Shown here piece after piece: positions 1 to 64,000 of a stretch of 64,000 nt of DNA. The position numbers were made by a program, and so were the translations under genes. Under the pieces are notes generated by a model. The model was given only the letters and a program-made list of their open reading frames with translations. It did not search any database and had not been told where the DNA came from. Position 1 is the stretch's first letter, and each line of letters starts with the position of its first letter. This DNA is from Hydrogenophilales bacterium. GTDB lineage: Bacteria; Pseudomonadota; Gammaproteobacteria; Burkholderiales; Thiobacillaceae. The stretch is taken from assembly GCA_016195805.1 (NCBI GenBank), contig JACPYT010000016.1:124001-188000 (forward strand). Reading direction: 5' to 3'.

Positions 1-714
1 GACGGCGACGCCCGCAAGCTGCTGAACCTGCTGGAACAGCTCGACACCGCTGCGGCGACCGCGCAGGTGAAGGAAATCGACGCCACCTTCGTCGAGAACG
101 CACTGGCCCAGTCGCTGCGCCGCTTCGACAAGGGCGGCGAGAATTTCTACGACCAGATCTCCGCACTGCACAAGAGCGTGCGCGGCAGCGACCCCGACGC
201 CTCGCTCTACTGGCTGGTGCGCATGCTCGACGGCGGCGCCGACCCGCGCTATCTCGGCCGGCGGCTGATCCGCATGGCGAGCGAAGACATCGGCCTGGCC
301 GATCCGCGCGCGTTGCGACTGGCGCTTGACGCCGTCGAAACCTACGAACGCCTCGGCACGCCCGAAGGCGAACTGGCGCTCGCCGAAGCCTGCCTCTACC
401 TGGCCTGCGCGCCCAAGAGCAACGCCGTCTACGTCGCCTACAATGCCGCGCGCGCCTTCGTGCAGTCCAACCCCTCCAACGACGTCCCCATCCATCTGCG
501 CAACGCGCCGACCAAGCTGATGAAGGAGCTCGGCTACGGCCGCGCCTACCGCTACGCCCACGACGAGCCCGAAGCCTACGCCGCCGGCGAACGCTACTTC
601 CCCGACGACATCCAGGAACAGACCTGGTACCAGCCCACCCCGCGCGGACTCGAAGGCAAGATCGCCGAGAAGCTGGCGCATCTGAAAAAGCTGGATGAGG
701 AGGCGGGGAAGTAG
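1..714 (+). CDS. rarA: Replication-associated recombination protein A (RarA/MgsA), 3' part
   Basis: The reading frame is open from the first base, so the gene begins outside the window and only about 237 C-terminal residues are seen. They match the helical, tetramer-forming C-terminal half of the RarA/MgsA/WRNIP1 AAA+ family: a segment with DGGADPRYLGRRLIRMASED, then the NAARAFVQ and HLRNAPTKLMKELGYG stretches, and the terminal RYFPDD...WYQPTPRG block. The Walker motifs lie upstream of the window. RarA acts at stalled replication forks as a clamp-loader-like ATPase. The internal ATG at 67 is not a likely start because homology continues upstream of it. The family assignment is firm; activity cannot be judged from this half. 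Confidence 0.93.
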   Translation, partial: DGDARKLLNLLEQLDTAAATAQVKEIDATFVENALAQSLRRFDKGGENFYDQISALHKSVRGSDPDASLYWLVRMLDGGADPRYLGRRLIRMASEDIGLADPRALRLALDAVETYERLGTPEGELALAEACLYLACAPKSNAVYVAYNAARAFVQSNPSNDVPIHLRNAPTKLMKELGYGRAYRYAHDEPEAYAAGERYFPDDIQEQTWYQPTPRGLEGKIAEKLAHLKKLDEEAGK

Positions 715-792
715 CGCATAACGACGAGGGAGCGGAGCGCAGGGGTTGCCTTACAATGAAGTCACAATACCGATCTGATTCATCACGACACC

Positions 793-2007
793 GTGCTTAA
801 AAAGATTAAAGCCAGGGACCTCCTGCCAGGCATGCACCTGCACGAACTGTGCGGCTCATGGATGGAACATCCGTTCTGGCGCAGCAAGTTCACCCTGAAC
901 GATCCCGAAGACATCCGACGCATTCTCGAAAGCGGCATCGCCGAGGTCTGGATCGATACCGACAAGGGCCTGGACGTCCCGGGCAAGATCAGGGCGGAGG
1001 TCGAGGAGTCGGTTACCGACGTGCTGATGGAGGCGGAGATCGCACAGCACGGCAGGGCGACCGGCCCGGCGTCGATGAGCGAAGAGCTTCAGCGGGCCGC
1101 CATGATCTGCGCCAAGGCCAAGCAGGCGGTTGTCTCCATGTTCCAGGAAGTGCGCATGGGCAACGCCATCAGCGCCGAGGCGGCCGGCGACCTAGTCGAG
1201 GAAATCTCGTCGTCGGTGCTGCGCAATCCCGGCGCGCTGATCAGCCTGGCGCGGCTCAAGACCGCCGACGACTACACCTACATGCATTCCGTCGCGGTCT
1301 GCGCCCTGATGGTGTCGCTGGGGCGGCAATTGGGGCTGGAGGAGAAGGACGTGCGCGAGGCGGGCATGGCCGGCCTGATGCACGACCTGGGCAAGGCCCT
1401 GATGCCGATGGACGTGCTCAACAAGCCGGGCAAGCTCACCGACGACGAGTTCCGCATCATCAAGAGCCATCCCGTCGAGGGCCATCGCCTGCTGGTCGAG
1501 GGCAAGACCGCCAGCGACATCGTGCTCGACGTCTGTCTCCACCACCACGAAAAGGTCGACGGCAGCGGCTACCCCGACCGCCTCGGCGGCGACCGCATCA
1601 GCCTCGTCGCCAAGATGGGCGCGGTGTGCGATGTCTACGACGCCATCACCTCCAACCGCCCCTACAAGGCGGGCTGGGACCCTGCCGAATCCATCCGGAA
1701 AATGACCGAATGGAGCAAGGGCCACTTCGACGAACGGGTGTTCCAGGCCTTCATCAAGAGCATCGGCATCTACCCGGTCGGCTCGCTGGTGAAGCTCGGC
1801 TCCGGCCGTCTGGCCGTGGTGGCCGAGCAGTCGGATAAATCGCTGCTGGCGCCGCGCGTCAAGGTCTTCTTCTCGACCAAATCGCAGACCTACATCGTTC
1901 CGGAACTGATCGACCTCTCGCGTCCGGGCACGACGGAAAAGATCGTCAGCCGGGAAGACGCAGCCCAGTGGGGAATCAGGAACCTGGACGAACTCTGGTT
2001 GAGCTGA
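793..2007 (+). CDS. HD-GYP domain c-di-GMP phosphodiesterase with DUF3391 N-terminus
   Basis: A 404-residue protein that starts with GTG. Residues about 1-130 resemble the DUF3391 domain often found in front of HD-GYP domains. The catalytic region follows, with the HD pair at about 197-198 (LMHDLGKA), the long HHHEKVDGSGYP signature near 250-261, and a following VCDVYDAITSNRPYK motif. These are the metal-binding and GYP residues expected for an active cyclic-di-GMP phosphodiesterase. There is no receiver domain or membrane segment, so the protein should be cytoplasmic. It stands alone between rarA and a toxin-antitoxin pair. Family assignment is secure; the signal it responds to is unknown. 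Confidence 0.9.
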   Translation: MLKKIKARDLLPGMHLHELCGSWMEHPFWRSKFTLNDPEDIRRILESGIAEVWIDTDKGLDVPGKIRAEVEESVTDVLMEAEIAQHGRATGPASMSEELQRAAMICAKAKQAVVSMFQEVRMGNAISAEAAGDLVEEISSSVLRNPGALISLARLKTADDYTYMHSVAVCALMVSLGRQLGLEEKDVREAGMAGLMHDLGKALMPMDVLNKPGKLTDDEFRIIKSHPVEGHRLLVEGKTASDIVLDVCLHHHEKVDGSGYPDRLGGDRISLVAKMGAVCDVYDAITSNRPYKAGWDPAESIRKMTEWSKGHFDERVFQAFIKSIGIYPVGSLVKLGSGRLAVVAEQSDKSLLAPRVKVFFSTKSQTYIVPELIDLSRPGTTEKIVSREDAAQWGIRNLDELWLS

Positions 2008-2161
2008 CCGCGTTCCGGCGACGTCCCCATCGTGCGGATCAAGGTCCATCCGTGCTTGCACGCGGCAACCCGATCTGCTTATCCGACCCGGCGTTGCAAA
2101 AAGTCCATAAATGGACTAAGTTAACATCATCAGTCCAAAACGATACTTACGTGGGGGCGCG

Positions 2162-2578
2162 ATGCAAAGCACAGCCAATGCCGTCAGGATCCAGAGCAAA
2201 CCGGGCAGCCGCGAGCTGTCCGCCGCTGGTCTGCGCGCCTTCTTCAACATCGCGCGCGATTGGGGGCTTTCCACCGACGAGCAGATGGTGCTGCTGGGCG
2301 CGCCGGGACGGTCCACCTTCTTCAAGTGGAAATCCGCGCCCGAAACCGCCGACCTCAAGCGCGACACCCTCGAGCGCGTGTCCTACCTGCTGGGTATCTA
2401 CAAGGCGCTGCAGATCCTGTTGCCCGCTGCCGATGCGGCCGACGCCTGGGTGAAGAAGCCCAACAGCGCGCCGCTCTTCGGCGGCAAGAGCGCGCTCGAC
2501 CGCATGCTCGGCGGCAACGTCGCCGACCTCGTCGCCGTGCGTCAGTACCTGGATGCCCGGCGCGGCGGCTGGGCATAG
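2162..2578 (+). CDS. Xre/MbcA/ParS-type antitoxin
   Basis: A 138-residue protein. The N-terminal part (about 20-85) looks like a degenerate Xre-type helix-turn-helix region. The C-terminal part (about 90-138) fits the MbcA/ParS/Xre toxin-binding domain (formerly DUF2384), including FGGKSALDRMLGGNVADLV and the terminal VRQYLDARRGGW. Antitoxins of this family bind RES-domain toxins, and a RES gene follows 104 bases downstream, so the pair reads as a type II module. The gap between the two genes is mostly filled by a dispersed repeat, which is odd for a tightly coupled operon. Autoregulation through the upstream AT-richer region is likely but not shown. Confidence 0.88.
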   Translation: MQSTANAVRIQSKPGSRELSAAGLRAFFNIARDWGLSTDEQMVLLGAPGRSTFFKWKSAPETADLKRDTLERVSYLLGIYKALQILLPAADAADAWVKKPNSAPLFGGKSALDRMLGGNVADLVAVRQYLDARRGGWA

Positions 2579-2599
2579 GCAATGAAACTTGCCGTTCGT

Positions 2600-2674
2600 C
2601 CTGAGCCAGCGGAAGGGTCGCCGCTCAGCGGCGGGGCACCCACCGGCATACTCCTTGCGGGTGCTGTCGAAGGA
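2600..2674. repeat. 75-bp dispersed repeat, copy A
   Basis: This stretch between the antitoxin and RES toxin genes is nearly identical, in reverse orientation, to 16559-16633 (about two differences in 75 bases by eye). It contains a short internal palindrome (GCCGCTCAGCGGC) and ends in a TGTCGAAGGA motif. The related core TTCGTCCTGAGC/GTCGAA recurs at 8510-8533, 16634-16660 and 16736-16860. It looks like a REP-type intergenic element rather than a coding sequence. Confidence 0.8.
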
Positions 2675-2682
2675 CCAGTTAA

Positions 2683-3366
2683 GTGTCCACCTATCCCACC
2701 AGAACGCTGAAGTGGAACCCGGCCTACCGGGTCATCCCCAGCCGCTTTCCCGCTGTCGGCCTGTTCGAGCGCGTCGCCCGCCCCGAGGATTTCGACGCGC
2801 TGTATGCGCTGGAAGCCATGACCAACGACCGCATCCGCGACGAAGTCGGCGAGATCAGCCTCGTCCCTGCGGAGGAGCGGCTGTTCGGCCCCGGCAGCAC
2901 CTGCATCATGGCCGCGTTCACCCATCTCAACCCGCTGGGCAGCCGCTTCAGCGACGGCCGCTACGGCGTGTTCTATTGCGCCCGCAAGCGCGACACCGCC
3001 ATCGCCGAAACCCGCCATCACGCCGCCCTGTTCATGGCCGCCACGCAGGAGCCGTCGATGCGACTGCAAATGCGGCTCTACAGCGTGGAAGCCAACGGCA
3101 AGGTGGCCGACCTGCGCGCGGCCAGCCAGGCCGATCCCCGCATCGTCGATCCGGACGACTACACCTATCCGCAATCGATCGGACGAAAACTCAGGTCAGA
3201 CGGAACGCAAGGCATTCTTTACCCCTCGGTACGTCACCCCGGCGGCGAATGCCTGGCGGCTTTTCGCACGGGGATATTGAGAAACTGCCTGCACGCCGCC
3301 TACCTGGAATACAACTGGAACGGGCAGGGCATCGATGCGGTGTTCGAGGTCAATCAGGTGCTGTGA
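2683..3366 (+). CDS. RES-domain toxin (probable NAD+-degrading)
   Basis: A 227-residue protein that starts with GTG, encoded directly behind the dispersed repeat and downstream of the MbcA-like antitoxin. It carries the features that name the RES family: an early Arg in AYRVIPSRFP, a central R-x-G-VFYCA...TAIAETRHH with the Glu, and a late Ser in GILYPSVRHPGGECLAAF. RES toxins of the MbcT/ParT type break down or use NAD+ and are held inactive by the Xre/MbcA partner. The length is typical. Function is inferred from the family; the key residues appear intact, so it could be an active toxin. Confidence 0.88.
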   Translation: MSTYPTRTLKWNPAYRVIPSRFPAVGLFERVARPEDFDALYALEAMTNDRIRDEVGEISLVPAEERLFGPGSTCIMAAFTHLNPLGSRFSDGRYGVFYCARKRDTAIAETRHHAALFMAATQEPSMRLQMRLYSVEANGKVADLRAASQADPRIVDPDDYTYPQSIGRKLRSDGTQGILYPSVRHPGGECLAAFRTGILRNCLHAAYLEYNWNGQGIDAVFEVNQVL

Positions 3367-3403
3367 AGGCAGGGTACGGCACCGTTTTCCGGCACATTCC
3401 ATG

Positions 3404-6304
3404 TCATCGCCGCGCCTGCAGCGCCGGATGATCGGGCAGCCGCTCGGGCAGGGCCTCGCGAATCTGCTCCGGGGTCATCTGCAGGGCCGAGGTGTTGCTG
3501 AGCGGCGAGAACAGCGGCGCAAACACCTTGAGCCCGATGTGCCGCCCCAGTTCGCGATAACTCTCGAACTGGTTTTCGTCGAAGAACTGGTCGCTCGTCG
3601 ATTCGTGGGGAAAGCTGCGGTGGCAGGCGGCATATTCGCGCACATCGCTTGATTCGTCGCCGCTCTGCGAGGCCTTGATGTAGATCAGCACGCCCGGCTG
3701 CAGCCCATTCGGATAGCGGATGCAACCGACCGCGAAGTGCGATTCGCAGCGTTTGGATTTGCCCTTGGGCGGCCGCAGCGCGGCAAGGTCGATCTCGACG
3801 CTGACCCCGAAATCGGTCCAGCATTTGCGGATGGCGTTGGCCAGGTCCTCAAACTGGTAGTCCGGATCGCAGCCGGCATCCACCGCCACCACGATGTGGC
3901 AGCGCCGGCGCACCAGCTCGTAGATGCCGAGGTTCTCGAAATGGCCGCCGTCCGAAACATTAAGGAAGCGGGAACGGCTGTTCAGCGTTCCGAATACCTC
4001 CTTGATCAGGGCGAGGCCGCCGAAACGCGGGCTGGCCTTGCGCCAGGCGTGGGGGTGGCGCGGATTGCCGCACCAGCGCCCGAGGCGAACGTTGAACACG
4101 CTCAGCAATGCCGACATGACGGCCGACGTGTGATAGCCCATGTTGGGATTGGCCGCCGCCCCCGACGTGGCCACCACATTGCCCAGCTGGATGCCGCCCG
4201 GCGCATTCAGGAAAACAAACTGGTTGGCCCCGTAGTCTTCGGTGAGGCGATAGGCGCCGATGCGGTCGCCGTCCGAATCCCAGAATTCGTAGCCGGTATA
4301 GCGGGGCGTGAAGGTGAAGGATGCGGCTCGCCGCGTCTGCCAGGCCAGGTCCTCGCCGCCGGTCAGATTCATCGCCGCATTGATGATGGGGAAGGGCCGC
4401 TGGTTCTGCAGCACCGACAGCGGCAGGTCGTCCCCGGGGTCGAAGCCGGTGAACGGGTGGGGCTTGCGCACGACCTTGGTCGGCACGGCCTGTCCCACGC
4501 GCGTGGCACCGAGATAGCAGCGGGTCAGGCGGTTGCGGTAGAAGCCGTGCAGCGAGAACAGGTTGATGTCGATCCGCCAGCCCAGCAGACCGAACACCGC
4601 CGCGCAAACACCGCCCACCCACAGCACATCGGTCAGGTCCACCCGCGCCAGATTGAACAGGGACGCATGCAGGATGGGCGCGAACCGGTCTGCCGCACCG
4701 ATCGGCACGCAGGCGTCGCATAGTCCGCCGGGGGTGGCCAGCACCGCATGCAGCACGCTCGCCAGCCCGATCGCCAGGCCGATGATGAACACATAGGGCA
4801 CTACCACGACCACCCTGTTCAACCAGACCTTGCCCCCGCCTGATTGACCTTTGCCACCGGTCAGCGAGCTCTTGCCCAGCAGCACCCCGCCGATACTGCT
4901 GGCCGCCCAGGCCAGGCCGCCGGCCAGGGCGAGCCCCGCCAGCCACTTCACCAGCGGCGCCGCATACAGGGTGACCGCAAACACGCCCAGCCAGATCACC
5001 GCCGCCTCAACGACAAATCCCCCGAGGCGTGCCCACCACTCGCGGTCCTGGTCCGTATACAGCCGCTTCATCATCCCGATGTGCAGAGTCACCACGCCCG
5101 AATAGCTCAGCAACACCAGTGGCGTGCCGAACGTGGTCGCGTAGGCGACGCCGCCCACTTCGGGAAGACTCCCGGCCCCCTTGCGCAGGTAATAGAAAAT
5201 CACCCCGCCTAGCGCGCCCGCCAGCAGCGTCCAGGGAAGCTGCCAGGCGAAACGGACCAGCCCCGCCGCCCACTCGATCAAGTCGTCCATCGCCTCACGC
5301 AGTCGCTTGGGATCACCAAGCGCCGCCCACAGCGCCAGCAGCTTTTTCAGCGCGGTCAGGGCGACTTTGCCTACCCCGCTCTTCAACCAGAAGACCACCA
5401 GCCAGGGCGCCAGATACACCAGCGTCGTCCACTTCACCCAGTCCCACAGCGAATACGCGGCAGCCGCGGTATGCGCCTGCAGCGCCAGTGCAAGCAGCCA
5501 TGCCGAGAGCAGCGAGGGCACCACGATCAGGACGACGATGAACCTCGGCCCGCTCGAATTGAAGCGGTCGACTTTTTGGAACCGCATCAGGCTCAGTGCG
5601 CAGGCGCCCACGGCAAGCAGCAGCGGGCCTATCGCCAGGCCCATCATTACGGGCAGCCCGGTGTCTGCCAGCGGCGTGGCCAGCGCGAACTTCGCCGGAT
5701 CGGCCAGCCAGCGGCCCCAGCCCAGCATCACATAGGGCAGCGTCAGCAGCGCGCAGAAGAACGCCACCAGGATCAGCTGGTTCAGCAGCAGATTGCGCAG
5801 ATACGTGGAAATCGCCGCCAGCGAATCGCCCGAGAACATCCCCAGCCTGGGCGTCAGGTAATTGCTGTAGCGGCGCAGGAAGCGCAGCGAAGGATGTTCC
5901 GGCGGGCAGTCCGAAGCCGGCGTGCCCGCCGCGCACCACGGCCGCGCTTCGCCCGAAAGCTCAAGCTCCACCGTCGCCAGCGCATCCTCCACCGACTGGC
6001 CCGGCCTGCGGCTGCGGAAAATCAGCGTCGACAGCCAGGCCCCGATATAGCCGCCGCCCGACACCGTCGACAGATAGTCGAACGCGCGCAGCAGCCGCAG
6101 CCGCGCCAGCGCCTGGATCACCCCCAGGCAGAACGTCGCGCTGCGTATTCCCCCGCCCGATAAGGCCAGCCCCACCAGCTGCGCCTTGTCGGCGCACGCC
6201 TCCGGGCATTGCTGCGGATCGTTCGCCTGCGGACGCAGCCGCCCGATCTCGTCCCGCAACACACTGGAAAACTCGGCGCTGACCGTATTCGTATTCGAAT
6301 CCAT
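3404..6304 (-). CDS. Large membrane patatin-like phospholipase
   Basis: A 966-residue protein encoded convergently with the RES toxin. The N-terminus has the patatin oxyanion loop (LALSGGGIRSATFC, about 48-59) and the nucleophile elbow TVSGGGYIGAW with the candidate Ser82. The second catalytic element, the Asp of VSDGGHFENLGIYELV, lies only near residue 784. Between them are several strongly hydrophobic stretches (about 170-240, 255-280, 345-375, 395-480, 500-590) that look like membrane helices, so the patatin fold seems split by a membrane insert. It is expected to hydrolyse lipids at the membrane. Its place beside toxin-antitoxin and restriction genes fits a defence role, but that is inference. 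The N-terminal start has no clear alternative. Confidence 0.85.
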   Translation of the reverse strand: MDSNTNTVSAEFSSVLRDEIGRLRPQANDPQQCPEACADKAQLVGLALSGGGIRSATFCLGVIQALARLRLLRAFDYLSTVSGGGYIGAWLSTLIFRSRRPGQSVEDALATVELELSGEARPWCAAGTPASDCPPEHPSLRFLRRYSNYLTPRLGMFSGDSLAAISTYLRNLLLNQLILVAFFCALLTLPYVMLGWGRWLADPAKFALATPLADTGLPVMMGLAIGPLLLAVGACALSLMRFQKVDRFNSSGPRFIVVLIVVPSLLSAWLLALALQAHTAAAAYSLWDWVKWTTLVYLAPWLVVFWLKSGVGKVALTALKKLLALWAALGDPKRLREAMDDLIEWAAGLVRFAWQLPWTLLAGALGGVIFYYLRKGAGSLPEVGGVAYATTFGTPLVLLSYSGVVTLHIGMMKRLYTDQDREWWARLGGFVVEAAVIWLGVFAVTLYAAPLVKWLAGLALAGGLAWAASSIGGVLLGKSSLTGGKGQSGGGKVWLNRVVVVVPYVFIIGLAIGLASVLHAVLATPGGLCDACVPIGAADRFAPILHASLFNLARVDLTDVLWVGGVCAAVFGLLGWRIDINLFSLHGFYRNRLTRCYLGATRVGQAVPTKVVRKPHPFTGFDPGDDLPLSVLQNQRPFPIINAAMNLTGGEDLAWQTRRAASFTFTPRYTGYEFWDSDGDRIGAYRLTEDYGANQFVFLNAPGGIQLGNVVATSGAAANPNMGYHTSAVMSALLSVFNVRLGRWCGNPRHPHAWRKASPRFGGLALIKEVFGTLNSRSRFLNVSDGGHFENLGIYELVRRRCHIVVAVDAGCDPDYQFEDLANAIRKCWTDFGVSVEIDLAALRPPKGKSKRCESHFAVGCIRYPNGLQPGVLIYIKASQSGDESSDVREYAACHRSFPHESTSDQFFDENQFESYRELGRHIGLKVFAPLFSPLSNTSALQMTPEQIREALPERLPDHPALQARR

Positions 6305-6474
6305 CTTTCCCCCTGTTTATTGCAGCGTGGCCAGCTGTCTTTGGTCTTCCTTATATTCATAGAGCAGGTTGGCGATGTCGGCGGTACCCGGGGTGGGTTT
6401 TTACGCGCTCAAAGAGATATACGCCTGCCCGGCTGGCGTGCGAAGATTCGGTTGATAACAAACGAGGGGAAGTC

Positions 6475-9240
6475 TTGGCTCCGCAGCCAGAACAACAAGC
6501 GAGGGGGAATATCGACGGGCTGCTGGAGGCGGCAGGCTGGCACGTCTGCGACGCTGATGCAGCCAACATCCACGCCGCGCGTGGTGTTGCTATCCGCGAG
6601 TTTCCGCTCCCTGGCCATGGTTTTGCTGATTACCTTTTATATGTGGACGGCAAGGCCGCCGGGGTGATCGAAGCCAAGAAAGAAGGCGTTACCCTCACCG
6701 GCGTCGAAACTCAGTCCGACAAATACACCAAGGGCCTGCCCGCCGGCCTGCCGCGCTGGAGCAACCCGCTGCCATTTGCCTACCAGTCCACCGGAGTCGA
6801 AACCCGTTTCACCAACGGCCTCGACCCCGTGCCGCGCTCGCGGTCGGTATTCGCCTTCCACAAGCCTGAACTGCTGGCCGAATGGCTGAACTACGCTCCG
6901 GCCGCGCAGCCGGGGCAGGGCGCCGCAGCAGAAGCCCCAGCCACCTTCCTCGCCCGTCTGCAACACATGCCGCCGCTCAAGGAAGAAGGCCTCTGGCCCG
7001 CGCAAATCACCGCGATCCGCAACCTCGAACAATCCCTGAAGGAAAACCGCCCGCGCGCCCTGATCCAGATGGCCACCGGCTCGGGCAAGACCTTCACCTC
7101 GATTTCCTTCATCTACCGGCTGATCAAGTTCGCCGGCGCGCGGCGCATCCTGTTCCTGGTCGACCGCGGCAACCTCGCCGACCAGACGCTCAAGGAATTT
7201 CAGCAATACGTCTCGCCCTACAACAACTTCAAGTTCAGCGAGGAATACATCGTCCAGCGCCTGCAGGGCAACCAGATCGACACCACCGCCCGCGTTTGCA
7301 TCTGCACCCTCCAGCGCATGTATTCCATGCTCAAGGGCCGCGACCTGCCGGCCGATCTGGAAGACGAATCGGTCGACCAGCTCGGCAAGCTGTTCAAACA
7401 GCCCGAGCCCATCGAATACAACCCCAGCATCCCCATCGAAACCTTCGACATCATCGTCACCGACGAAGCCCATCGCTCCATCTACAACCTGTGGGCGCAG
7501 GTGCTGGAATACTTCGACGCCTCCCTCATCGGCCTCACCGCCACGCCCGGCAAGCAGACCTTCGGCTTCTTCCACCAGAACCTGGTGATGGAATACAACC
7601 ACGAAATGGCCGTGGCCGACGGCGTCAACGTCAACTACGACGTCTACCGCATCAAGACCGCCATCAGCGAGGCGGGCAGCAAGGTCGAAGCCGGCTACTA
7701 CGTCGAAAAGCGCGAGCGCGAAACCCGCAAGACCCGCTGGGAAGAACTCGACGACGACTTCGCCTACGACCCCAACCAGCTCGACCGCGACGTCGTCACC
7801 CCCGACCAGATCCGCACCATCGTGCGCACCTTCCGCGACAAGCTGTTCAGCGAAATCTTCCCCGGTCGCACCGAAGTGCCCAAGACCCTCATCTTCGCCA
7901 AGGACGACAACCACGCCGAAAACATTGTCGAGATCCTGCGTGAGGAATTCGGCAAGGGCAACGACTTCGCCCAGAAGATCACCTACCGCACCACCGGCGC
8001 CACGCCCAAGGAACTCATCTCCGCCTTTCGCAACAGCTACCACCCCCGCGTCGCCGTCACCGTCGACATGATCGCCACCGGCACCGACATCAAGCCGGTG
8101 GAAATCGTCTTCTTCATGCGCGCCGTCAAATCGCGCGGCTTCTTCGAGCAGATGAAAGGCCGCGGCGTGCGCGTCATCAAGCCCGACGACCTCCGCGCCG
8201 TCACCCCAGACGCCAAGGCCAAGGACCACTTCGTCATCATCGACGCCGTCGGCGTGTGCGAGCAGGACAAGACCGATGCCCGCCCCATGGAGAAAAAGCC
8301 CAGCGTCAGCTTCGAGCGCCTGCTGCAAGCCGTCGCCTTCGGCAACACCGAAGACGACGTCATCACCAGCATCGCCGGCCGCCTGGCCCGAATGGAACAC
8401 CGCATCAGCGCCGAAGACGATGCGAAGATTCGAGTAGCAAGCGGCGGCCTAGGCCTAAAAGACCTAGCCCACCAGCTAGTCGAATCCCTGGACCCGGACC
8501 GCAGCACCGTTCGCCCTGAGCCCGTCGAAGGGCAAGCAAACCAAGCCCGCATCAAAGCTGCCAAACCCCTCTGCGACCCCGCCCTGCGCCAACTCATCCT
8601 CGACATCAAGGCCAAAAACGAAATCACCATCGACCACGTCAGCCAGGACCAGGTCATCGAAGCCGGCTTCAGCCAGGCCGCCCTCGACCGTGCCAAAGGC
8701 CTGGTGCAATCCTTCGAGCAATTCATCGCCGACCACAAAGACGAAATCACCGCCCTGCAAATCCTCTACAGCAAACCCTATAAACAGCGCCTTACCTTCG
8801 ACGCTGTGAAAGAACTCGCCGACGCCATCGAAAAGCCGCCCTACCTGTGGAACGAATCCCAGCTCTGGCAGGCCTACGCCGCGCTGGAAGCCAGCAAGGT
8901 CAAAGGCGCCAGCGGCAAACGCATCCTCACCGACCTGGTGTCGCTGGTCCGCTTCGCCATCCACCAGGACAACGAACTAGTGCCGTTCCCTGAACGCGTC
9001 AACGTCAACTTCAAGGCGTGGCTGGCAGGGCAGGAAAGCGCAGGCAAGCAATTCACGGCAGACCAGCGGCGCTGGCTGGAAATGATCCGCGACCACATCG
9101 CCGCCAATCTCGGCATCGAGCCGGACGATTTCGAATACGCGCCATTCGCTCAGGAGGGCGGCTTGGGCAAGGTGTATCAGCTTTTCGGTGATGAGTTGAG
9201 CAGTCTCATTGAGCAATTGAATGAGAGCTTGGCGGCATGA
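6475..9240 (+). CDS. hsdR: Type I restriction enzyme endonuclease/translocase subunit HsdR
   Basis: A 921-residue protein that starts with TTG behind a good ribosome site (GAGGGGA). Residues about 40-75 form the PD-(D/E)xK nuclease centre (GFADYLLYVDG...GVIEAKKEG). The SF2 helicase motor follows, with Walker A ATGSGKT near 200-206 and the DEAH box at about 330-333, then helicase motifs around MIATGTDIKPVE and QMKGRGVRV. The C-terminal third resembles the EcoEI-type HsdR C-domain that binds the methylase core. The subunit cleaves unmodified DNA after ATP-driven translocation. Residues 679-686 (VRPEPVEG) are encoded by a REP-like repeat inserted in frame. The gene overlaps hsdS by ATGA. All catalytic motifs are present. 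Confidence 0.95.
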   Translation: MAPQPEQQARGNIDGLLEAAGWHVCDADAANIHAARGVAIREFPLPGHGFADYLLYVDGKAAGVIEAKKEGVTLTGVETQSDKYTKGLPAGLPRWSNPLPFAYQSTGVETRFTNGLDPVPRSRSVFAFHKPELLAEWLNYAPAAQPGQGAAAEAPATFLARLQHMPPLKEEGLWPAQITAIRNLEQSLKENRPRALIQMATGSGKTFTSISFIYRLIKFAGARRILFLVDRGNLADQTLKEFQQYVSPYNNFKFSEEYIVQRLQGNQIDTTARVCICTLQRMYSMLKGRDLPADLEDESVDQLGKLFKQPEPIEYNPSIPIETFDIIVTDEAHRSIYNLWAQVLEYFDASLIGLTATPGKQTFGFFHQNLVMEYNHEMAVADGVNVNYDVYRIKTAISEAGSKVEAGYYVEKRERETRKTRWEELDDDFAYDPNQLDRDVVTPDQIRTIVRTFRDKLFSEIFPGRTEVPKTLIFAKDDNHAENIVEILREEFGKGNDFAQKITYRTTGATPKELISAFRNSYHPRVAVTVDMIATGTDIKPVEIVFFMRAVKSRGFFEQMKGRGVRVIKPDDLRAVTPDAKAKDHFVIIDAVGVCEQDKTDARPMEKKPSVSFERLLQAVAFGNTEDDVITSIAGRLARMEHRISAEDDAKIRVASGGLGLKDLAHQLVESLDPDRSTVRPEPVEGQANQARIKAAKPLCDPALRQLILDIKAKNEITIDHVSQDQVIEAGFSQAALDRAKGLVQSFEQFIADHKDEITALQILYSKPYKQRLTFDAVKELADAIEKPPYLWNESQLWQAYAALEASKVKGASGKRILTDLVSLVRFAIHQDNELVPFPERVNVNFKAWLAGQESAGKQFTADQRRWLEMIRDHIAANLGIEPDDFEYAPFAQEGGLGKVYQLFGDELSSLIEQLNESLAA
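8510..8533. repeat. REP-like repeat core inside hsdR
   Basis: The 24-base core beginning TTCGCCCTGAGCCCGTCGAA matches the repeat family seen in non-coding DNA at 2600-2674 and around 16634-16860. Here it is read in frame as VRPEPVEG in the linker between the HsdR motor and its C-terminal domain. The flanking codons remain in frame, so the repeat did not break the gene. Confidence 0.65.
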
Positions 9241-10685
9241 AGGCCGAAGAGATGCGCGCGGAATATGCCGTTTTAACTCGGCCTGGAAACGGTGCAGGCA
9301 CAGTCCCTTTCGGTGAAGTCACCGTACCGAAGGTTGATCAAGGTGGTCCGTTGGGTTCAGGTGATTTCACCTATATCGACATCAGTAGCGTCGATAACAA
9401 ACAGAAACGCATCACCGAGTACAAGACCCTTGCTGTCGAAGCAGCGCCAAGCCGCGCCAAACAGCGTTTGAAATTCGGTGATGTGTTGGTGTCAATGACG
9501 CGGCCCAATCTGAATGCAGTTGCAATCGTGCCGGCCGAACTTGATGGGGCAGTGGGTTCAACTGGGTTCCACGTGTTGCGGGCTACCGAAGGGACTGAGC
9601 CGCGTTGGCTGTACTACGCCGTTCAAACCCAGGCGTTTGTTTCTGCAATGTCCGAGCTTGTTCAGGGGGCGCTATATCCAGCCGTTCGCCCCAAAGACAT
9701 TCGCGCTTTTCAAATCCCGCATCCACCCCTCGACCAACAAAAACACATCGTCGCGGAAATCGAAAAACAATTCTCCCGCCTCGACGAAGCCGTCGCCAAC
9801 CTCAAGCGCGTCAAGGCCAACCTCAAGCGCTACAAAGCCGCCGTCCTCAAGGCCGCCGTCGAAGGCCGCCTCGTCGAAACCGAAGCCGAACTCGCCCGCC
9901 GCGAAGGCCGCAGCCATGAGACCGGCGAGCAACTCCTGCAACGCATCCTCGAAACCCGACGAAGCCAGTGGCAAGGCAAGGGAAAATACAAAGAACCCGC
10001 CTCGCCCGACTCCACCGGTCTGCGCGAATTGCCGGAGGGGTGGGTGTGGGCATCCCCTGCGCAAATGTCAGCGGGTGAACCGTATTCACTAGCAATTGGA
10101 CCGTTTGGTAGCAGTCTCAAGGTGAGCGACTACACCACCTCCGGGATGCCCTTGGTGTTTGTGAGGAACATCCGCGCAGCTATGTTCGGTGGACCTGACA
10201 CGATTTATGTTAGCGAGCTGAAAGCAGAAGACTTGCGCGCACATTGGGTCGAAGCGGGTGACCTACTTGTTACCAAAATGGGTGATCCACCCGGTGATGT
10301 TTGTATCTATCCTGCGCACAGACCGCCCGCAGTTATTACAGCGGATTGCGTCAAGCTGCGGCTTGGTAACTTCGTGCCGACGCAGTTTTTCGCGTATGCA
10401 ATCGAATCTGACTTAGTACACAAACAGATACTCGGTATCACAAAGGGTGTTGCTCAGTTAAAGGTCAGCCTTGGTCGGTTTGGTTCAATCGCATTCCCGT
10501 TACCGCCGATCGCTGAACAACACCGCATCGTCGCCGAAGTCGACCGCCGCCTCTCCCTCCTGCGCGAAACCGAGGCCCAAGTGGACGCCAACCTCCAGCG
10601 CGCCGAGCGTCTGAGACAGTCAATTTTGAGCCGAGCTTTCAATTCACGAATGATTTTGCATGATGGATATCCTGAAGCCGCTTGA
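9237..10685 (+). CDS. hsdS: Type I restriction-modification specificity subunit HsdS
   Basis: A 482-residue protein whose ATG overlaps the hsdR stop as ATGA, so translation is coupled. It has two target-recognition domains. The first (about 15-150) ends in IPHPPLDQQKHIVAEIEKQF, the second (about 265-425) ends in PLPPIAEQHRIVAEVDRRL; each is followed by a conserved coiled-coil spacer (LKRVKANLKRYKAAVLKAAVEG and the matching C-terminal helix). HsdS chooses the bipartite DNA target for both methylation and cleavage. The recognition domains show lower GC and mixed codon use compared with the spacers, typical of exchanged domains. The 3' end overlaps the next gene by 26 bases. Confidence 0.95.
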   Translation: MKAEEMRAEYAVLTRPGNGAGTVPFGEVTVPKVDQGGPLGSGDFTYIDISSVDNKQKRITEYKTLAVEAAPSRAKQRLKFGDVLVSMTRPNLNAVAIVPAELDGAVGSTGFHVLRATEGTEPRWLYYAVQTQAFVSAMSELVQGALYPAVRPKDIRAFQIPHPPLDQQKHIVAEIEKQFSRLDEAVANLKRVKANLKRYKAAVLKAAVEGRLVETEAELARREGRSHETGEQLLQRILETRRSQWQGKGKYKEPASPDSTGLRELPEGWVWASPAQMSAGEPYSLAIGPFGSSLKVSDYTTSGMPLVFVRNIRAAMFGGPDTIYVSELKAEDLRAHWVEAGDLLVTKMGDPPGDVCIYPAHRPPAVITADCVKLRLGNFVPTQFFAYAIESDLVHKQILGITKGVAQLKVSLGRFGSIAFPLPPIAEQHRIVAEVDRRLSLLRETEAQVDANLQRAERLRQSILSRAFNSRMILHDGYPEAA

Positions 10686-11277
10686 GGAAGTAACCGAACC
10701 GGATGAACGGTGGGCAAATTTTGGCTACCCCAACCCAGTCGATTTCAGCTTTCGTCCCGTTGCGTTGCCGGAACGGCATGCCGCAATTGTGGCAATCTCC
10801 TTAACACCTAGCGTACCCGAATACATTCGAGAGCATTTCGAAACGGCGAAGAATCTCCTCTTGTATGCGTGGTTCGTATATCGCTTTATCCCCGTGGCCG
10901 AATTGCACGCGTATTCCACGGCGGAGATGGCGTTGAAGGAACGGGCAAGGAAGGAGTCTTTGCGTGCGAAAACCTTGGCGCCATTGCTAAAAATTGCCAT
11001 TGAACGCCGCTGGATTGTCGACGAAGGTTTTTCCAACGTTCGGCGGGAACGCGAGGCGATGGACCAAGAATGGGAATGGCGGCGCCAACTTGGTGTGTCT
11101 TCAACTCCAGAAGAGCTGGATGCACAGCGGTATTGCAAGATGTTGTTTGATTCCATGCCGTACCTTCGCAACGATCTTGCACATGGCAGCAAGACAGTGC
11201 GCCCTGGTGGGCTTGGCACGCTTGCCATTTGTGCCGACCTAATCAATCAGCTGTTCAAGGCGCCGCAGCAGGAGTAG
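10660..11277 (+). CDS. Hypothetical protein with HEPN-like R-x4-H motif
   Basis: A 205-residue protein that overlaps the 3' end of hsdS by 26 bases, so it belongs to the same transcript. I do not recognise a named family over its full length. Near the C-terminus it carries RNDLAH (Arg170 to His175), the R-x4-6-H signature of HEPN ribonucleases, within a helical context (MLFDSMPYLRNDLAHG). The middle is rich in charged helix (ALKERARKESLRAKTLAPLLK). HEPN proteins often act as RNases in toxin-antitoxin and anti-phage systems and as helpers in R-M loci. Base composition is lower in GC than the core genes. The HEPN reading rests on one motif and needs a profile search. Confidence 0.6.
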   Translation: MMDILKPLEEVTEPDERWANFGYPNPVDFSFRPVALPERHAAIVAISLTPSVPEYIREHFETAKNLLLYAWFVYRFIPVAELHAYSTAEMALKERARKESLRAKTLAPLLKIAIERRWIVDEGFSNVRREREAMDQEWEWRRQLGVSSTPEELDAQRYCKMLFDSMPYLRNDLAHGSKTVRPGGLGTLAICADLINQLFKAPQQE

Positions 11278-11297
11278 GTGTACATAAAGAGTAATAA

Positions 11298-11314
11298 TTC
11301 ATCTAATTGATGAA
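11298..11314. promoter_or_regulatory. Inverted repeat in AT-rich leader of the abiE pair
   Basis: The 134-base gap 11278-11411 is strikingly AT-rich for this genome. It holds a perfect palindrome, TTCATC-TAATT-GATGAA. AbiEi-type antitoxins autoregulate by binding inverted repeats in front of their operon, so this is a candidate operator. The promoter itself cannot be fixed by eye. Confidence 0.45.
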
Positions 11315-11411
11315 CTGCTGTCATATTAATATAGTTTTTTTCCCCTAAAAAGTATATTGTGTGTGCCAATGATCTTCTTAAAGATGAATTTCGGCGCCTT
11401 GAGTATGAAAC

Positions 11412-12215
11412 ATGGAACCTCTTAAAGGCTTAGGAAAAGCAGATCGGGAGCGCTTGTCGGCAGTATTACGCGCGACGAAGGGCACGGTTTCGGTTGCGCA
11501 AGCGGCCGAGGTTCTTCGCCTGCCTGCGACACCCACGGCCAAAATGCTGGCGCGATGGGCCAAAGCAGGCTGGTTGTCGCGCGTTCGTCGCGGTCTTTAT
11601 GTGCCGGTGCCGCTGGAGTCCAGGACCTCGGATGTGCCATTGGAAGACGCATGGGTGATTGCCGCGCAGCTTTATGGGCCTTGCTACATTGGCGGCTGGA
11701 GCGCTGCCGAGTATTGGGACCTGACGGAGCAGATTTTCCGCACGGTGGTGGTGCTGACTGTGCAGCGTCCCAGGGATCGGAGCCCGACTATCAAACAAAC
11801 CGATTTTCTGCTGCGTTCGGTGCAGGAGAAGGCCCTGTTTGGGGTTAAGTCGGTGTGGCGGGGGCAGGTGAAAGTCGACGTTTCCGACCCGACTCGGACG
11901 ATGCTGGATATGTTGAATGACCCACAACTGGGCGGGGGGATACGCTCGACGGTGGACATGCTGAAGAATTACCTCAAGTCAGAAAAGAAAGACCTCGCGT
12001 TGCTGCTCGAATACGCAAACCGGCTGGGTAACGGGGCGGTTTTCAAACGGCTTGGTTTTTTGCTGGAAAAATTTTCGCCCGCTGACCTGGACGCAATTTC
12101 ACAGTGCCGTGAACGGCTGACCACTGGCAATGCAAAGCTCGATCCTTCACTGGAAACGGACAAACTGGTGACGCGGTGGCGACTCTGGGTTCCACAACGC
12201 TGGCTGGGGGAGTAG
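11412..12215 (+). CDS. abiEi: AbiEi-family antitoxin / transcriptional regulator
   Basis: A 267-residue protein. The N-terminus (about 10-75) is a winged helix of the AbiEi type (TVSVAQAAEVLRL...ARWAKAGWLSRVRRGLYVPVPL). The central domain (about 80-200), with YGPCYIGGWSAAEYWDLTEQ, matches the AbiEi antitoxin domain. AbiEi counteracts the nucleotidyltransferase AbiEii in type IV toxin-antitoxin systems and represses its own operon. The partner gene starts 4 bases after the stop. The pair sits between hsdS and hsdM, which separates the subunits of the R-M system. The family call is good. Confidence 0.88.
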   Translation: MEPLKGLGKADRERLSAVLRATKGTVSVAQAAEVLRLPATPTAKMLARWAKAGWLSRVRRGLYVPVPLESRTSDVPLEDAWVIAAQLYGPCYIGGWSAAEYWDLTEQIFRTVVVLTVQRPRDRSPTIKQTDFLLRSVQEKALFGVKSVWRGQVKVDVSDPTRTMLDMLNDPQLGGGIRSTVDMLKNYLKSEKKDLALLLEYANRLGNGAVFKRLGFLLEKFSPADLDAISQCRERLTTGNAKLDPSLETDKLVTRWRLWVPQRWLGE

Positions 12216-12219
12216 CGCC

Positions 12220-13650
12220 TTGATCGATCGGCAGGAAGTCATGGATTTTTCGCGCGAGTTTGGGCTCGCGCCGAATGTGATTGAAAAGGACTATGTGCTC
12301 GGCTGGATGCTTGCCGGTATTGCCGCGCATCCCGAGATCGGACCAAGCTGGGTGTTCAAGGGTGGTACGTGCCTGAAGAAATGCTTCTTCGAGACGTACC
12401 GTTTCTCGGAAGACCTCGACTTCACGCTCACCAATCCAGAACATCTTGCAGAGCCGTTTCTTCTGGAGACCTTCAAGCAGATATCCGAATGGATTTATGA
12501 CCAGGCGGGCATTGAGGTGCCAGCCGATAGCATCCGTTTCGAGGTCTATGCGAATCCGCGCGGCAATGCCTCGGCAGAAGGGAGAGTCGGCTATCGCGGC
12601 CCGATGCAGCGGCGTGGGGATGCACCACGTATCAAGCTGGATTTAACCGACGACGAGTTGTTGGTGTTGGAGCCCGCAACAAGAGAAGTCCACCACCCCT
12701 ATTCGGACAGGCCGGCGGATGGCATCCGTGTCCGCTGCTATTCCTTCGAGGAGGTTTTTGCAGAGAAAATTCGTGCCTTGGCGGAACGCGAGAGGCCGCG
12801 GGATTTGTACGATGTGGTCCACCTGTTTCGTCACGACGAACTCAGGCCAGAACGGTTATTGGTGTTCAGTACGCTGGAACAGAAGTGCGCATTCAAGGGC
12901 ATTGATGTGCCGACGATGCAGACCGTTGACAACCAGCCTGCCCGGCTCGAACTGGAAGCGGAGTGGGGGAATATGCTGGCGCATCAACTACCGGTGTTGC
13001 CGGCATTCGAACAGTTCTGGCAGGAGCTTCCGGGCGTTTTCGATTGGTTGCATGGCGTCGCGGAAAAAATCGCCAGGCCATCGCTTCAAATGCATACACC
13101 CGGGGTGGGCGCGGTGGATGAAACGTGGCGACCGCCATCCATGTCGCATGCGTGGCACGCCGCAATCCCTTTTGAGATTATTCGCTTTGCCGCCGCAAAC
13201 CGGTTGTGCGTGGATTTGACCTATCAAGGCACCCGAAGGCTGATCGAGCCATATTCCTTGCGGCGAACCCAGGACGGCAATCTGCTCTTGTACGCCGTGA
13301 AACATGAGACTGGAGAACCGCGATCCTACCGGGTCGACAGGATTCAGGGGGCCGAGGCGACGCAGGTGTCATTCATTCCACGATATCTGATTGAGCTGAC
13401 ACCCAGTGGTGTGATTTCTGTGCCACCTGTGTCCAGCCGCGCTGTAATGGATTTTGCACCTGGGACTAGCCGCCCTCGAACGGCTAGACACTCGCTCACG
13501 CATAACGGGCCAAAGTACGTGTTTGAATGCACATACTGCGGAAAAAAATTTACGCGGCAGTCCCACGATTCCGCATTGAAGCCACACAAAGATAAGAACG
13601 GGTATCCCTGTCCGGGACGTACCGGCTTTCTCGTTGACACCAAATATTGA
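12220..13650 (+). CDS. abiEii: AbiEii-type nucleotidyltransferase toxin with WYL and zinc-finger-like C-terminus
   Basis: A 476-residue protein; TTG is the likely start 4 bases after abiEi (an ATG eight codons in is possible). Residues about 15-270 are an AbiEii/AbiGii nucleotidyltransferase: FKGGT (46-50) and SEDLDFTL with Asp65/Asp67, then the later KLDLTDDELL and EEVFAEKIRALAERERPRDLYDVV motifs. Unusually, residues about 310-390 look like a WYL ligand-sensing domain (IIRFAAANRLCVDLTYQG, IEPYSLRR), and the tail 437-464 carries Cys437, Cys440, His449, His456 and Cys464, suggesting a zinc finger. Ordinary AbiEii ends near 300 residues. The toxin blocks growth after infection in AbiE systems. 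The added domains suggest nucleic-acid sensing; that part is inference. Confidence 0.85.
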   Translation: MIDRQEVMDFSREFGLAPNVIEKDYVLGWMLAGIAAHPEIGPSWVFKGGTCLKKCFFETYRFSEDLDFTLTNPEHLAEPFLLETFKQISEWIYDQAGIEVPADSIRFEVYANPRGNASAEGRVGYRGPMQRRGDAPRIKLDLTDDELLVLEPATREVHHPYSDRPADGIRVRCYSFEEVFAEKIRALAERERPRDLYDVVHLFRHDELRPERLLVFSTLEQKCAFKGIDVPTMQTVDNQPARLELEAEWGNMLAHQLPVLPAFEQFWQELPGVFDWLHGVAEKIARPSLQMHTPGVGAVDETWRPPSMSHAWHAAIPFEIIRFAAANRLCVDLTYQGTRRLIEPYSLRRTQDGNLLLYAVKHETGEPRSYRVDRIQGAEATQVSFIPRYLIELTPSGVISVPPVSSRAVMDFAPGTSRPRTARHSLTHNGPKYVFECTYCGKKFTRQSHDSALKPHKDKNGYPCPGRTGFLVDTKY

Positions 13651-13658
13651 GTAATGCC

Positions 13659-15161
13659 ATGAGCCCATCCAACATCGTCCAGAAACTCTGGAACTACTGC
13701 AACGTCCTGCGCGACGACGGCATGAGCTACGGCGACTACGTCGAGCAGCTCACCTATCTGCTGTTTCTGAAGATGGCCGACGAGCGCAGCCGGCCGCCTT
13801 ACAGCCAGAAGAGCCCGGTGCCAGCCGGCTATGACTGGCCGAGCCTGACGAAGAAGGATGGCGACGAGCTGTTCGACCATTACCGCCATACGCTGGAGGA
13901 ACTGGGCAAGCAAAAAGGCCTGCTCGGCCTGATCTTCAACAAGTCGCAGAACAAGTTCCAGGACCCGGCCAAGCTGCGGCGGCTGATCGTTGACCTGATC
14001 GACAAGGAAACCTGGGTGTCGATGAGCGCCGACGTGAAGGGCGACGCCTACGAGGGCCTGTTGGAGAAGAACGCGCAGGACACCAAGTCCGGCGCGGGCC
14101 AGTATTTCACGCCGCGCCCGTTGATCCAGGCGATTGTCGACGCCATGGCGCCCCGACCGGGCGAGACGATCTCCGACCCGGCCTGCGGCACCGGCGGTTT
14201 TTTGCTGGCGGCGCACGACTATGTGGTGAAGCACTGCCCCAACATGACGTCGGCGGAGAAGAAGAAACTGCGCGGCGAAAGCTTCAAGGGCTGGGAACTG
14301 GTGCAGGCGACGGCGCGGCTGTGCGCGATGAACATGCTGCTGCACGGCATCGGCAGCCAGGAGTTCGAGCCGATTGCGGTGGGCGATTCGCTGGCTGCCG
14401 ACCCCGGCGAGCGCTTCGACGTGATCCTGACCAATCCGCCCTTCGGCAAGAAGAGCAGCACCACCATCGTTGGCGAGGAAGGCAAGGTCAGCAAGGAGCG
14501 CGACACCGTCGAGCGCGACGACTTCTGGGCCACCACCTCGAACAAGCAGCTCAACTTCGTCCAGCACGTGAAGACACTGTTGAAGCAGAACGGCCGCGCC
14601 GCCCTGGTGCTGCCGGACAACGTGCTGTTCGAAGGCGGGGCAGGCGAGACGATCCGCCGCAAGCTCTTGCACGACTGCGACGTCCACACCCTGCTGCGCC
14701 TGCCCACCGGCCTGTTCTACGCCCAGGGCGTGAAGGCGAACGTGCTGTTCTTCGACAAAAAGCCCGCCGCCGAAACCCCGTGGACCAGGAAGCTGTGGAT
14801 CTACGACCTGCGCACCAACATGCACTTCACGCTCAAGACCAACACGCTGAAGCGGGAAGACCTGGAGGAGTTCGTGCGGTGCTACCACCCGGAGAATCGG
14901 CATGATCGCAAGCCGACGTGGTCGGCCGACAACCCAGACGGCCGCTGGCGCGCCTACGACTACGAAGAGCTGGTCAACCGCGACAAGGCCAGTCTGGACA
15001 TCTTCTGGCTGAAGGATGAATCGCTGTCCGACTCCGAAAATCTGCCCGCACCGGAAGTGATCGCGGCGGAGATCGTGGAGGATCTGGAGGCGGCGCTGGA
15101 ACAGTTTCGGGAGATTTTGGCCGATATGGATGGCACCTCAATAGAAGTGCAGGGTGCTTGA
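13659..15161 (+). CDS. hsdM: Type I restriction-modification DNA methyltransferase subunit HsdM
   Basis: An adenine N6-methyltransferase of 500 residues from the ATG; a TTG 12 bases upstream that overlaps the abiEii stop is an alternative start. The N-terminus NIVQKLWNYCNVLRDDGMSY is the helical HsdM N-domain. The SAM-binding motif I DPACGTGGF is at about 173-181, and the catalytic NPPF is at 259-262. Together with HsdS it forms the methylase, and with HsdR the full restriction enzyme. It is the last gene of the locus; the R-S-x-x-x-M order is unusual because hsdM normally comes first or beside hsdS. Codon use and GC here match core genes better than the inserted abiE pair. Confidence 0.95.
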   Translation: MSPSNIVQKLWNYCNVLRDDGMSYGDYVEQLTYLLFLKMADERSRPPYSQKSPVPAGYDWPSLTKKDGDELFDHYRHTLEELGKQKGLLGLIFNKSQNKFQDPAKLRRLIVDLIDKETWVSMSADVKGDAYEGLLEKNAQDTKSGAGQYFTPRPLIQAIVDAMAPRPGETISDPACGTGGFLLAAHDYVVKHCPNMTSAEKKKLRGESFKGWELVQATARLCAMNMLLHGIGSQEFEPIAVGDSLAADPGERFDVILTNPPFGKKSSTTIVGEEGKVSKERDTVERDDFWATTSNKQLNFVQHVKTLLKQNGRAALVLPDNVLFEGGAGETIRRKLLHDCDVHTLLRLPTGLFYAQGVKANVLFFDKKPAAETPWTRKLWIYDLRTNMHFTLKTNTLKREDLEEFVRCYHPENRHDRKPTWSADNPDGRWRAYDYEELVNRDKASLDIFWLKDESLSDSENLPAPEVIAAEIVEDLEAALEQFREILADMDGTSIEVQGA

Positions 15162-15176
15162 AGCCCGCCAATTTAG

Positions 15177-15293
15177 ATGGAACTGACTTATATCCTGGTC
15201 GATTTCGAGAATGTTCAGCCGCCGGACATGGGGCTGTTGAGCGGGGATCAGTACCAACTCAGAATCTTTCACGGACCCCACTGCATGCGCTGA
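15177..15293 (+). pseudogene. Truncated 5' fragment of a PIN-like (NYN-type) protein gene
   Basis: A 38-codon frame reads MELTYILVDFENVQPPDM..., the typical opening of a PIN-like ribonuclease protein whose first acidic residues are in LVDFEN. The similarity ends at about residue 34 (FHGP). From there the DNA turns into the 3' part of a different gene in another frame. The catalytic domain is therefore missing and this is a remnant. The PIN assignment is from memory of the N-terminal motif only. Confidence 0.55.
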
Positions 15294-15472
15294 TTCGCGG
15301 GGTGAGCGCGCCGGCTGCAGGTAAACAGGCTGTCACAACCTCAAATACGCCAGCCTGCCCCGTTTGTCAGAGTGCCATGGTGAGGCGCACGGCCAAGCGC
15401 GGCGCGAATGCGGGCAACGGGTTCTGGGGCTGTACGCGCTACCCGGACTGCACGGGTACGCGGCCGAGCTAA
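15281..15472 (+). pseudogene. 3' fragment of an Mrr/zinc-ribbon gene, paralogous to 24640-25479
   Basis: In frame 2 the peptide LHALIRGVSAPAAG...CPVCQ...GFWGCTRYPDC aligns with the C-terminus of the Mrr-type nuclease at 24640-25479 (LHALIRGVSVPPAR...CPECQ...VFWGCMRYPDC). It includes the topoisomerase-type zinc ribbon. The nuclease domain is absent. The fragment is joined directly to the PIN-like fragment, so a deletion or recombination event is implied. The longer open frame from 15158 is an artefact of this join. Confidence 0.7.
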
Positions 15473-15575
15473 ACCAACGTCTTGGGAGCGGCGCCTGTTA
15501 AAATTGAACCTTGATAACACCCGCCGAAGCCACATTCGTATGTTTAAGACCGGCGGGTTGATTGTTGGGGAAAGT

Positions 15576-15734
15576 ATGAAGACGACCGCCAGCCTCAATA
15601 GGAAAGTCATCAAGGCCGTGCAGACCTCCATGCAGATCGAAGGTTGCAAGCCAGCCCAGTCCGCTGAAATCAGGGCGCGGGCAAAAGCGCTGATGGAGCA
15701 GCAGGGTGTCCAAGTATCAGTCCCGGGAAAGTGA
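15576..15734 (+). CDS. Small protein resembling VbhA/YhfG-type Fic antitoxins
   Basis: A 52-residue frame with a plausible ribosome site (GGGGAAAG) before the ATG. The central part, SMQIEGCKPAQSAEIRARAK, resembles the inhibitory helix region of small VbhA/YhfG-type antitoxins, which keep Fic AMP-transferases inactive. No fic gene is next to it; the following gene is a sulfotransferase. It may be an orphan antitoxin. A start at 15540 would add 12 residues. The functional reading is tentative. Confidence 0.45.
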   Translation: MKTTASLNRKVIKAVQTSMQIEGCKPAQSAEIRARAKALMEQQGVQVSVPGK

Positions 15735-15805
15735 CATCTACCTAAGCGTTCTGAAATTCGGGGATTGCGAGGCTTAGGTTCCGCTGAGCCCTGTCCATCA
15801 ATACC

Positions 15806-16543
15806 TTGTCCGATCCCTACGCCAGAATCTTCCTCCTGAGCCACATGCGCGCCTATACCAGTCTGGCGGGGCACATCCTCGGCTCGCATCCGCAGATCAA
15901 CGGCTATTACGAAATGCACCTCAGCTATGAAGACGCGTCCGCGCTGGACCGGCAGCAGGGGGCGTTGCTGCAAGGCGATGGGTTCAAGCCAGACAGCTGC
16001 TACCTTTTCGACAAGCTGCTGCACAACGACTATGTGCTGAAGCCCGATCGACTTGGGCTGGCCGAACTCAAGATACTAGTCGCACTGGCGGAGCCGGCGC
16101 ACACGATCCGCAGCATCGTGCATCTGTTCCGCCAGAAGCCGGATCCAGATCTGTATGCCTCGCCGGTCGAGGCGGCCAGCTACTACGTGGAGCGGGTGCG
16201 GGCGATTGCGGATTTCTGCGGGGCGACCGACTGGCCTTATTTCTATTTCGATGCGGAGCTGTGGCAGCGCGCGCCGGAGCGGCTGCTGCCCCGGCTGACG
16301 GCATGGCTGGAACTGGATTCGCCGTTGAGCGAGCGGTATGAGGTGTTCAGCCAGACGGGGCGGGCGCGCCGGGGGGATACGTCGGAGCGCATGCGCAGCG
16401 GCGGAATCGACAGGGCGCGGAACGACTATGCGCATATTGCGATTCCGGACGAGGTGCTGCGGGCGGCGCAGGCGGCGTATCGGGAATGCCGGGAGTGGAT
16501 TGTTTCCAGGGCGGCGGATTCCGTTTGCCTTGGGGAACGATAA
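15806..16543 (+). CDS. Sulfotransferase family protein
   Basis: A 245-residue protein that starts with TTG. The N-terminus IFLLSHMRAYTSLAGHILGS corresponds to the 5'-phosphosulfate-binding loop of sulfotransferases, here with SHMRAYTSL in place of the usual SGTT form. The middle IRSIVHLFRQKPDPDLY and the region with ASYYVERVRAI fit the 3'-phosphate-binding part. The substrate is unknown. It lies at the right edge of the accessory region, followed by the second copy of the dispersed repeat. Such proteins often modify surface polysaccharides or lipids. Family likely, substrate unknown. Confidence 0.7.
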   Translation: MSDPYARIFLLSHMRAYTSLAGHILGSHPQINGYYEMHLSYEDASALDRQQGALLQGDGFKPDSCYLFDKLLHNDYVLKPDRLGLAELKILVALAEPAHTIRSIVHLFRQKPDPDLYASPVEAASYYVERVRAIADFCGATDWPYFYFDAELWQRAPERLLPRLTAWLELDSPLSERYEVFSQTGRARRGDTSERMRSGGIDRARNDYAHIAIPDEVLRAAQAAYRECREWIVSRAADSVCLGER

Positions 16544-16558
16544 GGAAACGCCGGACAG

Positions 16559-16633
16559 TCCTTCGACAGCACCCGCAAGGGGTACGCCGGTGGGTGCCCC
16601 GCCGCTGAGCGGCGACCCTTCCGCTGGCTCAGG
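16559..16633. repeat. 75-bp dispersed repeat, copy B
   Basis: Reverse complement of 2600-2674 with about two differences. It lies 15 bases after the sulfotransferase stop. With copy A it brackets 14 kb that contains the RES toxin, patatin, R-M, AbiE and sulfotransferase genes. The two copies are inverted, so homologous recombination between them would flip the segment rather than delete it. Confidence 0.8.
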
Positions 16634-16863
16634 CTGCGTCGTGAGCCCGTCGAACGGACGAACGGGCTAGGCGTGGATTGTTTGGATGGGTTCATTGGTC
16701 GCGCAGATTTGCTTACGGGCCCGAGCTCCGTTCGTAGTGAGCCCTTCGACGCAGCTCAGGACAGGCTTGTCGAACCACAGCGACTCGCTCCTTGCCACTA
16801 CCAACGGGATCACAACGCCTTGTTCGTCCTGAGCCCTTCATCTTTGCTCGGGACAGGCCTGTG
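16634..16863. repeat. Gene-free stretch built of REP-like cores
   Basis: Together with copy B this makes about 320 bases without a gene. Several related cores are visible: GTGAGCCCGTCGAACGGACG (near 16639), a hairpin-like pair with GAGCCCTTCGACGCAGCTC and CAGGACAGGCTTGTCGAAC (about 16740-16777), and TTCGTCCTGAGCCC followed by CTCGGGACAGGCCTGTG (about 16824-16863). I see no coding signal. Confidence 0.6.
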
Positions 16864-18804
16864 TCAGAACAAGCTATCCCAGGCATCGCGCTCGGCCCGA
16901 TAGTTCATCAAGGCCTCGACGATCTGCTGGCGACGCGCTCCGCGATGCTCGACAGACTGGATCTGGCGCCAGGCCAGCGCATGCGCGCCGAAATTGCGGT
17001 CGATGTTGTCGATGAAGGCGCGCACCTGACGCAGGGCATCGGCCAGCGTGGCCGACCCCAGCCACCAGTGGCCGGAGTTGAACACGAGGTCGCTCAGCTG
17101 CCGGTTCTTCTCGACGATGGCGTCGTGCTTCTGCCGGTACAGCGCGAGCAGGTCGGCTTCCTTCTGATCGATCACGGTCTCGACCACATCGCGGGCGAAG
17201 GGCTGGTTCACATCGGCCCGCCTGACCAGCTCTTCGGTGGAAAACAGCATCAGGTCGCCAAAGAACTGGCGCTCGAATTCGTTGGAGAGATCGATGCCTT
17301 GCTGTGCCAGTTCCACGCCGGGGCGGAAGTCGTCGGCGAGCCCGGCGTCTGTGGTGCGGCGGTGCAGGTTGGGCATGTTGAACGAGGCGAAGCGCGGCCC
17401 GATCTCGGCGGCGATGAGCCGGCCGGCGGTGGGGCCGGACATGCGCAGGCGCAGGTGGCCGAAGGGGATGATGTACTTGAGCCCGGCGTAGTTGACGATG
17501 AAGTTGCCGGGGTAGACCGTGCGCGCGGGGCTGAGCTGGGTGAAGCCATTTCCATAGCTGAACCAGGTCTTGCGCGTGAGGTGCTCGCCGAAGAAGAAGG
17601 CGTCGAGGCGCTGAGCGAAATCGGCGAGGCAGGCGCCATGGTCGTGCTCGCCTTGCAGCCGGCAGGCGTAGGGGAAGGTCGTGGGCCCGTTGTTGAAGCC
17701 GAACAGCTTGGCCATGTCGTGATACGCGGCGTCGCCCGGTTGTTCTGCCGGCAGGCCGTGGAAGGTGCAGGCCGCCTCGTGGCGCAGGCCGGCCAGGCGG
17801 GTGAAGAAGGCGGCGACGTCGTCGAGAAAATTCGCCGCCATCACCGACGGCGACACGGGTGGGTCGCCTACCATCTTGCCGGTGAGCATGAGGGTGTCGG
17901 TGCTGCGGAAGATGCGGTCGATGGCGTGGAAGTAGTTCAGCGCGTAGACCACCTCTTCGCCGGCTTGGGTCTGCCGGTTCACGCAGAAGCTCTGGTCGCT
18001 GTCGACCAGGTAGTACAGCGTGTCGTCCTTGTCTTCGGTGAACTGCAGAAACTTCAGGTAGCAGAGGTTGCGGTTGGCGGCCTGGCCCTTGAGATAGAAC
18101 GCGTCACGGGGCTGGCTGGTGAGCAGGTGGCCGAGCCGTTCGCGCTGCTGCGGGGGCAGGGCGTGCAGCAGTTCGTATTGCTCGTCGAGTCCGAAGTAGG
18201 CGACCTGCAGGCCTTTGTCCCGGTATTCCTCCACCAGCGCCTGATGGCGGCGGATGTTGGCTGCGTCGCGGCTGTCCTCGCTGACGATGACCTGGATCCT
18301 GTCCCACACGCCCGCGGTCTGGCCGCCGTAGTCGAACAGTGCGCAGAGCTGGTGGATGCTTTCGAGGCAGGCCTTGAGGTGGGGCGGGCGATCCGCCACC
18401 GGGATGGCGAGGATGAAGCGATGGCGCGCATCTCTGGAGTAACCGAGGCTGGCGCGCAGTCGGATCAGCGATTCCTGTTCGCGGAACAAGGCCTGGTAGC
18501 TCGCCAGCAGCGGGTGGAAATCTGCCGCGCCGAACCACATGGCCTGTTCCAGCAGGGGGGTGCACTGCGCGTAGAGATCGATGAGGGCATCGAGTGCATC
18601 CGCTTCGGCTGGTGAAGGGGCATCGCCCGCGGCACCGTTCGGCAAGCCATGCAGTCGGCTTGCAATGCCAGACAGCCCCGGGATGGCGGATTGGTAGCGT
18701 GCGATGCAGTCCTGCAGGGCCGGGATGGCGGGTGTATTCAAAGGGTGAGTGCCCGGGGGGTTCTCCGGGAGGCGGATGCGGCGATCAATGAGCGGTCGGT
18801 TCAT
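16864..18804 (-). CDS. Glycosyltransferase-like protein (GT-A type)
   Basis: A 646-residue protein if started at the ATG at 18804. The frame stays open to 19209 but would then overlap the next gene. The segment RFILAIPVADRPPHLKACLE (about 158-177) looks like the first strand and nucleotide-binding turn of family-2-like GT-A glycosyltransferases. YYLVDSDQSF near 265-275 provides a DxD-like acidic motif. The N-terminal 120 residues are helical and the C-terminal third is unassigned. No membrane segment is visible. No carbohydrate operon surrounds it, so donor and acceptor are unknown. The glycosyltransferase call is moderate. Confidence 0.55.
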   Translation of the reverse strand: MNRPLIDRRIRLPENPPGTHPLNTPAIPALQDCIARYQSAIPGLSGIASRLHGLPNGAAGDAPSPAEADALDALIDLYAQCTPLLEQAMWFGAADFHPLLASYQALFREQESLIRLRASLGYSRDARHRFILAIPVADRPPHLKACLESIHQLCALFDYGGQTAGVWDRIQVIVSEDSRDAANIRRHQALVEEYRDKGLQVAYFGLDEQYELLHALPPQQRERLGHLLTSQPRDAFYLKGQAANRNLCYLKFLQFTEDKDDTLYYLVDSDQSFCVNRQTQAGEEVVYALNYFHAIDRIFRSTDTLMLTGKMVGDPPVSPSVMAANFLDDVAAFFTRLAGLRHEAACTFHGLPAEQPGDAAYHDMAKLFGFNNGPTTFPYACRLQGEHDHGACLADFAQRLDAFFFGEHLTRKTWFSYGNGFTQLSPARTVYPGNFIVNYAGLKYIIPFGHLRLRMSGPTAGRLIAAEIGPRFASFNMPNLHRRTTDAGLADDFRPGVELAQQGIDLSNEFERQFFGDLMLFSTEELVRRADVNQPFARDVVETVIDQKEADLLALYRQKHDAIVEKNRQLSDLVFNSGHWWLGSATLADALRQVRAFIDNIDRNFGAHALAWRQIQSVEHRGARRQQIVEALMNYRAERDAWDSLF

Positions 18805-18914
18805 CGGCACTAAGCGGCGCGTGCGAACGGCCGATACGAAGTGGAGGGCTAATAGTACCCGCCCGCGCATCAAACCCGGACAGTCGAGCCGGCTGTGCCG
18901 AGTACGCGCGATGG

Positions 18915-19169
18915 TTAGCCGCTGACCCGCACCCGCTTCTCCACCGTCAGCACGTCGCCCGCCGCATCCATCACCGCATACAGCCGGGGTTGCGGGCGGC
19001 CGGCCCAGGACGGGCCGGGGGCCGGGCTGTCGAGGTACACGACCTGTGCGCCGTCGAACTGCTTTTCGACCTGGCCGCGGGCGAGCAGTTCGTTCAGGGC
19101 GTCGATGGATATCCCGCGCTGCTTCATGCGGCTGAAGGCGAGGGGGCTGATCTTTCCGAGTTTCATCAT
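18915..19169 (-). CDS. Small DUF4258-like protein under SOS-box control
   Basis: An 84-residue protein; the ATG at 19169 follows a good ribosome site (AGGAGA). The sequence FSRMKQRGISIDALNELLARG resembles the start of DUF4258/BrnT-like small domains, where Arg-rich helices precede a beta sheet (QFDGAQVVYLDSP, LYAVMDAAGDVLTVEKRV). Two perfect LexA-type boxes lie 67-106 bases upstream and no other gene is positioned to use them, so LexA repression is likely. The role is unknown; BrnT-like folds act as toxins in some systems, which would suit an SOS-induced gene, but the similarity is weak. Confidence 0.6.
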   Translation of the reverse strand: MMKLGKISPLAFSRMKQRGISIDALNELLARGQVEKQFDGAQVVYLDSPAPGPSWAGRPQPRLYAVMDAAGDVLTVEKRVRVSG

Positions 19170-19235
19170 GGTTTCTCCTGGCGCCGGCGCGGGGATGGCC
19201 CCCGCGCATGACGTTTTACGAATGGGATAGCGACA

Positions 19236-19251
19236 CTGTATGAATATACAG
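19236..19251 (-). promoter_or_regulatory. LexA (SOS) box 1
   Basis: CTGTATGAATATACAG is a perfect CTGT-N8-ACAG operator of the LexA type. It is the gene-proximal of two boxes upstream of the small gene that starts at 19169. Confidence 0.85.
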
Positions 19252-19259
19252 CAAATGTG

Positions 19260-19275
19260 CTGTATGTCCATACAG
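19260..19275 (-). promoter_or_regulatory. LexA (SOS) box 2
   Basis: CTGTATGTCCATACAG is a second perfect CTGT-N8-ACAG box, centred 24 bases from the first, a little over two helical turns. Tandem boxes allow cooperative LexA binding. Confidence 0.85.
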
Positions 19276-19380
19276 TATTCGGAGGGCGGTCGGGAGGAAA
19301 CGGGATGACCGCTCACGGGCCTTGCGGCGGCGTGAGCGGCAGCCATTCAGGGTGTGGGGCGGGCAGGCCCGCGTCGCGGC

Positions 19381-19731
19381 TTAGCTTTCGGGCAGGCTGG
19401 GCACGTTGATTTCCGCCAGGGCGCGGAACACGTCGTTGAACAAGACTTCGCCGTTGCGAACGAAACAGGCCATATCCGAGAAGCCGCAGACGGACAGCTG
19501 GTCGCCCGCCATCATCCAGCCGCTCGGTGTCCACCCGCTCTGGCCGGAAAGCGTCATGAACATGTCGCCGTTGTGCTGCATGTAGCGTCCGTTCGCATGG
19601 CACAGATCCGCTGCCAATTCGGCGTTGACGTGCTCCAGGTCACCGGCCGCTTCGGCCAGGCCGCCATCGTCCTGGAATCGCAGCGCGGCCACGACGCCCT
19701 TGAGCAGAAGCAATTTATCCAACTCGACCAT
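19381..19731 (-). CDS. DUF2173-like (roadblock-type) protein, paralogue 1
   Basis: A 116-residue protein, last of three tandem minus-strand paralogues. All share the plan LDKLLxLxGVVAALRFxDDG at the start, a central AxLCxxN helix, a GWTPxGWM strand and a VCGFSDMACFVR strand. This resembles DUF2173 proteins, small roadblock/LC7-like proteins that I associate with sulfur-oxidising bacteria. It has no membrane or signal sequence. The start is supported by a nearby AAGGAGAA. The function of the family is not known to me. Confidence 0.65.
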   Translation of the reverse strand: MVELDKLLLLKGVVAALRFQDDGGLAEAAGDLEHVNAELAADLCHANGRYMQHNGDMFMTLSGQSGWTPSGWMMAGDQLSVCGFSDMACFVRNGEVLFNDVFRALAEINVPSLPES

Positions 19732-19755
19732 GGTGCGTTCTCCTTGGGCGGCCGC

Positions 19756-20085
19756 TCAGGCGGCGTTGAAGCGCCGGTAGGCCGCGTCGTAGTCGAAGTC
19801 CTGCCGGCGCGCGAGCACGGCGTTGCCGTTCATGCCCATCACGACCTGATCGAGGGCGATGAAGGCGAACCCGCGTTCGGGCAGGAAGCCCTCCTGGCCG
19901 GTCAGTTTCGTCCAGCCCGTGGCCTGCATGCGGTAGATCGCCATGTTGGTGGCGCACATCTGCGCGACCAGTTCGGCAAAGTCGCGATCCACGCTGCCGC
20001 GCATCTCGCCGAGCTCGCCGGTGTCGGAAAACGCGATCGCGCCATACGCCCCCGGCAAGGACATCAGTTCATCCAGTGTTGCCAT
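19756..20085 (-). CDS. DUF2173-like (roadblock-type) protein, paralogue 2
   Basis: A 109-residue protein, middle of the three tandem paralogues. It opens with MATLDELMSLPGAYGAIAFS and shares with its neighbours the MCATN helix and the GFAFIALDQVVMGMNGNAVL strands. The ribosome site AAGGAGGG precedes the ATG. Divergence between the three copies is high, so the triplication is old. The function is unknown. Confidence 0.65.
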   Translation of the reverse strand: MATLDELMSLPGAYGAIAFSDTGELGEMRGSVDRDFAELVAQMCATNMAIYRMQATGWTKLTGQEGFLPERGFAFIALDQVVMGMNGNAVLARRQDFDYDAAYRRFNAA

Positions 20086-20116
20086 ATCGCCCTCCTTCCC
20101 GTCTTGTCGGGTCGCG

Positions 20117-20452
20117 CTAGCGGCCAGCCGACTCGGTCATGGTCTTGATCAGCTGATTGAACGAGGCGTGGCCGGCCTTCACCAGGCAGGCGCTGTCGCG
20201 GATCGCGATGATTGCCATCTCGGGACCGAAGGTGATCCAGCCATGACCGTCCCAGCCGGGTTTGTCGGCAAGGCGCCCGAGGAGGCGTCCCTGCAGTTCG
20301 ACGTTCATCGTGACATCCGCGCACAGGTTCGCCATTTCCGACGCCTCGGCTACGGTCATGACGCCCTCGAACTCTTCGAGAAAGCCCTTGCGGGAAAACA
20401 GTCCGGCGGTCTCCACCCCCGGCAGTTTCATCAGTTCGGACGTTCTGGACAT
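20117..20452 (-). CDS. DUF2173-like (roadblock-type) protein, paralogue 3
   Basis: A 111-residue protein, first of the three paralogues in transcription order. It opens with MSRTSELMKLPGVETAGLFS and has the LCADVTMN helix and the GWITFGPEMAIIAIRDSACL strands of the set. It is divergent from lexA; 120 bases separate the two starts and include an SOS box, so the array could share LexA control. Frames that extend upstream of 20452 run through lexA antisense and are not credible. Confidence 0.65.
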   Translation of the reverse strand: MSRTSELMKLPGVETAGLFSRKGFLEEFEGVMTVAEASEMANLCADVTMNVELQGRLLGRLADKPGWDGHGWITFGPEMAIIAIRDSACLVKAGHASFNQLIKTMTESAGR

Positions 20453-20519
20453 GGCACCCCCGCAAAAGAATGAATGCGTCTTGAATATTAGAGCGCACCC
20501 ACAAAACGACAATTGCAAT

Positions 20520-20548
20520 TTGAACCCATGCCTGTTGTGCTGTATAAA
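20520..20548 (+). promoter_or_regulatory. lexA promoter (sigma70-type)
   Basis: TTGAAC (20520-20525), a 17-base spacer and TATAAA (20543-20548) form a good -35/-10 pair. The -10 lies inside the LexA box, so bound LexA would block RNA polymerase. Confidence 0.65.
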
Positions 20549-20555
20549 CATACAG
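20540..20555 (+). promoter_or_regulatory. LexA box of lexA
   Basis: CTGTATAAACATACAG is a perfect CTGT-N8-ACAG operator just upstream of lexA. It shares its consensus with the two boxes at 19236-19275 and supports autoregulation. Confidence 0.9.
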
Positions 20556-20572
20556 TCATAGGAGACATGCCC

Positions 20573-21175
20573 ATGCGAGACCTGACGCGCCGCCAGGAAG
20601 AAATCCTGAATCTGATCAAGGAGTCGATCGAGACCACCGGCCTGCCGCCGACGCGCGCGGAGATTGCGCAGCACTTCGGCTTCAGTTCGCCCAACGCGGC
20701 CGAGCAGCATCTCAAGGGGCTGGCGAAGAAGGGCGTGCTGGAACTGGTGCCGGGCACTTCGCGCGGCATCCGGCTGCCGGGCGGCGGCGGCCTGGCGGTG
20801 GTGGGTCAGGTGGCGGCGGGCAGCCCGATCCTGGCGCAGGAGAACATCGAGCGGCATGTCCAGATCGATTCCGCGCTGTTCGCTCCGCGCGCGGATTACC
20901 TGCTCAAGGTGCGCGGCATGAGCATGAAGGACATCGGCATCCTCGACGGCGACCTGCTCGCGGTGCATCGCAGCGCCGAGGCCAGGGCCGGACAGGTGGT
21001 GGTGGCGCGCATCGGCGACGAGGTCACGGTCAAGCGCTTCAAGCAGCGCGGCCACACCGTGCAGCTGCTCCCTGAAAATCCCGATTTCGAGCCGATCGTG
21101 GTCGACCTCACGCGGCAGGAACTGGTGATCGAAGGCATCGCGGTGGGCGTGATTCGCAGCGGCAGGGCCTTGTAG
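20573..21175 (+). CDS. lexA: LexA repressor of the SOS response
   Basis: A 200-residue protein if the second of two close ATGs is used. It gives the better distance to GGAG (8 bases) and the usual [12 protein letters not shown] opening; the ATG at 20567 adds two residues. The N-terminus (1-70) is the winged helix ([20 protein letters not shown]). The self-cleavage bond is Ala82-Gly83 (QVAAGSP), with the catalytic Ser117 (GMSMKD) and Lys154 (TVKRF). It represses DNA-damage genes until RecA filaments trigger cleavage. A perfect LexA box lies in its own promoter. All functional residues are present. Confidence 0.95.
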
Positions 21176-21552
21176 CGCGGCCTGCGGCGGGCCGGCGCTA
21201 CGCATCGCCGGACGCCGGCTCCTCGCGTCCCGGCTTGTCTGTGCTCGATTGAGTATTTGCCGGGGCGCCCGGCCTCTGGGCAAGTGGGTCCCCCGCATGA
21301 GTTCATGCCGGCCGCGGTCGTGGCGCCTCCATTCCTTGGGCCTGCCTGTTCCCCGGTGCGTTCAAAATCCCATTCCCATGATATGGTTTTATCCATTGGT
21401 CATGGATTGGCCGGCTGCGCGGTACCGGTGGCAGGCAGGGCTGTCGTCCGCAGGGAGCAAGAACACATGGCGATGTCGAGTCGCAACACGATGCGGGAAA
21501 TCGGCGGAGGGGCTTGCCTTGCCGCCACAGGAATCGGGGGATTGTTCGGTCG
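21176..21552. other. Gene-free interval between lexA and the GGDEF-EAL gene
   Basis: 377 bases. The first 60 contain GC-rich palindromic sequence (GCGGCCTGCGGCGGGCCGGC and CGCCGGACGCCGGC) that may end lexA transcription. A small open frame at 21467-21556 overlaps the next start as ATGA, but I see no homology in it. The AT-richer segment near 21370-21400 may hold the downstream promoter. Confidence 0.4.
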
Positions 21553-24500
21553 ATGAGTCAGGATAGCCCGACCACCCCGTGGTCACCTGCGTGGCTGGTG
21601 CTGACCGCTGGCGTGACGGGTCTTTTGACCGGCGTGGTGGGCATCCGTTTCGCGCAGGATGTGCACTGGGTCCGCTTCTTCGACAATCTGCACTGGACGG
21701 CAGGCACCGTCATGGCGGCGGTTTTGGCCTGGATCGGCCAGCGCTCGGCGCCGGCGGAAAGCGCCCGGGGCCTGCGCTGGATGGCGATCGGCCTGACGGG
21801 TTACGCGACCGGCCAGATCATCTGGGATGTGCAAGCGGCCGTCGGCTACAGCGGGTTCCCGTCGCCGTCCGATCTGTTCTATCTGTGGCTGGGGCCCTCT
21901 GTCGCGGCAGGTCTGCTGATCGAGGCATTCCGGCTGGCCGACCGTGTCCAGCGCAAGACCCTGATGCTGGATGCCGCAACCCTGGCCATCGCCGCCCTGA
22001 CCCTGGTTCTGGTGCTGTATCTGCCCAGGCGCGGAGAGATGGCCTTGCTGCCCCTGGCCGTGCTGGTGGCGTATCCGGTCAGCCTGTTTACAGCGGCCTG
22101 CATCGGCCTGATTGCCGTGCCAACCCTGCGTCTGAAATTTTCCTGGAGCTATTGGCTGCTCCTGGTGTCCCTGGAGGTCACGGGCATTTGCTGGATGGTC
22201 TGGAATTTGATGGCGCTGGACGGCGTGACCATCGACGGAACCTGGTTCAACAGCCTGTTTTCCTTCTCGGTGACGGGGATGGGGCTGGCGATGCTGACCT
22301 GGCATATCGAATCCTCCCGCAATGCCCTGTGGGAGCGATGGTGCGAAGGCTTCCTGCGTCTGCTGCCGCTGATGGCCGTGGTGTTATCCGGCGTTGCGGT
22401 CAAATTGTCCGACCCCCATGTAGGCGTGCCTCATGTCGTCAGTTACACCGTCGACCTCGGCGCGCTGGTCGTCGTCATCCTGGCAATGCTCAAGCAGAGC
22501 ACGCTGGTGCGGGAGCATGATCTGCTGAAAATCGTCACCCGCAATCTGGAAGAAAGCGAGCAGCAAAAAAACCTGATCCTGCGTACCGTCCCGGACCTCG
22601 TGTGGCTCAAGGATGCGGCGGGCGCCTATCGGATGTGCAACTCGGCGTTCGAACGTTTTTTCGGAGCGCACGAGTCGGACATCGTGGGCAAGACCGATTT
22701 CGATTTCGTCCCCCCCGATCTGGCGCGTTTTTTCCGCCGGAAGGATGAGGCGGTCATGGCGGCAGGGCATCTCCTCAAGAATGAGGAATGGGTCACGTTC
22801 GCCAACGACGGCGCGCGCGTTCTGCTCGAAACGCTCAAGACACCTCTGCGCGACCGGGATGGAAGGATACTCGGCGTGCTCGGCATCTCACGCGACATCA
22901 CCGAACGCGAGCACGCGAGCCGGCAGCTGACCTTGGTGAATTTTGCGCTGAACCACGTGAAGGAAGCCGCCTACCTGGCCGACGAGCAGGGCTGCTTTCA
23001 TTATGTGAACGATGAAGCGTGCCGGGCGCTTGGGCTGCCGCGTGAGTCGCTCCTGAAAATGCGGGTGATCGATATCGATGGCGACGTGACGCAGCCGGAA
23101 CAGTGGCAGGCTTTCTGGGCGCAGCTCAAGACCCAGAAGACGATGACGTTCGAGAGTCGGCACAAGGCCAGCGATGGGAATGCTTTCCCGGTGGAAATCA
23201 ATGCCAATTATTTTGAATTCTCCGGGCAGGCGTATGTGCTGGGCCTGGTGCGCGACATCACCGAGCGCAAGGGGGTGGAGGAGCAGATCCGCAACCTGGC
23301 CTATTTCGACGCGCTCACCCGGCTGCCCAACCGGCGCCTGCTGATGGATCGGCTGGGCCAGGCACTGAGCGCCAGCCATCGCAGCGGCGAGTTCGGCGCG
23401 CTGCTGATCCTGGATCTGGATCAGTTCAAGACCCTCAACGACACGCAGGGTCACGATGTCGGCGACCGCCTGCTGGTCGAGGTGGCCCAGCGCCTGGTCA
23501 CCCACATGCGCCAGGAAGATGTCGTGTGTCGCCTGGGCGGGGATGAGTTCGTGGTGGTGCTGGAAGGCCTGGGCCATGATGAGCAGCACGCGGCCAACGA
23601 GGCAGAGGTCATCGCAGAGAAGGTGCGCTTCGAACTCAACCAGCCCTATAGCCTGAGCATCAACGAAACGAAATATCACGGCGCGACCAGCATCGGCCTG
23701 ACCCTGTTCCAGGGGCAGGACGCATCAGTCGACATGCTGCTGAAGCAGGCCGACGTCGCCTTGTACCAGGCCAAGGGCGCCGGACGCAATGCGGTGCGGT
23801 TCTTCAACCCGGCCATGCAGGCGGCCATCGACTCGCGCATGGGGATGGAGGCGGCGCTGCACCAGGCTCTGGACAAGGACGAGTTCAGGCTCTACTACCA
23901 GCCGCAGATCAATCAGCACGGCGAGTTGATCGGCGCCGAGGCGCTGCTTCGCTGGTTGCCGGCGAACCAGCCGCTGGTTTCCCCGGCCGAGTTCATCCCG
24001 CTGGCCGAGGAGACCGGACTCATCCTGCCCATCGGCCAGTGGGTGCTGGATACGGCCTGCGCCCAGCTCAAGGCCTGGGAACGCGATCCGCGCACCCGGT
24101 CGCTGCAGATGGCGGTCAATGTCAGTGCCCGGCAATTCCACCAGCCCGACTTCGTCGCCACGGTGCACCACAGCCTGGTTGCGAGCGGCATCAATCCGAC
24201 CCGGCTCAAGCTCGAACTGACCGAGAGCGTGGTACTCGACAACGTCGATCTGGTCGTCAGCCGGATGCAGCAGCTCAATGCGCTGGGGGTGCGCTTCTGT
24301 CTGGATGACTTCGGCACCGGCTATTCGTCCCTGTCCTACCTCAAGCGTCTGCCTCTGGATCAGGTGAAGATCGATCAATCCTTCGTCCGCGACGTGACGG
24401 AGGATCAGAACGATGCCGCCATCGTGCGGGCCATCATGGCCATGAGCCGGTCGCTGGGTTTGCAGGTGATAGCCGAAGGGGTGGAAACCCAGGCGCAACG

Positions 24501-24594
24501 GGATTTTCTGTTGCAGAATGCCTGCCTGGCCTATCAGGGGTTTCTGTTCTGCAAGCCGATCCCGATCGAGGAATGGGACCGCTTGCTGAAATAG
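21553..24594 (+). CDS. Membrane PAS-PAS-GGDEF-EAL protein
   Basis: A 1013-residue protein starting at the ATG of MSQDSPTTPW. The first ~330 residues contain about nine hydrophobic helices and look like a membrane sensor. Two PAS domains follow (about 345-465 and 470-590, each ending in a RDITER motif). The GGDEF domain has an intact RLGGDEF near 660, and the EAL domain an intact EALLRW near 795 plus DDFGTGYSSLSYLK. Such proteins make or break c-di-GMP depending on the signal. Both active-site motifs look intact, so the direction of activity cannot be predicted. Confidence 0.93.
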   Translation: MSQDSPTTPWSPAWLVLTAGVTGLLTGVVGIRFAQDVHWVRFFDNLHWTAGTVMAAVLAWIGQRSAPAESARGLRWMAIGLTGYATGQIIWDVQAAVGYSGFPSPSDLFYLWLGPSVAAGLLIEAFRLADRVQRKTLMLDAATLAIAALTLVLVLYLPRRGEMALLPLAVLVAYPVSLFTAACIGLIAVPTLRLKFSWSYWLLLVSLEVTGICWMVWNLMALDGVTIDGTWFNSLFSFSVTGMGLAMLTWHIESSRNALWERWCEGFLRLLPLMAVVLSGVAVKLSDPHVGVPHVVSYTVDLGALVVVILAMLKQSTLVREHDLLKIVTRNLEESEQQKNLILRTVPDLVWLKDAAGAYRMCNSAFERFFGAHESDIVGKTDFDFVPPDLARFFRRKDEAVMAAGHLLKNEEWVTFANDGARVLLETLKTPLRDRDGRILGVLGISRDITEREHASRQLTLVNFALNHVKEAAYLADEQGCFHYVNDEACRALGLPRESLLKMRVIDIDGDVTQPEQWQAFWAQLKTQKTMTFESRHKASDGNAFPVEINANYFEFSGQAYVLGLVRDITERKGVEEQIRNLAYFDALTRLPNRRLLMDRLGQALSASHRSGEFGALLILDLDQFKTLNDTQGHDVGDRLLVEVAQRLVTHMRQEDVVCRLGGDEFVVVLEGLGHDEQHAANEAEVIAEKVRFELNQPYSLSINETKYHGATSIGLTLFQGQDASVDMLLKQADVALYQAKGAGRNAVRFFNPAMQAAIDSRMGMEAALHQALDKDEFRLYYQPQINQHGELIGAEALLRWLPANQPLVSPAEFIPLAEETGLILPIGQWVLDTACAQLKAWERDPRTRSLQMAVNVSARQFHQPDFVATVHHSLVASGINPTRLKLELTESVVLDNVDLVVSRMQQLNALGVRFCLDDFGTGYSSLSYLKRLPLDQVKIDQSFVRDVTEDQNDAAIVRAIMAMSRSLGLQVIAEGVETQAQRDFLLQNACLAYQGFLFCKPIPIEEWDRLLK

Positions 24595-24639
24595 CGCGCA
24601 TGGCCCCGCACACTATGTTCAACCCGACGGGACGATCAA

Positions 24640-25479
24640 TTGGCACGCCGAAAACAAAGCCCTGTTGAAGATTGGATCGAGCTAAGCAGCAAGCTGCCGT
24701 GGTGGGCGGGCGTGCTGCTCGCGGTTGCCGCGTATGTCGGGCTGCACAGCGTGGCCGCCACCGAAGTGACGGCGGTCGCCCAGCCCGGAAAAATGGGCGC
24801 ATTCGCAGGCCAGACGCTCGTCAAGACGCTGGCCGCTTTGGGCCAGTATCTGCTGCCGTTCGTTTTCCTGGTGGGGGCTGTCGTGTCGGCCTATGGGCGC
24901 TCCACGCGCCGCGCGTTGCATGCGCGGGTGGCGGGCAGTCCGGACTGGGGGGCGCTCAATGCCATGAGCTGGCGGCAGTTCGAGGCGCTGGTGGGCGAAG
25001 CCTTCCTGCGCAAGGGCTACGCGGTGACCGAGACGGGGGGCGGCGGTGCCGATGGCGGGGTCGATCTGGTGCTCAAAATGAAAGGCGAGACCTTCCTGGT
25101 GCAATGCAAGCAGTGGCGTGCCCTCAAGGTGGGGGTGAACACGGTACGCGAACTCTATGGCGTGATGGCGGCGAAAGGTGCAACCGGCGGGTTCGTAGTG
25201 ACGTCCGGCGTGTTCACGGATGAGGCCCGGGCGTTTGCCCGGGGCAAGAATGTCGAGCTGATGGATGGCAAGGCGCTGCATGCGCTGATTCGCGGCGTGA
25301 GCGTGCCGCCCGCCCGGATTTTCCGGGACCCGCTGAGCGTGATGACGACAGGCGCACCGTTCTGCCCGGAATGCCAGAGCCGGATGGTGAAGCGCAAAGC
25401 CAAGCGCGGTGCGAATGCAGGCCAGGTATTCTGGGGCTGCATGCGCTACCCCGACTGCAAGGGCACACGCGCAATCTGA
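24640..25479 (+). CDS. Mrr-type restriction endonuclease with two N-terminal membrane helices and a zinc ribbon
   Basis: A 279-residue protein starting with TTG. Two hydrophobic segments (about 20-45 and 70-92) come first. A PD-(D/E)xK Mrr-like nuclease domain follows (about 105-215): FEALVGEAFLRKGY, then GADGGVDLVL and FLVQCKQWR, giving the D...QxK core. The C-terminus is a topoisomerase-type zinc ribbon (CPECQ...WGCMRYPDCKGT). Members are often found as lone genes and may act on foreign or damaged DNA. A 3' fragment of a sister copy lies at 15281-15472. Family secure; target unknown. Confidence 0.88.
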   Translation: MARRKQSPVEDWIELSSKLPWWAGVLLAVAAYVGLHSVAATEVTAVAQPGKMGAFAGQTLVKTLAALGQYLLPFVFLVGAVVSAYGRSTRRALHARVAGSPDWGALNAMSWRQFEALVGEAFLRKGYAVTETGGGGADGGVDLVLKMKGETFLVQCKQWRALKVGVNTVRELYGVMAAKGATGGFVVTSGVFTDEARAFARGKNVELMDGKALHALIRGVSVPPARIFRDPLSVMTTGAPFCPECQSRMVKRKAKRGANAGQVFWGCMRYPDCKGTRAI

Positions 25480-25530
25480 TCGTTCCGGCAGGATTGATCG
25501 GGCAATCCTCTTCGGGCGTGTTAACACGCC

Positions 25531-25806
25531 CTAGTTGCCTTCCTGCTCCCCAACCGGTTCGGCATCGTGCATCTGCGGATGCGCGGTGCGCAGCCAGCCT
25601 GCCTCGGTGTCCCAGAACACCGGCTTTTCGGTCTGCAGCATGTGGAGCAGGTTGCGGTAGTCCTCCGAACCCAGGTTGGTCAGGCGGAACAGCTCGGTCA
25701 GGCGCGTTGCGCTGCGCAGGATGATGCGCCCGCGGCCGGATTTGTCGGGCGAGCCGGAGGGCATCCACTCGGCATAGTAGTGACCAATATTCACAACAGC
25801 CATCAT
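25531..25806 (-). CDS. Hypothetical protein, 91 aa
   Basis: I do not recognise the family. The product is a soluble acidic protein opening MMAVVNIGHYYAEW, with a Pro/Gly/Lys-rich turn (MPSGSPDKSGRGRIILR) and a middle TELFRLTNLGSEDYRNLL. A ribosome site (GAGGAGAA) precedes the start. It is convergent with the Mrr gene and divergent from the SagB-like gene. Confidence 0.55.
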   Translation of the reverse strand: MMAVVNIGHYYAEWMPSGSPDKSGRGRIILRSATRLTELFRLTNLGSEDYRNLLHMLQTEKPVFWDTEAGWLRTAHPQMHDAEPVGEQEGN

Positions 25807-25926
25807 CGTTCTCCTCGGGGTCGATCGACTTTAAAAATAGGCGGTTTTATCCCGATGCGGCTTGCTCCCTGTCGATGCGCAGCTAGATTGAAATGACCAG
25901 CTTGTTTTCGCAGGAAGAAATCGGCC

Positions 25927-26577
25927 ATGGGGATTTGGCGAATCGCGGGGGTATTGATGATGAGCACGATGGGTACGGGACTGGCGCAGGAAACGGGCGC
26001 GATCAGGCTGCCGTCGCCCGAGACGGTGGGCGGCATCCCCCTGATGCGAGCGCTGAAGGCACGGCATTCGACGCGTGAGTTCGATGGCAGGGCGTTGCCG
26101 CCGCAGGTGCTGGCGAATCTGTTGTGGGCAGCCAATGGAGTGAACCGGCCTGACTCGGGCGCACGCACCGCGCCTTCCGCCCACGACTGGCGCGAGATCG
26201 ACGTGTACGTAGCGATGGCAGACGGCGCTTACCGCTACGATCCGCCGACGCATACCTTGAAGCAGGTTGTCACGGGCGACATCCGTTCCCTGACGGGCGT
26301 GCAGGACTTCGTGGCGGCCGCGCCGGTGAACCTGGTGTACGTGGCGGACCTCGACCGGATGAGCGGGGCCGGCGCCGAAGACAAGGCGTTCTATAGCGCA
26401 GCCGATGCCGGTTTCATTGCCCAGAACGTGTATCTCTATTGCGCGTCGGCCGACCTGGCGGTGGTCGTGCGCGGCCTGATCGATCGCGATGCGCTGGGCG
26501 CCGCCCTGGGGTTGGCGAAGCATCAGCGCATCATCCTCGCGCAGTCGGTGGGCTATCCTGCCGGAAGTGCGAAATAG
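25927..26577 (+). CDS. Exported SagB/ThcOx-type nitroreductase-like oxidoreductase
   Basis: A 216-residue protein with a signal peptide (cleavage near LAQETGA). The mature part matches the SagB/ThcOx branch of the nitroreductase fold: LMRALKARHSTREFDGRALP (FMN-phosphate-binding Arg/Ser), LLWAANGVNRP, and the C-terminal LAKHQRIILAQSVGYPAG. These enzymes use FMN; exported single-domain forms are common in proteobacteria and their substrate is unknown. A 30-residue membrane peptide follows. Family call good. Confidence 0.8.
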   Translation: MGIWRIAGVLMMSTMGTGLAQETGAIRLPSPETVGGIPLMRALKARHSTREFDGRALPPQVLANLLWAANGVNRPDSGARTAPSAHDWREIDVYVAMADGAYRYDPPTHTLKQVVTGDIRSLTGVQDFVAAAPVNLVYVADLDRMSGAGAEDKAFYSAADAGFIAQNVYLYCASADLAVVVRGLIDRDALGAALGLAKHQRIILAQSVGYPAGSAK

Positions 26578-26601
26578 CGAACCGGGACACCTCACGAACG
26601 G

Positions 26602-26694
26602 ATGCCGAAATTCGTCAAGATTCTGCTTGTCTGCCTGGTCTGCCTGACTGTTGTGGGCGGCGCGGCGTGGTGGATTCAGCGGCTGTTGGCATGA
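26602..26694 (+). CDS. Tiny single-pass membrane peptide, 30 aa
   Basis: The frame MPKFVKILLVCLVCLTVVGG-AAWWIQRLLA is one hydrophobic helix with a basic N-terminus. It lies 24 bases after the SagB-like gene on the same strand. It may be a real small membrane protein, but there is no clear ribosome site and no homology that I recognise. Confidence 0.35.
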   Translation: MPKFVKILLVCLVCLTVVGGAAWWIQRLLA

Positions 26695-26833
26695 CTTCGG
26701 AGGCGGCTCGAGCGGGGCGTAGCGAGCGGTGAGCGGAGCCGGTTCCGATCACCATTGGAAGGGCATTGCTGTCCCGGCACGCGTTTCCGGGCGTGCGCGA
26801 TCATCACGTATTCCACGTATTCAAGGAGGCCTT

Positions 26834-27094
26834 ATGAAAATGAAAATCGGGTTGATGCTGCTGCTGTGTGCGGCGGGTGTTGCATGGGGGCAGGACACCG
26901 AGCCGGGCGCGGCGGCCGCCTCCGACGCGGCCCAGGCCCCGGACAGCAATCAGGTCCAACCCAGGACGGACGTTCGGGATAGCCATGATCGATATATGGG
27001 AAAGCAGCGGCAGGGGCGCGACATGCGCCGCTGTCTGAAGCTGAAGACCAACGCGGCGATCATTCGCTGCGCCGAGCCCGGGCGTAAGCCGTAA
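26834..27094 (+). CDS. Small exported hypothetical protein, 86 aa
   Basis: A strong ribosome site (AAGGAGG) precedes the ATG. The N-terminus is a signal peptide (MKMKIGLMLLLCAAGVAWGQ). The mature part is polar with an Ala/Gln-rich linker, then a basic segment MRRCLKLKTNAAIIRCAEPG with two Cys that could pair in the periplasm. The function is unknown. Confidence 0.65.
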   Translation: MKMKIGLMLLLCAAGVAWGQDTEPGAAAASDAAQAPDSNQVQPRTDVRDSHDRYMGKQRQGRDMRRCLKLKTNAAIIRCAEPGRKP

Positions 27095-27124
27095 TCCGCA
27101 TCGTCCGGCTGACGCCAGGCGTGG

Positions 27125-27667
27125 ATGACGGGCTTGGCGACGCCGCTTTCCCATCTTGCCGTACCGTTGGCGCTGAGCGTGGCGCTGGGCCCGGACATCG
27201 TGCCGCCGGGGCTCATGGCGCTGGCGCTGGTCTGCGCGGTGCTGCCCGATCTCGACGCGCTGGGACTGTGGCTGGGCATTCCCTACGATCATCCGTTCGG
27301 CCATCGCGGCATCACCCACTCGCTGCCGTTTGCCGTGGCGCTGGCGGACGTGGGTGCGCTGCTCGCGCCGGCGCTGGGGGTGGATGTGTCGATCGCGTTC
27401 TGGGTGTTGCTGCCGAGCGCGGCGTCGCACGGGCTGCTGGATGCGCTGACCAATGGCGGGCTCGGCATCGCGCTCTTTGCGCCGTTTTCCAGCCGGCGGT
27501 ATTTCCTGCCGTGGCGGGTGATCGAGGTGTCGCCGCTGCGCCCGTCCGAACTTTTCTCGCGGCGTGGCCTCCGTGTGCTGCGCTCCGAGATGCGTTGGGT
27601 ATGGGCGCCGTGCGGGGTGCTGGCGCTGGCGGGGCTTGCGGTGCGGGGGCTGGCCGGTCCGGTTTGA
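27125..27667 (+). CDS. YdjM/DUF457-type membrane-bound metal-dependent hydrolase family protein
   Basis: A 180-residue membrane protein. The conserved motif HRGITHSLPFAVAL (about 60-73) and the later SHGLLDALTNGG (about 100-111) with their His and Asp residues are the signature of the YdjM/DUF457 family of membrane proteins related to phospholipase-C-like hydrolases. About four hydrophobic helices are present. The activity of the family is not well defined. Confidence 0.8.
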   Translation: MTGLATPLSHLAVPLALSVALGPDIVPPGLMALALVCAVLPDLDALGLWLGIPYDHPFGHRGITHSLPFAVALADVGALLAPALGVDVSIAFWVLLPSAASHGLLDALTNGGLGIALFAPFSSRRYFLPWRVIEVSPLRPSELFSRRGLRVLRSEMRWVWAPCGVLALAGLAVRGLAGPV

Positions 27668-27698
27668 ATGCGGCGGCGGTGAGAGGGAATCCAGTGTC

Positions 27699-28099
27699 AT
27701 GACCGATGCAGCAAACGTCGCGCAGCACGCAGCCGGTGATCGCGCCATCGAGACCTTTCACCTGACCCGACGCTTCGGCGCATTCACCGCGGCCTACCGG
27801 GTGAATCTGGTGGTGCCCTACGGCGGAAGCTTCGGCCTGCTGCAGACGGCATCATTTACCGCATCGCCTTTGCGATGCACGTTCCCCTCCGCACCGAGCC
27901 GCTGTCGTTGATGCCCGACTGGCTGCGGACCGTGGCGCGGACGAACCCGTTGACCTACCTGGTCGATGCCCCGCGCGTGCAGATGATCGAAGGCGGGTAG
28001 GGAACGCACAGCCTGCCCATGAACTTCACGGTGCTGGGGACGGTGTTCGTCGTCTTCATCATGATTGCAGCGAGGCTCTACCCGCCCCTGATCGAGTAA
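27699..28099 (+). pseudogene. Fused remnant of an ABC-2 transporter (ATPase 5' end joined to permease 3' end)
   Basis: From 27699 the frame reads as the start of an ABC ATPase (FHLTRRFGAFTAAYRVNL... YGGSFGLL) and stops matching just before where the Walker A motif should be. From about 27845 a different frame reads as the end of an ABC-2 permease (LMPDWLRTVARTNPLTYLVD... MIEGG), broken by a TAG at 27998-28000, and goes on to RLYPPLIE and TAA at 28097. A deletion of over 1 kb in a neighbouring ATPase/permease pair explains both parts. The locus cannot make a transporter. Confidence 0.75.
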
Positions 28100-28252
28100 G
28101 GGCTGTACCGTCGGGAGGATTCGCTGTCGGAATTTTTGACATATTGCCGCCACCCCTTCCGGCAAGCGGTTGTTTTACGAGCATGGAATGTTTTTTGCAT
28201 CTGGTTTCTGTTCGTCGCGCCATCCCGGCGCGCCGGAAAAGAGGAGAGAACC

Positions 28253-29167
28253 ATGAACAGCAAGACATGTCTGGCCTCGGTCCATGCAGTATTCCTGCTG
28301 CTGGCGGCATCTGCCGCGACAGCAAGCCCCTTCTTCTTCAGTACCGGCAATCCCGACGGCAAGATGGGCACCGCATCGCGCCCGGCGAGCGCGGGCCTGT
28401 TCGGGATCGAGTCGGCCGATGACTTCGTGCTCAGCCAGCAAACCAAAATCAGCAGTGCGACCTTCACCGGCCTGCTGACCGGCCGTGCAACGACCGCAGA
28501 CATCGGTTCGGTTGGCGTTGAAATCTACCGCGTCTTTCCCAGTGATTCGGACGTCGGACGCACCTCCGGTGCGCCGACGTTCAGCACTTCAATGGTCCCG
28601 ACCCGCGTCAACTCCCCGGCGGACGTGGCCTTCGATACCCGCACCGGGAGCGGTCTCGGCTTCTCCGTTTCGTCGCTTGGCAGTTTCACCGTGGCGAATT
28701 CCGTACTGCCCGGCGGGATCCATCCACTTCCGAACCCGATGACGGGGGGCGACGGGGCCGTCACCGGCTCGGAAGTCGAATTTGCCGTCAACTTCGTGAC
28801 GCCGTTCGACCTCGCTGCAGGCCATTATTTCTTCGTGCCCCTGGTTGAACTCACCGGCGGCGATTTCCTGTGGCTGTCGGCGCCCAGACCCATCGTGCCA
28901 CCCGGGACTCCGTTTCCCCCAGGCAGCACGGACTTGCAAACATGGACGCGCGACGACTTCCTGGCCCCCGACTGGCTGCGGGTGGGGACCGACATTGTCG
29001 GGGGTTCGCCGGCCCCTACATTCAACGCGGTGTTTTCGCTTACCGGTGAATCCGCAGCCTCGGGTTCCATTCCCGAGCCCGGGTCGCTGTTCCTTGTCGT
29101 GGCGGGCAGCCTTGCCTTGCTTGTCATGCGGCGGCTGAAACCCGCCGTCCGGCGCCGCGCCATTTGA
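28253..29167 (+). CDS. PEP-CTERM exported protein
   Basis: A 304-residue protein with a good ribosome site (GAGGAGAGAA). It has a signal peptide ending near ATASP and a C-terminal PEP-CTERM sorting signal: SIPEPGSLFLVVAGSLALLV followed by a basic tail (MRRLKPAVRRR). Such proteins are processed by exosortase and placed on the surface or in the exopolysaccharide. The mature part is rich in Gly, Ser, Thr and beta-type repeats without a domain I know. No exosortase gene is in this window. Confidence 0.88.
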   Translation: MNSKTCLASVHAVFLLLAASAATASPFFFSTGNPDGKMGTASRPASAGLFGIESADDFVLSQQTKISSATFTGLLTGRATTADIGSVGVEIYRVFPSDSDVGRTSGAPTFSTSMVPTRVNSPADVAFDTRTGSGLGFSVSSLGSFTVANSVLPGGIHPLPNPMTGGDGAVTGSEVEFAVNFVTPFDLAAGHYFFVPLVELTGGDFLWLSAPRPIVPPGTPFPPGSTDLQTWTRDDFLAPDWLRVGTDIVGGSPAPTFNAVFSLTGESAASGSIPEPGSLFLVVAGSLALLVMRRLKPAVRRRAI

Positions 29168-29317
29168 ATGCCTCGGCGCGCGGATCGGGACGTTCTGCCA
29201 GGAACGCACTTCCCATAAAACCCTGCAGACCGATTCCAAAATTCAATGGGCAGGTGCATGCCATCTCTCGGCCCGCAGGTATGATTACGCCCGCCCCGGC
29301 CTTGAAACGTAGATTCC

Positions 29318-29941
29318 GTGAAACTGTCGAATTGCATTGCCCCGCTCGTGTTCGTCTGGATGGCGATGTCATGTACGTCCGTCCAGGCGGATACCGCCAC
29401 CATCGTCATCGTGCGCCATGGCGAGAAACCGGCCCAGGGCCTGGGTCAACTGACGTGTAAAGGACTCAACCGTTCGCTGGCGCTCGCGCCCCTGCTGTTG
29501 TCCCGCTACGGCAATCCGGTGGCAATCTATGCCCCCAATCCTGCCTTGCTGAAAACCGACAAGGGGATTCGTTATGCCTATGTCCGGCCGCTGGCGACCA
29601 TCGAACCCCTGGCCATCCGTGCCGGCCTCCCGGTCAACATCGAGTGGGGGATGACCGACATCGACCCGCTTGCCGCGCAATTGCTCGCGGCCCCGGCAGG
29701 AACGCAGGTGGTGGCGTGGGAACACCATCTGGGCGAATTGCTGGCCAGACGTCTACTTACCCGCCTGGGCGGCAATCCGGATGAGGTGCCGCCATGGGAG
29801 GACCGCGACTTCGACAGCATCTTCGTCATTCGCATCAGCGCGAGCAGGGCAGGCCGGCAGGTGCGCTTCAGTCACGATCGGGAGGGGCTGGATGACGTGC
29901 CGGAAACCTGCAGTGAAGGACCGCGCGACGCGCATCCCTGA
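29318..29941 (+). CDS. Exported histidine-phosphatase superfamily protein
   Basis: A 207-residue protein starting with GTG. After a signal peptide (cleavage near VQADTA), the mature part opens with IVIVRHGEKPAQG, the RHG motif holding the phosphohistidine. A later WEHHLGELLARRLL provides the second His. The arrangement fits broad-specificity phosphatases of branch 1 in the periplasm. The substrate is unknown. Confidence 0.78.
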   Translation: MKLSNCIAPLVFVWMAMSCTSVQADTATIVIVRHGEKPAQGLGQLTCKGLNRSLALAPLLLSRYGNPVAIYAPNPALLKTDKGIRYAYVRPLATIEPLAIRAGLPVNIEWGMTDIDPLAAQLLAAPAGTQVVAWEHHLGELLARRLLTRLGGNPDEVPPWEDRDFDSIFVIRISASRAGRQVRFSHDREGLDDVPETCSEGPRDAHP

Positions 29942-30025
29942 ACGCCGAGGTCACCATTGAAAACGGCCGCGGCCGTCCCCATTGCGATGTCGTCCATCAA
30001 TACCAACGTTTAACGGAAATTCAAT

Positions 30026-30556
30026 ATGGCAGAAGAGCAGAAAGAACCCTGGCTCAACCGGATGGCGCTCGCCACAGTGATCCTGGCGGTATGCGCCACG
30101 CTCTCGACCTTCAAGGGCGGCTCCTATTCGACGCAGAGCGTGATCAACCAGGCCCTGGCCTCCGATCAGTGGTCCTTTTACGAAGCCAAGAGCACCAAGC
30201 AGCATCTGCATGAACTCCAGGTGGAGCAGTTCACCCTGCAGGCCATGACCCTGCCGCCGGGCAGTGCGGTCGCCGACGCCTATGCCAGGAAGATCGCGGA
30301 CGACCGGGCCAAGATCGAGCGCTACGCCCGCGAGAAGAAGCAGATCGAGGCCAAGGCCCGCGATCTGGAAAGCCAGCGCGACAACGCCAAGCTGCATGGC
30401 AAGCCGTTCGGCATCGCCGTCATTTTCCTGCAGGTGGCCATCCTGCTGAACTCCATCGCAGGGCTGATGAAGAACAAGAAAATCTGGTGGGCGGCCATTC
30501 CCGTTGGCCTGACCGGGCTGGGATTCTTCCTGGACGGGTTCTTCAACATCTTCTGA
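30026..30556 (+). CDS. DUF4337 membrane protein
   Basis: A 176-residue protein with one helix near the N-terminus (MALATVILAVCATLSTF), a charged coiled-coil middle (about 60-125, KIERYAREKKQIEAKARDLE) and two C-terminal helices (IAVIFLQVAILLNSIAGLM and WAAIPVGLTGLGFFLDGFF). This is the DUF4337 plan, including QWSFYEAKSTKQHLHE. Its role is unknown. Confidence 0.85.
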   Translation: MAEEQKEPWLNRMALATVILAVCATLSTFKGGSYSTQSVINQALASDQWSFYEAKSTKQHLHELQVEQFTLQAMTLPPGSAVADAYARKIADDRAKIERYAREKKQIEAKARDLESQRDNAKLHGKPFGIAVIFLQVAILLNSIAGLMKNKKIWWAAIPVGLTGLGFFLDGFFNIF

Positions 30557-30677
30557 CCAGGCCGGCCGGCAGCAGCTACCCGGTACGAACGTACGTTGCA
30601 CCTTTCGGGATGAGGACAGTCCATGTCCGGGGCAAGTCGGATGCGATTGACGACCCCACATCCAACAAACGAGAGGA

Positions 30678-31676
30678 ATGAAAATGCAGAAGATCAAATG
30701 GCTACTCGCCGGCGTGGTGGCGCTCGGCGCTCCGCTGGCCAACGCGGCGCAGGAGGCGGTGACTGCCGATCAGGTGGTCACGGCGATCGAGGGGACGTTC
30801 GGCGTCACGCCGGGCGAACGCCGCAATCACACCAAGGGGACCTGTGCGGTGGGCGAGTTCGTCGGATCGCCCAAGGCAGCGGCCTATTCGCGTTCGCTAT
30901 TGTTTTCGGGGAAGCCCATTCCGGTCGTGGCGCGCTTTTCCCTGGCCGGCGGCAACCCCAAGGTGCCGGACACGGCCAGGAACGCCCGTGGCATGGCCCT
31001 GGAGTTCAGGCTTCCGGACGGCAACCTGCAGCACATGACGATGCTGAACACGCCGGTCTTCGGCGCCAGTCAGCCCCGCACGTTTCTCGACCAGATGATC
31101 GCGATGAAACCTGATCCGGCGACCGGCAAGCCCGACCCGGAGAAAATCAAGGCATTCCAGGCAACGCATCCCGACAGCCTGGCGCAGGCGGCCTTCCTGG
31201 CGAAGAACAATCCGCCGGCAAGCTACGCGACCAGCGCTTATTTCGGGATCCATACCTTCAAGTTCATCAACCGCCACAACAAGATCACGCTGGTGCGCTG
31301 GCGCTTTGTGCCGGAGGATGGCGAGAAGCGGCTGTCCGATGCCGAACTGAAAACTGCGCCCGCGAATTTCCTCGAGCGGGCGCTGATCGATCGCACCCAT
31401 AAGGGGCCGGTGCGCTGGGACATGCTGGTGTCGATTGGCAAACCGGGCGATCCTGTGGACAACCCGACCGTGGCGTGGCCCGATAACCGGAAGCAGTTCA
31501 AGGCGGGTACGCTGACTCTCACTTCGGCCATGCCGCAGAAAGGCGCCGAGTGCGAAAAGATCAACTTCGATCCGCTGGTGATGAGCGATGGCATCGCACC
31601 GACGAACGATCCGATCCTGCTTTTCCGTTCCCCGGCGTATGCGGTTTCGTTTGCCAAGCGACTCGGAGGAATGTGA
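30678..31676 (+). CDS. Exported SrpA-like catalase-family peroxidase
   Basis: A 332-residue protein with a signal peptide (cleavage near ANAAQE) and a ribosome site (GAGAGGAA). It is a minimal catalase fold of the SrpA type: RRNHTKGTCAVGEF holds the distal His, ARFSLAGGNPKVPDTARNAR the heme pocket, and LLFRSPAYAVSFAKR the proximal Arg/Tyr. The length is typical for these periplasmic heme peroxidases, which are shorter than true catalases. A cytochrome b561 partner gene is often next to srpA; here none is present. Confidence 0.9.
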   Translation: MKMQKIKWLLAGVVALGAPLANAAQEAVTADQVVTAIEGTFGVTPGERRNHTKGTCAVGEFVGSPKAAAYSRSLLFSGKPIPVVARFSLAGGNPKVPDTARNARGMALEFRLPDGNLQHMTMLNTPVFGASQPRTFLDQMIAMKPDPATGKPDPEKIKAFQATHPDSLAQAAFLAKNNPPASYATSAYFGIHTFKFINRHNKITLVRWRFVPEDGEKRLSDAELKTAPANFLERALIDRTHKGPVRWDMLVSIGKPGDPVDNPTVAWPDNRKQFKAGTLTLTSAMPQKGAECEKINFDPLVMSDGIAPTNDPILLFRSPAYAVSFAKRLGGM

Positions 31677-31712
31677 ACGTTTAACCTGCCATGCGGGTTG
31701 ATGGAATGTCGC

Positions 31713-31732
31713 GGCCGCCCTTCGGGGCGGTC
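31713..31732 (+). terminator. Possible terminator after the catalase gene
   Basis: GGCCGCCC-TTCG-GGGCGGTC forms an 8-bp stem with a TTCG loop 37 bases after the stop. Only a weak T-rich tail (GTCGTTTCCTTT) follows, so termination strength is uncertain. Confidence 0.5.
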
Positions 31733-31876
31733 GTCGTTTCCTTTGCCACGCCCAATGCAAGTTGGCACACAGGCACGCCTTCACTAAGATTAAGGAAGAT
31801 GTGCAATGGTCCCCCGTGTGAGGTCGTGTCCGATGCCTGCGGGAGCCCTCTGAAACGTAACGACTGGAGAACCTGC

Positions 31877-32386
31877 ATGCGCGCTTCCCTGCAAAGAAAA
31901 TTCGTCCTGGCCCTGATCGCGACCGGCATTCTTGTCGCCAGCCCGGTTTTTGCCGACAAGCCGGACTGGGCGGGGCATGGAAAACCGGACTGGCGCGACG
32001 CGGGGCCGCGCGGCGGCGACTCGCGAGACCGCCGCGACGAACGTGGAGATGACCGCGGCGACGTCCGGGTGAACATGTATTTCGGCGATCACCAGCGTGC
32101 CGCCGTGCGTGAGTATTACCAGGACAGCTTCCGGCACGGAAACTGCCCGCCGGGACTGGCGAAGAAACACAACGGCTGCATGCCGCCCGGCCAGGCCCGG
32201 AAATGGCAGATGGGGCGGCCGCTGCCGCGCGACGTGGTCACCTACGATCTGCCGCCGCGTGTCGTGGTGAGCCTCGGCGTGCCGCCCGCCGGCTACCAGT
32301 ACGTTCGCGTCGCCAGCGACATCCTGATGATCGCGGTCGGCACCGGCATCGTGGTGGACGCCATCGACGATCTGGGCGGCAGGTAA
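31877..32386 (+). CDS. RcnB/CigR-family periplasmic protein
   Basis: A 169-residue protein started at the ATG of MRASLQRKF, with a signal peptide (cleavage near PVFADK). A highly charged Asp/Arg/Gly linker follows (DSRDRRDERGDDRGDV). The C-terminal part has CPPGLAKKHNGCMPPGQARK, the RcnB-type motif, then VGTGIVVDAIDDLGG. RcnB-like proteins are periplasmic; E. coli RcnB affects Ni/Co homeostasis and CigR is an anti-virulence factor. The function here is unknown. A strong terminator follows. Confidence 0.8.
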   Translation: MRASLQRKFVLALIATGILVASPVFADKPDWAGHGKPDWRDAGPRGGDSRDRRDERGDDRGDVRVNMYFGDHQRAAVREYYQDSFRHGNCPPGLAKKHNGCMPPGQARKWQMGRPLPRDVVTYDLPPRVVVSLGVPPAGYQYVRVASDILMIAVGTGIVVDAIDDLGGR

Positions 32387-32411
32387 GCGAACAGCCGTGC
32401 CATGAAAACAG

Positions 32412-32440
32412 GAGCCAGACAGTTCGTCTGGCTCTTTTTT
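32412..32440 (+). terminator. Rho-independent terminator
   Basis: GAGCCAGAC-AGTTC-GTCTGGCTC, a perfect 9-bp stem, is followed directly by six T. It lies 25 bases after the RcnB-like gene. Confidence 0.92.
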
Positions 32441-32527
32441 GGGAGTACTGCCGCCCCTTCCCTTCGCCATCCCGCCCGGACTGCCGGGCATGGCGTTTAC
32501 CGTTTCCGACCCCAATTGCAAGGGTGA

Positions 32528-33526
32528 ATGAGCATGAAGAGAAATCTGGCCTCCGTGGTGTCTTTCCTGGCTTTTTTGCTGACCGCCACCCAGGTCTGGG
32601 CCATGCCCTACACCGGGCTGGTTGCGTTTGGCGACAGCCTGTCGGACGCAGGCGGCAGCCCTTCCGCCGTTCTGAGCATTTACAAGCTGCTGGGCGGCAA
32701 CTGCGATCCCTATCACCCGTGTCCGCCTTATTACGACGGGCGCTATTCCAACGGGCCGGTCGCCGTGGAACGTCTGGCGAATTCCATCCTGCCGGGGGGC
32801 GCCACCCCCGCGAATTTCCAGGACTTTGCCGTTTCGGGCGCCACCACGGGTCTCGGAAATTTCGGTGACGGCGGCACAGCCACCCATGCGGGACTGTATG
32901 GATTGCCCGGGATGAGTCAGCAACTCGGGATGTACCTGTCTGCGTCGGGCGGGGTGGCCGACTCCCATGCCCTGTATTTCGTATGGGGCGGTGCGAACGA
33001 CTTTCTCACGCTCGATTCCCCCATCCTCGCTGCGCAGAACATCGCGAACTATGTGGGGGCGCTGGCGACGGCCGGCGCGGCACACATTCTTGTCCCCAAC
33101 CTGCCGGATCTGAGCCTCACGCCCTTCGTGCAGAGCGTGGGGCTGCAGACGCAGGCCCACGCGTTTTCCACCGTCTTCAATTCGACGCTTGCCATCCAGC
33201 TGGGGAGTCTGGACCAGCTGTTCCCGGCTGCGGACATCATCCAGTTCGACACCTATTCCTTCCTCAACGATGTGGTCCTGAATCCTGCCAAGTACGGGCT
33301 TTCCAATTCGCAGGACGCCTGCCTGCCCTCGCTCCCAGGTGCGCCCTGCGCCAATCCCGACAGCTATGTTTTCTGGGACTCGTTTCATCCGACCACGGCG
33401 GCCGATGCCGTCATCGCCTCCGCCTTTGCGAAATCCGTTCCGGAACCGGGAACGATGGCGCTGCTTGCCGTGGGGCTGCTTGCGCTGTTTTATGCGGGCA
33501 GCCGGCGGCGTACGCGTGGCAGGTGA
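32528..33526 (+). CDS. GDSL/SGNH esterase anchored by a PEP-CTERM signal
   Basis: A 332-residue protein. A signal peptide (cleavage near QVWAMP) is followed by the SGNH blocks: GDSLSDAGG (block I with the nucleophile Ser), AVSGATTG (Gly), WGGANDFL (block III Asn), and a late DSFHPTTAA (block V Asp/His). The C-terminus VPEPGTMALLAVGLLALFYA plus SRRRTRGR is a PEP-CTERM anchor. It probably hydrolyses lipids or acylated sugars at the cell surface. It is convergent with the MBL gene. Confidence 0.9.
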   Translation: MSMKRNLASVVSFLAFLLTATQVWAMPYTGLVAFGDSLSDAGGSPSAVLSIYKLLGGNCDPYHPCPPYYDGRYSNGPVAVERLANSILPGGATPANFQDFAVSGATTGLGNFGDGGTATHAGLYGLPGMSQQLGMYLSASGGVADSHALYFVWGGANDFLTLDSPILAAQNIANYVGALATAGAAHILVPNLPDLSLTPFVQSVGLQTQAHAFSTVFNSTLAIQLGSLDQLFPAADIIQFDTYSFLNDVVLNPAKYGLSNSQDACLPSLPGAPCANPDSYVFWDSFHPTTAADAVIASAFAKSVPEPGTMALLAVGLLALFYAGSRRRTRGR

Positions 33527-33536
33527 TCCGGCCTGG

Positions 33537-34163
33537 CTAGCACCCCGGGCATTCCCTATCCGCCAGAAATTTTTCGAGGCCCACCCGGGCGCCGCCGATC
33601 CAGGGGGCGCCGTGGGCGAACAGCAGATGGTCGAATTCGCGTTCGCGCAGGTGTTTCAGGAATGCCTTGCGCAGGCCCTGCTTGACGCCTTCCGGGTCGT
33701 CGCCCATGTAGGCGTCCGGCACGAAACCGAGCTTGCCCCGCTCGCGCACGATGGCGTCGCCGACGCTCAGAATGCCGCCGTGCAGCGGCAGGTAGAGCGC
33801 GGTTTCCTCGGGGCATAGCGCCGCGACCTTGAGGGCGAGGACGCCGCCGGGCAGGCTCTTGCCATGGCTGAAGCCCCTGACCTTTTCGCCGCGGGTGAAT
33901 TCGTGCAGGCCGTCCTTGTGGCACCAGACCTGCGCGCCATAACGCTCTTCGAAGCGGTCGCTGTGGCGATAGTGGTGGCGGTTGGTCAGGTAGACGTGCT
34001 GCGGCGCGCCGCGCGCCGCGAACCATTCGATGCCCTGCGCGGGCACGCGCGGGTCGATCAGCACCGGCGGGTCGGAGGCGTTGGTGTAGTAGGAATGGAC
34101 ATAGGCCTGGATGCCTTCGTGGAAGGTCTTCCAGTGCCAGACACGGGGGAGGATTTCTTTCAT
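33537..34163 (-). CDS. MBL-fold metallo-hydrolase-like protein
   Basis: A 208-residue protein from the ATG at 34163 (ribosome site AAGGA); an upstream start would add 24 residues without homology. LTNRHHYRHSDRFEERYG holds a variant of the HxHxDH metal motif, HGGILSVGDAIVRE the later Asp motif, and LLFAHGAPWIGG the last His. This fits a divergent metallo-beta-lactamase-fold hydrolase; activity is uncertain because the first motif departs from consensus. A 5' fragment of a sister copy lies at 35460-35516. Confidence 0.75.
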   Translation of the reverse strand: MKEILPRVWHWKTFHEGIQAYVHSYYTNASDPPVLIDPRVPAQGIEWFAARGAPQHVYLTNRHHYRHSDRFEERYGAQVWCHKDGLHEFTRGEKVRGFSHGKSLPGGVLALKVAALCPEETALYLPLHGGILSVGDAIVRERGKLGFVPDAYMGDDPEGVKQGLRKAFLKHLREREFDHLLFAHGAPWIGGARVGLEKFLADRECPGC

Positions 34164-34382
34164 GGCAGTATCCTTCTGAAAGAAAGGACAATTCCGGAAC
34201 AAATTAAAGAGGCCCCGTGCGGCGAGGTTTCTCATTTAGTCACAATTAGCTGATGGCAAGGGCCAGCCAGATAGTTCTCAAATATAGACAAGTCGGCCGG
34301 TAGGTCATTCGTCTCTGCCATTTACTTATGGTGCAATGGCGACATAGGGATCGATTAAGAGCCTATCTGGGCTTCTGAAAAA

Positions 34383-35228
34383 ATGAGCGAGATCGCGAGC
34401 GAGCGTCAGAATGCGCTGAAATCGATTGTCGAAAGACAGATGGAGTTGCTGCGGTTAAGCTTGTTCGTGGCAACCCAAGGGCCAACTGTGTATCAGGGCG
34501 AAACGCTGCGTTGCACGCTTAGCGAAGCCAAGCTGAAGACGTCCCAACAGATCGCCATGGCGGCTGGGCAATCCGTTCACACGATTCTGAAGTGTGCTGA
34601 ATGGCGGGGAATTCCGGTCCGTGACCTCTACCCAATTGCTCGAAGTGCTGTCGAATCCTTCATCAATGCCGCTTTTCTCTTGATTGAAGATGAGTCGGCA
34701 GCAGAAAGGGCTGTGCGCTGGGTGAAGTACCGAGCATGGAAGGAGGTCAACAGGGAGGTAGGCAGTGGTGAATTCAAGCTTCGTTTGTCGTCGTCACAAG
34801 GTGAACAATCGCCACTGGCGGAATTTTTGGAGTTCACAGCCAAAGGGGCAAGTCGTGAATGGTCCGCTTTAGATGCCCCCAGCCGCATAAGGCGCGTTGG
34901 GGAGATTGTGGGGAAGAAGGCCGGAAGCCGACTACTCGGAGCGTACGCGCTGATTTACTCGGTTTCCTCGGAAATCATCCACGGGTCGCCCTTTGGCGTG
35001 AATTTTTTTTACCAGGCGCACATGCCGCCAAGTGGGACGGTCGACGGGTTCCGTGAAGCCACAGGCAAACAAGTTGAAGGCATTCTGATTGCTGTGGCTC
35101 ATGCGGCAGCTGGCTATCTGGCTGCCTTCTTCCGATCAATGCAAATGTCCGCACCTTACGAAACAGAACAAGAGTTGTTCAACCAGCTGCTGGCACTTGA
35201 AGGAGTGGAGCCGCAACAGGTGGAGTAG
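34383..35228 (+). CDS. DUF5677-like protein
   Basis: A 281-residue soluble protein of lower GC than its neighbours, suggesting acquisition. The helical pattern, with ARSAVESFINAAFLLIED and the late SSEIIHGSPFGVNFF, resembles the DUF5677 family, whose members often have an S/N-x-x-x-H motif in a HEPN-like helical fold and turn up near defence genes. I cannot confirm a function. It is flanked by the MBL gene and a small repeat region. Confidence 0.6.
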   Translation: MSEIASERQNALKSIVERQMELLRLSLFVATQGPTVYQGETLRCTLSEAKLKTSQQIAMAAGQSVHTILKCAEWRGIPVRDLYPIARSAVESFINAAFLLIEDESAAERAVRWVKYRAWKEVNREVGSGEFKLRLSSSQGEQSPLAEFLEFTAKGASREWSALDAPSRIRRVGEIVGKKAGSRLLGAYALIYSVSSEIIHGSPFGVNFFYQAHMPPSGTVDGFREATGKQVEGILIAVAHAAAGYLAAFFRSMQMSAPYETEQELFNQLLALEGVEPQQVE

Positions 35229-35344
35229 CTGACCTGACGAGGTTGAGGTACAAGCGACAGGCACGACTAACCGAGTCACCGACTGCACCTGATTTGGAAA
35301 TAACGGTTGCGGATGTCATCAGTCCATTGTCGGCCGAGTTGAAG

Positions 35345-35494
35345 AGTGTGACTGAACTGCAACTTCTCCTCGGAAAGCCGCATGGATGCGAGAGATGTCG
35401 GTTCTTCCGTTGCAAAAGGAAGTGTGACTGAATTGCAACTTTTCCCCCCGCAAACCCGCATGGATATTAGGGTGTCGATTCTTCCAGTGGAAAA
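35345..35494. repeat. Two imperfect 75-bp tandem direct repeats
   Basis: AGTGTGACTGAACTGCAACT starts one unit at 35345; AGTGTGACTGAATTGCAACT starts the next at 35420. Both continue through CCGCATGGAT and a TCTTCC motif. The period is 75 bases. They fill the middle of the 419-base gene-free gap 35229-35647, and the second unit runs into a fragment of the MBL gene. Confidence 0.75.
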
Positions 35495-35516
35495 CGCCGG
35501 GCAGGATTTCCTTCAT
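35460..35516 (-). pseudogene. 5' fragment of an MBL-fold gene
   Basis: On the minus strand from the ATG at 35516 the peptide MKEILPGVFHWKNRHPNIH closely resembles the N-terminus of the nearby MBL protein (MKEILPRVWHWKTFHEGIQ). After about 19 residues the similarity ends in the tandem repeat. It is a partial duplication, not a gene. Confidence 0.65.
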
Positions 35517-35647
35517 GGCGGGACCTTTCTTCCAGACCGTACACCTCCAGTAAAGACGACGCCCGAGCAAATGAAAGCTGCCCGTGATGGTTCGCGGGGA
35601 GGCCGGTTGCCATCTATAACGGAGGGCAGGATCTGGAGAGACATCCG

Positions 35648-36352
35648 ATGCACACGCCCCCCAGTGTAATGATCACCGGAGCCAACCGCGGCCTCGGGCT
35701 GGAGTGGGCGCGGCAGTATGCCGAGACCGGCCGGCGGGTGTTCGCGAGTTGCCGTCGCCCCGAGGAAGCCGACGACCTCAAGGCGCTGGCCGACGGGCAT
35801 CCACGGGTCAGTCTGCACCGCCTGGACGTGACCGACAGCGAGCAGCTGCGCACCCTGCAACTCGATCTGGAAGACGCCCGGATCGACGTGTTGCTCAACA
35901 ACGCGGGCGTGTACCTGGACAAGTTCATGGGGGACGTCGGCGGCATCGACTACGACGTCTGGCTGCGCACCTTCGCCGTCAACACGCTGGGGGCGGTGCG
36001 GGTGAGCGAGGCCTTCATCGGACAGGTGGCGCGTAGCGAGAAGAAACTGGTGGTGGCGATCAGCAGCCACATGGGCTCGATCGCCGAGATCGCCGTGCCC
36101 GGAAACTACGCCTACCGCTCCAGCAAGGCGGCATTGAATGCCGCGATGAAGGGACTGTCGCATGCGCTCTCGTCACGCGGCATCGGCGTCCTGCTGCTGC
36201 ATCCGGGCTGGGTGAAGACCCGCATGGGCGGGCCGGATTCGCCGCTCAGTCCCGAGCAGAGCGTGCGCGGCATGCGCGCCCTGGTGGACAACTTCGAGCC
36301 GTCGCTGAACGGACGCTTCTTCCGCTACAACGGCAGCGAAATTCCCTGGTGA
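35648..36352 (+). CDS. SDR-family oxidoreductase (CsgA-like)
   Basis: A 234-residue short-chain dehydrogenase. TGANRGLGLEW is the NAD(P)-binding glycine motif, LLNNAGVY the NNAG motif, and SSHMGSI with YAYRSSK supply the catalytic Ser, Tyr and Lys. The set resembles C-factor/CsgA-like SDRs, which lack a defined substrate. It ends 24 bases before the convergent metal cluster. Confidence 0.9.
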   Translation: MHTPPSVMITGANRGLGLEWARQYAETGRRVFASCRRPEEADDLKALADGHPRVSLHRLDVTDSEQLRTLQLDLEDARIDVLLNNAGVYLDKFMGDVGGIDYDVWLRTFAVNTLGAVRVSEAFIGQVARSEKKLVVAISSHMGSIAEIAVPGNYAYRSSKAALNAAMKGLSHALSSRGIGVLLLHPGWVKTRMGGPDSPLSPEQSVRGMRALVDNFEPSLNGRFFRYNGSEIPW

Positions 36353-36376
36353 TCCTGCGCGCGGGGTGACGCCCGT

Positions 36377-37015
36377 CTACTTGCTGTTATCGGGTGCCGA
36401 GCCCCTGCGCCAATAGGTGCGCAGCTTCTCCTGCTGCTCCTTGGTGAGGACGGCTTCCATGCGTTTCTGCGCCGCCACCGAAGAGTCGTACATCTGCTGC
36501 CGGAGCTTGCCGAATTCCTTGTACGCCGCGTCGATGGCTGCGTTGTCCCGTTTCGGGGCGAGGTTCAGGTCGCGCAGCCTGGCCTGCTGGTTCATCATCT
36601 CGCCCATCAGGGCCCAATGCGCCTTGCGGGTTTCATCCTGGATCTTGTTGACCTTGGCCTGCTGCTCCGGGGTCAGGTCGAGGCCGGTTCCCCAATAGGG
36701 CCCCATCATCATGCCGGGACCCATTCCATAGCCACCCATCATTCCCGGGCCCATGCCGTAACCCCCGCCGCCCATCATGCCGGGACCCATTCCATACGCT
36801 CCGTAACCGCCATAACCCCCCATCATGCCGGAGCCCATTCCGTAGCCTCCACCTCCCATCATCCCCGGCCCCCCTCCATAACAGCCGGGCGTGCCGGGGC
36901 CGCCCTGGCATGGGGGGGTGGGCTGGTCGGCGGCCAGGAGGAGGGGAGCCGTTCCGGCCAGGGCGAGTGCGAGGCTGCAGGCAGCCAGCCGGACGAACTG
37001 TCGTGTGTTGTTCAT
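36377..37015 (-). CDS. Spy/CpxP-like periplasmic protein with Met-Gly repeats
   Basis: A 212-residue protein from the ATG of MNNTRQF. A signal peptide ends near LLLAADQ. Residues about 45-110 consist of repeats of the type GPGMMGGGGYGMG, very rich in Met, Gly and Tyr. The C-terminal part (about 112-200) is a Spy/CpxP/heavy-metal sensor-type helical domain (LTPEQQAKVNKIQDETRKAH, KLRQQMYDSSVAAQKRME). Met-rich segments bind Cu(I), which fits the copper ATPase downstream on the same strand. It probably acts as a metal-binding chaperone in the periplasm. Confidence 0.8.
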   Translation of the reverse strand: MNNTRQFVRLAACSLALALAGTAPLLLAADQPTPPCQGGPGTPGCYGGGPGMMGGGGYGMGSGMMGGYGGYGAYGMGPGMMGGGGYGMGPGMMGGYGMGPGMMMGPYWGTGLDLTPEQQAKVNKIQDETRKAHWALMGEMMNQQARLRDLNLAPKRDNAAIDAAYKEFGKLRQQMYDSSVAAQKRMEAVLTKEQQEKLRTYWRRGSAPDNSK

Positions 37016-37073
37016 GGCAATTTCCTTTCCAAGCGGGGTTGATGAAGCGGTTGGAACGACAAAGGCATGCCCC

Positions 37074-37343
37074 CTATTTTTCCAGGAGGTCGTCCCGTTT
37101 CTGGAGATACTCGTCGCGACCGATTTCGCCGCGCGCGTAGGTTTCCTTGAGAATATCGAGCGGGTTTTTTTGTTCCGGACGGGCTTCGCTGCCACCCTCG
37201 CCCCGGGGTCTGGCAAACAGATACTTCAGCAAGGCGATGATCAGGAGAAGGGGAATCCCCCACATCAGGATCATCCAGAAGGCGCCGAACAGCATGCCGA
37301 ACCCGCCATCGAACATCCATCCATGATTGTAGGGACCGTACAT
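37074..37343 (-). CDS. SHOCT-domain membrane protein
   Basis: An 89-residue protein with one membrane helix (about 20-45, FWMILMWGIPLLLIIALLKY) and a C-terminal SHOCT motif (DILKETYARGEIGRDEYLQK). The N-terminus MYGPYNHGWM carries His and Met. Such small proteins often accompany copper and Spy-like genes. It lies just upstream of the Spy-like gene in the transcription direction. Confidence 0.82.
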   Translation of the reverse strand: MYGPYNHGWMFDGGFGMLFGAFWMILMWGIPLLLIIALLKYLFARPRGEGGSEARPEQKNPLDILKETYARGEIGRDEYLQKRDDLLEK

Positions 37344-37555
37344 GCGCGTCCTTGCTTGGGTTTACGGGAATAAAGTCAGATCGGGCCGGGCGTAAACAAG
37401 ATTTCAAGAAAACGGACAAGCCAGTCAACTATAGTCAAGCCGGCGTCGAACACAAACGGTGCTGGCGAGGCCATGCAAGTCTGCCGGTGGGTCAAGGTGA
37501 ACCAGGATGGTGGGGGCATTCATTCGCGAATCATGCGAGCGGATCTTTGATCTTC

Positions 37556-39949
37556 TCAAAGCTTCATCCGATTGAGCCGCAAGGCGTTTCCCACCACCGA
37601 GACCGAGCTGAAGCTCATGGCTGCCGCCGCAATCATGGGGGAGAGCAGCAGACCGAAGAACGGATACAGCACCCCCGCCGCGACCGGCACCCCCAAGATG
37701 TTGTAGACGAAGGCGAAGAACAGGTTCTGGCGGATATTGCGCATGGTCGCCCGGCTCAGATGTCGTGCGCGGACGATGCCGCGCAGGTCGCCTTTCACCA
37801 GGGTGATGCCGGCGCTCTCCATCGCCACGTCGGTGCCGCTGCCCATGGCCACGCCCACCTGGGCCTGGGCCAGGGCGGGCGCGTCATTGATGCCGTCGCC
37901 GGCCATCGCTACCACCCGGCCTTCGGCCTGGAGCCGCTTGACCACCTCCGATTTCTGATCCGGCAGCACTTCGGCCTGCACCCGCTCGATGCCGAGCCTT
38001 TTCGCCACGGCCTCGGCCGTGACCCGATTGTCGCCGGTGAGCATCACGACCTGAATACCCTCCTGATGGAGCAGGCGCAGGGCTTCCGGGGTGGTCTCCT
38101 TCACCGGGTCGGCTACGCCAATGAGGCCGACGGCCCTGCCGTCGACGGCGACGAACATCACGGTCTGGCCTTCGCTGCGCAGGGCATCGGCCTGTTGCGC
38201 GAGTCCGCCCAGGTCCAGCTTCTGTTCCGCCATCAGCCTTTGGTTGCCTAGCGCCACCGTGTGGGCTTCCACCTCGCCGATGACGCCGCGGCCGGTGACC
38301 GAGCGGAAGTCCTTCACCTCGGGCAGGGCCAGTCCCCGCTCGCCGGCCCCGGCGACGATGGCCGCCGCCAGCGGATGCTCGCTCGCCCGCTCCAGCGCCG
38401 CACCGAGGCGCAGGATGTCGTTTTCGTCGAAGCCTGGCGCGGCGGTCACGGCCATCAGGCGCGGCCTGCCTTCGGTCAGGGTGCCGGTCTTGTCGACCAC
38501 CAGGGTGTCGACTTTCTCCATCACTTCCAGTACCTCGGCGTGTCTGATCAGCACGCCCGACGTCGCGCCGCGGCCGGTGCCCACCATGATGGACATGGGC
38601 GTGGCGAGCCCCAGCGCGCAGGGGCAGGCGATGATCAGCACCGCCACGGCGTTCACCACCGCGTGGCCGAGGCGGGGCTCCGGGCCGACGAGCGCCCAGA
38701 CCGCGAAGGTCAGCACCGCCACCCCCACTACCGTGGGGACGAACCAGCCGGAGACCGTGTCGGCCAGCCGCTGGATCGGTGCGCGGCTGCGTTGGGCCTC
38801 GCTCACCATGCGCACGATCTGGGCCAGCAGGGTATCGGCGCCGACCCGCTCGGCCCGCATCAACAGGCCGCCTGTACCGTTCACGGTGGCGCCGATGAGG
38901 CGGTCGCCGGAAGCCTTTTCCACCGGAATCGATTCACCGGTCACCATCGACTCGTCCAGCGCGCTGGCCCCTTCCAGCACCACGCCGTCCACCGGCACCT
39001 TCTCGCCGGGCCGCACGCGCAGCACGTCGCCGGGCATCACCTGATCGAGGGGAATATCCTCCTCGCGTCCGTCAGGGCGCACGATGCGCGCGGTCTTCGG
39101 GGCGAGGCCGAGCAGCATCCTGATGGCGGCGCTGGTGCGGCTGCGGGCGCGCAGTTCCAGCACCTGCCCCAGCAGCACCAGGGCGGTAATCACCGCCGCC
39201 GCCTCGAAATACACCGGCACCGTGCCGTCTGCCATGCGCAGAGCAGGGGGAAACAGCGCCGGGGCGAGAAGGGCGACGACGCTGTAGCCCCACGCAACCC
39301 CCACGCCGAGCGCGATGAGGGTGAACATGTTGAGGCTGCGGTTGACCAGCGAGGCCCAGCCCCGCTGGAACAGGGGCCAACCGCCCCACAGCACCGCGGG
39401 GCTGGCCAGCAGGAACTCGACCCACTGGATGGAAGCGTGGGGCAGGAAGCGGCCGGTAAACCCGGGTGCCAGGTCGGCGCCCATTGCGATGAGAAACACC
39501 GGCAACGCCAAAGCGGTGCTGAGCCAGAACCGACGGCTCATGTCGGCGAGTTCGGGATTCTCCGCCTCTTCCAGGCTGGCGGTGCGGGGTTCCAGCGCCA
39601 TGCCGCAGATCGGGCAGTTCCCCGGTTCGCTGCGCACAATCTCCGGGTGCATGGGACAGACGTATTCGGTGGCGGCCGTTGCCGGCGCAGGCGGGGCGGG
39701 CGGCAGCAGCGGCTCGAGCGCCATGCCGCACTTGGGACAGGCGCCGGGCGCGTCCTGGCGGATCTCGGGATGCATGGGGCAGGTATAGACCACCGGTATT
39801 GGCGGGGGGCGGGCGTAATTCTGAGGAGCTGCCTGAAACTTGTGCAGGCAGCTAGCGGAGCAAAAGAAGTAATGCTTGCCCTGGTACTCGGCGCTGCCGG
39901 CGGCCGTTTGTTCGTCTACCGTCATGCCGCACACCGGATCGATTGCCAT
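37556..39949 (-). CDS. Heavy-metal (probably copper) P1B-type ATPase with YHS and metal-binding domains
   Basis: A 797-residue pump. It opens with a YHS-type domain ([10 protein letters not shown]...[12 protein letters not shown]), followed by two short heavy-metal-binding motifs ([20 protein letters not shown] and [20 protein letters not shown]). The core has eight membrane helices with the ion motif [10 protein letters not shown], the phosphorylation motif [26 protein letters not shown], and a C-terminal helix with [15 protein letters not shown]. These are the CopA/SilP-type (P1B-1) signatures, so Cu+ or Ag+ export is the likely role. It is the centre of the minus-strand metal cluster. Confidence 0.92.
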
Positions 39950-39992
39950 GGCGCGTTCCTTTCATCAAAACTGCTCCTTGCGTTTGCGCTTC

Positions 39993-40430
39993 CTAAGGAC
40001 GCGAGCCCAGCTGCCAGCGGAAGATTCTGGGGATCGCCTCTCCGGTCCGGCGAATCTGCAATTCGACCGCTTGCGGCAGCGGGGTCACGGCGTCGAAGTG
40101 CAGTACCCCCTTGCGGTGATGCCCACCGGCGGGTGCGCCTTCCCAGCCCAGGGGGCGATAAGGCTTGCCGTCGGCGATGAGCGTCGAGGCGCGGGCCAGG
40201 TCATCGTCGAGGGGCTGGGTATGGGTTTCCAGGGTGATGGTGAAGTCCCACGTTTTTGCGCCGCGCGGGAATCCTCGTGGCGCGACGGTGATTTTCACGC
40301 CATCCTGGTTGCTGACTTGCGAAGCCGGAGCCGTTTCCGCTGCGCGTGCCTCGCCGAAGCCGGCTGCACAGAAGGGGGACAACGCGATAGCGAAAACCAG
40401 TGCACAGGCGATCAAGCGTCGACGAGACAT
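39993..40430 (-). CDS. Exported hypothetical protein of the metal cluster
   Basis: A 145-residue protein with a signal peptide (MSRRRLIACALVFAIALSPF; cleavage near ARAAE). The mature part is beta-rich (WDFTITLETHTQPLDDDLAR; GWEGAPAGGHHRKGVLHFD; VELQIRR) and contains a His pair. It overlaps the upstream membrane protein gene by 19 bases, so the two are co-translated. I do not know the family by name. Confidence 0.7.
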   Translation of the reverse strand: MSRRRLIACALVFAIALSPFCAAGFGEARAAETAPASQVSNQDGVKITVAPRGFPRGAKTWDFTITLETHTQPLDDDLARASTLIADGKPYRPLGWEGAPAGGHHRKGVLHFDAVTPLPQAVELQIRRTGEAIPRIFRWQLGSRP

Positions 40431-40882
40431 TGTTGGTGCTCCTTGAAGGCTTTGATGACTTTCGGCGCGATATACAGGATGCCCGCCAGGTTAAATGCCA
40501 GCCCTAACCAGAACAGCTGGGCCTGATACTGGGCGACCAGGGTGATGAAACCCGTCACCCCCAGCACCGGCAGGATATTGACCAGATAATGGGCACAGCA
40601 GGAAATCATCGCGGCAGTCGAGGTCGTGCCCGAGGCGGCGACCATTCTGCCGGACATTTTCTGCTGGCCGACGAGCTGCCTGAGGCTGGTGTAGAGCCCC
40701 ACCTGGATGCCGAAACCCAGCGCCAGTGCAATGATGAAATACCGGAAGGCGGCGAATTGCTCGAGGGTAAACTTCCAGCCCGAAATCAGGCTGACTACGC
40801 CGAAGTAGACGGCCAGCATGAGCACAAACGCAGCCGTTCCCCAGGATATGGATTTGACGAGCGCCATGAGGATATCCTTCAC
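40412..40882 (-). CDS. Membrane protein of the metal cluster with SCCAH motif
   Basis: A 156-residue protein (a start five codons later, at MALVKS, is equally likely). It has about four membrane helices. Between the second and third is the motif STAAMISCCAHYLVNILPVL, whose Cys pair and His recur in a family found near copper ATPases. It may sense or carry metal within the membrane; this is inference. It is the first gene of the minus-strand cluster. Confidence 0.65.
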   Translation of the reverse strand: MKDILMALVKSISWGTAAFVLMLAVYFGVVSLISGWKFTLEQFAAFRYFIIALALGFGIQVGLYTSLRQLVGQQKMSGRMVAASGTTSTAAMISCCAHYLVNILPVLGVTGFITLVAQYQAQLFWLGLAFNLAGILYIAPKVIKAFKEHQQCLVDA

Positions 40883-41050
40883 CGTTCCCCGGTATTACGC
40901 CCATTACTGCGGGCGTTATGGACCGTATATCGTCCTCGCCAGGGAACACAGCCTGCTGCCCGGAAAACCCGGATATGCAATGAAGCTTCCCGAATAATAG
41001 TCATGCTTGATTCAATCGGATAGGCGGGGATTTACCCGCGTTCCTTCTGG

Positions 41051-42252
41051 TCACTGGAGCGGAGCGACGACGAGCGGCACCATCATCTCCGCCGCGGAAA
41101 GCCCGCCATGCACGCCCGCGTGGGCATAGCGTTCCTCGCCCTTGAGCCAGTCGCGCAGGATGGCCTGGCCGCGGGGGATCAGGACGTAGTCGCCGAGACG
41201 GTCGCGCAGGCCGGGATGCGCCGCGCCCGGGCCCAGCCAGCCGCGCTGCAGGATATCTGCGCTGCTGAATAGCTGGATGCGGTCGGCCAGCTGCTTCCGC
41301 ACATAGTCCTCGAATAGCCTTTCCCTGCCAGCGCGAACGTAAGCGTAGGCCATGCGGGGCTCGCCGCATAGCGGAAGCAGCAGGGTGTCGCGCAGGGCGG
41401 GATGGTCGTCCAGATCGATGGTCTGCTCCGGCGGGCTGTCGATGAAGCCGTGGTCGGGGTGACGATGAGGCGGCTGCCGCTGCCGGCGACCACGTCCAGC
41501 AGGCCTTCGAACGCTGCGTCCAGCGCGGTGAAGGCGGTCGCGACCTGTTCGCTGCGGATGCCGTATTCGTGAGCCAGGCTGTCGAGTTGCGGCCAGTAGG
41601 CATGGATGTAGCTCGGCGCATCATTGCGCAGCAGCCCGGCGATCAGGCCGAACAGTTCGTCCAGGGTGTCATAGCCGTGCCGCTGCGCGCGACCGGAGAG
41701 CGCGACGTTGAAATCCGAATGAACGATGTTCCGCGGACTCACCACGTGACAAGACAGGGGCAGACGGTCGAACAAGGGCATGAGTCCGAAGAGTGTCGCC
41801 GGCGTGACGCCGGCCTCGCGCAGGGCATGGCGGCCGGTGCGGACGCGGAAGGGCAAGGGGGCGGCGATGGCGCCGATCTCGCGGAAGTACATGTTCCAGC
41901 CGGTGAGACCATGCTGCTGCGGGGCGAGGCCGGTGAGGAAGGTGGGAATGGCGCTGGCGGTGGTGGAGGGAAAAACCGAGGTGAGCTGCCCGTGCAGATG
42001 CCGGCGTAGCGCGCCGTCGCGGCTGGACAGATAGTCCAGTCCGAGGCCGTCGACCACCAGCAGCACCAGATGGCGTGCGCCGGCCAGGGCCTGCGGCGGC
42101 AGCGTCGCCAGCGGCGGATAGGCGCTGGTGCCGCCCAGCGCCGTGGCGATGGAGCTCATGAGGTTGACCAGGCTGCCGCCACCATAGTCGGGCAGCACGA
42201 GGGCGGGGTCCTCCTGCGTTTTCCCTGCCTCGCTCATTGAGATGTTCCCCAT
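41051..42252 (-). pseudogene. Alkaline-phosphatase/nucleotide-pyrophosphatase superfamily protein, frameshifted
   Basis: The first ~265 codons from 42252 (or the ATG at 42237) read as a type I phosphodiesterase/phosphatase: VVDGLGLDYL with the metal Asp, FPSTTASAIPTFLTG with the nucleophile Thr, and IHAYWPQLDSLAHEYG. After GSRLIVTP, near 41457, the frame must shift by one base to continue as DHGFIDSPPEQ (metal Asp/His) and end at 41051 after GLSAAEMMVPLVVAPL. Without a shift the protein ends in unrelated sequence. This is either a real one-base deletion or a sequencing error. Confidence 0.75.
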
Positions 42253-42292
42253 TCATTCCGGTCCGGCCACGCGTGCGCATCGCACTCCGTTG

Positions 42293-42664
42293 TCAGGGTG
42301 AGCCCGCATCCTCATGGCGCCTTCCCAGCCAGTACGCGATCGGCAGCATGAGCGCTGCCGCCAGGGTCGGCGCCCAATAGATCCGGTCGTCCGTGTAGCC
42401 GTTATAGTGAAGGTAGCGCTCGGAGATGACCAGCGCCAGACAGGTGGCCAGCAGCAACAGGCCTGATGCCAGCAGCCAGGGTCCGCGCAGGCTTTCGATG
42501 AACAGGCCATAGAGCAGGAATGGCATCAGCACTGCGAACAGTACGCCAGGCTCGAGTACATAGCCAGCATTGTAGAAGGGCACGAGGGACGCGGCGGTAG
42601 CCCCGCCGAGCCCGAGCAGAATGATGAGATAGGCTGCTGGACGAAGGTCCCGGGTGGTGGTCAT
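42293..42664 (-). CDS. Small integral membrane protein
   Basis: A 123-residue protein from the ATG of MTTTRD, with four hydrophobic helices (AAYLIILLGLGGATAASLV; LFAVLMPFLLYGLFIE; LASGLLLLATCLALVI; APTLAAALMLPIAYWLG). No family is recognised. It is divergent from dgkA. Confidence 0.65.
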   Translation of the reverse strand: MTTTRDLRPAAYLIILLGLGGATAASLVPFYNAGYVLEPGVLFAVLMPFLLYGLFIESLRGPWLLASGLLLLATCLALVISERYLHYNGYTDDRIYWAPTLAAALMLPIAYWLGRRHEDAGSP

Positions 42665-42768
42665 GACTGTCCTCCTTGGCATGCAAGTGGGGTCAATTTG
42701 ACCGGCCGGACCGGGGCAGGGTTTCACCCCGCTGCTGGAAGAGGGTTTCGGGAACGGATACGCGCACC

Positions 42769-43140
42769 ATGAGCAAGGTCTTTATTCGTCGCTTGAACAG
42801 TTTTTCCCATGCGTTGCGTGGCATGGGCCTGCTCGTGCGCACGCAAGCGAATGCGCGGGTGCATCTGCTGGCGGCGGGGATGGTGTGTATCGCAGGGATC
42901 TACTGTGGTCTGAGCCGGACGGAATGGCTGTGGATCGTCGCCGCCATCGTGTGGGTGTGGGGCGCCGAGGCCTTCAACACGGCACTGGAACAACTGGCCG
43001 ACACCGTGCATCCCGAGCAGCATCCGGGCATCGGGCGGGCCAAGGATGCGGCGGCGGCCGCGGTGCTGACCGCCGCCCTGGGCGCGGCGATCATTGGCGT
43101 GCTGGTGTTTCTGCCGTATCTCGCCGCCTTGTGGCGGTGA
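42769..43140 (+). CDS. dgkA: Diacylglycerol/undecaprenol kinase
   Basis: A 123-residue membrane enzyme from the ATG of MSKVFIRRLN. It has the DgkA pattern: an N-terminal amphipathic part (RRLNSFSHALRGMGLLVRTQ), three membrane helices and the signature WGAEAFNTALEQLAD, then AKDAAAAAV. DgkA-type kinases phosphorylate diacylglycerol (Gram-negatives) or undecaprenol (Gram-positives). The cell-envelope genes next to it fit either role. Confidence 0.88.
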   Translation: MSKVFIRRLNSFSHALRGMGLLVRTQANARVHLLAAGMVCIAGIYCGLSRTEWLWIVAAIVWVWGAEAFNTALEQLADTVHPEQHPGIGRAKDAAAAAVLTAALGAAIIGVLVFLPYLAALWR

Positions 43141-43155
43141 GACGACGGCGAAGGT

Positions 43156-43698
43156 CTAGCCGCCCCAGGTTCGCACGCGTCCCACGTCCAGGTGGACGAA
43201 ATCGGATGCGGGGTAGTAGCCGACGCCGCCGCCTTGCAGCGCGAGCCCGGTCTTGCGCAGATCGGCCAGCGCGACGCCGGGGATGCGGATGTCGATGGCT
43301 TTGCCTTCCATGTGCAGGCTGTGCTTGGCGACGCCGGAAGAGTGTTCGTGCAGCATCTGGTTGGTGGCGGGCGAACGGTAGCCCGATATGACCTGGAAGG
43401 GCTGCGAGGCGCCGAGCGCGAGGTCGACGCGGTTGAGCAGGTCCAGCAGCTGCGGATCGATGGCCGCGACCTGGTCGTTGCGGAAATCGCGCAGGACGTG
43501 GTTGATTTCGGCCAGTGACTCCGGGACATAGTCGCCCTGCACCCAGTAGGCCAGGTTAAGGCTCTCGCCGGTATGCAGGTTGTGGAAGCGCAGCCGGCGC
43601 TCGGGCGCGGCCTGCCACGCATTTGCCATGGCCGGAAGCGGCAGCGCGGCGGCCAGCATGCCCAGCTTGAGAAATTTGCGTCGACTGATGTGCTTCAT
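43156..43698 (-). CDS. YcbK/DUF882-type peptidase M15 family protein
   Basis: A 180-residue protein with a Tat signal (SRRKFLKLG) and the M15/DUF882 core: SGYRSPATNQML, SLHMEGKAIDIR with the metal His and Asp, and DFVHLDVGRVRTW with the last His. It is probably a zinc peptidase acting on peptidoglycan crosslinks in the periplasm. Its ATG overlaps the stop of the L,D-transpeptidase gene by 4 bases, so both are co-translated. Confidence 0.88.
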   Translation of the reverse strand: MKHISRRKFLKLGMLAAALPLPAMANAWQAAPERRLRFHNLHTGESLNLAYWVQGDYVPESLAEINHVLRDFRNDQVAAIDPQLLDLLNRVDLALGASQPFQVISGYRSPATNQMLHEHSSGVAKHSLHMEGKAIDIRIPGVALADLRKTGLALQGGGVGYYPASDFVHLDVGRVRTWGG

Positions 43699-44612
43699 GG
43701 CGGTCCTTTCGATCTGTTGACGGGAAGGCGGCCTACTTCTTCGGCCAATCCATCCTGAGCGGCGATTACGGCGTCGACTTTAGGCCAATTGATGGCCTGG
43801 CTCAAGCCGTTGGCTTCAGCCAGATCGCGCACGGTCTGCGCCGGGTCGATGCCCTTCTTGTAGATGTCTCGATGGACTTCGAGCAGGATGCGGCCGTCCT
43901 CGATCACCGCCAGCAGAACTGGTTGGTAAATGAGGCGTCCGACGGTTCGGACCCGGACCTGGTCGAAAAGTTCCGCAATATCATCGGGATGCAGACGGAT
44001 GCAGCCGTGGCTCTGGAAATGGTACACGCTCGCTGGCGCGATGGTGCCGTGGATGCCGTAGCCCCACAGGCTCAAGCCGAGCCAATGGGTGCCGAGGGGA
44101 TTGTCGGGGCCCGGAGGGACTTCCTCCTGCACGACCTTGCCTTCGCGGCGCATTTCCTCCTGGATCGATTTGGGCACCAGCCAGGGCTTGTTCGCCTGCC
44201 GATTGACGATCCTGAATTCTCCCTGCGGGGTGGGCCAGCTGGGCTTGCCCAGCCCGACCGGATAGGCGGAGACAAGCACGCCCTGGTTGAAGTGGAACAG
44301 CATGGCTTGCGGGAGGTTGATGAGGAGGCCGTCGTCGAGCGACGCCGGCACGATGTGGGGGTTGTGGATGCGCAAGCGCTGGCCGGGATGGAGGACGGCC
44401 TTGTTGAAGCTGAGCGCATTCTGCTGCGCCACAAGCCTGGGCGGCACGCCGAAACGGGCGCCGATGGCGGTCAGGGAATCCCCCTGCCTGACGGTGTATT
44501 CGGTGTCGCCGCCCGTTACCCGATGGGAAAGCGGCGGCAGATCCTGGGCCAGGGCCGGAAGGCTGAGTCCTGCTAGCAGGCAGACAAAAATGCGGCGTGC
44601 GAGAGTGAGCAT
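43695..44612 (-). CDS. LysM-L,D-transpeptidase (YkuD)
   Basis: A 305-residue exported protein: signal peptide ending near LPALAQ, a LysM domain (about 37-83, YTVRQGDSLTAIGARFGV), then the YkuD domain (about 95-230) with HGTIAPASVYHFQSHGCIRL carrying the catalytic Cys. L,D-transpeptidases link meso-diaminopimelate residues or attach lipoprotein to peptidoglycan. Paired with the M15-like gene, the operon likely remodels the wall. Confidence 0.93.
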   Translation of the reverse strand: MLTLARRIFVCLLAGLSLPALAQDLPPLSHRVTGGDTEYTVRQGDSLTAIGARFGVPPRLVAQQNALSFNKAVLHPGQRLRIHNPHIVPASLDDGLLINLPQAMLFHFNQGVLVSAYPVGLGKPSWPTPQGEFRIVNRQANKPWLVPKSIQEEMRREGKVVQEEVPPGPDNPLGTHWLGLSLWGYGIHGTIAPASVYHFQSHGCIRLHPDDIAELFDQVRVRTVGRLIYQPVLLAVIEDGRILLEVHRDIYKKGIDPAQTVRDLAEANGLSQAINWPKVDAVIAAQDGLAEEVGRLPVNRSKGPP

Positions 44613-44774
44613 GGTGCTGTTTCAGGGGGGCGGCGTGGCGCGAGGTCCGCCCTTCATGCGTCAGGCAGCGGATCCCGGGAGATTATGTCACGCCGTCGCG
44701 ACCACGCGCGCCATTGCCCGTTGCACGAACATTCGCCCGCTTCCGGCCGTTGCGTGGGGGGGACTTGGCAGCCC

Positions 44775-45032
44775 TCAAAGGCTCCAGGGTTTGGCCAGGT
44801 TCCAGCCGATGCCGCGGCAGAAGGTGCAGGCCACGTCGCCCCGTTTGCCGGTGCCGCTGCAGCTCGTGCACTGCTTCCAGCAGGCATCGCGCGTGGCGAC
44901 GGCAACGATGCCGCTGCAGCGCGCGCCGCGCCGGTTGCGAACGCAGCGCTGGTTGACGGATTCCTTGCGGTAGGTGATGGCCCCGCAGGCCTTGCAGACG
45001 CCGAGGGGATGCGGCTTGGCTGCGTCGCTCAT
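44775..45032 (-). CDS. Small zinc-ribbon protein with DnaJ-like CxxCxGxG repeats
   Basis: An 85-residue protein from the second start (an ATG at 45062 adds 10 residues). Cys motifs are VCKACG at the N-terminus, CVRNRRGARC in the middle, then CTSCSGTG and CTFCRGIGW, the latter like the DnaJ zinc module. It should bind one or two zinc ions. The role is unknown; infA lies next to it upstream. Confidence 0.6.
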   Translation of the reverse strand: MSDAAKPHPLGVCKACGAITYRKESVNQRCVRNRRGARCSGIVAVATRDACWKQCTSCSGTGKRGDVACTFCRGIGWNLAKPWSL

Positions 45033-45080
45033 GCGAGGGGCGGGCGAACCGGTGTCAGACATGCCAGCGCGTGCCCTGCA

Positions 45081-45347
45081 TCAGTTGTATTTTCTGGGCG
45101 TGGCCGGCCGCGGCGCCTGGACGTGGGTGTCCTTGTGGCGGAAATTGATGCGGCCCTTGGTGAGATCGTAGGGCGACATCTCGATGGTGACCTTGTCGCC
45201 GGCGAGGATGCGGATGCGGTGCTTGCGCATTTTTCCGGAGGCGTAGGCGGTGATTTCGAAGCCATTGTCCAGGGTGACGCGAAAGCGGGTTTGCGGCAGG
45301 ACTTCGTTGACGACGCCTTCCATTTCTACGAGTTCTTCTTTCGACAT
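45081..45347 (-). CDS. infA: Translation initiation factor IF-1
   Basis: An 88-residue S1/OB-fold protein. [20 protein letters not shown] and [20 protein letters not shown] with [20 protein letters not shown] are the IF-1 consensus. The C-terminal extension ([14 protein letters not shown]) makes it longer than the usual 72 residues, as in second copies of infA common in betaproteobacteria. IF-1 binds the ribosomal A site during initiation. Confidence 0.93.
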
Positions 45348-45348
45348 G

Positions 45349-45621
45349 CTGTGATTCCTCAGGGTGAGCCGATGGGGCGACGAAACCGTGCGCCGGAGTG
45401 GTGTGCGAAAGATCGCAGTCGGGGGCTGCGGCGCCGCGCCGGGGCGCGGTGGGGATGCCTGTGAGGAACGTCGACAAGATGCCCGTCAGGGGCAGGAAGG
45501 GACAAACCAAAAGACCAATTCGTCGGGCGAGTATGGGGGGCAGGCCCGGTCTTGGCAAGGCAGGATGCCAGCCTCCGTGGCTGGACTGGGTTTACGGTCT
45601 TGGGGGCAGGACGGCTGGCTG
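45349..45621. other. Gene-free stretch between infA and the carbonic anhydrase fragment
   Basis: About 270 bases of GC-rich sequence. An open frame runs on from the carbonic anhydrase start, but beyond the terminator its sequence is low in complexity and has no recognisable match. I see no other gene. Confidence 0.45.
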
Positions 45622-45643
45622 AAAAAGCCGCCAGACAGGCGGC
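45622..45643 (-). terminator. Rho-independent terminator on the minus strand
   Basis: Read on the minus strand, GCCGCC-TGTCT-GGCGGC is followed by five T. It lies directly behind the carbonic anhydrase fragment, as if it once ended that gene. Confidence 0.8.
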
Positions 45644-45664
45644 GGATTCGAGATGCACGGTCCG

Positions 45665-45748
45665 GGGCATCGGCAGTTTGCCCTTGTCGCCAAAATTGGA
45701 AACGTAGCGCTGGTTGGCTGCGAGAACTTCTTTCAGGACTGTGCTCAT
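45665..45748 (-). pseudogene. N-terminal stub of a beta-carbonic anhydrase gene
   Basis: From the ATG at 45748 (ribosome site AAGGAGAC) the peptide MSTVLKEVLAANQRYVSNFG then DKGKLPMP is the usual N-terminus of small clade-D beta-carbonic anhydrases. The following metal-binding segment (CMDARLDP in intact enzymes) is missing: the sequence jumps to RTVHLESAACL and a terminator. The gene is an internal-deletion remnant that retains its promoter side and terminator. Confidence 0.65.
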
Positions 45749-46035
45749 GGCTGTCTCCTTGTCTTCTGATGACTGCGATGCGTGCGTGGGCGATCGACTG
45801 GCATCGACCCCCGTGTGATGTCGTCTGCGGGACAGCGGACGCCAGGAAAAATGCAGTATAGGCAAGCAGGAAAGTGGATGTGACCGCCCAGCGTCGGTCG
45901 GATGTACCGCAAAAACCGCATTGATTTTGTGTGATTTTCTGACATTTGTACCAACGGGCCCGGACTTTATTGACGGTATGCATGACGGCATCTCGCGGGT
46001 AAGATGACCCTTACTCCAGTTTCCCCGCCCGAGTC

Positions 46036-49000
46036 ATGGCCCGCATCGCTGTACCGCTCACCGAAAGCCGCATCCGACAGCTGGAGCCGGCCGCCAAGCC
46101 GATCAAGCTGGCCGACGGCGGCGGCATGTATCTGCTGCTGCGGCCGGACGGTTCGCGTTACTGGCGGCTGGATTACCGTTTCGACGGCAAGCGCAAGACG
46201 CTGGCCCTGGGGGTGTATCCGGAAGTGGGACTGGACGAGGCGCGGCGGCGTCGCAGCGCGGCGAAATCCCTGCTCGCGGCAAGACAGGATCCGGCTGCTG
46301 CGAAAAAGGCGGGCAAGCTGGGCAATCGGGGTACCCGCGGTGACGAGCATGCCTACGCGCTGAAACTCATTGGCGAAGGCGTGTGGAGCTGGGATCTGTC
46401 CAGCGGCGTGGTGCGGCACGACGCACAATGGGCACGTCTGATGGGGCTGGACGAGCACCGTTCGGAACATGCCATGCAGGCAGCCGTCGGGCACCTGCAT
46501 GAGGGGGATCGCGAAGCCGTGATGGCGGCCATCCAGAATTGCCTGGACGACAAGGCGGCCTTCGAGTGCGAGCATCGAGTCAGGCATCAGGATGGCAGCA
46601 TCGCCTGGGTGCAGAACCGCGGCGAGGTGGTGGAACGCGATGCCGACAGCAGGGCGCTGCGCATGATGGGCAGCCTGCGCGAGATCACCGAGCAGAAGCG
46701 CGCAGAGCGCGTCATGCAGCGCCGCAATCTGCTGCTGCAGTCGATTGCGGCGGTGAACGAGATGCTGATGGCGGACCTGCCCGATGAGGAACTGATGTCG
46801 CGCATCTGCCGGGAACTGGTGCGCGGTGACTTGTTCAGCATGGCCTGGATCGGCCTGATGGACGAGGATGGCGTGACGGTGCGTCCGGTGGCCGAGGCCG
46901 GATTTGCGCAGGACTATCTCGCCCATGCGAATATCCGCTGCGACGACACGCCGCAAGGGCAGGGCCCCACCGGCACCGCGATTCGCATGGGTACCACCGT
47001 GGTCAACAACGATACCGAGACCAACCGGCGGTTTGCGCCATGGCGCGAACGCGCGCGTGCCCAGGGGTATCGCGCATCGGTGGCCACCCCGTTGCGGGTG
47101 CAGGGCCGCGTGATCGGGACACTCAATGTCTACAGCCAGGAAGCGCACGTATTCGGTCTGGACAAGGTGATGTTGCTGGAAAAGCTGGCCACCGATCTTG
47201 GTGTGGCGATGGGCAATCGTGCGTCGCTGACCGCCCTGCGCGAGAGCGAGGAACGCTTCCGCCTGCTGTTGGATTCATCCCCCGAGGCGATCTTCGGGGT
47301 CGACACCCGTGGCATCTGCACCTTCGTGAACCCCGCCTGCCTCAACATGCTGGGCTACACGCAGGAGGAGATGCTCGGCACCAGCGTGCATCACCTGATC
47401 CACCACACCTACCCGGACGGCCGTCCCTATCCCAAGGAGCAATGCCATATCCGCTGTTCCACCCTGGAAGGCAAGCCCACCCACGTGGACAGCGAGGTGC
47501 ATTGGCGCAAGGACGGCACCAGCTTCCCGGTCGAGTACTGGTCGCGCCCGATGTACCGCAACGGCCAGTTGGTGGGGGCGGTGGTCAACTTCATCGACAT
47601 CAGCGAACGCAAACGGATGGAACGGGCGCTGCGCGAGAGCGAGGAGCGCTACCGGCTGATTTCCAGCGTGTCGACCGATCTGCTGTATTCCTGCGTGCAG
47701 ACGGAGGACGGTTTTCTGGCCGTCGACTGGGCGACCGCCTCGGTGGACCGCGTCTTCGGCTATACGCTGGATGAAATCCTGCAGCAGGGCGGCTGGCGCA
47801 GCTATGTGCACCCGGAGGACCTGCCCGAATTCGACCGCAGCATCGCCCATCTGGCACCGGGACAGCGCAGCGAATGCGAACTGCGCATTCTCGCGAAGGA
47901 TGGCTCCACCCACCATATCCGCGCCTATACGCTGGCGGTGGAAGCGGAGGATGGGCGTGCCGGCAACCGTCTCTACGGCGCCTGTCAGGACATCACCGAA
48001 CACCGGCAGGCGGAGGCGCGCATCGAGTTCCTCGCCCACCACGATGTGCTCACCGGCCTGCCCAACCGCGTGCTGCTGCGCGACCGTTTCGAGCAGGCAT
48101 TGTCCCGGGCACAGCGGTCGCAGAAACATGTGGCGATGCTGTTCATCGACCTCGACAACTTCAAGATGGTGAACGATACCCTCGGCCACGCTGCCGGCGA
48201 CAAGCTGCTGCTGGAAGCCGTCACGCGGTTGACCTACTGCACGCGCGACAGCGACACCATCAGCCGCCAGGGTGGCGACGAATTCATCCTGCTGCTCAAT
48301 GAAATCCCGGACATCGAAACGGTGGAGCGCGTTGCAGCCGATATCCTCAGGCATCTGGCCGAGCCGGTGGAGATCAACGGCCACGCAATGAATGCCTCCT
48401 GCAGTATCGGCGTCGCCATGTACCCGCAGGACGGCAGCGATTTCGACAGCCTGCTGCAGAAGGCCGATACGGCGATGTACAACGCCAAGGACGCGGGCCG
48501 CAATACCTACCGCTTCTTCGACGACCGGATGAACCAGCAGGCCCATGAGCATCTGATGCTGCAGAACCGGCTGCATCAGGCGCTCTACCGGGCTGAACTG
48601 CAGTTGCACTATCAGCCGCAACTGGATGCCGACAGCGGCAAGGTGACCGGCGTGGAGGCGCTGCTGCGCTGGCACAACCCGGAACTCGGCGATGTATCGC
48701 CGGCCCGCTTCATCCCGGTGGCGGAAGATTGCGGCCTGATCGTGCCCATCGGCGCCTGGGTGATCGAACAGTCCTGCCGCCAGGCCCAGGCGTGGCGACA
48801 GGCCGGATTGCCCGACCTCATCATGTCGGTCAACCTGTCGGCCTTGCAGTTCCGTCGTGCCGGACTGATCGAGACCGTGTCGGGTGCGCTGGCGCGCAGC
48901 GGCCTGCCGCCCCACCTGCTGGAACTGGAACTGACTGAGACCATCCTGCTGCAGGATGTGGAAAACACCCTGGACACGGTGCGGCAGCTCAAAGCCCTCG

Positions 49001-49314
49001 GCATCCGGCTCTCCATCGACGACTTCGGCACCGGCTATTCCTCGCTCAGCTATCTCAAGCGTTTTGCCGTCGACCGGCTCAAGATCGACCAGTCTTTTGT
49101 GCGCGACATCAACGCCGATCCGGATGATGCAGCCATCGTCACCGCCATCATCCAGCTGGCGCGCAGCCTGCGACTGGGCATCATCGCCGAAGGCGTGGAA
49201 ACGCCCGAACAGCTGGCGTTCCTGCGCGAGGCAGGGTGCAGCGAGGTGCAGGGCTACCTGTTCAGCCGGGCGCTGGCCCCGGCAGCGCTGGACGCGTTCC
49301 TGCGCGCGCACTAG
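46036..49314 (+). CDS. Integrase-type arm-DNA-binding domain fused to PAS-GAF-PAS-PAS-GGDEF-EAL
   Basis: A 1092-residue soluble protein. Residues about 1-90 match the N-terminal arm-binding domain (DUF4102) of tyrosine integrases: LTESRIRQLEPAAKPIKLAD, then GGMYLLLRPDGSRYWRLDY and KRKTLALGVYPEVGLDEARR. No catalytic integrase domain follows. Instead there is a PAS domain (about 105-225), a GAF domain (235-395), two further PAS domains (400-655), GGDEF with intact RQGGDEF near 744, and EAL with intact EALLRW near 873. It may link DNA binding to c-di-GMP turnover. A start at a later codon would remove the first domain, but the frame is continuous and codon usage uniform. The fusion is unusual. 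Confidence 0.9.
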   Translation: MARIAVPLTESRIRQLEPAAKPIKLADGGGMYLLLRPDGSRYWRLDYRFDGKRKTLALGVYPEVGLDEARRRRSAAKSLLAARQDPAAAKKAGKLGNRGTRGDEHAYALKLIGEGVWSWDLSSGVVRHDAQWARLMGLDEHRSEHAMQAAVGHLHEGDREAVMAAIQNCLDDKAAFECEHRVRHQDGSIAWVQNRGEVVERDADSRALRMMGSLREITEQKRAERVMQRRNLLLQSIAAVNEMLMADLPDEELMSRICRELVRGDLFSMAWIGLMDEDGVTVRPVAEAGFAQDYLAHANIRCDDTPQGQGPTGTAIRMGTTVVNNDTETNRRFAPWRERARAQGYRASVATPLRVQGRVIGTLNVYSQEAHVFGLDKVMLLEKLATDLGVAMGNRASLTALRESEERFRLLLDSSPEAIFGVDTRGICTFVNPACLNMLGYTQEEMLGTSVHHLIHHTYPDGRPYPKEQCHIRCSTLEGKPTHVDSEVHWRKDGTSFPVEYWSRPMYRNGQLVGAVVNFIDISERKRMERALRESEERYRLISSVSTDLLYSCVQTEDGFLAVDWATASVDRVFGYTLDEILQQGGWRSYVHPEDLPEFDRSIAHLAPGQRSECELRILAKDGSTHHIRAYTLAVEAEDGRAGNRLYGACQDITEHRQAEARIEFLAHHDVLTGLPNRVLLRDRFEQALSRAQRSQKHVAMLFIDLDNFKMVNDTLGHAAGDKLLLEAVTRLTYCTRDSDTISRQGGDEFILLLNEIPDIETVERVAADILRHLAEPVEINGHAMNASCSIGVAMYPQDGSDFDSLLQKADTAMYNAKDAGRNTYRFFDDRMNQQAHEHLMLQNRLHQALYRAELQLHYQPQLDADSGKVTGVEALLRWHNPELGDVSPARFIPVAEDCGLIVPIGAWVIEQSCRQAQAWRQAGLPDLIMSVNLSALQFRRAGLIETVSGALARSGLPPHLLELELTETILLQDVENTLDTVRQLKALGIRLSIDDFGTGYSSLSYLKRFAVDRLKIDQSFVRDINADPDDAAIVTAIIQLARSLRLGIIAEGVETPEQLAFLREAGCSEVQGYLFSRALAPAALDAFLRAH

Positions 49315-49382
49315 GGCTTGTTCGCGTTATGCCCGGACGGGTTCTATGCTGGAAAGATGTCGAATGCCCGCGAGCCCCTGTC

Positions 49383-49652
49383 ATGAGCCACAAACACGAG
49401 AATCTGTTGCGGTCGATTTTTGGAGGGCCGGTCGGTGGCAACGTCCACTGGCGCGAAGTGGAGGCCATGCTGACCCATCTCGGCGCCAGAGTGGAACCGC
49501 ACCATGGTGCGAGCTTTCGCGTGGTGCTGAACGGCGTGGAGGGCTTCATCCACCGCCCGCACAACAGCACTACCTGCACCAAACAGGAGCTGCGGCACGT
49601 GCGCGAATATCTGGTGTCGGCCGGCGTGAATCCGTCGCAGGAGCAGGCATGA
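49383..49652 (+). CDS. HicA-family toxin-like protein
   Basis: An 89-residue protein starting at the ATG of MSHKHENLL. The dsRBD-like HicA pattern is visible: an N-terminal helix (WREVEAMLTHLGARVEPH), then HHGASFRVVLNGVEGFIHRP, with the conserved His in the catalytic strand, then a C-terminal helix. HicA toxins cut mRNA and pair with HicB. No HicB gene follows; the next gene encodes a secreted protein. It may be an orphan whose function has shifted. Confidence 0.75.
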   Translation: MSHKHENLLRSIFGGPVGGNVHWREVEAMLTHLGARVEPHHGASFRVVLNGVEGFIHRPHNSTTCTKQELRHVREYLVSAGVNPSQEQA

Positions 49653-49972
49653 GCGCCGTCATGCGTAGCCGGCTGGTGTCCGCTTTGCTGGCCGTGGCCC
49701 TCGGTGCAATGCCGGCATGCGCGAACGCCCAGCAGAATGAGCCCGTCAGTGGCGACCGGGCCACCGACATGGTGGTCGACGCGGTCGTCATGCGTCCGCT
49801 CGGACTGGTGGCCACGGTGGCGGGTACAGTGCTCACGGTGGTGGCGCTGCCGTTCACGATTCCCAGCGGCAGCGTCGAAACCTCGGCCCGGGAGCTGATC
49901 CTCAGGCCCGCGGACTATACCTTCAAGCGCCCGCTCGGCGATTTCAGCGAGAGCGGCGAGGACCGGCACTGA
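49649..49972 (+). CDS. Exported hypothetical protein, 107 aa
   Basis: The ATG overlaps the HicA-like stop as ATGA. A signal peptide (SALLAVALGAMPACANAQ) is followed by a hydrophobic stretch (GLVATVAGTVLTVVALPFTI) and a conserved ending RELILRPADYTFKRPLGDFS. Similar short proteins are common in betaproteobacteria with unknown role. The pairing with HicA is unexplained. Confidence 0.7.
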   Translation: MSAVMRSRLVSALLAVALGAMPACANAQQNEPVSGDRATDMVVDAVVMRPLGLVATVAGTVLTVVALPFTIPSGSVETSARELILRPADYTFKRPLGDFSESGEDRH

Positions 49973-50127
49973 CGCCGGGAAACCCTTGCCGACACCGTGG
50001 GGTTTTCCGGGGGCGGGCCACCGAATCCGGCAGGTTTATCCCTATCAATCAACTAAATATTTGTAGGGAGGCTATTTGTTCCTATAGTTTTTTTATGGGT
50101 ATCCATTGATAAGAACGGAGGACCGAC

Positions 50128-53100
50128 ATGCAAGTCACACGACGGCAGTTCTTCAAGCTGTGCGCGGCGGGGGTCGGCAGTTCCAGTCTCGTTGCACTGG
50201 GGTTCGCTCCTGGTGAGGCGTTGGCGGAAGTGCGTGAATTCAAGCTCGCGCGCACCACCGAAACCCGCAACACCTGTCCCTATTGCTCGGTCGGCTGCGG
50301 CATCCTGATCTACAGCCTGGGCGACCAGGCGAAAAATTCCCACACCGAAATCATGCATATCGAGGGCGATCCGGACCATCCGGTAAACCGCGGTACGCTC
50401 TGCCCGAAAGGCGCCGGCCTGCTTGATTTTGTGCACAGCCCGGATCGGCTCAAGCGGCCCGAATATCGCGCGCCCGGCAGCAAGGAATGGCAAGCCATTT
50501 CCTGGGACGACGCCTTCACCCGCATCGCCAAGCTGATGAAGGACGACCGCGACAGGAACTTCATCGCAAAGAACGATAAGGGCGAAACGGTGAACCGCTG
50601 GATCTCCACCGGCATGCTCGCCGCCTCCGCTTCCAGCAACGAAACCGGCTACCTGACGCAGAAGATCGCGCGCAGCCTGGGGATGCTCGCATTCGACAAT
50701 CAGGCACGTGTCTGACACGGCCCGACGGTGGCAAGTCTTGCCCCGACGTTTGGCCGCGGTGCGATGACCAACCATTGGGTTGACATCAAGAACACCGACC
50801 TGGTCCTGATCATGGGCGGCAACGCCGCCGAAGCCCACCCCTGCGGCTTCAAGTGGGTGACCGAAGCGAAGGCGCATCGCAAGGCAAAGCTGATCGTGGT
50901 CGATCCGCGCTTCACGCGCTCGGCCGCGGTATCGGATTTCTATGCGCCGATCCGCGCCGGCACGGACATCGCCTTCCTGGGCGGCGTCATCAACTACCTG
51001 CTCACGCACGACAAGATCCACCATGAGTACGTGAAGACCTACACGGACTTCAGCTTCCTGGTGAAGGACGAGTTCGCGTTCAACGATGGCATCTACTCCG
51101 GCTACAACCCGGAGAAACGCAGCTATGACAAGTCCAGCTGGGGCTACCAGATCGGCGCGGACGGCTACGTCGTCACCGACCCGACGCTGCAGAACCCGCG
51201 CTGCGTGTACCAGATGATGAAGGCGCATTACAGCCGCTACACGCCGGAGGTCGTGGCCAGCATCTGTGGCACGCCCAAGGATGCCTTCCTCAAGGTGTGC
51301 GAGATGCTCGCCGAGACCTCGGCACCCAACAAGACCATGACCATCATGTACGCGCTGGGCTGGACGCAGCATTCCTATGGCTCGCAGATGATCCGCACCG
51401 GCGCCATGGTGCAGCTGCTGCTGGGCAACATCGGCGCGGCAGGCGGCGGCATGAACGCGCTGCGCGGCCACTCCAATATCCAGGGCCTGACCGATTTGGG
51501 CCTGTTGTCCAACCTGCTGCCGGGCTACATGAGTCTGCCCAGCGACGCCGAGCAGGACTACAAGGCCTATATCGAGAAGCGCGCCTTCAAGCCGCTGCGC
51601 CCGGGCCAGCTTTCCTACTGGCAGAACTACAACAAGTTCTTCGTCAGCAACATGAAGGCCTGGTGGGGCGATGCCGCGACCGCGGAAAACAACTGGTGTT
51701 TCGACTGGCTGCCCAAGCTCGACAAGGGCTACGACCTGCTGCAGGTGTTCGAGAACATGAATCAGGGAAAGGTCAACGGCTACCTCTGCCAGGGCTTCAA
51801 TCCGTTGGCCTCGGCGCCATGCAAGGTGAAGGTGTCCGGCTCGCTGGCGAAGCTCAAATACCTGGTCATCATCGACCCGCTGGCCACCGAGACGTCGGAG
51901 TTCTGGCAGAACCACGGCGAGTACAACGACGTCGATCCGGCCAAGATCCAGACCGAGGTGTTTCGTCTGCCGTCCACCTGCTTCGCCGAGGAAGACGGTT
52001 CGCTGGTCAGTTCCAGCCGTGTGCTGCAATGGCACTGGAAGGCCGCCGAGCCACCGGGTGACGCCAAAGGCGACCAGGAAATCATGGCCGGCATCTTCCT
52101 CAGGCTGCGCGAGCTGTACAAGAAGGATGGCGGCGCCTTCCCCGACCCCATCCTCAACCTCACCTGGAAGCATCGCCAGCCCCATGCCCCGTCGCCGGAG
52201 GAGCTGGCGAAGGAGTTCTCCGGCCGTGCGCTGAAGGACGTCACCGACCCGAAGGACCCGACCAAAGTGCTGGCGAAGGCAGGCGAGCAGCTGAACGGCT
52301 TTGCCGAGTTGCGCGACGACGGCAGCACGAGCTGCGGCTGCTGGATTTTCTCCGGCGCCTGGACGGAGAAGGGCAACCTGATGGCGCGGCGCGACAACAG
52401 CGACCCGTTCGGCATCGGCCAGACGCTGAACTGGGCCTTCGCCTGGCCGGCCAACCGGCGCGTGCTTTACAACCGCGCGTCCTGCGACCCGGGCGGCAAA
52501 CCTTACGATCCCACGCGCAAGCTGATCGCCTGGGACGCTGCGACCGGCAAGTGGGGCGGCTCCGACATTCCGGACTTCAAGCCGGATTCACCGCCGGAAG
52601 ACGGCATGAATCCCTTCATCATGAACCCGGAAGGCGTGGCGCGCTTCTTCGCGGTGGACAAGATGGCGGAGGGGCCTTTCCCCGAGCATTACGAGCCGAT
52701 GGAGTCGCCGTTGGCGGTCAACCCGCTGCATCCGAAGAACGCTCTGGCGCGGGCCAACCCCGCCGCGCGGGTGTTCAAGGAGGACTGGGCGACCTTCGGC
52801 AAGGCGGACCAATTCCCCTATGTGGGCACCACCTATCGCCTCACCGAACATTTCCACTTCTGGACCAAGCATGTGCGGCTCAACGCCATCCTGCAGCCGG
52901 AGCAGTTCGTGGAAATCGGCGAGGACCTGGCGAAGGAGAAGGGCATCAAGGCCGGCGACCACGTGCGGGTGAAATCCAACCGCGGCTTCATCGTTGCGGT
53001 GGCGGTGGTCACCAAGCGCCTGCGCACGCTCGATGTCGAGGGCAGGAAGGTGCACACGGTGGGCGTGCCGATCCACTGGGGTTTCATGGGCGTGGCGAAG

Positions 53101-53199
53101 AATGGCTACATCACCAATACCCTGACGCCTTTCGTCGGTGATGCGAATACGCAGACGCCGGAATTCAAGGCGTTCCTCGTGAACATCGAGAAAGTCTAG
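50128..53199 (+). CDS. fdoG: Selenocysteine formate dehydrogenase, major (alpha) subunit
   Basis: One continuous gene of 1023 residues in which codon 196 (50713-50715) is TGA and is read as selenocysteine. Sec196 is the same position as in E. coli FdnG. Domains: Tat signal (TRRQFFK, 4-10), a [4Fe-4S] motif CPYCSVGCG, the molybdopterin-binding core with the Sec in ARV-U-HGPTV, and a C-terminal MGD-binding domain. The enzyme oxidises formate to CO2 at the outer face of the membrane. A SECIS hairpin starts 10 bases after the TGA. A ribosome site (GGAGG) lies before the ATG. The electron-transfer subunits follow directly. Confidence 0.96.
50713..50745 (+). promoter_or_regulatory. Selenocysteine UGA codon with bacterial SECIS hairpin
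   Basis: After the TGA the RNA can fold as CGG, a bulged U, GGCAA, loop GUC, UUGCC, CCG (50726-50745). The bulged U is position 17 counting the U of UGA as 1, as in the E. coli fdhF SECIS, where this U and the loop contact SelB. This decides that the two frames on either side are one gene. Confidence 0.9.
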
Positions 53200-53209
53200 G
53201 GAGGCGACC

Positions 53210-54076
53210 ATGGCACTGCAATCACTCGACATCAAGGCCCGCTCCGCCACCACCACGCCGCCTCCCCGTGCGCGCAACCCCGTTCACGTCGCCAAGCTGA
53301 TCGACATCTCCAAGTGCATCGGCTGCAAGGCCTGCCAGGTGGCGTGCATGGAATGGAACGACCTGCGCGACGAAGTGGGAACGAACGTCGGCATCTATGA
53401 CAATCCGCGCGACCTCTCCGACCAGTCCTGGACCGTGATGCGCTTTTCCGAAGTGGAGGTGGAGCAGGGGCGGCTGGAATGGCTGATCCGCAAGGATGGC
53501 TGCATGCACTGCGATGACCCCGGCTGCCTCAAGGCCTGCCCGTCGCCGGGGGCGATCGTGCAGTATGCGAACGGCATCGTGGACTTCCACGAGGAACACT
53601 GCATCGGCTGCGGCTACTGCCTGACGGGGTGCCCTTTCAACATCCCGCGCATCTCGAAGAAGGACAGCAAGGCCTACAAATGCACGTTGTGCTCGGACCG
53701 GGTGGCGGTGGGCCTGGAGCCTGCCTGCATCAAGACCTGTCCTACCGGCGCGCTGGTCTTCGGCTCCAAGGAGGACATGATCCACCACGCCGAGGGGCGC
53801 ATCGCCGACCTCAAGGAACGCGGCTACGCCAATGCGGCGCTGTACAACCCGCGGGGTGTCGGCGGCACGCACGTGATGTACGTGCTGCAGCACGGCGACC
53901 AGCCCGAGCTGTATGCGAATCTTCCCAAGGACCCGCACATCAGCCCGCTGGTCAGCCTGTGGAAGGGGGTGACCAAACCCCTCATGAGCCTTGGCATTGG
54001 CCTGGCCGTCTTTGCCGGCTTCTTCCATTTCGTTACTGTGGGTCCCAAGGAGGTGGAAGAGGAAGAAACGGATTGA
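53210..54076 (+). CDS. fdoH: Formate dehydrogenase iron-sulfur (beta) subunit
   Basis: A 288-residue protein with four ferredoxin-type clusters: [35 protein letters not shown] and [22 protein letters not shown]-terminal membrane helix ([19 protein letters not shown]) anchors it. It passes electrons from FdoG to the cytochrome b subunit. It starts 10 bases after the fdoG stop (ribosome site GGGAGG). Confidence 0.95.
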
Positions 54077-54119
54077 GCTGGTCCGTTCTTCATTCTTCCC
54101 ACGACATCAAGGAGCGATC

Positions 54120-54737
54120 ATGCGCACGACGATTCAACGCTACACCGCCCGGGAACGCAGCAACCACTGGGTGGTAGCCATCGCCTTCATCCTCGCCGGC
54201 CTGTCGGGGCTGGCGCTGTTCCATCCGGCCTTCTTCTTTCTCACCAACCTGTTCGGTGGCGGTCCCTGGGACCGCATCCTGCATCCCTTCATCGGCGTGG
54301 TGATGTTCCTGTCCTTCGTCGCCCTGGCGGCGCGGTTCTGGCGTTTTAACCACTTCACGCCGGCCGACCGCCAGTGGATGAAGCACATCGGCGATGAGCT
54401 GTGCAACCGCGACGAGCGATTGCCTGAAGTCGGCAAATACAACGCCGGCCAGAAATACCTGTTCTGGACGGTGGTGGTGACGGTTCCCGTGCTGCTGCTC
54501 TCAGGCGTCGTGATCTGGCAGCCGTGGTTTGCGCCATACTTTCCCATCTGGCTGTTGCGCGTGGCGGTGGTCATTCATGCGCTGGCAGCCTGGATCATGA
54601 TCCTCGGCATCATCGTGCACGTCTATGCTGCGATCTGGGTCAAGGGCACGGTACGTGCGATGACGCGCGGGACGGTTTCCGAGGCCTGGGCCAAACACCA
54701 TCATCGCGCCTGGTATCGCGAGATGACCGGCAAATGA
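54120..54737 (+). CDS. fdoI: Formate dehydrogenase cytochrome b556 (gamma) subunit
   Basis: A 205-residue membrane protein with four helices. His residues for the two b hemes are in ARERSNHWVVAIAF, LHPFIGVVMFL, VIHALAAWIMILG and IIVHVYAAIW. The start follows AAGGAGCG. It transfers electrons to quinone. The gene order fdoGHI-fdhE is the usual one. Confidence 0.94.
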   Translation: MRTTIQRYTARERSNHWVVAIAFILAGLSGLALFHPAFFFLTNLFGGGPWDRILHPFIGVVMFLSFVALAARFWRFNHFTPADRQWMKHIGDELCNRDERLPEVGKYNAGQKYLFWTVVVTVPVLLLSGVVIWQPWFAPYFPIWLLRVAVVIHALAAWIMILGIIVHVYAAIWVKGTVRAMTRGTVSEAWAKHHHRAWYREMTGK

Positions 54738-54771
54738 TTTCCGACCTTTCATGACAAGGATCGATTAGCGC

Positions 54772-55689
54772 ATGACGACCACACTTCTGCAGCCCGGCGA
54801 AATCGAAGCGGCAGCCGGCAACATTCCGGAACTGCTGTTGCCGCCTGCCGACGCGTTTCTGGCGCGCGCGCTACGGCTGGCGCGGCTCGCCGAAGGCCAC
54901 ACCCTCGGCGACTACCTGCGTTTTGTTGCCCACCTGGCACGGGCGCAGCAGGACAGGCTGACGACAGGCGACACCGCCATGGCCATGCCTACGGCCGAAC
55001 GGCTGGCGCAATGCCGAGAATACCGGATGCCCCCGCTGGCGCCCGCCGGTCTCGGTTTGCCGGAGGGCTGGCGCGACACGGCGCGGCACCTGGCACGGGC
55101 GGTTCGGCCGGCGTTGCCCACCGCAGGCCAGGCGGCACTGGAACCGGTTCTGGAAAAACAGGATGCCTGGCTGGACGCGCAGGCTGCATCCCTGCTCGAC
55201 GGGAAGATCCAGGACCTCGATGTCGCCGCGGCGCCGGTTATCGGCGCCGCGCTGCAGGTGCACTGGGTCCGTCTCGCCCGTCAGCTCGATCCCAGACAGG
55301 TGGCGCGGCCCGAGCATCCCAACCTGTGCCCGGTATGCGGCGCACATCCGGTCAGTTCGATGGTGCGTGTCGGCGGCGCCGAGAGCGGTCTGCGCTATCT
55401 GCATTGCGCGCTGTGCAGTTCGGAATGGCATGTGGTGCGCGCCAAGTGCAGCAACTGCGACAACACGCGCGGCATCGCCCACTATCATCTGGAAGGAAGC
55501 AACCGGCTGGTGCAGGCCGAGGCCTGCCCGGAATGCCGCACCTATCTGAAAATCATCCAGCAGGAGAAGGATCTGCTGGCCGATCCGGTGGCCGACGACC
55601 TCGCCACCCTGACGCTCGACCTGCTCATGGACGAGGCCGGCTTCGTCCGCAGCGGAATCAACTGGTATCTGGTTCAGGGTCAACTATAA
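54772..55689 (+). CDS. fdhE: Formate dehydrogenase accessory protein FdhE
   Basis: A 305-residue cytoplasmic protein. The C-terminal half carries rubredoxin-like Cys pairs: [30 protein letters not shown] and [10 protein letters not shown]. FdhE is needed for maturation of respiratory formate dehydrogenases before Tat export. It follows fdoI in the same operon. Confidence 0.93.
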
Positions 55690-55735
55690 AGAGACACAGC
55701 CGCTTCAAGTCGTCGCTTCAACCATCGCAAAGGGA

Positions 55736-57142
55736 TTGTCTATCGTGCATAGCGCCCCGCCACGCCCGCCCTCGATCGATCGCGTCCTCAACTGGAGCGC
55801 TGTTTTTCCCCTGATTGCCGAATACGGCCGCGAACCGGTGCTCGCCGGCGCGCGCAGCGTGCTCGACAGCGCACGCCAGACCGCGCGCACCGGCGAACGG
55901 GTGGATTACACCGAACACGCGCTGGCCTCCCGTCTCGCCTCGCATCTGGCGCAGCGCAACGCGCCCCGCCTGAAGCGGGTGTTCAACCTCACCGGCACCG
56001 TGCTGCACACCAACCTGGGGCGCTCCCCCCTCCCGGAGGAGGCGGTCGACGCGCTGCTGAGGGCGGCACGCCATCCCTGCGCGCTGGAATACGATCTCGA
56101 AACCGGCGGGCGCGGCGACCGCGATGACGTGGTTGAGGGCGTGCTGTGCGAACTCACCGGCGCCGAGGCGGCCACCGTGGTCAACAACAACGCGGCGGCG
56201 GTGTTCCTGCTGCTCAACACCCTGGCCATGCGCAAACAGGTGATCGTCTCGCGCGGCGAACTGGTCGAGATCGGCGGCGCCTTCCGCGTGCCCGACATCA
56301 TGAGCCGCGCCGGAGCGAAGCTGGTCGAGGTCGGCACCACCAACCGCACCCATCTGCGCGACTTTGCCGAGGCCATCGGCCCGCGAACGTCCCTGCTGAT
56401 GAAGGTGCACACCAGCAACTACGCGATCCAGGGATTCACCGCCAGCGTGCCGGAAACGGAGCTGGTGCAGCTTGCCCATGCGCACGGCCTGCCCTTCGTG
56501 GTCGACCTCGGCAGCGGCACGCTGACCGATCTCGCACGCTTCGGCCTGCCGAGCGAACCGACGCCGCAGGCGTCGATCGCCGCCGGCGCCGACCTCGTCA
56601 CCTTCAGCGGCGACAAGCTGCTGGGCGGCCCGCAGGCCGGCATCCTGGTCGGGCGCCGTGAGCTGATCCAGCGCATCAGGAAGAACCCGCTCAAGCGCGC
56701 GCTGCGCGTCGGCAAGCTCACGCTGGCGGCGCTGGAGGCGGTACTGCGCCTGTATCGCGATCCCGACCGCCTGCCCGATCGCCTCACGGCCCTGCAACTG
56801 CTCACCCGGCCGCGCGGCGACATCCAGACCCAGGCCGAACGCCTACTGCCGCCCATGCAGCAGGCGCTGGCCGGCTGGCCGGTGACCGTGGCGGTCGAAC
56901 CGGCCCTGTCGCAGATCGGCAGCGGCTCGCTGCCGATCGACCGGCTGGAAAGCTGCGCGCTGACCGTGCGGCCGTCCACGAAAAAATCCGGCGTGCTACA
57001 CGCCCTCGAAGCCGCGCTGCGCGGCCTGCCGCTGCCGGTGATCGGCCGCATCGCCGACGGCGCATTGCGGCTCGATCTGCGTTGTCTGTCCGCTGCGGAT
57101 GAAGCCGATTTCGCAGCCCAGTTGTCCCTGGTGAAACCCTGA
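55736..57142 (+). CDS. selA: L-seryl-tRNA(Sec) selenium transferase
   Basis: A 468-residue PLP enzyme; the start is TTG ([10 protein letters not shown]) or the GTG three codons later. The catalytic Lys294 sits in [14 protein letters not shown]. The N-terminus [20 protein letters not shown] and [12 protein letters not shown] are typical SelA motifs. SelA converts Ser-tRNA(Sec) to Sec-tRNA(Sec) with selenophosphate from SelD; selD is not in the window. Confidence 0.95.
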
Positions 57143-57157
57143 GAGAAGGAGTCTTGC

Positions 57158-58252
57158 ATGCAACGACGCGAATTTCTGTGGACGTCCGTGGCCCTCGCCG
57201 CCGGCGTGATGTGGCCGGCCGGCCGGGCCGAAGCGGCCTTCGAGCCGTCACCCGAGGATGGCTGGCGCACCTTCGATGTCACCCACCGGGTGGAGGTACT
57301 GCAGCCGGACGGGGCGACCCGCGCCTGGCTGCCGTTGCCTTCGGTGGACGAGAAGGACTGGATCCGCACGATGGGCAACCTGTGGCAGGGCAGCAGCGGG
57401 AATGTGCGCCTGCTCCGCGACCAGGAATACGGTGCGCAGATGCTCTACGCCGAATGGGCCGCCGGCGAGAAGCCCGTGCTGGAGGTCACCAGCCGCGTCG
57501 CCACGCGCGACCGCGCCGTCGACCTGAACCGGGCCGGCAAGGCCGCGCCGCTGTCGCACGCCGAGCGGCACCTCAATACCATGGCGACCAAACTGTTGCC
57601 CACCGATGGCATCGTCAGGAAGACCGCGCTCGACATCACCCGTGGCGCCCGATCGGACGAGGCCAAGGCACGGGCCATTTACGAGTGGGTGGTGGACAAC
57701 ACCTTCCGCAACCCGAAGACGCGCGGCTGCGGCCGGGGCGACATCCGCTTCATGCTGGAATCGGGCGACCTTTCCGGCAAGTGCGCCGACCTCAACGCGC
57801 TGTATGTCGGCCTGGCGCGCGCGGTCGGCCTGCCGGCGCGCGACGTCTATGGAATCAGGGTGGCGGATTCGCGTTTCGGCTACAAGAGCCTGGGCAAGAG
57901 CGGCGACATCAGCAAGGCGCAGCACTGCCGCGCCGAAGTGTGGCTGGCCGAACACGGCTGGGTGCCGGTGGACCCGGCCGACGTGCGCAAGGTCGTGCTG
58001 GAGGAACCGCCCGGCGGCCTCACGCTCGCCGATGAAAAGGTGAGCGACGTCCGCAAGCGCCTGTTCGGCGCCTGGGAAATGAACTGGCTGGCCTACAACA
58101 CCGCGCACGACGTGCCGCTGCCGGGCTCGCGCAAGGTCACCGTGCCTTTCCTCATGTATCCGCAGGCCGAAACCGCCGCCGGCCTGCTCGACAGCCTGGA
58201 TCCGGCCACCTTCAGCTACAGGATCACCTCGAAGGAGATCACTGCCTCATGA
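57158..58252 (+). CDS. Exported transglutaminase-like protein within the sel operon
   Basis: A 364-residue protein with a Tat/Sec-type signal ([18 protein letters not shown]). The transglutaminase-like core has Cys209 in [20 protein letters not shown], His256 in AQHCRAEVW and Asp in [10 protein letters not shown], a complete Cys-His-Asp triad. Its stop overlaps the selB start as ATGA. Such proteins can be proteases or amidases acting in the periplasm. Why it is co-transcribed with selA and selB is unknown. Confidence 0.87.
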
Positions 58253-60153
58253 TCGTCGGCACCGCCGGCCACATCGACCATGGCAAGACCACGCTGGTGC
58301 ATGCGCTCACTGGCGTGGACACCGATCGCCTCAAGGAAGAGAAATCGCGCGGCATCTCGATCGAACTGGGCTATGCCTATCAGCCGCTGGAAGACGGCGG
58401 CGTGCTGGGCTTCGTCGACGTGCCCGGCCACGAGCGCTTCATCCACACCATGCTCGCCGGTGCCGCGGGGATCGATTTCGCCCTGCTGGTGGTCGCGGCC
58501 GACGACGGCGTGATGCCGCAGACGCGCGAGCATTTAAGCATCCTGAACCTGCTCGGAATCGAACGCGGGGCGGTGGCGCTGACCAAGATCGACCGCGTCG
58601 AGGCGGCACGCACAGCCGAGGTCGAACGCGACCTGCAGCGCATGCTGGCCGATACCGCGCTGGCGGGCGCACCGGTGTTCCCGGTGTCGGCGGCGGACGG
58701 GCAGGGCGTCGACGCCTTGCGCGCCCATCTGCATGAAGCGGCGCAGGCGATGCCGCAGGCGCGGGGCGAGGGCGGCTTCCGGCTCGTGGTCGACCGCAGC
58801 TTCACCCTGAAAGGCACGGGCACCGTCGTCACCGGCACCGTGTTCGCCGGCCGTGTCGCAGTGGGCGACGAAGCGGTGGTGACGCCGTCCGGCAAGCCGG
58901 TCCGCATTCGCAGCCTGCATGTGATGAACCGGCCGGCGCAGGCGGGACAGGCTGGGCAGCGCTGTGCGCTCAACCTGCACGGCGTCAGCAAGGACGAGGT
59001 CGCGCGCGGCGACTGGATCGTGGCGCCGCGCCTGCACGCGCCGACCGCGCGCTTCGACGTGCGGCTGTCGCTGTCGCCGCAGGCGCCGGCCGCGCTCACG
59101 CACTGGGCGCCGGTTCATCTGCACCTGGGCGCGGCGCACGTCATGGCGCGGGTGGCGCTGCTGGAAGGGGAGCGCCTGGCGCCGGGCGAAGGCGCGCTGG
59201 CGCAACTGGTCGCAGACCGCCCGCTCGGCGCACTCCACGGCGACCGCTTCATCGTGCGCGACGCTGACGCCCGCCACACCCTCGGCGGCGGCATCGTGCT
59301 CGACCCCGAGGCGCCGGCGCGCAAGCGCAAGACGCCGCTGCGGCTGGCGGAACTCGCCGCGCTGGACATTCCCGACACCGCGCAGCGCCTGCGTTGCCTG
59401 CTCGGCCTGCGCGGGCTCGACCTCGACCGGCTGGCCGTGCACTGGAACTGCAGCGATCCGGCTGCGCACCTGCCGGCCGACAGCACGCTGGTGCGCGCCG
59501 GCCATGAAACCTGGGCATTTTCCGCCGCGCACTGGGTGCGCCTGCAGGATGCGCTGCGCGCCGGTCTCGCCGCGTTTCACGAACGTTTTCCCGACGAACT
59601 GGGCCCCGATGCCGCACGCGCCCGGCGCATGTTCCTGCCGACGTTGCCGGCCGCCGCGTTCCTTGCGCTGACCGCCGCATTGCTGGCGGCAGGCACGCTG
59701 CAGCGCAGCGGTTCCTGGCTGCATTTGCCGACGCACAGCATCGCACTCACCCGCGAGGAGGACGCGCTCTATCAGCGCATCCGCCCCTGGCTGACGGAAG
59801 CCGCCTTCGATCCGCCGTGGACACGCGATCTGGCCAGAATGAGCGGCAAGGACGAGGCATCGATGCGGCGCCTGCTGCAGAAGCTGGCGCGTCAGGGCAA
59901 GCTCTATCAGGTCGTGCGCGACCTGTTCTACCTGCCCGAAAGCGTGGCGCAACTGGCCACCCTGGTGCAGGAACTGGAGCACCTTGGAGGCGAGACGCGT
60001 GCTGCCGAATTCCGCGACCGCAGCGGCCTCAGCCGCAAGCGCGCAGTGCAGGTGCTGGAGTTTTTCGATCGGGTGGGCTACACGCGCCGCGTGCGCGAAG
60101 CCCACCGGCTGCGCAATGCGGACATGTTCGGCAGGGCGGAACATGCCGCTTGA
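58249..60153 (+). CDS. selB: Selenocysteine-specific elongation factor SelB
   Basis: A 634-residue GTPase. GHIDHGKT (G1), DVPGHERF (G3) and TKID (G4) are in the first 125 residues. EF-Tu-like domains II and III follow, and the last ~250 residues are winged helices that bind the SECIS (for example [20 protein letters not shown]). SelB carries Sec-tRNA(Sec) to the UGA of fdoG. Its stop lies 3 bases before the tRNA-Sec gene. Confidence 0.96.
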
Positions 60154-60156
60154 ACT

Positions 60157-60252
60157 GGAAGGGAAGCGTGCCTGGTGGTGCGGCCGGACTTCAAATCCGG
60201 TTGGGGGTGTCAGTCGCTCCCGGGTGGGTTCGACTCCCACTTCCTTCCGCCA
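60157..60252 (+). tRNA. selC: tRNA-Sec (UCA)
   Basis: A 96-base gene ending in an encoded CCA. The 8-bp acceptor stem (GGAAGGGA with TTCCTTCC), discriminator G, the anticodon loop CTTCAAA with UCA, the long variable arm and the T-arm (GTGGG-TTCGACT-CCCAC) match bacterial selenocysteine tRNA. It completes the selA-selB-selC set for the upstream selenoprotein gene. Confidence 0.97.
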
Positions 60253-60743
60253 CTCTGTCGCGACGGATCCTCTGTCGATCCGACGCACCCTGCGTAACCA
60301 AGCCCGGCGGTCGCATTCAGCATCCCCGTGCCTGAGTGCGCCAGGCGTTTGTTCGCTGCTGTAGCTGGGCCGGCCACGATCTCCTCGTATCCCCGTCGAA
60401 GTCGACTGCACAGCCTTCAGCGCCTTTGCCTGCGCGGGACTGCACCGCATCCGCTCGAGCAACCCGATTTCCAGTAAGCCCAGGCTGTCGTCGACGCGGA
60501 TGCACGCGCAGCAATGTATCGAAAAAATCGATATAAAAGCGCAAAAAATATCGTTTGAAAAATAGATATATAGAAACTATCTTTTTCCACAGGGGCTATC
60601 GACAGGCGAATTCTGCGCCCGGTAAGAGCCAGCCCCCGGCCCGGGAGGCACCGCCTTGTGCCTTCCGAAGCTCCGGGACGGGCAGGGTGTGTCGCATGGC
60701 CGATCGATCAAAAGATGAATTGCCACTACGGAAGGAAGCAAAA
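60253..60743. other. Gene-free leader between tRNA-Sec and dsrA
   Basis: 491 bases. The first 250 are GC-rich with no coding signal I trust. From about 60515 to 60600 the composition drops sharply to AT-rich (GAAAAAATCGATATAAAAGC; GAAAAATAGATATATAGAAAC), which is a likely promoter region for dsrA. A ribosome site (GGAAGGAAG) precedes the dsrA start. Confidence 0.5.
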
Positions 60744-62048
60744 ATGAGCAAGCCCAAGCTGGAAACCCCCAATCTTGACGAACTCGAGAAAGGACCGTGG
60801 CCGAGTTTTGTTACCGGCCTGAAGCGTCTGGCGAACGAGAGCGGCATGATGCACGACCTGTTGGGTCAGCTCGAAACGTCGTACACGACCAAGAAGGGCT
60901 ACTGGAAAGGCGGTACGGTCGGCGTGTTCGGCTACGGCGGCGGCGTGATCCCGCGTTTCACCGAGCTCAAGGACGAGGACGGCAAGCCCATCTTCCCAGA
61001 GGCGGCTGAGTTCCACACGCTACGCATCCAGCCGGCGCCCGGCATGCACTACACCTCCGACCTCTTGCGCAAGATGTGCGACGCTTGGCAGGAAACGGGC
61101 GGATCGGGCCTGATCGCCCTGCATGGCCAATCGGGCGACATCATGCTCCAGGGCATCCGGACCGAGAACGTCCAGCGCGCCTTCGACAAATTTAACGAGA
61201 TGGGCTTCGACCTCGGCGGCGCCGGCCCCTCGCTGCGGACGTCCATGTCGTGCGTCGGCGCCGCCCGCTGCGAGCACTCCTGCTTCGACGAAGCCAAGGC
61301 CCTGCGCACCGTCATCAACAACAACATCGACGACATGCACCGGCCCTCGCTGCCGTACAAGTTCAAGTTCAAGTTCTCCGGCTGCCCGAACGACTGCGTG
61401 AATGCGATCATGCGTTCAGACCTGGCGACGATCGGCACCTGGCGCGACAACATCCGCGTCGACGAGAAGCTCGTGCAGGACTACATGAAGGCCCACGGCG
61501 AGGAAGATCTCGTCAACGACGTGCTGACCAAGTGCCCGACCAGGGCCATCACCCTGGTTCCCACCGTCAAGTTCAAGCCCGGCGAGCACGTGTCTGCCGC
61601 CGACCTCGGCAACGGCAAGACGATGTGCATCGACAACAAGAACTGCGTGCGCTGCATGCACTGCCTGAACGTCATCCCCGGCGGCCTGCGTGTCGGCCTG
61701 GACAAGGGGGTCACGATCCTGATCGGCGGGAAAGGCGTGCTGAAGATCGGCGCAACCATGGGCACGGTCATCATCCCGTTCATGAAGCTCGAGACCGACG
61801 AGGACTTCGAGAAGCTGAACGAGCTCGGGCGCAACGTGATCGACTTCTTCGCCGAGAACGCGCTGGAGCACGAGCGCACCGGTGAGATGATCGAGCGCAT
61901 CGGCCTGACCAACTTCCTCGAAGGCCTGGACCTGCCGGTCGATCCCAACATGATCAGCCAGCCGCGCATGAATCCCTTCTTCCGTTCCGACGACTGGGAC
62001 GAGCAGGTCGAGAAGTGGCTGGAATACAAGGCCGCCAAGTCGGCCTGA
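60744..62048 (+). CDS. dsrA: Dissimilatory sulfite reductase alpha subunit DsrA (stand-alone copy)
   Basis: A 434-residue protein from the ATG of MSKPKLETPN; a longer frame from 60555 has no homology upstream. The siroheme-[4Fe-4S] motif is SCVGAARCEHSC plus FSGCPNDC (C-x5-C and C-x3-C). A ferredoxin insert carries CIDNKNCVRCMHC and KCPTRAI. These are DsrA features; in sulfur oxidisers the enzyme works in reverse, from sulfide level to sulfite. No dsrB or other dsr gene is adjacent, although DsrA needs DsrB. The gene lies between two tRNA-Sec copies. All cofactor Cys are present. Confidence 0.92.
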   Translation: MSKPKLETPNLDELEKGPWPSFVTGLKRLANESGMMHDLLGQLETSYTTKKGYWKGGTVGVFGYGGGVIPRFTELKDEDGKPIFPEAAEFHTLRIQPAPGMHYTSDLLRKMCDAWQETGGSGLIALHGQSGDIMLQGIRTENVQRAFDKFNEMGFDLGGAGPSLRTSMSCVGAARCEHSCFDEAKALRTVINNNIDDMHRPSLPYKFKFKFSGCPNDCVNAIMRSDLATIGTWRDNIRVDEKLVQDYMKAHGEEDLVNDVLTKCPTRAITLVPTVKFKPGEHVSAADLGNGKTMCIDNKNCVRCMHCLNVIPGGLRVGLDKGVTILIGGKGVLKIGATMGTVIIPFMKLETDEDFEKLNELGRNVIDFFAENALEHERTGEMIERIGLTNFLEGLDLPVDPNMISQPRMNPFFRSDDWDEQVEKWLEYKAAKSA

Positions 62049-62165
62049 GTTTCATCTGGCGCTAGGTTTGCTTGCCGTCCGTCTGACGGCGAGCGGCGGC
62101 TGGGTCGTCGGGGCGAGCAGTGCGGCAATCGCCTCGACAACCGGTGCGGGCTTGTTTTTTTGTGG

Positions 62166-62190
62166 CATTGCCGGCCCCGCGCCGGCAATG
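62166..62190. other. Perfect 10-bp hairpin downstream of dsrA
   Basis: CATTGCCGGC-CCCGC-GCCGGCAATG. A T-run precedes it on the plus strand (TTGTTTTTTTG), not follows, so it is not a classic terminator in either direction. It could still stop or stabilise the dsrA transcript. Confidence 0.55.
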
Positions 62191-62201
62191 AGTTCGATGT
62201 C

Positions 62202-62291
62202 ATGAGCGCTCAGTCAGCCTTCCTGCCGAGCCACCTGCGCGCCTACATCAACCCGGCGAAGCCCACCGGCGGCGCGGCGCAAAGGGTATGA
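62202..62291 (+). other. 29-codon open frame before the second tRNA-Sec copy
   Basis: MSAQSAFLPSHLRAYINPAK then PTGGAAQRV. It ends 3 bases before the tRNA-like copy, just as selB ends 3 bases before selC. I see no ribosome site and no family; it may be a gene remnant. Confidence 0.3.
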
Positions 62292-62294
62292 CAC

Positions 62295-62414
62295 GGAAGG
62301 GAAGCGTTCCTGGTGGTGCGGCCGGATTTCAAATCCGGTTGGTGGTGTCAGTCGCTCCCGGGCGGGTTCCACTTCCGCTTCCACTTCCACTTCCACTTCC
62401 ACTTCCTTCCGCCA
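62295..62414 (+). pseudogene. Second, expanded tRNA-Sec copy
   Basis: The first ~90 bases follow the selC gene closely: the same acceptor 5' strand GGAAGGGA, the anticodon loop TTTCAAA with UCA, the long variable arm, and a T-arm that can still pair (GCGGG-TTCCACT-TCCGC, one G-U). Between T-arm and acceptor 3' strand (TTCCTTCCGCCA) 24 extra bases, four TTCCAC units, are inserted. The total is 120 instead of 96 bases. Such a tRNA is unlikely to be processed or aminoacylated normally, so it is called a pseudogene. Confidence 0.8.
62367..62402. repeat. Hexanucleotide tandem repeat (TTCCAC)n
   Basis: Six units in a row: TTCCAC, TTCCGC, then four TTCCAC. The array lies in the 3' part of the tRNA-Sec copy. 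Slippage in the acceptor/T-arm sequence is the simplest source. Confidence 0.9.
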
Positions 62415-62748
62415 CTTATCAGCAGGTGTCGGGTATCGGGAATTTGAGCCTGACGAGACGGTCGCATTGATGTTGTGAGAGGTCGGTTATCGGCCTAAAG
62501 AGACGGTCAGCCCGTCGGTCACGACGTCCGGTTCTCGCGCCTGAGCCGCCATCGGCCTGCCATTGACACCAATTGACCCTCAACGCGCACTTCCAGTCAG
62601 GAAACCTTCTCCGGCAGCATACCTGGATGCTTTCCGCTGATCCGCGTTCGTGCTACCCACCTGCTATTCTCAGGCTTGAAGCCTCGCCGAAATCCCGTCG
62701 TACAGGCTGGGTCTGGATGATCGCAGGAAACCGGAGGATGGATCGGAC
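62415..62748. other. Gene-free leader before the glucosidase-like gene
   Basis: 334 bases with no coding signal. A short repeated motif GAGACGGTC occurs at about 62456 and 62499. A ribosome site (CCGGAGGA) lies before the next start. Confidence 0.45.
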
Positions 62749-64000
62749 ATGGCTGTTTCACGGGACAACATGCAGGATCCATTGCGCAGCGCCTCCGCAG
62801 CGGGCGCGGAACAGGCACGCGTCGTGGCGCAATCCCACGACAGCCCGGAGTGGCGTCGCTGGGGGCCGTACCTCAGCGAACGCCAGTGGGGAACCGTGCG
62901 CGAGGACTACAGCCCCGACGGCGATGCTTGGAATTATTTCAGCCACGACCAGGCGCGCAGCCGCGCCTATCGCTGGGGCGAGGACGGCATCGCCGGCATC
63001 TGCGACAAGTACCAGCACCTGTGCCTGGCCCTGGCGTTGTGGAACGGCCAGGATCCGTTCCTCAAGGAACGCCTGTTCGGGCTCACCAACAGCGAGGGCA
63101 ACCACGGCGAGGACGTGAAGGAACACTATTACTACCTGGATGCCACCCCTACGCACTCCTACCTCAGGATGCTCTACAAGTACCCGCAGCGCGCATTTCC
63201 CTACGCGCTGCTGTTGGAGGAGAACCGAAGCCGGGGCAGGGAGATGCCGGAATTCGAGCTGATCGACAGCGGCGTATTCGACGATGACCGCTATTTCGAC
63301 GTCTATGTCGAATATGCCAAGGCCGGTCCCCATGACATCCTGATGCAGATCACCGCTCACAACCGGGGGGCGGAAGACACGCCACTGCACATCCTGCCGC
63401 AACTTTGGTTCAGGAACGAATGGTCGTGGGGCGAGCCGGGAGTCAGGCCGCAGCTGTCCCTTGAGAATGGCGGCATCGTGGCGCGCCACACCAAGCTGGG
63501 GACCTATTACTGCTATCTGGATGGCGCACCCGATCTGCTGTTCTGCGACAACGAAACCAACGCGCCGCGCCTGTATGGCATCCCGGATCAGGGGCACTAC
63601 AAGGACGCGTTCCACGATTGCGTGGTCGCCGGCCGACATGACGCCGTCAACCCGACGTGCACGGGCACCAAGGCCGCCGGGCACTTTGTTTTCGAGGTGC
63701 CGGCCGATTCCAACGTGACGGTTCGCTTGCGCCTGGCAAGAACCCCGCTGGAGCAACCGTTCGCGGATTTCACCGAGATACTGGCGCAACGCCACGCCGA
63801 GGCCGACGCCTACTACGATGAATTGCAGGCAGGCATCGGCGATGCGGATACGCGCCTGATCCAGCGCCAGGCCTTGGCTGGCCTGATCTGGAGCAAGCAG
63901 TTCTATTACTTTGACGTGCCACGCTGGCTGGAGGGCGACCCCGGTCTGCCACCGCCGCCTCCCGAACGCAGACAGGGGCGAAACTGCGACTGGGGCCACC
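62749..64000 (+). CDS. MGH1-like/GH63-type glucosidase family protein, 5' part
   Basis: The frame is open from the ATG at 62749 to the window end (417 codons), so the 3' part is missing. SPEWRRWGPYLSERQWGTVR and DYSPDGDAWNYFSHDQARSR followed by YRWGEDGIAG are typical of large bacterial proteins related to mannosyl-oligosaccharide glucosidases (GH63/MGH1-like, often near 900 residues). PQLWFRNEWSWG is also conserved in them. The catalytic (alpha/alpha)6 barrel lies mostly beyond the window. The substrate is probably an alpha-glucan or a sugar-containing compatible solute; not proven. Confidence 0.85.
   Translation, partial: MAVSRDNMQDPLRSASAAGAEQARVVAQSHDSPEWRRWGPYLSERQWGTVREDYSPDGDAWNYFSHDQARSRAYRWGEDGIAGICDKYQHLCLALALWNGQDPFLKERLFGLTNSEGNHGEDVKEHYYYLDATPTHSYLRMLYKYPQRAFPYALLLEENRSRGREMPEFELIDSGVFDDDRYFDVYVEYAKAGPHDILMQITAHNRGAEDTPLHILPQLWFRNEWSWGEPGVRPQLSLENGGIVARHTKLGTYYCYLDGAPDLLFCDNETNAPRLYGIPDQGHYKDAFHDCVVAGRHDAVNPTCTGTKAAGHFVFEVPADSNVTVRLRLARTPLEQPFADFTEILAQRHAEADAYYDELQAGIGDADTRLIQRQALAGLIWSKQFYYFDVPRWLEGDPGLPPPPPERRQGRNCDWGH

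Follow-up and report, generated by a model that had tools for sequence, protein, structure and literature searches.

A type I restriction-modification operon with a probable cargo slot between hsdS and hsdM that holds a HEPN-like gene and an AbiE cassette

The 64,000-nucleotide stretch of DNA analysed here (the window) carries an EcoEI-type restriction-modification (R-M) operon. A fairly probable reading is that its hsdS-hsdM interval forms an exchangeable cargo slot, occupied in this genome by a HEPN-like gene and an autonomous AbiE (type IV) toxin-antitoxin cassette that would act as a second line behind restriction. This reading draws on sequence features: the order of genes, their domains and motifs, operator boxes common to relatives, occupancy of the slot, turnover of its cargo and the repeated placing of abiE before hsdM or hsdR. 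By the comparison with relatives, the arrangement is neither a chance insertion nor a single fixed system, the hsdS-hsdM gap of this type I family being usually occupied.

All genes of the locus lie on the forward strand in the order hsdR-hsdS-orf3-abiEi-abiEii-hsdM (Table 1), as assigned from the list of open reading frames (ORFs) and from Pfam and PADLOC profile searches. The R, M and S subunits of the EcoEI-type system are all present with their motor, methylase and specificity domains (Pfam, PADLOC), and same-strand ORFs lie between hsdS and hsdM, the position of mlo-type embedded genes. The hsdR and hsdS genes overlap by 4 bp (ATGA), hsdS and orf3 by 26 bp, and 4 bp separate abiEi from abiEii. 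Translation of hsdM from the ATG at 13659, the position where relatives start, leaves a gap of 8 bp after abiEii, while the TTG at 13647 yields a 4-bp overlap. Gene order and junctions as given in the preliminary description are borne out by the ORF coordinates and by the Pfam and PADLOC names. The GC content is 0.52-0.58 across hsdS to abiEii versus 0.61-0.63 in hsdR and 0.61-0.65 in hsdM.

Table 1. Genes and predicted regulatory elements of the locus (positions in the window).
Feature	Positions	Strand	Description
hsdR	6475-9240	+	TTG start; 921 aa; EcoEI-type restriction/translocase subunit; ResIII 2.5e-36, EcoEI_R_C 1.4e-44, HSDR_N 5.9e-07
hsdS	9237-10685	+	482 aa; specificity subunit; Methylase_S 1.6e-13; PADLOC Specificity_I 5.2e-67
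orf3	10660-11277	+	205 aa; HEPN-like putative RNase cargo gene; RN 170-171 and HG 175-176 invariant in 5/5 sequences
Operator box 1 (predicted)	11298-11314	+	dyad TTCAT-N7-ATGAA
A+T-rich inverted repeat	11328-11358	+	with AGTATATT -10-like sequence; between box 1 and box 2
Possible operator box 2	11375-11388	+	one mismatch, 4-base spacer; 37 bp 5' of abiEi start
abiEi	11412-12215	+	267 aa; wHTH antitoxin, predicted autorepressor; AbiEi_4 1.9e-08, AbiEi_1; PDLC02271 3e-116
abiEii	12220-13650	+	TTG start; 476 aa; NTase toxin (predicted); PF08843 6.1e-39; PDLC02317 5.9e-193
hsdM	13647-15161 (TTG); likely start ATG 13659	+	N6-adenine methyltransferase subunit; N6_Mtase, HsdM_N

Slot occupancy was surveyed in 63 contexts, 44 of which had all three hsd genes on one contig. 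In 43 of these 44 HsdM-ascertained relatives the gap between hsdS and hsdM is at least 596 bp (median 2177). The preliminary description had reasoned that a linked system would be unlikely if related genomes had an intact hsdRSM and the inserted genes occurred only here. This was not seen, as the slot of relatives is filled with different genes, and a random insertion unique to this genome is rejected. The slot is empty in L192, where an hsdS split over two ORFs adjoins hsdM (33 bp), and a Vibrio plasmid relative has hsdS and hsdM without an annotated gene between them. Some loci are decayed, since hsdS was not found in L172, L185, L211 and L230 though hsdR sequence is present.

The cargo varies from genome to genome. 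A set of 121 slot ORFs from 55 loci, called by a home-made composition score and not by a gene finder, so that some may be spurious, matches 87 Pfam families and, with some redundancy, 550 PADLOC models. These tallies cover 121 of 169 slot ORFs, leaving aside AbiE-chosen loci, L204, L206, hsdM or hsdR fragments and short or doubtful ORFs, and were run on a joint alignment of unrelated slot proteins that is itself meaningless. Loci L204 and L206 are duplicates of L044 and L085, and L229 of L074. When the window is compared to five relatives with other cargo, similarity ends 51-103 bp 5' of the hsdS stop and returns within 14 bp of the hsdM start. Relics of hsdM are found 5' of an intact hsdM in 11 distinct loci.

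High diversity of the cargo would also be expected from hitch-hiking in a recombination hot spot, where the slot is tolerated because it is intergenic and the cargo has no functional tie to R-M; R-M turnover at this chromosomal site within the genus is consistent with this explanation. It is nevertheless considered somewhat unlikely. In 33 of 62 loci (27 of 56 once the AbiE-chosen ones are removed) no more than 20 bp separate the end of the final slot ORF from hsdM, with a 4-bp overlap in 12 of the 33, nearly all slots are filled, and abiE precedes M or R genes in distant type I families and in other gene orders as well, each of these points being suggestive and not proof of function. On the preferred reading of an exchangeable slot, operons of this type may serve as platforms on which back-up defences are swapped. 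If so, the type I operon family would combine a constant restriction core with an exchangeable, plug-in second-line effector whose boundaries are readable from sequence, and candidate defence genes could be listed simply as anything between hsdS and hsdM.

Genes embedded in type I loci are already known. The type I loci of Campylobacter jejuni have intervening ORFs termed rlo between hsdR and hsdS and mlo between hsdS and hsdM (Miller 2005, as cited in PMC5183652). The ORFs described here share the mlo position. They differ from rlo and mlo by the host group, and the passages of PMC5183652 on those ORFs mention no abiE pair with operators. In the RRDM island of enteropathogenic E. coli, at a site that its authors call a potential recombination hot spot, the insert is found between hsdS and hsdR, with hsdM first and under RptR control (PMC12255303), whereas here it separates hsdS from hsdM and the toxin-antitoxin genes have their own leader with dyad boxes. 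The defence system TgvAB, found among the type I genes of Vibrio cholerae VPI-2, likewise consists of two genes inside a type I operon; it is a type IV restriction pair, and its authors compare its position to that of RloF, between hsdR and hsdS (PMC11411939).

Association of AbiE with type I genes was followed in 80 relatives, the best 80 of 219 loci. The abiEi gene is immediately 5' of abiEii in 78 of them, the other two (L034, L084) being cut by a contig end. A type I M or R gene, or its remnant, starts within 100 bp 3' of abiEii in 22 of the 80 and at 100-700 bp in 2. The linked genes belong to the hsdM family of the window and to distant ones (25-30% identity), and are found also in other gene orders. 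When relatives are labelled by hand as linked or unlinked from the downstream-gene data, the label needs 12 changes on their tree, at least 9 of them forced by well-supported branches; the tree indicates that the link was gained or lost repeatedly. This turnover is not free, because the link is clustered on the tree (none of 500 shuffles was as low). The frequency of the link, its occurrence with near and distant hsdM families and its repeated changes support the earlier view that the nesting is not due to chance.

Type I M or R genes are missing directly 3' of abiEii in 43 of the 69 labelled sequences, of which 3 have type I genes within 6 kb. For 18 of the unlinked relatives 3 kb can be seen on either side, and in 17 of these 18 no type I gene turned up within 6 kb, as sought with the subunits of the window and of eight AbiE loci only, which cover some type I families and can miss other R-M or defence families. 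Locus L047 retains a full-length abiEii beside hsdM remnants only. Less clean cases are L032, whose abiEii match ends at residue 423, and L048, where an additional hsdM is split into two pieces. Given the 17 unlinked loci, restraint of AbiEii probably does not depend on R-M, and these loci together with L047 argue that AbiEi alone should suffice for it.

The same loci bear on two other explanations. In the first, the assembled type I complex would keep AbiEii (or the orf3 product) in an inactive state and would release it once put out of action by damage or by an inhibitor from a phage. EcoprrI offers a published precedent, with PrrC sequestered by the enzyme (PMC3874165, PMC3710099), and the nested position and short junctions of the present locus would suit such a guard. 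Here, as in EcoprrI, a growth-arrest gene sits within a type I locus and would serve as a second line; however, the enzyme holds PrrC (PMC3874165), whereas the restraint of AbiEii is predicted to come from AbiEi, and AbiEii often occurs without detected R-M genes. A guard toxin would be expected to occur with its R-M enzyme, which is not the case for most AbiE relatives, nor was any hsd gene detected near the six loci of orf3 homologues that were searched. This explanation is regarded as improbable, and the idea that the toxin senses loss of the R-M operon, raised in the preliminary description, is weakly opposed by the unlinked relatives and by L047.

In the second explanation, abiE would stabilise the R-M operon by post-segregational arrest upon loss of the locus. 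Plasmid stabilisation was reported for the AbiE system of Streptococcus agalactiae (PMC3985639) and hsdM lies directly 3' of the abiE pair, but hsdM has decayed beside the full-length abiEii of L047, and genomes of the same genus have different type I genes or their remnants at the corresponding site (L198, L200), though abiE was never shown there. Such an addiction role appears no more probable than the guard. Under the preferred reading, the AbiE cassette would be autonomous and restrained by its own antitoxin.

The product of orf3 has no family match in Pfam, PADLOC or NCBIfam and none among solved chains. Alignment with four homologues reveals that R170-N171 and H175-G176, which compose the Rx4H motif of HEPN proteins (RNxxxHG), are invariant, so the earlier label of a HEPN-like gene fits. 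The gene was not found in the other hsdS-hsdM slots fetched and its homologues are located elsewhere; on these grounds the proposal that orf3 and abiE form a single linked system is rejected. Its presence in viral contigs was confirmed in no case.

The A+T-rich leader 5' of abiEi contains a genuine inverted repeat, as noted previously, with 12-nt arms at 11328-11339 and 11347-11358. Box 1, upstream of it, is an exact dyad in the window and is common to relatives. Of 64 abiEi leaders, 33 contain dyad boxes and 31 lack one when at most one mismatch is allowed. The average 150-bp leader has 0.70 boxes (shuffles: 0.08), with clusters near -112 and -38, and at two mismatches the excess is small (1.36 versus 0.80). 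The 19-base form of box 1 matches exactly at a single place in the 2.96-Mb assembly and, with one mismatch, at 13 other sites in its own genome. A scan for sigma-70-like promoters performed no better than in shuffles. No box at up to two mismatches is found in 6201-6480, and regulation of hsdR by AbiEi is rejected.

A leader with its own dyad boxes supports the separate control of abiE that was previously thought possible. AbiEi would repress its own promoter through these boxes; both autorepression via inverted repeats and a toxic AbiEii have been reported for the AbiE system of S. agalactiae (PMC3985639, PMC7319586). Since dyad boxes precede abiEi in about half of the leaders, hsdM is probably read from the AbiEi-controlled promoter, transcription continuing from abiEii into the methylase gene 8 bp further on. 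The locus would then be a testable case of a toxin-antitoxin repressor possibly controlling a DNA methyltransferase. A fall in antitoxin during phage infection might leave the NTase toxin to arrest growth behind restriction. The role as a back-up for failed restriction that the preliminary description put forward is possible.

The AbiE pair has the organization of type IV systems, a two-gene operon with the regulator first, and AbiEii features the motifs GG-x15-DhD, motif III with K and R, and +DxxD, as defined in PMC3985639. Its NTase motifs lie at residues 48-67 and 183-198. In 49 sequences G48, G49, D65, D67, K183, R194, D195 and D198 are invariant and R190 is conserved in at least 90%. Like the S. 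agalactiae AbiE, the pair has a wHTH antitoxin before a pol-beta NTase toxin, leader inverted repeats and motifs I-IV; what sets it apart from the system described in PMC3985639 are the WYL match and CCHC site of its AbiEii and the hsdM gene that comes next. Comparison of AbiEii to solved structures gave short or weak matches only, the best being 6y56_A (2.5e-4, residues 42-74).

The WYL match spans residues 318-379 (PF13280, 7.6e-08, above the cut-off), with LLL in place of the W-Y-L triad both in the window and in the 49-sequence consensus. This putative domain may gate the toxin in response to a nucleic-acid signal; the WYL domains of PafBC bind ssDNA (PMC11804915). A stronger version of the preferred reading is considered unlikely: the slot would be a near-obligatory effector site, the toxin-antitoxin promoter would drive hsdM, loss of antitoxin during infection would free toxin and HsdM together as one switch for modification and arrest, and the WYL domain would gate the toxin by way of DNA fragments from restriction. 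Of 28 loci with other types of AbiEii, 6 also have type I genes in the vicinity (with flanks of ~1.5 kb or less), so the R-M link extends beyond the WYL form, which is rejected as its cause. The zinc-like CCHC site is formed by residues 437, 440, 456 and 464, invariant in the 49 sequences. This site, the WYL match, the operator boxes common to relatives and the filled slot of relatives are additions to the preliminary description.

The interval between hsdS and hsdM in these EcoEI-type type I restriction-modification (R-M) operons, hereafter the slot, is nearly always filled with other genes (cargo) and has sharp edges, and in the window a leader with AbiEi-type boxes precedes hsdM. These are the main additions of the present analysis. 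ORF calling in the window bore out the gene order hsdR-hsdS-orf3-abiEi-abiEii-hsdM of the preliminary description, its coordinates and its junctions, the six ORFs all having the same direction (see table). Family scans identified five of the products and gave no family match for orf3. R170, N171, H175 and G176 of orf3 are invariant in an alignment with four homologues, and the protein is HEPN-like as judged by motif. AbiEii (476 aa) has G48, G49, D65, D67, K183, R194, D195 and D198 invariant in 49 sequences, a set that corresponds to motifs I-IV as established for the AbiEii of S. agalactiae (PMC3985639). A WYL match at residues 318-379 lies C-terminal of the NTase domain, and the carboxyl terminus has a zinc-like site (C437, C440, H456, C464) that is also invariant in the 49 sequences.

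Features in the window (window positions, strand in brackets)
Feature	Position	Reading	Basis
patatin-like gene	3404-6304 (-)	flanks R-M locus	Pfam, above cut-off
hsdR	6475-9240 (+)		family scan
hsdS	9237-10685 (+)		family scan
orf3	10660-11277 (+)	HEPN-like	motif
box 1, exact	11298	candidate AbiEi operator	leader scan
box 2, one mismatch, 4-base spacer	11375	candidate AbiEi operator	leader scan
abiEi	11412-12215 (+)		family scan
abiEii	12220-13650 (+)		family scan
hsdM	13647-15161 (+)	likely start ATG 13659	family scan
sulfotransferase-like gene	15806-16543 (+)	flanks R-M locus	weak match, below cut-off
634-aa ORF	58249-60153		
tRNA-SeC, first	60156-60252 (+)		prediction
tRNA-SeC, second	62296-62389 (+)		prediction

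HsdM was searched at the level of the order (399 genomes, 49 hits with E values of 1e-100 or lower), the class (369 genomes, 25 hits at 1e-170) and the phylum (398 genomes, 13 hits at 1e-170), in draws that overlap and include the window's own genome, and 63 contexts were fetched and examined. The genes hsdR, hsdS and hsdM lie together on one contig in 44 of them, with a gap between hsdS and hsdM of at least 596 bp in 43 (median 2177); the sole short gap measures 33 bp (L192). Most of the remaining 19 contexts run into a contig end or the limit of the stretch fetched. In four of the 19 (L172, L185, L211, L230) hsdS was not found despite the presence of hsdR sequence. Cargo and hsdM often look co-transcribed, because the final ORF ends at most 20 bp from hsdM in 33 of 62 loci (27/56 once those chosen through AbiE are excluded), the junction being a 4-bp overlap in 12. 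Six of 12 plasmid records with HsdM relatives were also inspected. In four, from Gemmobacter, Pusillibacter, Rhodococcus and Streptomyces, a DEAD/DEAH helicase gene stands where hsdR would be, followed by hsdS, one or two other genes and hsdM; two further genes precede hsdS in Pusillibacter. The Vibrio campbellii plasmid has no annotated gene between hsdS and hsdM, and that of Methylomonas no annotated hsdR or hsdS within 9 kb upstream.

The cargo is diverse. When 121 slot ORFs, drawn from 55 loci, were tallied, they matched 87 Pfam families, the commonest among the first 25 listed being HATPase_c_4 (8), Fic (7), AbiEii and SLFN_AlbA_2 (5 each), Polbeta (4), and AbiEi_2, DUF3800 and GIY-YIG (3 each). 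The same ORFs match 550 PADLOC models, many of them redundant, headed by candidate (PDC) models and SoFic. Families were assigned to individual loci mostly by eye, as for a DarTG-like (L216) and a patatin-like slot (L202); a PIN match in L162 comes from Pfam. The two genes immediately before hsdM form two clusters shared by five HsdM relatives (L165:4446-5684, L169:7534-8816, L176:8119-9441, L181:8348-9680, L209:2770-3988), by eye a small wHTH-like and an NTase-like protein, a pair that parallels AbiEi-AbiEii.

The slot edges were located by comparing the DNA of the window locus with five relatives carrying other cargo (L162, L164, L165, L202, L203). Similarity (84-93% identity) spans hsdR, parts of hsdS and hsdM, ending 51-103 bp before the hsdS stop and picking up again no more than 14 bp from the hsdM start, with none detected to these five in the slot interior. 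GC content is 0.52-0.58 from hsdS to abiEii versus 0.61-0.63 in hsdR and 0.61-0.65 in hsdM. Relics of hsdM lie upstream of the intact gene in 11 distinct loci, at 77-97% DNA identity to the local copy; this count leaves out L196, which has a frameshift, and L047, which lacks an intact copy. In nine loci (L033, L048, L085, L095, L162, L164, L171, L175, L214) the relic begins at the hsdM start or close to it, and in two (L041, L172) it lies further inside the gene; short examples measure 45 bp (L171) and 58 bp (L041). Relics of the hsdR 3' end precede hsdS in six distinct loci (L085, L164, L171, L172, L180, L226). We infer from these sequences that cargo may be exchanged through recombination at the borders of the slot with hsdS and hsdM. 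In the same genus, the patatin-like flank is shared and adjoins fragments of the window-type system or of another type I system in L197, L198 and L200; no hsd gene was detected beside it in L201 and L199, the contig of the latter ending ~2.5 kb on.

Genes embedded in immune systems are reportedly the subject of a 2024 preprint by Payne, cited in PMC12988326 and PMC11411939, which may well already hold the arrangement of the window. Type I loci with genes placed between the hsd genes have been described before, and nested abiE is a variation on that theme: examples are the ORFs named rlo and mlo in C. jejuni (PMC5183652, citing Miller 2005), DarTG2 between hsdS and hsdR (PMC12255303), TgvAB (PMC11411939) and embedded HEPN genes (PMC3710099). 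Neither the AbiEii-WYL fusion nor such nesting is described in the accessible part of PMC10924106, which is weak evidence given a literature coverage that is thin for subscription papers and preprints.

The 150-bp leaders of 64 abiEi genes were scanned for TTCAT-N(4-9)-ATGAA with at most one mismatch. They have 0.70 boxes each versus 0.08 (sd 0.03) in shuffles, an excess that shrinks at two mismatches (1.36 versus 0.80). At least one box is found in 33 leaders and two or more in 12; the spacer is of 7 bases in 39 of 45 boxes, which cluster near -112 and -38, and the stacked boxes form part of a longer symmetric dyad. The 19-base form of box 1 has a single exact occurrence in the assembly, with one-mismatch forms at 13 other places, and no box at two mismatches or fewer was found upstream of hsdR (6201-6480). 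The AbiEi of S. agalactiae and a relative from mycobacteria are reported to repress their own expression via inverted repeats (PMC7319586). Transcription from the abiE promoter likely runs on into hsdM, because the latter starts 8 bp after abiEii.

Among the best 80 of 219 AbiE relatives, abiEi precedes abiEii in 78, the other two being cut by the contig end. In 22 of the 80, abiEii is followed within 100 bp by the start of a same-strand type I M or R gene or a remnant of one; the distance is 100-700 bp in two and 1177 bp in one, and another relative has one on the opposite strand at 4.8 kb. Where more than 1500 b are available downstream, such a gene or remnant lies within 700 b in 21 of 65 loci; upstream of the pair, M, S or R ends within 700 b in 4/55. 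The adjoining M genes are members of the hsdM family of the window or of other families, with 25-30% identity. In a tree built from 81 AbiEii sequences, 69 of them labelled and the window included, linkage (an M or R gene immediately 3' of abiEii) requires 12 changes, of which well-supported branches force at least nine, and is more clustered than shuffled labels (0/500 as low). These repeated changes and the clustering suggest that the link with R-M has been gained or lost repeatedly yet persists within lineages. Among loci with other AbiEii types, whose flanks are short, 6 of 28 have type I hsd genes within ~1.5 kb (L005, L011, L014, L015, L018, L028).

The preliminary interpretation is supported in part: the nesting is unlikely to be a chance insertion and the pair has its own leader with boxes. 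A toxin that senses loss of the R-M operon is weakly opposed by the AbiE relatives that lack detected type I genes, and the toxin may act as back-up when restriction fails. Most likely, AbiE would be an autonomous cassette serving as a second-line growth-arrest module and sharing one promoter with hsdM. Direct restraint of the toxin by the R-M enzyme has a precedent in PrrC (PMC3874165, PMC3710099); it is less likely here because AbiE relatives exist without detected type I genes and L047 retains a full-length abiEii beside mere hsdM remnants. M or R is absent directly downstream in 43 of the 69 labelled AbiEii. Type I genes do occur within 6 kb of three of these (L060, L070, L072), and none was detected within 6 kb in 17 of the 18 unlinked loci whose flanks can each be followed for 3 kb. 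Two further remnant cases are less clean: the abiEii match of L032 stops at residue 423, and L048 has an additional hsdM in two pieces. It is a speculation that the WYL-matching part of AbiEii senses restriction-made DNA; WYL domains can bind ssDNA, as in PafBC (PMC11804915).

Elsewhere in the window, two tRNA-SeC predictions lie ~2 kb apart, the first directly 3' of a 634-aa ORF; they are either a duplicated selenocysteine tRNA or include one false call.
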